A stretch of DNA of 26,392 nt from Chrysochromulina tobinii (taxonomy: Eukaryota > Haptophyta > Prymnesiales > Chrysochromulinaceae): contig JWZX01002784.1 in NCBI GenBank assembly GCA_001275005.1, positions 1-26,392 of the forward strand, read 5' to 3'. Positions 1-26,392 of the stretch are shown here, in pieces. A model generated the notes under the pieces. That model made no database searches. It was not told where the DNA came from and worked only from the letters and a program-made list of their open reading frames with translations. Position 1 is the stretch's first letter. The number at the start of each line of letters is the position of its first letter. The translations under genes were made by a program, and so were the position numbers.

Positions 1-24
1 CCCCCCACCCTCCCCAGGAGCTAC

Positions 25-559
25 CTTGGATAAGTTGGTCGGCTTGAGGGACACGATGCCCGAGACGGCGCCTCCGCCCTCGACGGAGACGGTGTACCGC
101 CCGTCCTTGTCGTCGAAGCTAACGACGTTGCCGTACTTGCCGTTAAGGTCAGCGCGCGCGACGAGCCCGCTCATGCGCACACGGTCCCCGGGGACCATAG
201 TAGGCGCAGTGGTGAGCACAGTAGGCGCCGTGGTGAGCATAGTAGGCGCCCCTCCAGCTGGGTTGACGGCGGCCACGTGTTGGCGAGCTGCCTCATGTGC
301 CGGCTGTGCCGCTGTCACTGGCTGCGCCGCCGCCTCAGCTGTGCTACCTAATTTGGGTGCCAGCCCTCCGGTGTTACCTAATTTTGGTGCCAGCCCAGCG
401 GGGCCCGGAGTGAGCCCTCGAGGGGCGCCGCCGCCGCTGGTCGCACTTCCGCTGGTCGCACTGCCAACGGTCGCCAACGGTCGGCCACCGGGGCCTGGCG
501 TGAGCCCTCGAGGAAGGCCAACGGTCGCCAGCTTGTGGGCGCTCTTTGGGAATCCACAC
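25..559 (-). other. Giant protein region 12: last exon in window (exon 55), conserved C-terminal module
   Basis: The exon starts at 559 after a TCATCAG acceptor and ends at a GTAGCT donor at 24, so the gene continues past the window. The first part is Gly/Pro/Thr-rich and repetitive: LPRGLTPGPGG occurs again as APRGLTPGPAG, LAPKLGNT as LAPKLGST, and APTMLTT three times. The last about 60 residues (GDRVRMSGLVARADLNGKYG, VVSFDDKDGRYTVSVEGGG, VSLKPTNL) match a small module I know from many algal proteins (RADLNGKxGxVxSFxxxxGRYxV, then LKPxNL). No function is known to me for that module. Confidence 0.75.
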
Positions 560-3500
560 CTGATGAGGGAGGCAATCAGCCAGGTCATCATGTGCAATCA
601 ATGGCAATCAGGGCGCTTTGGAGGGATCCACACTTGCAGTCCCCAAAATTGGCAGCGCTCGTGTCCACTCGATAGTCATCGCATCCGCCCGAGACAGCGC
701 CGCCTGCCCTCTTTGGCCCATCGTTATCATCATCATCGTCGTCGGCGGCGGCGGCGATGCTGCCGCGCTGTTGGAAGCGTTTCGCCATCTCGCTGCCCCC
801 GCCCAATGCCGATGCGGCCAATGCGGTAGGCATGGCCACCACCTCCGCCTTCGCCCTTGCCTTCGCCTCCGCCTCCGCCCTTGCCTGCATCTCCGCCTCC
901 GCCCTTGCTTTCGCCTCCGCCTCCGCCCTTGCTTGCATCTCCGCCTCCGCCCTTGCCTTCGCCTCCGCCTCCGCCCTTGCCTGCATCTCCGCCTCCGCCC
1001 TTGCCTTTGCCTCCGCCTCCGCCCTTGCCTTCGCCTCCGCCTCCGCCCTTGCCTTCGCCTCCGCCTCCGCCCTTGCCTTCGCCTCCACCTCCGCCCTTGC
1101 CTGCACCTCTCGCCTTCGAGCTTCCTCTTGTGCAGCTTGTGCAGCTTGTGCAGCTTGTGCAGCTTGTTGTTGTGCAGCCAGTTGCGTCACTTTCAAGGCC
1201 TCTGCATCTTGTGCCGCCTTGGCAGCCTCAGCCGCTTGCTGCGCCGCCGCTTGCTGCGCCACCGCCGCTTGCTGCGCCGCCGCTTGTGCCGCCGCTTGCT
1301 GCGCCGCCGCTTGTGCCGCCGCTTGCTGCGCCTCCGCCTCCGCCTGCGCCTGTGCCCTCGCCTGCGCCTCCGCCCTTGCCTCCGCCTCCGCCCTCGCCTC
1401 CGCCTGCGCCTTCGCCTCCACTTGCGCCCTCGCCTCCGCCTCCGCCTTCGCCTCCACACCCGGCTGGACCGCTCCAAACTGAGCGCCCCCGGCCACGCGG
1501 AGGACGAGTGAGCCCACCGCGGCGCGCATCAGGTTGGCGGCACTCGCCGAGTCGTGGACGCTGGTGCCGTTGATGGCGAGGATGACATCTCCGCTGCTCA
1601 GCTCACCTGATGAGGGAGGCAATCAGCATGCAATCAGCGACCTCCACCAATCGATGACATCTCCGCTGCTCAGCTCACCGCACTGCTGTGCCAGCCCGCC
1701 GAGCATCATCTCCACGTGGGAGATCAAGGGAGATCAATGGAGATCAAGGGAGATCAAGGGAGATCAAGGGAGAACAGCTCACCACACTGCTGTGCCAGCC
1801 CACCGAGCATCATCTCCGCGATGCGCACCCCCCCACCCGGGCCGTCGACAGGGATGAGCTGGACGCCGACCGCCGTGCTCGCGCTGCTTTTCTCGAGATA
1901 CACATCTCGAGGGAGATGCACATCTCGAGCGGCGCCCAGCAACGCATCTCGCGGCTGCGGCGGCGGCGGCGGCGGATCGCGCGCGGGCGGCGGCGGCGGC
2001 GGCGGCGGAGGCTCGGGTTTCGTCCATGAACTCTCTCCAGTGGCGCGATTGTAATAATAGGTCTGCCCACTGGCCTCGTCGAGAATCTCGTCCCAAATCG
2101 CCGGCACCTCGCGCATCTCCGGAGCCGAGATTGGAGCCGAGATCGGAGCCGAGATTGGAGCGGCTCCCGCCCCACCAGCCGCCGCCGCAGCGGCAGCCTC
2201 CGATGCCGAGCCGCCGCCCGCCGCGGCGATGGCCTCGGCGGCCGTCTTGACGCGCATGACGCCGCTCGGGCTGGCGTTCAACGGCTCCCCGGCCGTTCCG
2301 ATCAGGACCAGGTCGGACAGCTCGTCGGGATTGGCGATCCAACGGTCAGAGAAGATGGTGAAGCACTCCTGCCAAAATCAGGGATCATCAGAGGGAATCA
2401 GAGGGAATCGCTGGCCAGCTGTCCGAATCCACGCGACTCACCTGCTGCGCCTTTTGTCATCAGGGATCATCAGAGGTCATCAGGGGTCATCAGGGGCCAC
2501 AGGGGTCATAAGCCAGCGACTCACCTGCTGCGCCTTGGCCACGTCCGTGCCTTCGAGGACCATCATCATGTGGCATTGAACGTCGGCCTGCCACACGCTC
2601 GACGTGCGTCCGCTCGAATTACGCCCGTCATCCCGCCATAGCATCGTGGGCGGCGGCGGATGCGGTTTCGGACCGCCCACGCACAGACGGCACCAGCGCC
2701 GTGGGACGCAGTGCATCGCATCCAGAGGCGGGGGTTCATCGGTCGACGTGGCGACGGAGCCGAGGGCGACAAATTCGGGCGAGGGCGGCACAGCCCGCCA
2801 CAGAAAGAGAGGCTGTGCGTTCGCGCCCTTTTCTTGCCAGACCAGCCGGTAGCGGATCGGGAGTGGCAGCAGTTGATCGACGACCGTCGAGAGGTAGTCG
2901 GAGGAGGCGAGCGATCCAGCGGCCGTGTCGGTGATCTCGATCACGCGTGCCGACTTGAGGGGAGTTTCATGACCCGCCACGGCATAGTGGCCTAGCGAGA
3001 CGCGCACACGCGAGCGACGCTTCCAGCTGATGGCGCGCCCGTCATGGTCCACGTCCGCCTGCCGTGTCAAGAGTTGGCCCCGTCGAGAGGTCATCAGAGG
3101 TCGTCGGAGGTCGTCAGAGGTCGTCAGAGGTCATCAGTGGTCATCAGAGGTCACCAGAGGTCATCAGAGGTCATCAGTGGTCATCAGTGGTCATCAGTGG
3201 TTCTGAGTGCTCATCACCTCCCACGTTGAGAGTCATCAGAGGTCATCAGAGGTCATCAGTGGTCATCAGTGCTCATCACCTCCCAAATCGAGAGTCGGCT
3301 CGGGCTCGTGCCATCAGTGGTCATCAGTGGTCATCAGTGCTCATCACCTCCCAAATCGAGAGTCGGCTCGGGCTTGTGCCACCCTTGTTGGACCAAATTA
3401 GGTTCACAGACTTGGGCTGCTTCAGCTTGAACTTGAAGGCGGCGAGCGCCGTCTTGGGCACGTGCTGCGCCTTGGGCGGGCCGTCCGCGCCTTCGTGGAG

Positions 3501-6500
3501 CTCTGGGATGGATTTGGGAGCGAGCACCAGACTTTGGAGCATCACCTGATGAGGGAGGCAATCAGAGGCTCATTAGTGGGATGGATTTGGGAGCGAGCAC
3601 CAGACTTTGGAGCATCACCTGATGAGGGAGGCAATCAGAGGCTCATTAGTGGGATGGATTTGGGAGCGAGCACCAGACTTTGGAGCATCGCCTGATGAGG
3701 GAGGCAATCAGAGGCTCATTAGTGAGGTCATCAGTGGTAGTCAGAGGTCATTCATCAGTGGGGTCATCACCTGTGTCGAGCCATCCGTCTCCAGCAGGCC
3801 CGGGAATTGCGAGCTCCATTCATCAAGGGAGATGAGACCATCGCCGTCCGCATCGAACGAGCGAGCGAGTGCATGCACGTCCTCGATTTGGCTCTGGCCC
3901 GACACTTGCATCGCACCTGATGAGGGAGGCCATCAGATTGATGAGGGAGGCCATCAGATCTCATCAAGTGGCGCACGCAGGCAGCTGAGTAGCATGCACG
4001 CCCGTCCTTAGAGGCAATCAGCGGCAATCAGCGGCAATCAACGCACCGAGCCATTCGAGACCCGCCGCGAGCTCCGAGCAGCTCATCAGAGGCAATCAGA
4101 GGCAATCAGAGGCAATCAGAGGCAATCAACGCACCGAGCCATTCGAGACCCGCCGCGAGCTCCGAGCAGCTCATCAGCCCATCTCGGCGCCCGTTGATCG
4201 CACGGTACAAATCCACCACCCCGAACCTGATGAGGCACGCAATCAGGCAGCTCCTCAGCATGATGAGGCACGCAATCGGGTGTGAGTCCACGAGCCCCCA
4301 AAGTGGTAATTAGCGGCAATTAGTGGCAATTAGTGGCAATTAGTGGCAATCAGTGGCCCATCACCGTCGCTTGCGCATCTCCTCCGCAAGCCGCCAGCGC
4401 ACGGCAGAGGCGATCAGCAACGGGTACTCGTCTTCAGTATTGAGCACCCATCTCAAGGTTCGTCCGTTTCTTGGCCAGTAACCCCTGCGGCCGTCGGCAG
4501 CAACCATCAGAGGTCATCAGAGGTCATCTGAGGTGTCATCAGAGGTGTCATCAGAGGTCCTGCATTTGACGAGGCTCACCTGCGGACGTCGACGGCACCC
4601 AGAGACCTCCTGGAACCATCGCCGCCTGTCGTGTGGGGTGTCCGCGCGCAGGACGCGCAGCAGCAGACGGATTTGCTCCGGCTGGTACGAGAATTGGGAG
4701 TCGACGAACCTGATGAGGGGCGCAATCAGGCAGCTCATCAGCATGATGACGGATTTGCTCCGGCGGGTACGAGAATGGGGAGTCGACGAACCGCACGCAT
4801 GCAAGCGCCGTCTTGAGCTGAAGCTGTAACGGCTCCGCGTACGGCGTCTCGCGAGGCTCTGGGGAGATCGCATCGAGGAGCGTCGTGTCGGGCAGCCGGA
4901 GCCCCACGGACGCGCGAGAGCCTGGTATGAGACCGTGCCCCTGCTCGATGGTGAGGTACAAGCTCATCAGTGGTCATCAGAGGTCATCAGTGGTCATCAG
5001 ATGTCATCAGTGCCACTGCTCGATTGTGCAAGCAGGCTCAACTAGGGATCATTAGGCAGTCATCAGAGGTCATCATGGGTTCATTAGGCGGCCATCAGAG
5101 GTCATTATAGGATCATTAGGCAGTCTCATCAGAGGTCATCATAGGATCATTAGGGCTCATCACTGGTCATAGCGAGATGCAAGCAACCTCGCAAGCTCTC
5201 GGCCTCACGCAGCGAGAGGACGACCCAATACCGACCCGTCTCGCCGCGCAGAAACGTCTGCGTTCGCATCAGCTCGCAGAACGCGTCTGACGAAACCGTC
5301 AACGACCCGTCGGGCGAGACAGCCCCCCCACCCCCAGGCCGCCGGAGCTCGTTGACGAAGACTTCCACAGCCTCGGCGTCGCGTGCGTCCTCCTCAGGGC
5401 GCATCCCGAGATCCACGAGGATGCGTCGGAGCGCCGTCTCGGGCAGCTGGTCGGAGGGCCCGTCCTCGGCCTGGCAGGGTGGAACCAGCCGCGTCAGTCT
5501 GATCATCAATGCTCATCAGGGCTCCTCAGGGCTCATCAGGGCTCATCAGTGCTCATCAGGGCTCATTAGGGCTCATCAGGGCTCCTCTCCTGGTAGAGTT
5601 GGACCAGTCTCGTCAATCTCTCTCGCTGCACGTCAGTCAGGGCCTCGAGGTCGACAGGCTCGAGAGGCTCATTCGAGTCCTTGTCCTCCTTGCTCCGCCC
5701 AAAGGACAACGGCGCCCGAAACGGCAGCCCGGGGAGCGAGGGCATCTTGAGCGCCGTGTCGGGCATCTTGAGCGCCGGCACGCCCGCCATGACGCTCGCC
5801 ATCACGCCCGACACGTCGACCGGTACGCCCGGCACGGCGCCCAGGATGCCCGACACGGCGCCGAGCACGGCGGACCTCGCGCCCGGCACGGCGCCGTCCT
5901 GGTCACTCACGTCCGGCAGCCACTCCATCGTGATCAGCAGGTTCTTCAGCCGCCGGTGGTTGACGAACCGCCATCGCGGCTGCGTGTGGTTGCCCGAGAA
6001 GAGCAAGTACGGCGGCCAGTGCAGCGGGCCGCGGTTCTCAAGCATCGTTCGTAGCACGGCGAACTCGCTCGCCGGGAAGAAGGCGTGGCCGGAGGCGCCG
6101 CCCAGCATGCCCTCCTTCTCGTACGGCGACTTGGCGAGGCTCGCCAAGCTCCAAGGGGAGAGCTTCTCGTGCTCGCGAGCGTACTTCTCTTTGACGAAGT
6201 TCTCGGGCTCTTCGACCTGATGAGCGACACAATCGAGCGCACTCAGTCGCAATCCGAGGCCATCAGGATGCAATCAGTACGCAATCAGGGCGCAATCAGG
6301 GCGCAATCAGAGGGACGGTCGGACCTCTTGTTCTTGCTCCTTTTGCTGCTGCTGCTGCTGCTCCTTCTCCTGCTCCTCCTCCTGCTCCTGCTGCTGCTCC
6401 TGCTCCTGCCCGAAGGCCGCGACGGCTTGGGAACCATCGGCGCCCATCTCGGCGCTCTCGGTGCCCATCTCGGCGCCTTCGGGCAGCGAGCGCCGCGCGA

Positions 6501-9500
6501 GCGCTGTCGTGAGCGCTGCGGGCGGTGCCGCGGCCGCCCCCGCCTCGGTGTTCTCGAGCAGCGCGAGCACGCGGTCGATGTCGATGCCGCCCGCCCCTGC
6601 GGGCTTCCCGCCCGCCGCGTCCATTGCCACCTGAATCTGTTTGCGCGTGCTGCTGCTCGTCGGGATCGTGTTGCTCACCTGTGGGGAGAGGGCGCCGTGG
6701 TGAGCACATGCATGCAAGGCAGGGGTGCTCGCGTATGCGAGCTGCATCGCCACGAGCTGCATCCTCGGAGTCGTCAATCTCAAGTGGCGCACCGAGTGAT
6801 CGACCGGGTCACGAAACAGGTCGAGCTTGCGTCGGGCCGACCAGCCCTCCTCGGATAGATCTCGGAGCTTATCTGACGGATTCGTCACACCCGAGCGCAA
6901 GAAGGAGGTGCTCACCATGGCGCTCACACGCAGGCCGTCCTTGTCGGCCCCTCCGAGCAGAGTGTGCTCTGCACGAAGCCCAAGCATTGCATTCTTGCGC
7001 CACACGTTCTGGGCACGGTGCATGGAGTCGCTTGAGTTGGGGGGGGGGTCATCAGAGCTACTCAGAGCTATTCAGAACTCATCAGTGCTCATCAGGAGTC
7101 ATCAGGGGTCATCAGAGCTCATCAGCGGTCATCACCTGGGCGCAGTGCAGGCACCAGAGCTCGAACTGGACTCGCTCAGTTTGGAATGACTTAATGAGCA
7201 AGAAGGCGATCACGTCGTCGAGCTCGGCCCGCAATCTCGCGTCGGCCGTTGGCAACGCTAGGAGCTGCGCCTTACGCGCACTCACCTGATGAGGGAGGCC
7301 ATCAGATTGATGATGGAGGCCATCAGATCTCATCAGGCGCAATCAACGGCCATCAGTCCTTGCGAGCGCTCACCTCGACGCCTCGCCCCTTGCAGCTCTC
7401 GAGCTCGATGAGCTTTTGGACCTGATGAGGGACGCAATCAGGCAGCTCATTCGCATGATGAGGGACGCAATCATGCAGTATCGAGCTCGATGAGCTTTTG
7501 GACCTCTGGAATGACGAAGAGCACGATCTTCTGCCCCTTGCCGATGCCGCGCATGCGATAGGCCGCCTGCGCGTAGTCACGGAAGATGAGGTCCGCCGAG
7601 AGGGTCAGGACGGCATTGGCCGTCGCCGTCTGCGGAATATCGGTGCCGGTCGTGTGGACTTGATCGTAAAAGGAGAAGCGTCGTTCCTTGGGTACACCGC
7701 ACTGCTCGAGGGTGCCATGGGGGCTCCGTCAGTGGCAATCAGAGGCAATCAGAGGTCATCAGAGGTCCTTCAGAGGTCCATCAGAGGCAATCAGAGGCCA
7801 TCAGAGGCCATCATAGGCCGTCAGAGGCGATCAGAGGCAATTGACGAGACTCACCTGCTCGAGGGCCATGGGCGCCCCGCCCGCCCTCAGGATGATCTTC
7901 TTCGTCCCTCCCGAGATGAGATACACAACCCCGTCGTACTGCTCGGCTGGCAGACCCTCGAGTAGCCGGCGCGCCACCTGCTCATTGTTCAGCCCGGTGA
8001 CGAGCGCGCCCGCGTCGATGAGCGCATGCGGGCACGGCCGCAATGCCGTCACGGCCTCCACCAGTCCATCCACCGTCCAATCATTCCCCAAATTAACCTT
8101 GCTCACCTGATGAGGGAGGCCATCAGCATGCAATCAGCGACCTCCACCAGTCCGTCCACCGTCCCTCATTCCCCAAATTAACGATGCTCACCCCCCCGAG
8201 GGTCTCGGTAAGCGCGCGAAGCATCTTGCCATCATCTCCGTGAGCGTTGAAGAGGGAGGCAATCAGCATGCAATCAGGGGCTTTGCTCACCACCCGAGGG
8301 TCGGTAAGCGCGCGAAGCATCTTGCCATCATCTCCTTGAGCGTATACGCAGTCGCCCATCTCGAGGGGCAGCAGTGACGAGGGCGTGCCTGAGAAGCCAA
8401 TACGGGTGCCGAAGAGCATCTCGCCGCCCAGATCCTGGCCGTTGGCGGAGAGTTTCGTCGCTTGGTGCGCGGTCACTTCGGGGAAGACGATCTGCTCGAG
8501 ATAGTATCTCACCTGATGAGGGAGGCCATCAGCATGCACTCAGTGGCCATCAGCAGGAAGGCGATCTGCTCGTGAGAGTATCTCGGGAGAGCATCTCACC
8601 ACGTCGCCTCCCTTTTGGAGCAGCCCGTACAGCAGCGTCATGTACTCTCGATCAGCGAGGTCGAGCAGATGTAACGGCAAGATGTCCTGCTGCGTCACGC
8701 CCACATCCGAGAAGAGCGTCTCCACCGTCGCCTTCGAAGCGAGGCGAGCGCGCCGCGCATCCGACGCGTTCGCATGCTTAGCGCCCACCGTGCCGCGCAC
8801 ACGACGGTCGCCCGGCGCAGCCAGGATCCAACTAATCCAAAGGATCGCCGATGGCCGTTGGAGCTCGGAGCCGCTCTCGTTTTCAAACTCGGAGCGCAGT
8901 TGAAGCATGTTGGCGCCAAAATCGGCGGGGCGCAGCCCTTCGTACCGGTACGCGAGGATGGTCAGCCCGATTGCCACGTCAGGGTGAGCGTACTCGGACG
9001 AGGGGGAGGGCGCATCCTTGCCCACGAACGGGACCGCCAGGAAGCGGCGCGAGCGAGGGAGCGTTCCTAATTTGGCCATACTCTCTAGCTCGTGAGGTCG
9101 TAACAGCCCGTAATGCACGCGATTGATCTTCGCGAGCACATGGGGCAGCAGCGCATGCAGCCAATCGTAGCCCAGGTTGAGCATGCGCACCTGGCAATTG
9201 GAGGCGATTAGAGGCAATTAGAGGCAATTAGTGGCCATTCGAGGCAATCAGAGGCAATTAGTGGTTGAGCATGCGCACATGCACGTCCGCCAGCACCGCC
9301 TCCACCTCTGCAGTCGCACCGCCGCTCGCGAGGCAGCCGAGGATCTGCGCGTCGGACACGTCACGCAGCCCCTGGCGCCGCAGCCAGAGCACGAGCCATT
9401 CGGAGAGAATTGGTCGCATATGCTGCGCGTACCTGCCAGATTAGGGTCATGGTTCGGGGATGAGGGTGATGCATGTGCATGCGCGTACCATGCGGAGGAG

Positions 9501-12500
9501 AGGATGACGAGATGGGGCTGCCAAATTAGGGTCTTGGTTCGGATGAGGGTGATGCATGCATGCGCGTACCACGCGGAAGAGAGGATGACGAGATGTGGAA
9601 CCTGCTGCACCGACTTCTCCGCGACGCCCTGACGAACGGCAAGGACGAGCCGGAGGAGCAAGTCCTTCTCGTGACTTGTCTTGGCTTGACTTGACTTCTC
9701 GTGCGCGATGCCGGCCGCCGCCTGCCCGTTGGGGGGAAGGGCAACGGCGCCGCCGTCGCGCCGTCGGCGTTGCTCCATTTGGAGACGCGCACGCTCCTCT
9801 CCCGTCGCATCTCCGAGCGAGATCTCATCCTCGCGATCTCGCTGCAGCTCGCGCTGGATGTGCATCAGCGCGTCGAGCAGATGGCCGGGCAGCTCCCACC
9901 TGATGAGGGATGCCATCAGAGCTCATCAGTCGCAATCAGTCGCAATCAGCGCGTCGAGCAGATGGCCGGGCAGCTCCCACCGCTTCGGTGCAATCAAGGT
10001 GCAATCAAGGTGCAATCAAAGCTCCCACCGCTTCGGTGCAAAGTCAAGGGCATGCTTGTCGCCGAGCGGCCAGTTGAGCTCACTCTTTAACGGGTGCAGC
10101 ACCTGCCAAATTAGGGTCCGGGGCAGGCTGAGGGTGGTGTGCATGCACATGCACGGAGAGGGGGAGAGGTGCCAAACGAGGGTGTGCACGCACGATGTCC
10201 ACTTCGTCAATGACAGCGACCGAGCGTCCCCACACCTCGAGCATCTGCACCGCCCAGCCCGCCTGCATGCGCAGCATGCCCTTATCGAGCCTCTTGTCGT
10301 CCTTATTGGAGGAGCGCCGCAATCGCATCGCGCCTGTGGAGAAGGAGAGGCAGTCAGAGGTGATTAAAAGGCAATCAGAGGTCATAAGAGGTCATAAGAG
10401 GTCATCCGAGGTCATCCGAGGTCATCAGTGAAGGAGCGCCGTAATGAGCGCATCGCACCTCGGATGCGGTTGAGGTATCCCTTGGACAGGTTCTTGGGAT
10501 ACTGGCCGGTGTCGAGTAGGTGGAGGAGCTCGAGGAGCTTGAGCATAAAGGCCTTGAACGCGGCCGGCGTACCGAGCATCACCGCCCGCTCTTCCTCTGC
10601 CGTTCGGAGCTTGTCGAGGAGCGCCTGCGTCACGGCCGTGCGCCGATCGAAGTGGAAGGTCCACGTGGCCTTTCGTAACGGGCCGCCGCCCGAGAAGCAG
10701 CCACGGAGCACGTTGAGCGCAAAGGCGAGCAGCTGCGGAGGTACAATCTGGATCACGAGCGCGAGATTGCCCACGAGCAGCGCGAGCATCGGCGAGATGA
10801 CGGTCGTCTTGCCCTCGCCCATGAGCATCTGATGGCACACTGAGGTGCGCGCCTCGGCATCGCCGAGCAGCTTGGCCACGAGCGTCACCTGCGGGCGGAC
10901 GCAGCACGAAGGGTCATCAACGAATCATCACTTTGGTCATCAGCGCTCATCGGATGTGGTCATCAGATGAGGTCTTCAGACGAGGTTATCAGTGGTCATC
11001 AGCGGGACCGTCACCTGGGGCGGGCGCAGCACGAAGGTGGTCGTGTACTCGAAGAGTAGCATGCGTGGGTCGAAGAGGTATTTGCCACTCTCATCCCCAC
11101 AAAGTACCACATGAGGCCGCCGCCAGCGAAGGAGCATGGTGGCTTGTTCGGCGAGCACCACAGCCTCACTCCCATTCACAGGGTCGGACGGGGGGTGGGC
11201 CGCTTCCCGCTCGACCTCCGCCGCGAGCTTCTTCACCAGCTGAAGCAGCCGGATGCAGTGGTGCTGCCTGCTCACGCGGAGCACGAGCGACGCGCTTCGC
11301 TGCAGCAGCTCATACGCTTCATACGCCGAGAGGAGTGGATTCGAATCCTTGAGGACCTCTTCGCCCTCTTGGCACATCAACAGGCCACAAAGCATCCCGA
11401 AGTCCACCTTGGGCTCGCCTGTTGAGCGTGGCAATCAGGCGACCAACAGAGTCAATCAGGTGACCGTCAGAGGCCATCAGAGTCTATCAGGTGACCGTCA
11501 GAGGCCATCAGAGGCCATCAGAGGCCATCAGTGGTCGTGCGACTTACAGCCCGCCTCAAGTCCAAGCAGACGTGCGAGATGCTGTGCCTCCGTCGCATCT
11601 GTGCCGCCTTCGGTCGCCTGCTTGATGAGGTCGCTCATCAAGCTCTCCGTCGCACGCTTGTCCTCCGAAAGCAATGCCTCGAGCGCCGCACCTAATATGG
11701 GAGGCACTCGCAAGCCATAAGGGGCAATCCATGGCAATCAGAAGCAATTGGAGACTATCAGAGGCCATAAAAGAGCGAATTAGTGGCCATCAGACGCAAT
11801 CAGACGCCATCAGTCGCCATCAGGCGCCATCAGGCGCAATCAGGCGCACCGAGCTCGGCGGCCACCTTGCGGCGCCTCTCCGTGGCGCCGCTGCCGAAGG
11901 AGCCGAATCCCCGAAGGATCAACGGCTTGGCCGCGGAGCGGTTCTGATCAGAGAGCCATCGAAGATCACTGTCGAGCCGCGAGAGCATCTTCTTGGCGAC
12001 GACGGACTTGGCGGCGGCATGCGCGGAAAGAGGAGGCAGGGCTAATTGGTGGGCTCCCGCGCCGCCTCCGCCGCCACCTCCGCCTCCTCCTCCGCCGCCG
12101 CCTCCTCCTCCGCCGCCGCCGCTCTCACCGTTGCTCACCTCTTCCAAATATAGGAGAGGTGAGATCGCCTCGAGCACGTGGCCTTGAGCGCCGCCGGCCG
12201 CCCGAGCTCCGATCTCGGCCGTCGGAGATTGCATCTCGGCGTCAAACGGTTCGGGCATCCAGCGGACCGTCGCGTCGCAAGGCAGGGCGCGCGGCTGCAG
12301 CCCGTTGCGGTGCGTTCGACGGAGCTCACGCAACGATGGGAGCGACTCGAATGTGGGAGGGGGCACGTAGAGGGGTACCTGTGCAGCGGCGCGGGGGCGC
12401 CGTTGTGAGCGCTTGCATGCAACGAGGGGAGCGACTCGAATGTGGGAGGGGGCACGGTGGAGCGCCGTACCTCGCGCTTCGCGGCGCTGCTGCGGACGGC

Positions 12501-15500
12501 AATCACGTCCTCGCGAAGGCCATGGCAGAGCACAGCCAGGACCTCGTCTGCCATCCCTCCGTCCACCTTGCCCTTGAAGAGCCCAACCGACCGACCCATC
12601 TTTCCGAGCACTCCTTTTTTGGCCGTCGTGCCCGCGTAGCTCGGCATCTCGTTTGCGATCAACGGCTCGGCCTCGAGGAGGCGCAGCAACGGCACCTGTG
12701 AAGAGGGCGGGCGCCGTGGTGAGCACTTGCATGCATGCAGCGGCTTGGCCGATGGAGGAGACTCAGTAACGGAACCAGCTCGGTGGCGCCCGCTCGTCTT
12801 CACAAAGGCCATCAGAGGCCATCCGTAGCAATCAGTGGCAATCAGCAACGGCACCAGCTCGGTGGCGCCCGCCTTGTTGCGCGTGAGTCGGAACAGGAAG
12901 GAGCCCAGGCATGCTGGCGAGTCGTCGGGCAGGATCTTGATCTGCGGCCGATCGGACGGGAAATGTCCGAGAAAGGTCAGGGCTTCGGGGTAGGGTTCGA
13001 GTTCGGGTTCGAATCTCCACTGGATCTCCACCTGCAGAGCTTCCGTGAGAAGCTCGTAGAGCATCCGTGGGCATCCGTGGGCAATCAGTGGCAATCAGAG
13101 GTCACAGAGACGATTGACGAGACTCACCTGCAGAGCATCCGTGAGGAGCTCGTAGAGCATCCGTGGGCATCCATGGGCAATCAGTGGCAATCAGAGGTCA
13201 CAGAGGCGATTGACGAGACTCACCTGCAGAGCATCCGTGAGGAGCTCGTAGAGCATCCAGAAGCCTCGGCTGTCGCTGCTCAGGCTGAGCGTCTTGGCCG
13301 TCAGGCTGTTCAGCCCGCCGAGGCTTCCGAACGTGTTGGAGAGCGTCGTGCCGAGCCACTCGAGAGCGGCTGGCCCGCTAACTTCATTCGGCCGATTGTA
13401 ATTGAGGCTGAGCATCTTCTTCTGCCACAACGGCGCCGTCGATGGGCTGATGAGCGCGTGCGCATCGAGCGGCGCCTCGAGATCGACATCTCCCGTCCTA
13501 ATTTGGGCGGCGGCGTTCGCCTTGGCCAGATGCGCGGGAGACCAGGCGCCGTCGGACATGCATGCTTCAAGGAAGGCCTTGCGGTGTGCCAAATAGGGAT
13601 CGGACGCGCCGTGGTGTTGCAGCAGCAGCAGCTCGTCAGGTGTGCTCAGCCGGCACTCGGGCGCGATGAAGTCGAGCTTCGCCACATACCTAATGAGGGA
13701 GGCGCTCACGGTTCATCCCATGCAATCAAGTCATCGGGGTACTGAAGGAGCTGCTCGGCATCTTCCCAAGTAGGGAGGCACTCATCGCTCATCAGTTGCA
13801 ATCCAGTCTTCACGTACAGAAGGAGCTGCTCGGCATCATCCCACGGGCATTGGAGCTCGGGGCAGCAGCGCGTCGCGAGCGAGAGACGTAACCGACATGC
13901 ATGCGCGCACGGGTCGACGTCCTCGTTCAGGTCGGCGAGCAGCGCCCACAGCTGCGCCTCCTCCCGCGTCATCGACGTGTCGCACGAGCAGCAATGGCAA
14001 AGCCCACAGACCTGAGAGGAACACGCGGCGCCGTGGTGAGCGCTGGCATGCACGGCAGGCCATTAAGGTCAGCGCCAATCCACTCGTTAAGGACTCATTA
14101 GGAACTCATTCGGGACTCATTCGGAACTCTTTAGGGACTCATTAGGAACTCATTCGGGACTCATTCGGAACTCATTCGGAACTCATTAGGAACTCATTCG
14201 GAACTCATTCGGGACTCATTCGGGACTCATTCGGGGCTCATCACCGCCTCGTAGTCATGCGCGAGCCAGCGCAGCACGAGCAGGTAGATGGCCGCCGCGA
14301 GCGACGGAGGCGTCACGAAGGCGGTCGACCGGTGGATTGGGTACAAGTAATGTCGTGAAGACGGCAGGTTCTCGGCCCACCCAGGCGCGTGCTGAGCGAG
14401 GACCTGTGGGACCCGGCGCCGTGGTGAGCACTCGCATGCACGGCAGCTCCTCATCAGGCGCAATCAACGTACCAATTGGCCCGAGAGAGGATCCGTCATC
14501 AGGCGCAATCAACGTACCAATTGGCCCGAGAGAGGATCCGTCATCAGGCGCAATCAACGTACCATTTGGCCCGAGAGTGGATCCGACGGGTCGGCCAGCA
14601 GGCACGGCTTTGCAAGCGCCGGGATGAGCACGAACAAATCTCCCTCGGCCGAGCTCAGCAGCAGCGCGTGTGGAATGCCCTCAAGGAAGGCTCTAACGGT
14701 CGCATTGCTCGTCCACGTCACCTGATGATGTGGAACGCAATCAGTCGCAATCGGGAGCAATCGGTCGCAATCAGTGGCCACTCACCTACAGCCCCGGGTG
14801 CTCAGTGGCAATCAGAGGCAATTAGAGGCAATCAGTGGCCACTCACCTCCAGCCCCGGGTGCTCGAGCGACGCGAGCCGAGCCAGCCCAGGGTAATGAAT
14901 GACCTTAAATGAGAGGCCCAGCCTGGGCAACTCGACCAGGTCCAATGGCAGCTGTGCGTCCGCCTGACCAACATGGGTGATCAGAGGCTATTAGAGGCAA
15001 TGAGAGGCAATTAGAGGTAATCAGAGGGCATGAGTGTGGCAATCAGAGGGGCTCAACGGCAATCAACGGCCATGCGTCGCAATACCACGGCAATCACACC
15101 CGCCCCTCGCAATCTCGCAATCTCGTAAATCAAGCATACCAGCCCCTCGCAATCTCGCAATCTCGCAATCAAGCGAATCAAGCGAATCAAGCACACCCGC
15201 CCCTCGCAATCTCGTTCTCGAGGTGACCAGAGCAGCACGTGCGCGAGGTCGTCCAATCTCGAGAGCAGCGAGATCAGCTGGCCGAGCGCCGTGCCGGGCG
15301 CGTCTTGCAGGTGCGTGAGCAGCCGCCGCGCTTCGTCATCCATCGGCTCGCCGTCCGTCGCGAGAGGAATGCGTCGCACCACCGCCTCATTCGCATCCGT
15401 CAGCAGCACAAGCAACTCCGACTCGGTGCCGCCGCCGCCGCCGCCGCCCCCGCCGCCGCCATTTTCATTCGCGCCAGCATTCTTTTGTTCCTCCAAGGCG

Positions 15501-15556
15501 GCCGCAGCGTCCGCATTCCCGCCCGTCGCGCTCGGGTTCCGTTTCTTCTTGGCCGT

Positions 15557-15587
<31 letters not shown>

Positions 15588-18500
15588 GCTTCGCCTTCGA
15601 TGGCGCCATCCGAGTGCTGCCAGAACTCATAGCATCGGAGTAACGCCTCCGGCAGCAAACCTCGCAAGTAGCGCCCGGGCAGGTACGTCATCGCGCTCGA
15701 GACGGCGCCCCGTCCCCTGTGCGTCTTGGGACGATGGACCAGGACCGAAGGGGCGGGCACCGGGTTCGTCAACTCCGCCCGCAGGTTCGTCAGCAGCTGC
15801 TCGCCACCCGTCCAGTGCGGCTCGGGCGCCGTCGCGAGCGCCGTCTGCCCGATGGGTATCTCGGCAAGGCAGTAGCGCGTGTCGGTCGTCGACTCGAGTA
15901 CCTGAGGACCGACGCAATCAGAGGCAATTAGAGGCCATTAGAGGCGATTAGAGGTCACCAGAGGTCATCGGAGGCCATCAGAGGTCATCAGAGGCCATTA
16001 GATGTCATCAGAGGCCATCAGAGGCCATCAGAGGCCATCAGAGGTCATCAGAGGTCATCAGCGGCCATTAGAGGTCATCGGCTCGAGTACCGGCAGCCAA
16101 CGACGTCCATAAGATTCGAGACGCCACACGTGCACAGTGAGCGGCTGACGAATCACCATGATCTCGCGCACGCCCAGATCGGGCAGGACCACGTGGAACA
16201 AGACGTACGCGTCGCCCGAGCCGCAGTTCTTGAGCACCGCCTTTGAATCGGCGAGCGCGGGAAGCCTCTTCTTGGCTTCGTCAAGCGCGTCGCGCACCCA
16301 GCCCACCTCTCCTCCCAGCCCGAGATCTCCCAGCCCGAGATCGGCCGAGGTTGGGATGGCCATCCCAAGCACCTTCAGAGGGCTTGGGATGGCCATCCCA
16401 GGCACCTTCAGAGGGCCTGGGGGCGAGCGGCTGTCCGGGTCCCAAACCTGACGCAACCAGAGGCAATCAGAGGCGATTAGAGGTCTCCAGAGGCAGTCAG
16501 AGGCCCAGGAGTCGGAAACCTAAACCTGCACGTCGTGCTCGACGGCGATCAGCCTCAATATCTCAATCTCAATCTCAATCTCAATCTCAATCTCAATCTC
16601 GCACCTGCACGTCGTGCTCGACGGCGATCAGTCTGTACCAGAGCCTATGCTCTGTGCGCTCCACCTCGCCGCACTGGTAGCGCGCGTTGTCCTGGCGCGG
16701 CGCTCCGAAGACGGCAATGAAGTCCTCGTGCTCAGCGATGCTCAGGTCAAGCAGCTCCATCTGGTGCCTGATGAGGCAGACAATTAGAGGTCATTAGAGG
16801 CAATCAGGGACGCTCGGGGGCAGTCAGAGGCACTCAGAGGCCATCCACGTACTGATTGAGCGTCATTGGAGGCAATCAGAGGCACTTAGAGGCAATCCAC
16901 GTACTGATTAAGCGTCAGGTTGCCCAGCTGCACGTTGACCTCCGTCTCCGAGACGGTGGTTACGTGTTGACGAAGCCACGCCTCGTAGCTCTCCATCCCG
17001 CCCTTGGGTTTCGTCACCTTGACCGCCTCCTTGACGAGATCCTTGTACAGCGAGAAGCGGAAGGATTTCTTCTCGGTGGCAGCCTTTGCGGATTTCGCAT
17101 CGGCGAGGGCCTCGGGGCCGCCCAGGACGACGCCGCTCGCGCCCAGGAGTGCGCCGCTCGCGCCCACCTGCCCGGCCCGCGGCACGAACCTTCCAGTGCA
17201 TCCCGGGATAGGTATCTCCGCCCACGCGCGCACGGCAGCGCGCTCCTCCTTGTGCTTCACGTCGCCCGAGAGCAGCCGCACGACATTCTCCATGATCTCA
17301 TTCGAGGCGCCGTGGTGGGCGTGCAGCCAGCGCAGCGTGCCTCCGAGCTCGCGCTGCCATAGGTCGAATACGTCGAGCGGCTCAAACCCGAGCGCTGCCT
17401 CAAGGTCGGCCACCTGATGAGGCAGCCCATCAAACGCAATCAATGGCAATCCGGGCGACATGGGCCACCTGATGAGGCAGCCCATCAGTGGCACTCAGCA
17501 GGCACTCAGCAGGCACTCAAGAGGCAATCCAGAGGTTCGTCAAGAGGCAACCAAGGGGTTCGTCACCTTCTTGCGCCCGCTCGCGCGCTCGCGTGAGCCG
17601 TGCAAGGCCACGCGCGGCTCAAGCTCAAAGTCATGGTGCACGTTGACGAAGACCCTGTGGGGAGGGGGCGCCGTGGTGAGCGCATACGCGTCGTGGTGGG
17701 CGCATACGCGTCGTGATGAGCATTTGCACGCAAGCGCCTACCGTGAGGAGAGCAGCGCAAACAATGGGAGCTCATCGCGAGCGTCATAGACGGCGGCGGC
17801 GGCGGCGGACTTGGAGGCGCCCGCCAGCATCGCCGCGGTGCGCGCGTCGTCTGCTTGAGAGGCCGCGATGGCCGAGTACGCGAAGGCGATGTGGCAGGCG
17901 AGCGAGCACGCGTCGGCCATTGCGGCCTCTCGGCGGGTGCGAGCGTACCTGTGGGGAAGGAGGGCATAGGCGCCGTGGTGAGCGGGTGCATGCTGGGGCG
18001 CGGCCTCGGCGACGGGTGCGGGCGTCGTGGTGAGCGCACCAGGAGAGAAGCAGAGGCACCACCTGTGGGGAAATGGGGCGCCGTGGTGAGCAGGCGTAGG
18101 AGAGCGAGCGCCGTGGTGAGCATACGTGGGAGCCGTGGTGAGCGCATGCATGCTATCACTGGTGTAGGGGGTCAGGAGAGGAGTAGAGGCATCACCTGCC
18201 CCTCGAGTAATGCATGCAGATCGGCCGTCGCCGTCTGCAGCACCTGCCGAGTACGACCCACGACGGGAGTGCGAAGCCCACGGACCGCATCTGCATCGGG
18301 TGAGAGTACGAAGCTCATCAGATGTAATCAGTGGTCATCAGGGGTCATCAGAGGCCATCACCTGCATCGGGTGAGAGTACGAAGCTCATCAGAGGTAATC
18401 AGGGGTCATCAGGGGTCGTCAGAGGTCATCACCTGCATCGGGTGAGAGTACGAAGCGCGCAAAGGACTCGACACGCATCGCAAGCCTCATCGCGTATAGC

Positions 18501-21500
18501 AGGACCTCCGAGGTACCTGTGGGGAGAACAGGGCGCCGTGGTGAGCCACACGCGCCGGGATGAGCACTTGCATGCCGAGGAGCAGCCACGCCGAGCGTGC
18601 ACGCGTACCGCTGCGCACGTAACGGCCCGGGTCGAGCTCGAGCGCATTCTCAAGGATCGACTTGACAGAGCCCAAGACCACCGACGGCGAGTGTGTCAGC
18701 TCCTGGAACAGCGTGCCCGCCGCCGTAGCGAGGTGACGCCGGTCGGGCGCCGGGCACACCTGGGGGACGAGGGGGGGGGGCGCCGTGATGAGCACTTGCA
18801 TGCCGAGGGTGATGCGGGTGGGTGGGCGCCGAGCAGACCGTGGGCAAAGTCTTGGGCGCATCGGCCGGCTGCCACTCGCCCGGCTCGAAGATTGCGGCGT
18901 CGAGGGTGCGCTGCAGCTCACGATGGGCGAGAGCGGCCGTGCGCGCGGGCTCGGCAAAGAAGCGAAGCAGCAAGGGCACGCGAAGGTAGGGCATGAGGAG
19001 GCTCTGTAGCAGGACTTCGACGTCGGCGGGCCGCAGAGCGCCCCCAAACTCGGGCAGCTGACGCAAATGAAGGATGTCCTCTTCGGAATGGACGGGTTGG
19101 CCTGCGAGCGTACTCGGGTCGGCAGCAGACGGCGGCAGACGTGGCTTTGCAGCACGCCCGAGCGTCGCGGCGAGCATGTTGCCTAATTTGGAAGTGCCCT
19201 TGAGCAGACCGGTGCCCGATCGGGACTTGACCGTTTCGGGATTGGTGGCGAAACTGTCCGAAGCAGCCACCGAGAGCGCGTCATCCGCTGTCAGGAGTTC
19301 GCCGCTATTCTCGGCGAAGCTCATCTTACTGACTAGCACCTGTCTGCCCCCCTCCTCTTCGCTCTCACTGGATCCCGATTCGTCATCTCCTCTGCCTCCC
19401 GAATCGACGCCCTGCATGCCCACAGCCGCCGCCGCCGCCGCGCCCGCCGCCGCACCCGCCGCTGCAAGCTTGGCAGCCCCCTTCCCAAGACTCGACGACA
19501 AGACTTGCTTCTTGGCGATGTTGAGCGCCGCGCTCCCCGCCACGCCAGCGGCCATGCCAGCCCCCTTGTACACGGCGGCCTTGGCGCTCGACACAGCCGC
19601 ATCAGCCGCCTCCTCAGCCGCCCTCCGCGTCTCATCCAAAGAAGGCAACTCGTCTAAAGACGACATCAGGTTGCCTTCTTTGGGCGGGTGGCCTTCTTTG
19701 GAGTTATCCTCGACGAGGGGCTTGTCGTCTTCGGCCCAGCCACAGCAGTCGAGCTTGCCTCCGAAGGCAAACACCTGTGGGGAAGGACAAGGCGCCGTGG
19801 TGAGCCCAGCCGCAGCAGTCGAGCTTGCCTCCGAAGGCAAACACCTGTAGATACCAGCGGAACGCCATCAGTGGCAATCAAACACACCCAATCTGCACCC
19901 AATCTCACCCAATCTCAAATCACACCTGGAATCGGCCGGTGAGCTCCTTCTCGTCCCTCCACTTCCATTTCCACACGAGCTTCGCGTCCTCGGCGATCCA
20001 CGCCTTCATCTCGGGCAGCGCATCGAGTGACGGAACCATCGAGGCAGTCACCTGAAGAGGGAGGCAATTGATGTCACTCAGACTCAGAGGCAGCGTGCGA
20101 GCTCGTGCTGTACACATAGATGGAATTGATGTCACTCAGAGGCAGCGTGCGTGCTCGTGCTGTACACATAGACGGAATTGATGTCACTCAGAGGCAGCGT
20201 GCGTGCTCGTGCTGCAACACACATAGAAGGACACGTCACGAAGCGTGCCGAGCTCAGGCAGGAGATCGATGAGGGTCCCATTCTCGCCCGAGAGATACGA
20301 GCGAAGGGACGACTCATCACGCGGGAAGCCGAGGTGCAACGCGAGCTGCCCGATGAGGGAACGTTCCGCAGCTCCAAACTCCATCGAGACCTTCCAACGG
20401 ACGACGTTGCACATGTGATCAGAGGCTGATCAGGGGAGCAATCGAGAGCAATCGAGGGCAATCAAGAGGCATAGCCCACCTCCCACCGGAAGACGTTGCG
20501 CATGCAATGAGAGGCTGATTAGGGGAGCAATCGAGGGCAATCAAGAGGCATAGCCCACCTCCCACCGGAAGACTTGACGCTCCGAGGGTGTGCCGACCGT
20601 CAGGCTGTGAAAGTAGTCCAGCAGCATCGTGCGCGCCGCTGCAAAGCGAGGCTGCAGTAGCTGCCCGTGCGCTGACTCGTCTTCCAGATGGCGCAAGTCG
20701 AGCGCGAAGGGGCCCGCCGTCCCGGGCACGTGACCGCCGTAGTGGAGGGAGAGTGCCGTTGGTGCGTCGCATGCCTTGATGCGGAGGACTGATGAAGGAG
20801 GCCATCAGTTGCGACGGTCAGAGGCCATCAGAGGTCATCAGAGGTCATCAGAGGCCATCCGAGGTCATCCGAGGTCATCAGTGGCCCCCCGAGGCCATCC
20901 GAGGCCATCAGGCCACTAGTGGCCATCAGAGGTCATCAGAGTGGACTTACCGGCGTCGACGAGCGCCGCGATGGCTGCAAAGACAAGCATCCGGGCTGCA
21001 TCAAAGGACCGCCCGAGCGGAACCGCGAGCGACGCAGCGGCAAAGTGGCGGCAGAGCAGACCCAACCACCGAATAATCGCCCCCTGCGTGTCGGAGGTCA
21101 GCCCGGGGCCGAGGCGCAGCCAGAAGCAGCTTAAGCTGAGCTCCTGTCCCTCCTCGCGCGCCACGGAGCCGCCGAGCGGCAGCGGATGCGGCAGCACGCG
21201 CAGGAACAGGTGCGTGATCAGCCCGAGACGGAGGGCGAAGGAGTTGTGGACGAGGCCGTGCTGAGCGCGGGAGATCGAGATCGAGATCGAGATGAGATCG
21301 GTACGAGATCGAGATCGGGCGGAGATCGATGAGGGGGTGGCCAGCATGTCAGTGGCTTTCAGAGGCACTCAGCGGCACTCAGCTGCACTCAGAGGCAATC
21401 AGCAGCAATCAGCAGCAATCAGCAGCCCCTACCTGATTCGAGAGCAGCGTGCAGCAGTAGCATGCGTGCTGCAGCGCGTTGGAGACGTCGGCGAGCGAAT

Positions 21501-23265
21501 GGACCTGATGAGGGAAGCAATTGGGGACGCAATTAGGGCTGCAATTCGAGGTCGGCGAGCGACTGGACTTAAGAGAGAGAGCTCGACGGGTCATCAGTGA
21601 TCATCAGCGATCATCAATAGTCATCAGCGGTCATCACCTCATCAGGCACGAGAGAGAGCTCGACGGGCATCACGATCGGCTTCTCGACCTGGGTACCCTT
21701 GAGCCCTTCCACAGACGAGACGTCGCGCAGCCTTCCAAAATTGGGAATCCGAGCGCTGCCCACGAGCGCGGCCGTCTCCGGCGGCGCCAAGGCATCAGAG
21801 ACCGGGTAGACGCGGCGCAGGCTCATGAGCGTTGTCTTGAGCGTCGTGAGCTCCTGGCGCATGCAATTGAGCTCGGGAGCTCCGAGCGAGCTCGCGCCCA
21901 GGACCTGATGAGGGATGCAATCAGCGGCCATCAGAGGCCATCAGAGGCCATCAGATGCTATCAGAGGCCATCAGAGGCCATCAGAGGCCATCAGAGGCCA
22001 TCAGAGGCCATCAGAGGCCATCAGTGGTCATCAGAGTCCATCAGAGTCCATCGGAGGCCATCAGAGGTCATCTGAGGAGCAGCACATACGCGCGCGGGCG
22101 TGGAGGCTGAGCAGCGCCGTGTTGCACGCCTCAGGAGCTCGAGCGTCGTATTGGGCAGCGGCGCGGACTTGTACTCCTTCTCCATCTTCTCGAGGTCCTC
22201 TCGCATCGCGACTGTGAGCATGTGCTGTAGCAGCAGCTCCACGCCCGCGGCCGTGTACGTGGCGCCCGAGATGGCGCCCGAGGCTGCGAGCCCGGAGATC
22301 AGCGAGATGAGGCGGCACCCATCAGTGGCCATCGGGGTTCATCAGTGTTCATCAGGGACCATCAGGGACCATCAGTGTGCATCACCTGCCAGCCCGGATG
22401 CCACCGAGATGTCCCCTTCGGCCGCGAGCTGCACCGCCGCCACGCCCGCGAGGCTGGCCAGCTCATGGCCGTGCAGGTCGGCGGGCCGGTTGGGGCCGGC
22501 GAGGGCGTCGGGGCGCCAGTGGGAAGTCGCAGGCGCTCGGAGACCGGCCGGATTTGGATCGGCGAGCGCCTCATTCGACCAGTTGCTGAGTAACGGCCGG
22601 CCGTTGAGCGCGGGCAGCAAGCGCTCGTACAGGGCACTCGCGTGTGCCAAGTCCTTGTGCTCGACGAGAAGCGCCAAGTACCAGAAGGCTCCGTCGCATA
22701 GGCGCACGCTCGGGATGTCGCGCAGCAGCAGCGGCGTCGCGTGCGAGAGCGAGCCCGTCGCGGGATCCACCTTTGCTGGGTGGTACTCAAGGGCCGCCGT
22801 GCTCATGGTGCACACGGCCAGGCTGTAGTCGCAGCCGGCGGGTGCGACGGCGTTGCGGTGCACCACGTAGTGTATGCGTGCGTTGCCGTCCTTCTCGCCC
22901 GGCAGCGGGCTCGGCCGCGAGAGCACGAGCGCCTCGCCGGGCCCAAGCGACCTCACGCGCGACACGACCGTCCCGAGGAAGTCGTGCACGAATGGTGGGT
23001 CCCCAGTCTGCGCCTTGGCGGCTCGGTCGAGGAGATCCGCGCTGCGCTCGAAGCACTGGTACGCGCGCGTGAACGCCTTCTTCAGGCAGGCCGGCAGCGC
23101 GGGCCACAAGCTCGCCAGCTTGAGCTGCCGAGTGACGAGGGCGAACGCGTCGGTCGGGACGTGGGCCGGCGGCGCCGTCGGCCCGCGCGGAGCGCCCGCC
23201 GCGAGGCTGTTGCCGAGCACCGTCTGCCGGAAGGACTCCGAGTCCCACACGTGCTTCACAGACAT
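25..23265 (-). CDS. Giant multidomain DUF3638/DUF3645 protein (partial at 3' end, ~55 exons)
   Basis: A single spliced gene on the minus strand, open at the left window edge, encodes about 5,200 residues so far. Exons join in frame at GT-AG borders and the joined protein follows the DUF3638/DUF3645 family, called 'ubiquitin thioesterase-like' in fungi and protists, whose members as I recall are around 3,000 residues. Family landmarks occur in the expected order: GRYLRGLLPEALL, ELPRLGLSF, GIPHALLL, HYLYPIHRSTAF, LFDPRMLLFEY, MGEGKTT, VIDEVD, PFVGKDAPSPSSEYAHPD, GFSGTPS, HTTGTDIP, YRMRGIGKGQ and NHRRLKNLLITMEWLP. An unusual C-terminal extension adds EF-hand, VPS62-like, WW, PDZ and coiled-coil parts. 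The start at 23265 (MSVKHVWDSE) is chosen because the alternative in-frame ATG at 23466 would extend into A+T-rich promoter-like sequence. Biochemical function is unproven; deubiquitination is only a family label, and I see no clear Cys/His protease motif. The exons are listed in the region entries below. Confidence 0.85.
634..1606 (-). other. Giant protein region 11: rest of PDZ domain and Ala/Glu/Gln coiled coil, exon 54
   Basis: Exon 54 begins with ELSSGDVILAINGTSVHDSA, the second half of the PDZ domain (the LxxGDxILxINGxxV motif is intact), ending near 1485. From about 1475 to 835 it encodes an almost uninterrupted Ala/Glu/Lys/Arg/Gln segment (ARAEAEAKARAEAEMQ-type 15- to 16-residue units, AAQAAQAAQ and QQAAAQAA units), expected to form a long single helix or coiled coil. 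The DNA repeats are in-frame minisatellites, which points to expansion by slippage or unequal exchange. The exon ends with a poly-Asp patch (DDDDDDNDG). Confidence 0.8.
850..1110 (-). repeat. In-frame minisatellite coding the coiled coil
   Basis: Roughly 48-bp units encode KARAEAEMQARAEAEA-type residues, with near-identical copies on the plus strand (CTTGCCTGCATCTCCGCC ... CTTGCCTTCGCCTCCGCC). Next to it, 9-bp units GTGCAGCTT occur at 1130-1166. Confidence 0.75.
1607..1782 (-). repeat. Intron within the PDZ domain: CTTGATCTCC array and PDZ-exon copy
   Basis: In the sense direction it holds about five 10-bp CTTGATCTCC units, then a copy of the coding bases on both sides of the junction (ATGATGCTCGGCGGGCTGGC... 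and GCGGTGAGCTGAGCAGCGG). Ordinary TGATTGCCTC units follow, ending CCTCATCAG. Confidence 0.7.
1783..2368 (-). other. Giant protein region 10: exon 53 with WW domain and start of PDZ
   Basis: Exon 53 encodes CFTIFSDRWIANPDELSDLV, a Gly/Ala-rich linker with four tandem SAPI units (about 2113-2160), and then a WW domain at about 2015-2098: the first Trp in IWDEILDEASGQTYYYNR, the YYY patch, GESSW and the closing Pro are all present. WW domains bind Pro-rich peptides. Directly after it come two poly-Pro runs in cis, a possible internal ligand. The exon ends within a PDZ domain (VGVQLIPVDGPGGGVRIAEM, GGLAQQCG) completed by exon 54. All of this is direct reading of the translated sequence; the internal-ligand idea is inference. 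Confidence 0.85.
2525..3545 (-). other. Giant protein region 9: VPS62/DUF946-like beta region, exons 51-52
   Basis: The exons are 3348-3545 and 2525-3058. The encoded sequence includes FKLKQPKSVNLIWSNKGG, RLSIWE, RVRVSLGHYAVAG, RYRLVWQEKG, PLFLWRAVPPSPEFVALGSV, PPPLDAMHCVPRRWCR and PPPTMLWRDDGRNSSGRTSS. The succession (xLxW, RPVPPPGFVALGxV, PPLxxxxCVPxxW, LWRDxG) resembles the VPS62/DUF946 repeat found near the C-terminus of VPS13-like proteins in many protists. I assign it by this pattern. A role in membrane or lipid-linked binding would follow from VPS13 biology but is not shown here. Confidence 0.7.
3059..3347 (-). repeat. Long 10-bp array intron with exon-end copies (exon 51/52)
   Basis: About 20 TGATGACCAC/TGATGACCTC units are interrupted by one further full copy of the exon 51 end (CCGACTCTCGATTTGGGAGG) and a truncated one. 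The acceptor is CACGGCAG at 3059-3066. Confidence 0.7.
3546..3770 (-). repeat. Intron with ~72-bp units carrying the exon 51 start (exon 50/51)
   Basis: Two further copies of the acceptor plus first ~38 nt of exon 51 (GATGCTCCAAAGTCTGGTGC..) precede the true one, each preceded by TGAGCCTCTGATTGCCTC and CCTCATCAG. Three equivalent acceptors result. Confidence 0.75.
3771..4226 (-). other. Giant protein region 8: EF-hand pair, exons 48-50
   Basis: The exons are 4135-4226, 3977-4006 (30 nt) and 3771-3916. Residues from 3819-3854 spell DADGDGLISLDE, a textbook 12-residue EF-hand calcium loop (D1, D3, D5, G6, I8, E12), within SQIEDVHALARSFDADGDGL. The preceding exon encodes FGVVDLYRAINGRRDGLMSC, a degenerate partner loop (NGRRDGLMSCSE) that lacks acidic residues at positions 1 and 3 and probably does not bind calcium. 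The pair suggests calcium regulation of the C-terminal part. The loop assignment is direct; the regulatory role is inference. Confidence 0.8.
4007..4134 (-). repeat. Intron with a duplicated exon 48 end
   Basis: The last 38 nt of exon 48 (GAGCTGCTCGGAGCTCGCGG...) and its donor GTGCGTTGATTGCC recur once inside the intron after a TGATTGCCTC array. The next exon is only 30 nt. Confidence 0.65.
4365..6678 (-). other. Giant protein region 7: Gln/Glu-rich insert and family C-terminal segment, exons 42-47
   Basis: The exons are 6325-6678, 5605-6216, about 5164-5470, about 4792-4962, about 4599-4709 and 4365-4484, coding residues about 3651-4209. Exon 42 ends in a Gln/Glu tract (EQEQQQEQEEEQEKEQQQQQ). 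Exon 43 has HAFFPASEFAVL, PLHWPPYLLFSGNHTQ and RWRFVNHRRLKNLLITMEWL, matching the family segment after the motor. Exon 44 has ETGRYWVVLSLREAESLRG, and exon 45-46 FVDSQFSYQPEQIRLLLRVL. Donors and acceptors of exons 43/44, 44/45 and 46/47 are uncertain, because flanking duplications give several equivalent GT/AG pairs and one junction (44/45) would not close in frame with the sites I could find. Confidence 0.65.
6679..6753 (-). mobile_element. Family A introner-like intron (exon 41/42)
   Basis: A short intron of about 75 bp. Its 3' half reads, in the sense direction, GCATGCATGTGCTCACC, then ACGGCGCC and CTCTCCCCACAG, the family A core. The donor GTGGCG is inferred by phase. It contains no 10-bp array. 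Confidence 0.6.
8107..8290 (-). repeat. Intron with copies of both flanking exons (exon 36/37)
   Basis: The intron contains a copy of the exon 36 end (GATGATGGCAAGATGCTTCG...) and a copy of the exon 37 start (GTGAGCATCGTTAATTTGGG...), joined, with short TGATTGCATGC units on both sides. It ends CCTCATCAG. Confidence 0.7.
9433..9569 (-). mobile_element. Family B introner-like intron in tandem duplicate (exon 33/34)
   Basis: There are two tandem copies of a unit made of the exon 33 end (CATCTCGTCATCCTCTC, CCGCRTG) plus GTACGCGCATGC, a GCATCACCCTCATCC segment and an acceptor CCCTAATYTGGCAG. The acceptor is followed by GTACGCGCAG, which repeats the donor. The core differs from family A, ending in TAATTTGGCAG instead of CCCCACAG. 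Confidence 0.65.
10029..11418 (-). other. Giant protein region 5: DUF3638 motor core with Walker A and B motifs, exons 29-32
   Basis: The exons are 11015-11418, 10459-10888, 10194-10333 and 10029-10102, coding residues about 2568-2917. The P-loop MGEGKTT lies at about 10802-10822, in the context HQMLMGEGKTTVISPMLALL, and the Walker B/DExD-like VIDEVDI at 10194-10214. It is followed across an intron by VLHPLKSELNWPLG, the typical DUF3638 continuation. LFDPRMLLFEYTTTFVLRPP upstream is another strong family landmark. These residues predict nucleotide binding and hydrolysis. The arrangement GEGKT, then DEVD, resembles the SecA-type DEAD motor, but that relation is inferred from motif spelling only. 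The intron after the DEVD codons is of family B. Confidence 0.85.
10103..10193 (-). mobile_element. Family B introner-like intron (exon 31/32)
   Basis: This intron interrupts the gene right after the Walker B codons. Donor GTGCGTGCACACCCTCG; contains a GCATGTGCATGCACACC segment and ends CGGACCCTAATTTGGCAG, as in the intron at 9433-9569. Confidence 0.65.
12379..12470 (-). mobile_element. Family A introner-like intron (exon 26/27) with ~48-nt flanking duplication
   Basis: The first 48 or so intron bases (from 12470) repeat the first bases of the next exon (from 12378), sharing GTGCCCCCTCCCACATTCG and GAGTCGCTCCC. Only the family A core (GCATGCAAGCGCTCAC, AACGGCGCC, GCTGCACAG) separates the copies. 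The whole intron is thus an exon copy plus a core of about 40 bp. Confidence 0.75.
12696..12854 (-). mobile_element. Family A element in compound intron (exon 25/26)
   Basis: This intron has a few 10-bp units, a second copy of the exon 25 end (GGGCGCCACCGAGCTGGTTC) and then the family A core ending CTCTTCACAG. The donor GTGCCGTTGCTG is identical to the first 12 nt of the next exon. Confidence 0.65.
13032..13223 (-). repeat. Intron with the exon 24 end present three times
   Basis: The segment GGATGCTCTACGAGCTCCTC ... GCTCTGCAG|GTGAGTCTCG is repeated twice more after 10-bp units. The last copy ends directly in front of exon 25, so its CTCTGCAG is the acceptor. The unit is about 80 bp. Confidence 0.75.
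14012..14244 (-). mobile_element. Compound intron: GACTCATTCG-type 10-bp array plus family A core (exon 22/23)
   Basis: In the sense direction the intron opens with about 14 units of a 10-bp repeat unlike the main one (AATGAGTCCC/AATGAGTTCC; plus strand 14092-14238). It closes with GCATGCCAGCGCTCACC, ACGGCGCC and TTCCTCTCAG, the family A core. Confidence 0.65.
14404..14562 (-). mobile_element. Compound intron with triplicated exon end and family A core (exon 21/22)
   Basis: The end of exon 21 (CTCTCGGGCCAAATG plus donor GTACGTTGATTG) is repeated twice more inside the intron as about 46-bp units with a CGCCTGATGACG link (14457-14590). The intron then ends with GCATGCGAGTGCTCACC, ACGGCGCC and GGTCCCACAG. 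Confidence 0.65.
14964..15227 (-). repeat. Intron with GAGATTGCGAGGGGC units and 10-bp array (exon 19/20)
   Basis: The donor side consists of three TTGCGAGGGGCGGGTGTGC-like segments joined by CTTGATTCG units, followed by TGATTGCCTC and TAATTGCCTC units. The donor is uncertain because several GT sites repeat. Confidence 0.55.
15902..16090 (-). repeat. Pure 10-bp array intron (exon 18/19)
   Basis: About 16 units of TGATGACCTC, TGATGGCCTC and TAATCGCCTC in uninterrupted phase. The donor GTACTCGAGCCGATGACC is nearly repeated by the next exon start GTACTCGAGTCGACGACC. Confidence 0.75.
16448..16604 (-). repeat. Intron with GAGATT hexamer array and exon-end copy (exon 17/18)
   Basis: It starts GTGCGAGATTGAGATTGAG (seven ATTGAG units, plus strand about 16556-16600), followed by a 27-nt copy of the exon 17 end (CTGATCGCCGTCGAGCACGA...). 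Ordinary 10-bp units close the intron. Confidence 0.7.
17655..17741 (-). mobile_element. Family A intron with three ~21-bp subunits (exon 14/15)
   Basis: After GTAGGCGCTTGCGTGC the intron has three successive units related to GCTCACCACGRCGCGTATGC, the last ending in GGCGCCCCCTCCCCACAG. It shows that the family A core itself is a tandem unit of about 20-21 bp. Confidence 0.65.
17949..18039 (-). mobile_element. Family A intron (exon 13/14)
   Basis: The donor GTGCGCTCACCACGACG already resembles the core; a second core unit (CGCTCACCACGGCGCC) precedes the acceptor TTCCCCACAG. The upstream exon is only 23 nt. Confidence 0.6.
18063..18195 (-). mobile_element. Family A intron with three core units (exon 12/13)
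   Basis: The intron start GTGATGCCTCTACTCCTC matches the next exon GTGGTGCCTCTGCTTCTC. It then has GCATGCATGCGCTCACC and two further TGCTCACCACGGCGC units, ending in CCATTTCCCCACAG. Confidence 0.65.
18291..18432 (-). repeat. Intron with the exon 11 end present three times
   Basis: GAGCTTCGTACTCTCACCCG plus ATGCAG recurs twice after TGATGACCCC arrays. The last copy supplies the acceptor GATGCAG of exon 12. Confidence 0.75.
18517..18608 (-). mobile_element. Family A intron (exon 10/11)
   Basis: The intron runs from donor GTACGCGTGCACG through GCATGCAAGTGCTCATC, a partial unit CGGCGCGTGTG, and GCTCACCACGGCGCC to TTCTCCCCACAG. The next exon starts GTACCTCGG, repeating the donor's first bases. 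Splice phase (1/1) agrees. Confidence 0.65.
18760..18838 (-). mobile_element. Family A intron (exon 9/10) with flanking duplication
   Basis: The 79-bp intron starts GTCTGCTCGGCGCCC, and the next exon starts GTGTGCCCGGCGCCC, a clear flanking copy. Between them lies GCATGCAAGTGCTCATC, ACGGCGCC and a C-rich tract ending in CCCCCAG. Confidence 0.7.
19775..19925 (-). mobile_element. Compound intron with 41-nt exon duplication and family A core (exon 8/9)
   Basis: The first part has ATTGGGTG-type repeats and 10-bp units ending in a usable acceptor (CTACAG at 19850-19855). It is followed by a nearly exact copy of the first 41 nt of exon 9 (GTGTTTGCCTTCGGAGGC...), then GCTCACCACGGCGCC and TTCCCCACAG before the real exon. 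Reading through the first copy shifts frame, so the second acceptor is favoured. Confidence 0.7.
20052..20222 (-). repeat. Intron made of 52-58-bp units derived from the exon 7 end
   Basis: Three units start at plus positions 20068, 20126 and 20178. They contain TCTATGTGTACAGCACGAGC, ACGCACGCTGCCTCTGAG and TGACATCAATT; the last overlaps the exon 7 end. The intron ends CCTCTTCAG. Confidence 0.7.
21261..21432 (-). repeat. Intron with CTCGAT hexamer array next to the acceptor (exon 4/5)
   Basis: The donor half has TGATTGCTGC and GAGTGC-type units. The acceptor half has at least seven GATCTC/ATCTCG units (about 21270-21325) ending CCCGCGCTCAG. Confidence 0.65.
21905..22089 (-). repeat. Long regular TGATGGCCTC array intron (exon 2/3)
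   Basis: After donor GTATGTGCTGCTCCTCAG the intron is about 16 nearly identical TGATGGCCTC units, the most homogeneous array in the window. It ends GCATCCCTCATCAG. Confidence 0.75.
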
Positions 23266-23561
23266 CGGGCCTCCCTCGTGTACGCCGCGCCTCGCAATAG
23301 TTAAACAATACGGGCCCGAGTTGAAAACACGCGGTGCGATGGCGAAGGGCGAGTTGAAAACTTGCCGGTGTAGCCGAGTTGACGAAACCCCAAGCGCACT
23401 TTTCCCAGCGTGTTGGCTTTGTGACCGATGACAAGGAAGAACATATATGTACTGACGCGCATGCAAGTTGCGTTTTTAAGTTGGCTCGTCACAAACTTCT
23501 TTTATCTTTTGGTGTGCACACCCAGCCCTCACTGAGCAAGTCCTGGACGTACTCGCGGCCC
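23266..23561. promoter_or_regulatory. Divergent intergenic region between giant gene and NHL gene
   Basis: This interval of about 300 bp separates two head-to-head start codons and is visibly richer in A+T than the genes. It contains three copies of CGAGTTGA (23317, 23350, 23375); the first two extend to CGAGTTGAAAAC and are 33 bp apart. It also has a palindrome ACATATATGT at 23441-23450 and an A+T stretch TTCTTTTATCTTTT near 23500. None of the 10-bp intron repeats occur here. A shared bidirectional promoter is the simplest reading; the transcription starts are unknown. Confidence 0.45.
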
Positions 23562-25336
23562 ATGGTCGTCAACGTGGCCCCTGAGCCGACGGTGGAGTCG
23601 GCCTTGCGGCAGGTGCTCCAGTACGAGAACGTATCGTTTGGCGAGTCGGGCGAGGGTCCAGGGCAGTACAAGCTGCCACGCTTCATCGCGGTGACGTCCA
23701 AGGGCAGCCTCGTCATCTCTGACTTTGTGAACCAGCGGGTGCAGCTAGTGAGCGACGCGGGTCGGCACCAGCATACCATCGGGACGCACGGCACCGCCCC
23801 GGGCCACATCAACGGCCCGTCAGGCGTCGCGTGCGACAGCAACCACATCTTCTTGTGCGAGGGTGGTAACCACCGGGTGCAGAAGCTGTCGATCGCGGAC
23901 GGAACGCCGGTAGGGCGCGCGGGCAAGCACGGCCGGGATGCGGGCAACCTGTGGTGCCCCATGGGCGTCGCCGTCGCCATGCGCGCCCATGGAGATGGAG
24001 CTGAGAGTGCTCCCAACAAGATCGGCGAGGCCAGCCTGCTCTTCGTAGCCGACCACGTCAACGGGCGTGTCGCATGCTTCGAGGCGGATAAGATGGAGCA
24101 CGTGCGCACGTTCAGCGAGCGCGGCTCCGAGCCCGGCCAGCTGCTGTACCCCACGGGCATCGCCGTCAAGGACGATGAGGTCTTTGTCGCCGACACGGGC
24201 AACCACCGCATCTCGGTCTGTCCTCGAAGAAGGGAGAACCCGTTGATGACCACTGATGACTACTGATGACCACTGATGACCACTGATGACCGATGATGAA
24301 CTCTCACATCAGGTCTTCTCGAAAAAGGGAGAGTTCCAGCGCGTGCTTGGCGAGACCCCCGGCGGTGGTCCGGGCAGCGGCCCCGGCCAGCTGACCGAGC
24401 CACGTGGCCTCACCTTCGCCAAGGTGCCGCGCTGATGACCTCTGATGACCCCTGATGACCCCTGATGACCCCTGATGACCTCTGATGACCGAGCCACGTG
24501 GCCTCACCTTCGCCAAGGTGCCGTGCTGATTGTGCGCCACGGATTGTGCCACGGATTGCCACGGATTGCCACGGATCGCCACTATTTGGCCTCTGACCGA
24601 GCCTAAATGACACACTGAGCGGCTGAGATCGCCTCTGATCGCCTCGGATGGCAGCTGATGGCCACTGATTGCCACGGATGGCCTTGCATTCACCTTGCAT
24701 CGGCAGGGGTGGCTCGTAGTCGCCGAGTCGAAGCGTCTCTCCGTCTCGCATGCATGTGCTCACCACGGCGCTGAGTACCTCTGATGACCTCTGATGAGTC
24801 GAAGCGTCTCTCCGTCTCGCATGCATGTGCTCACCACGGCGGTCTTTGCAGGGGTGGCTCGTCGTCGCCGAGTCGAAGCGCCTCTCCGTCTTCTCGCCGC
24901 CCGGCATCTTCCAGCAGTGCATCGAGCTGCCTCACGTGGGCCAGCTGTGGGACTGCGGATTCGACTCGGTGAGCGAAGTCTGTTACGTGAGCGACATTCG
25001 GGCGGGGAGCCCCAAGATCTTTGCGCTCGCGATGCGCGGCGGCTCGTTTGATGACAACCTGTCCGAGGTGTGGACTGCCAGTGTGATTCCCCGACTGACG
25101 GCTATAGCTGATGGCCCCTGATGACGATAGGTGGCTAGCTGATGGCCCCTGATGACGATTGGTGGCTAGCTGATGGAGGCCCCTGATGATGATTGGTGGC
25201 TAGCTGATGGCCCCTGACGACGATTGATGACGCCCCTGAGGACCCTTTTGATTGCTCCCACACACAGGCGGAGAAGGCTTCCAAAAAGACTGCTCTCAAG
25301 AAGGCGGCCGAGGCCGAGAAGAGCGCGAAGAAGTGA
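23562..25336 (+). CDS. NHL-repeat six-bladed beta-propeller protein
   Basis: Four exons, all phase 0: 23562-24215, 24313-24423, 24852-25067 and 25268-25336, giving 349 residues and a TGA stop. NHL-type units follow each other: GPGQYKLPRFIAVTSKGSLV, PGHINGPSGVACDSNHIFLC, GNLWCPMGVAVAMRAHGDG, EPGQLLYPTGIAVKDDEVFV, GPGQLTEPRGLTFAKGWLVV and VGQLWDCGFDSVSEVCYVSD, each closing with a VxDxxNxRVxxF-like strand. Blade 5 is completed only when exons 2 and 3 are joined, which supports that junction. The last exon adds a Lys/Ala-rich tail (KKAAEAEKSAKK). There is no signal peptide, TM segment or RING. NHL propellers bind proteins or RNA; the partner here is unknown. The start is the first in-frame ATG, at 23562. 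The gene lies head to head with the giant gene. Confidence 0.85.
24216..24312 (+). repeat. NHL intron 1: exon copy plus TGATGACCAC array
   Basis: The first 25 or so intron bases (GTCTGTCCTCGAAGAAGGG...) are a diverged copy of the next exon start (GTCTTCTCGAAAAAGGG...). The rest is five or six TGATGACCAC units ending ACATCAG. Confidence 0.75.
24424..24851 (+). mobile_element. Large mosaic intron of the NHL gene with two family A cores
   Basis: In order it contains a TGATGACCCC array and a copy of the exon 2 end (GAGCCACGTGGCCTCACC...; 24397-24426 repeated at 24491-24520). Next is a GATTGCCACG array, then a copy of the exon 3 start (GGTGGCTCGTAGTCGCCGAG) running into GCATGCATGTGCTCACC and ACGGCGC. 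A second partial copy with the same core follows, ending in GTCTTTGCAG. Both cores lie on the plus strand, that is, in the sense direction of this gene. Confidence 0.7.
25068..25267 (+). repeat. NHL intron 3 with ~31-bp higher-order repeat
   Basis: Four copies of a unit of about 31 bp (CTGATGGCCCCTGATGACG plus ATTGGTGGCTAG), each carrying two of the usual 10-bp units. The intron ends in TTGCTCCCACACACAG. Confidence 0.65.
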
Positions 25337-25867
25337 TCTAGGTGTGCACGCATGCAAGCTCGGAACTGCAGCCGAGCAGGGTAACTATGTGCCTCTGACT
25401 TCTGAGCAGAGAGACACTTGTCAAACGAAACGGATGTGCCGGTAATAAAGTAAATCCGTGTGCGGTGCGACGTACCGCTACCCGACCGGTATGTAGTAGC
25501 CGTATCATCCGGGGGCACGGGCCGCACGTACTACCGTTAACCGTACTTTCTACTTAGCCGCACGACCTACGAACCTCTGGGGACTGCGACGTCTGGGGGA
25601 GCTCCCTGGCGCTCTCCGGCTCTCGTCCTCTGCACATTTTCGTTCCTGACCGATTTTCCTGGCCGCTGCGCTGCACACATCACATCAGCCTGAACATCGA
25701 TGACGAATACAGTAGTCAGTACTAAATCGACATCGATACATTCATTATACATTGTATCAGGAAATCCTAACCACGAATGGTACCCAAACGTCAATTTGGA
25801 CTTTGCCACATCTTGGTCCCACGCCATGCCTCCCTGTCGAGCCTCCCTGCCGCGCCTGCTCAGACCT
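25337..25867. other. Intergenic region between convergent genes
   Basis: There is no convincing coding frame, RNA gene or intron repeat array. Composition is less GC-rich, with an A+T patch at about 25690-25760. The region should hold the 3' UTRs of the NHL gene and of the partial gene at the right end. Confidence 0.5.
25444..25449 (+). terminator. Possible polyadenylation signal AATAAA of the NHL gene
   Basis: The hexamer AATAAA lies about 110 nt after the NHL stop codon, in a distance range usual for a 3' UTR. Algal lineages differ in their signals, so this is a candidate only. Confidence 0.35.
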
Positions 25868-26392
25868 CTAACGAGTACGTGATGAGGCGCCCTCGAGCGC
25901 CTCAATCGCCGTCTTCACCGCGGACACTAGCTGCGACGCCTCCGCCTCATCCCGTGGGCCATCGCGGCGCCACCGATCGTCGTCGAGGTGGCGCGCGGCA
26001 TTCGCCCAAATGCGGAGCGAGTGCAACCGATCTTTCAGGTCGATCCGCATGCCACACTCGCGATGCCAATAGTTGATGCGCTCCTCAAAGCCCTCGGGCG
26101 CCTTCGCCGCCCTCGCTGCATAGATGGCGTCGAGTCGAGACATGACGCTGCTGAATGCGAGCAGCATATTGTCCTTGATGCCCTTGTGCGCATCGGTGCC
26201 CTTGCGCATCTCACGCACCTGCATCGAGAGCGGCGTGGGCACGTAGCCAGCCGCCGTGCTCGCGGGCCGTTCCGAGCTCGAAAGCACCGAGCCGTCGAGC
26301 GCGGCCTGGCCACTGCCTCTGCTGCCATCTTCATCCACCAGGCTCGTGAGCGTCGCGAGTGCGGCGGACACCGGGAGCCTCTTCCGCTCCTT
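25868..26392 (-). CDS. Unrecognised protein, 3' part only (runs off right edge)
   Basis: An open frame from the window edge to a TAG at 25868-25870 gives the last 174 residues. It starts inside the gene (KERKRLPVSAALATLTSL), with no ATG assignable in the window. The conserved-looking part is KGIKDNMLLAFSSVMSRLDA, INYWHRECGMRIDLKDRLHS and LRIWANAARHLDDDRWRRDG, then AEASQLVSAVKTAIEALEG. The LRxWxNxARH segment resembles the helical RNxxxH-type signature of HEPN/DUF4145-like domains, but the Arg is displaced, so this is only a suggestion. No intron repeat array interrupts the frame, and base composition matches the other genes. It is convergent with the NHL gene. Confidence 0.55.
   Translation of the reverse strand, partial: KERKRLPVSAALATLTSLVDEDGSRGSGQAALDGSVLSSSERPASTAAGYVPTPLSMQVREMRKGTDAHKGIKDNMLLAFSSVMSRLDAIYAARAAKAPEGFEERINYWHRECGMRIDLKDRLHSLRIWANAARHLDDDRWRRDGPRDEAEASQLVSAVKTAIEALEGASSRTR

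Follow-up and report, generated by a model that had tools for sequence, protein, structure and literature searches.

The window analyzed here is the whole of contig JWZX01002784.1 (C1626; 26,392 nt) of the Chrysochromulina tobinii genome, whose assembly comprises 53.15 Mb in 2253 contigs. It carries a DUF3638/DUF3645 gene on the minus strand, recognized by Pfam (PF12340, 4e-15; PF12359, 3.9e-15), and an NHL-repeat gene on the plus strand (Table 1). At the gathering threshold, Rfam gave no match in the whole window. Introns were called with a small home-made HMM gene finder, and all introns described below are predicted ones. The sample consisted of the window and 20 further stretches (10 from contigs C1-C10 and 10 from repeat-rich contigs). 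A total of 153 introns were called and 150 were kept; three were dropped, one because it lay on the strand opposite the window gene and two because they were too near an end. Throughout, T denotes a duplicated target stretch: the intron consists of the first copy (T1) plus an insert, and the second copy (T2) behind it is exon.

Table 1. Genes and predicted introns of the window (T1 and T2, intronic and exonic copy of the duplicated stretch; insert families A and B as in the text)
Positions	Strand	Feature	Basis
1..23265	-	DUF3638/DUF3645 gene with about 50 introns predicted; continues beyond the contig	Pfam on exons; HMM model
560..633	-	Intron with weak T, family A end	Pair alignment
1607..1678	-	Tagged copy: T1 1653-1678, insert 1607-1652 opening with tag GATTGGTGGAGGTCGC, T2 1581-1606	Shared k-mers
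3504..3724	-	Three near-identical 73-nt units, each an exon piece plus family A insert	
4710..4791	-	Intron: T1 4748-4791 (44 nt, 2 mismatches), insert 4710-4747, T2 4666-4709	Pair alignment
7422..7503	-	Cited intron: T1 7481-7503 (23 nt), insert 7422-7480 ending CATCAG, T2 7399-7421	Pair alignment
8107..8191	-	Source intron: T1 8137-8191, insert 8107-8136; exon-derived T1 tail recurs in intron 1607-1678	
9191..9278	-	Intron: T1 9263-9278 (identical over 16 nt), 10-mer repeats as insert, T2 downward from 9190	Pair alignment
10889..11014	-	Intron of mirror type: its end holds a copy of the upstream exon end CCTTCGTGCTGCGCCCGCCC(C)AG	
12379..12470	-	Intron with T of about 50 nt and family B insert (GCATGCAAGCGCTCAC...CACAG)	Pair alignment
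12696..12854	-	Intron with 12-nt T, family B end	Pair alignment
15902..16090	-	Intron with 18-nt T (2 mismatches), 10-mer array	Pair alignment
16524..16631	.	29-nt T around (ATCTCA)n insert	
18291..18456	-	T-insert-T-insert-T array; T 24 nt ending CAG; mirror type; insert starts GTGATGACC	
18760..18838	-	Intron with weak gapped T, family B insert	Pair alignment
23562..25336	+	NHL-repeat gene; introns 24216-24312, 24424-24851, 25068-25267	Pfam; hand splicing
24216..24312	+	NHL gene intron 1, gapped T of about 20 nt	Pair alignment

The final part of the DUF3638 gene (842-1455) is low-complexity coding sequence with 6- to 24-nt repeats. Within introns of the window, for instance at 21920-22077 and 15917-16079, the interior is built of arrayed units of about 10 nt (TGATGGCCTC and similar). 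Each unit has a branch-point-like CTGAT, and the unit size is near one helical turn. At 9972-10028, a (TTGATTGCACC)n filler is present, in which 10-mer sequence is apparently mixed with the TTGCACC of the neighboring exon; it seems as if two templates might have been copied in alternation.

Elsewhere in the genome, 58 matches to the light-harvesting profile PF00504 were found, 50 of which cover at least 130 of its 162 positions within one open frame. These probably highly expressed genes look mostly intron-free, in contrast to the window's gene. The best solved relatives of one such protein are of the FCPI-7 type (9jj8, 8z11 'iFCPI-7', and 9uh3), and we take 'iFCPI' in 8z11 to denote the haptophyte Isochrysis. 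Split light-harvesting genes were unusable for examining the presence or absence of introns, as their similarity to the intact paralogue is too low.

Copies of adjacent exons at predicted introns

An earlier note on this DNA had claimed that introns of the window are bounded by direct copies of exon sequence and had cited nine intron/exon pairs. This claim was confirmed. Alignment of each cited intron start with its own next exon gave scores of 12-42, and all nine pairs beat all 72 mismatched pairs, in which the intron start was aligned with another exon (mean score 7.2, maximum 11). In the pair 7503/7421, intron and next exon are identical over their first 23 nt, exactly as described. The other eight pairs, which had been put at 12-50 nt, are all real. 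Among them, 4791/4709 extends over 44 nt with 2 mismatches and 12470/12378 over about 50 nt with small gaps; with scores of 12-15, the pairs at 12854, 16090, 18838, 633, and 24216 are either short or interrupted by mismatches or indels.

The same note had proposed comparing intron starts with next exons against shuffled pairs, and a clear excess was observed when this was done for the window and the 20 further stretches. Of the 150 introns, 74 contain a copy of an adjacent exon at p<0.01 relative to shuffled partners, where about 3 would be expected. At this level, a downstream-exon copy is present in 50 introns and an upstream-exon copy in 43. The window itself accounts for 26 such introns (out of 53), and the pattern also occurs beyond the one gene singled out in the note, on other sampled stretches. 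In the remaining 76 introns, no T was detected by the shuffled-partner test; these may be older or of other origin.

The statement that nearly every downstream exon begins with GT proved too strong. Based on HMM boundaries, this is the case for 25 of 53 downstream exons in the window and 71 of 150 overall, which remains far more than 1 in 16. At HMM boundaries, the raw match profile shows a modest rise past the splice site, modest because these boundaries are often off by the length of T. In a stricter repeat scan, 18 of 88 repeats have AG/GT at the start of T (control 6, plus 1 double). No excess was seen for the mirror type, in which T ends with AG and the insert starts with GT (8 repeats; control 11, plus 1 double), and three mirror cases were recognized by eye (18456-18291, 11014-10889, and 7854-7702). 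The other 62 repeats belong to neither type; inspection of 45 of them revealed several nested or serial events and, for others, plain coding repeats. Two early unspecific direct-repeat scans, which are swamped by intronic 10-mer repeats, did not single out AG/GT: in one, AGGT took twelfth place among the contexts, with 107 of 1597 sites, and the other had no AG/GT peak.

Families, sources, and telomeric repeats among the inserts

Two insert ends dominate between the T copies, TGATTGCCTCCCTCATCAG (family A) and GCATGCAAGTGCTCACCACGGCGCC...CACAG (family B). The family A end has 438 + 441 = 879 exact copies in the genome (reversed control, 0), with GT next in 298 + 292 = 590 of them, and the 25-mer of family B has 159 + 168 = 327. 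Thus, many similar introns appear to lie at different sites of one genome. We tested 20 copies per family, taken as the first of the match lists on contigs outside the earlier sample. For family A, T exceeds the 99% null in 8 of the 20 copies, all of which also exceed the null maximum of 14. For family B, 17 of the 20 copies have a CAG end by rule and entered the test; T exceeds the 99% null in 11 of these 17, and the null maximum of 14 in seven. The other 12 family A copies and 6 family B copies have no T by this test. In copies with T, its length is variable (11-41 nt); the family B inserts measure 31-81 nt, at most 49 nt in 7 of the 11. No fixed inverted ends were apparent when family inserts were viewed by eye. 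A possible third family, with the 5' end GTGAGTCTCGTTAATTGCC, has five exact copies only. Two family B loci, L069 (C101) and L078 (C235), both lack T and correspond to a single intron region that is present on two contigs, and the assembly thus appears to contain some duplicate or allelic stretches.

The inserts include pieces of other predicted introns, some with exon-derived tags of their source. A genome search with CGATTACTCTGATGATGACCTCTGATTGC (up to 2 mismatches) gave three matches, all exact, in three introns of a Lon protease gene on stretch L023. Its first letters are the exon-derived T of the intron ending at L023(-) 2958, so that the other two Lon introns are tagged by that source. 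The 30-mer CTCATCATGCTGATGAGCTGCCTGATTGCG (up to 3 mismatches) also has three genome matches (7433-7462, 4238-4267, and 4721-4750, minus strand), in separate introns of the window's gene. Both queries were chosen after their repetition within a gene had been seen. Moreover, window intron 1678-1607 holds TGGTGGAGGTCGC, the continuation of the exon-derived T1 of intron 8191-8107 (one mismatch to the exon).

Three inserts, picked by rule from family A copies with T, were searched genome-wide. The first is unique in the genome, the second is present on C111 (one copy) and on C298 (three copies, in three predicted introns), and the third occurs once on C19 and twice on C395. On C395, the stretch shared with C19 reads on as downstream exon and is duplicated there as T; the C19 intron therefore looks like a copy of the C395 intron that has lost its 5' part and shares its AG end. 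Since two of the three rule-picked inserts are also present on another contig, copying is not strictly local.

Within the sample, 49 of 125 introns have their best partner in all-intron similarity on their own contig and strand (17.4 expected by permutation), a comparison confounded by the 10-mer arrays, and complex k-mers were therefore used instead. A complex 18-mer is shared by 29 of 1673 intron pairs within a contig and strand versus 5 of 12,348 pairs between contigs. Permutation gave a mean of 3.9 within-contig pairs and a maximum of 18 out of 34; 16 of the 29 pairs fall in one tandem cluster and one in another, leaving 12. On the minus strand of L020 (C172), an identical 39-nt insert is found at two sites 512 nt apart (about 8419-8565 and about 8931-9087), both of which have the structure T-insert-T-insert-T (T length, 34 and 27 nt). 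Both T end with GCTC ahead of TGATTG, a hint that microhomology and serial copying in one event may have been involved.

If T is a property of a break and not of an element, it should be expected around other inserts too. In L025, a 57-nt CCCTAA-type array lies within a reading frame between 25-nt flanking copies. A genome search with CCCTAACCCTAACCCTAA gave 87 + 50 matches, and 16 loci besides L025, namely every distinct site away from contig ends among the 100 matches listed, were tested. T exceeds the 99% null in 8 of these 16 interstitial loci (among the matches listed), with scores of 12-47 and T of 13-51 nt; in L087, 47 of 47 nt are identical. These eight combine an interstitial array with a modified target, as would be expected of telomeric repeats placed at breaks. 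Flanks of different loci, which served as the null, score at most 11. A score of at least 19 is reached by 5 of the 16 loci (among the matches listed), by 1.75% of 400 random exon positions, and by 5.25% of random positions of any kind; scores above 10 occur in 6.5% and 10.7% of such positions, respectively. The other 8 of the 16 (among the matches listed) showed no T. Among them, L083/L093 and L096/L097 have nearly the same flanks pairwise and may represent a subtelomeric repeat family. The (ATCTCA)n insert of the window is flanked by T as well.

Spliced products of Lon and telomeric loci

Whether T lies outside the mature message was assessed by manual splicing of the Lon gene of L023 (C289), in which a single copy of each T was kept. 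With one donor shifted 4 nt by hand, guided by conserved Lon sequence, ahead of the final alignment, the spliced protein was aligned with its best solved relative (3m6a, E 5.6e-109), and the alignment runs gap-free over seven of the eight junctions; the gaps are confined to a variable stretch close to the eighth.

Seven T-bearing telomeric loci were inspected in the same respect. L087, L091, and L092 are exactly spliceable at equivalent points of the T copies, as is L025. In all four, the C-rich strand is the sense strand, and the ends are GT-AG in L087 and L091 and GC-AG in L025 and L092. L084 has a 69-nt in-frame telomeric insertion with GC...AG options on the G-rich sense only; in L085, L086, and L090, no exact splice option was seen inside T. 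The spliced frames of L025, L087, L091, and L092 are open and have a positive bias of 0.12-0.16 per codon, and the unspliced frames have stops or negative bias. These four telomeric inserts, which are located on contigs C386, C881, C1253, and C1289, read as precise predicted introns. The spliced product of L091 matches MatE (PF01554, 6.4e-7), with residues 1-123 on profile positions 29-151, across the junction. A PDB search with this piece found nothing, and against the NCBIfam MATE model it scored 38.6 bits, below the cut-off of 147.4; the spliced products of L025, L087, and L092 had no Pfam match. The features of spliceosomal introns, GT/GC...AG ends and a restored frame, are found at the Lon junctions and in the MatE frame, and in the window gene by HMM only.

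Possible routes of intron gain

The assembled DNA itself displays the duplications, T around unrelated inserts, copying between predicted introns, and, in one conserved gene, a collinear spliced protein; we infer that breaks were staggered and filled in and that splicing acted as a filter. We consider it rather probable that the predicted introns were gained at staggered breaks, which were filled in and patched and then filtered by splicing. The two strands would be cut some 13-50 nt apart, and fill-in of both ragged ends would duplicate the stretch between the cuts, giving T. Ahead of end joining, a patch would be added. Often this would be a copy of an existing intron, from the same or another gene, that is truncated at the 5' end and stops exactly at the AG of that intron; in other cases it would be telomeric repeats or another simple repeat. 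Where GT...AG or GC...AG falls at equivalent places of both T copies, the patch and one T could be spliced out, and the insertion, leaving the protein unchanged, would persist as an intron. Later events at the same site would add further units of T and patch. Duplications of 13-51 nt occur alike at intron pieces, telomeric repeats, and simple repeats, which fits the fill-in of staggered breaks and not the enzyme of one element. Against break repair stand the introns, family copies, and telomeric loci in which no T was seen, the lack of an excess of mirror-type repeats, and the inserts that recur on another contig. In addition, the exact AG at which copies end would be explained no less well if intron RNA had been reverse-transcribed.

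Several features of this proposal have counterparts in known systems. For Daphnia pulex, staggered double-strand breaks have been described as sites of intron gain, where new introns likewise lie between direct exon repeats (33 repeats of 4-12 bp) and repeated staggered breaks enlarge introns; in contrast to the mostly unknown fillers given in that account (PMC4202315), T here is commonly 13-51 nt and fillers can be traced to introns or telomeric repeats. Rogers and Bendich report 213 introns with direct repeats, 4-30 bp long, close to their splice sites (PMC11782384). For mammals, PMC2246262 describes interstitial telomeric repeats as break patches with a target duplication in 6 of 130 rodent and 4 of 25 primate loci, whereas duplication is frequent here (8 of 16, among the matches listed) and some inserts read as introns. 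Fill-in of complementary 3' single-strand ends by CST and Pol alpha-primase, which is also a telomere complex, produces small tandem duplications; as PMC8355091 presents them, they come from mouse and human cells and lack intron patches. No report of telomeric-repeat introns or of 13-50-nt duplications at introner-like introns was found in the literature, which is weak evidence given limited journal coverage.

A more specific version is possible but doubtful, namely that the machinery of telomere ends (telomerase and single-strand fill-in) or a related enzyme writes introns at internal staggered breaks. It would add either telomeric repeats, whose C-rich strand offers CTAAC, which would make a good branch point, or intron RNA copied from the 3' AG, with existing introns, often of the same gene, seeding new ones.

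For the intron inserts, target-primed reverse transcription is a serious rival. The endonuclease and reverse transcriptase of a retroelement, acting in trans on intron RNA, would leave variable target-site duplications, the exact AG being the 3' end of the RNA and the 5' end being truncated. Long and variable duplications fit LINE-like insertion, and the copies do stop at the AG of their source and are truncated at the other end. We nevertheless regard a retroelement origin as unlikely, since telomeric and simple repeats are flanked by the same duplications and the mirror-type examples start with GT and vary at the 3' end.

The exact copy numbers of the two families (879 and 327) might instead point to introner transposition, with A and B as non-autonomous DNA transposons and T as the target-site duplication of a transposase. 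In known introners there are also many similar introns per genome, and one splice site can derive from the target duplication (PMC9860276, PMC7789003). However, duplications are given as 3-9 bp for earlier-described families (PMC9860276) and 3-5 nt for Amoebophrya introners (PMC7789003), whereas T in the family copies is long and variable (11-41 nt). It is shared by unrelated inserts, inverted ends of fixed sequence were not apparent by eye, and the exon tags in some inserts derive from a single source gene. This origin is therefore improbable.

The earlier note had favored a route in which duplication of an exon piece containing AGGT creates both splice sites. In this Rogers model, the foreign interior would have grown after the tandem duplication. 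As outlined in PMC4974935, it resembles our cases in the exon piece on both sides and the unchanged protein, and differs in that the interior here is foreign and usually supplies the AG. Literal cases with AG/GT inside T exist (intron 3096-3316 on the minus strand of L023, and the telomeric L087 and L091). The reading of the note is thus supported in part. As the main mechanism, the route fails: the upstream exon ends with AG in two of the nine cited pairs, and in the other seven it has no AG ahead of the duplicated piece, so that the AG/GT junction arises where insert and T meet, AG usually coming from the insert and GT from T. Moreover, foreign inserts lie between the copies, and recent cases with perfect T already enclose a family insert. 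We consider this model very improbable. An artifact of low-complexity DNA, mis-predicted introns, or assembly errors, conceivable in view of 2253 contigs, a simple HMM, and 10-mers that swamp naive scans, is hardly credible, as shuffled-partner and random-position controls were passed, perfect 34- and 47-nt copies exist, and Lon and MatE are collinear with T counted once.

How new spliceosomal introns originate has long been debated, and few cases have been caught. Under the reading we prefer, gain at staggered breaks followed by fill-in, patching, and splicing, T marks the break, the tags in some inserts name the source intron, and the telomeric inserts provide a target scar independent of any intron element. 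If it is true, intron gain would be traceable event by event within one genome, and repair-driven gain would be distinguishable from transposition. If the machinery of telomere ends is indeed involved, introns would spread via repair without any transposon.
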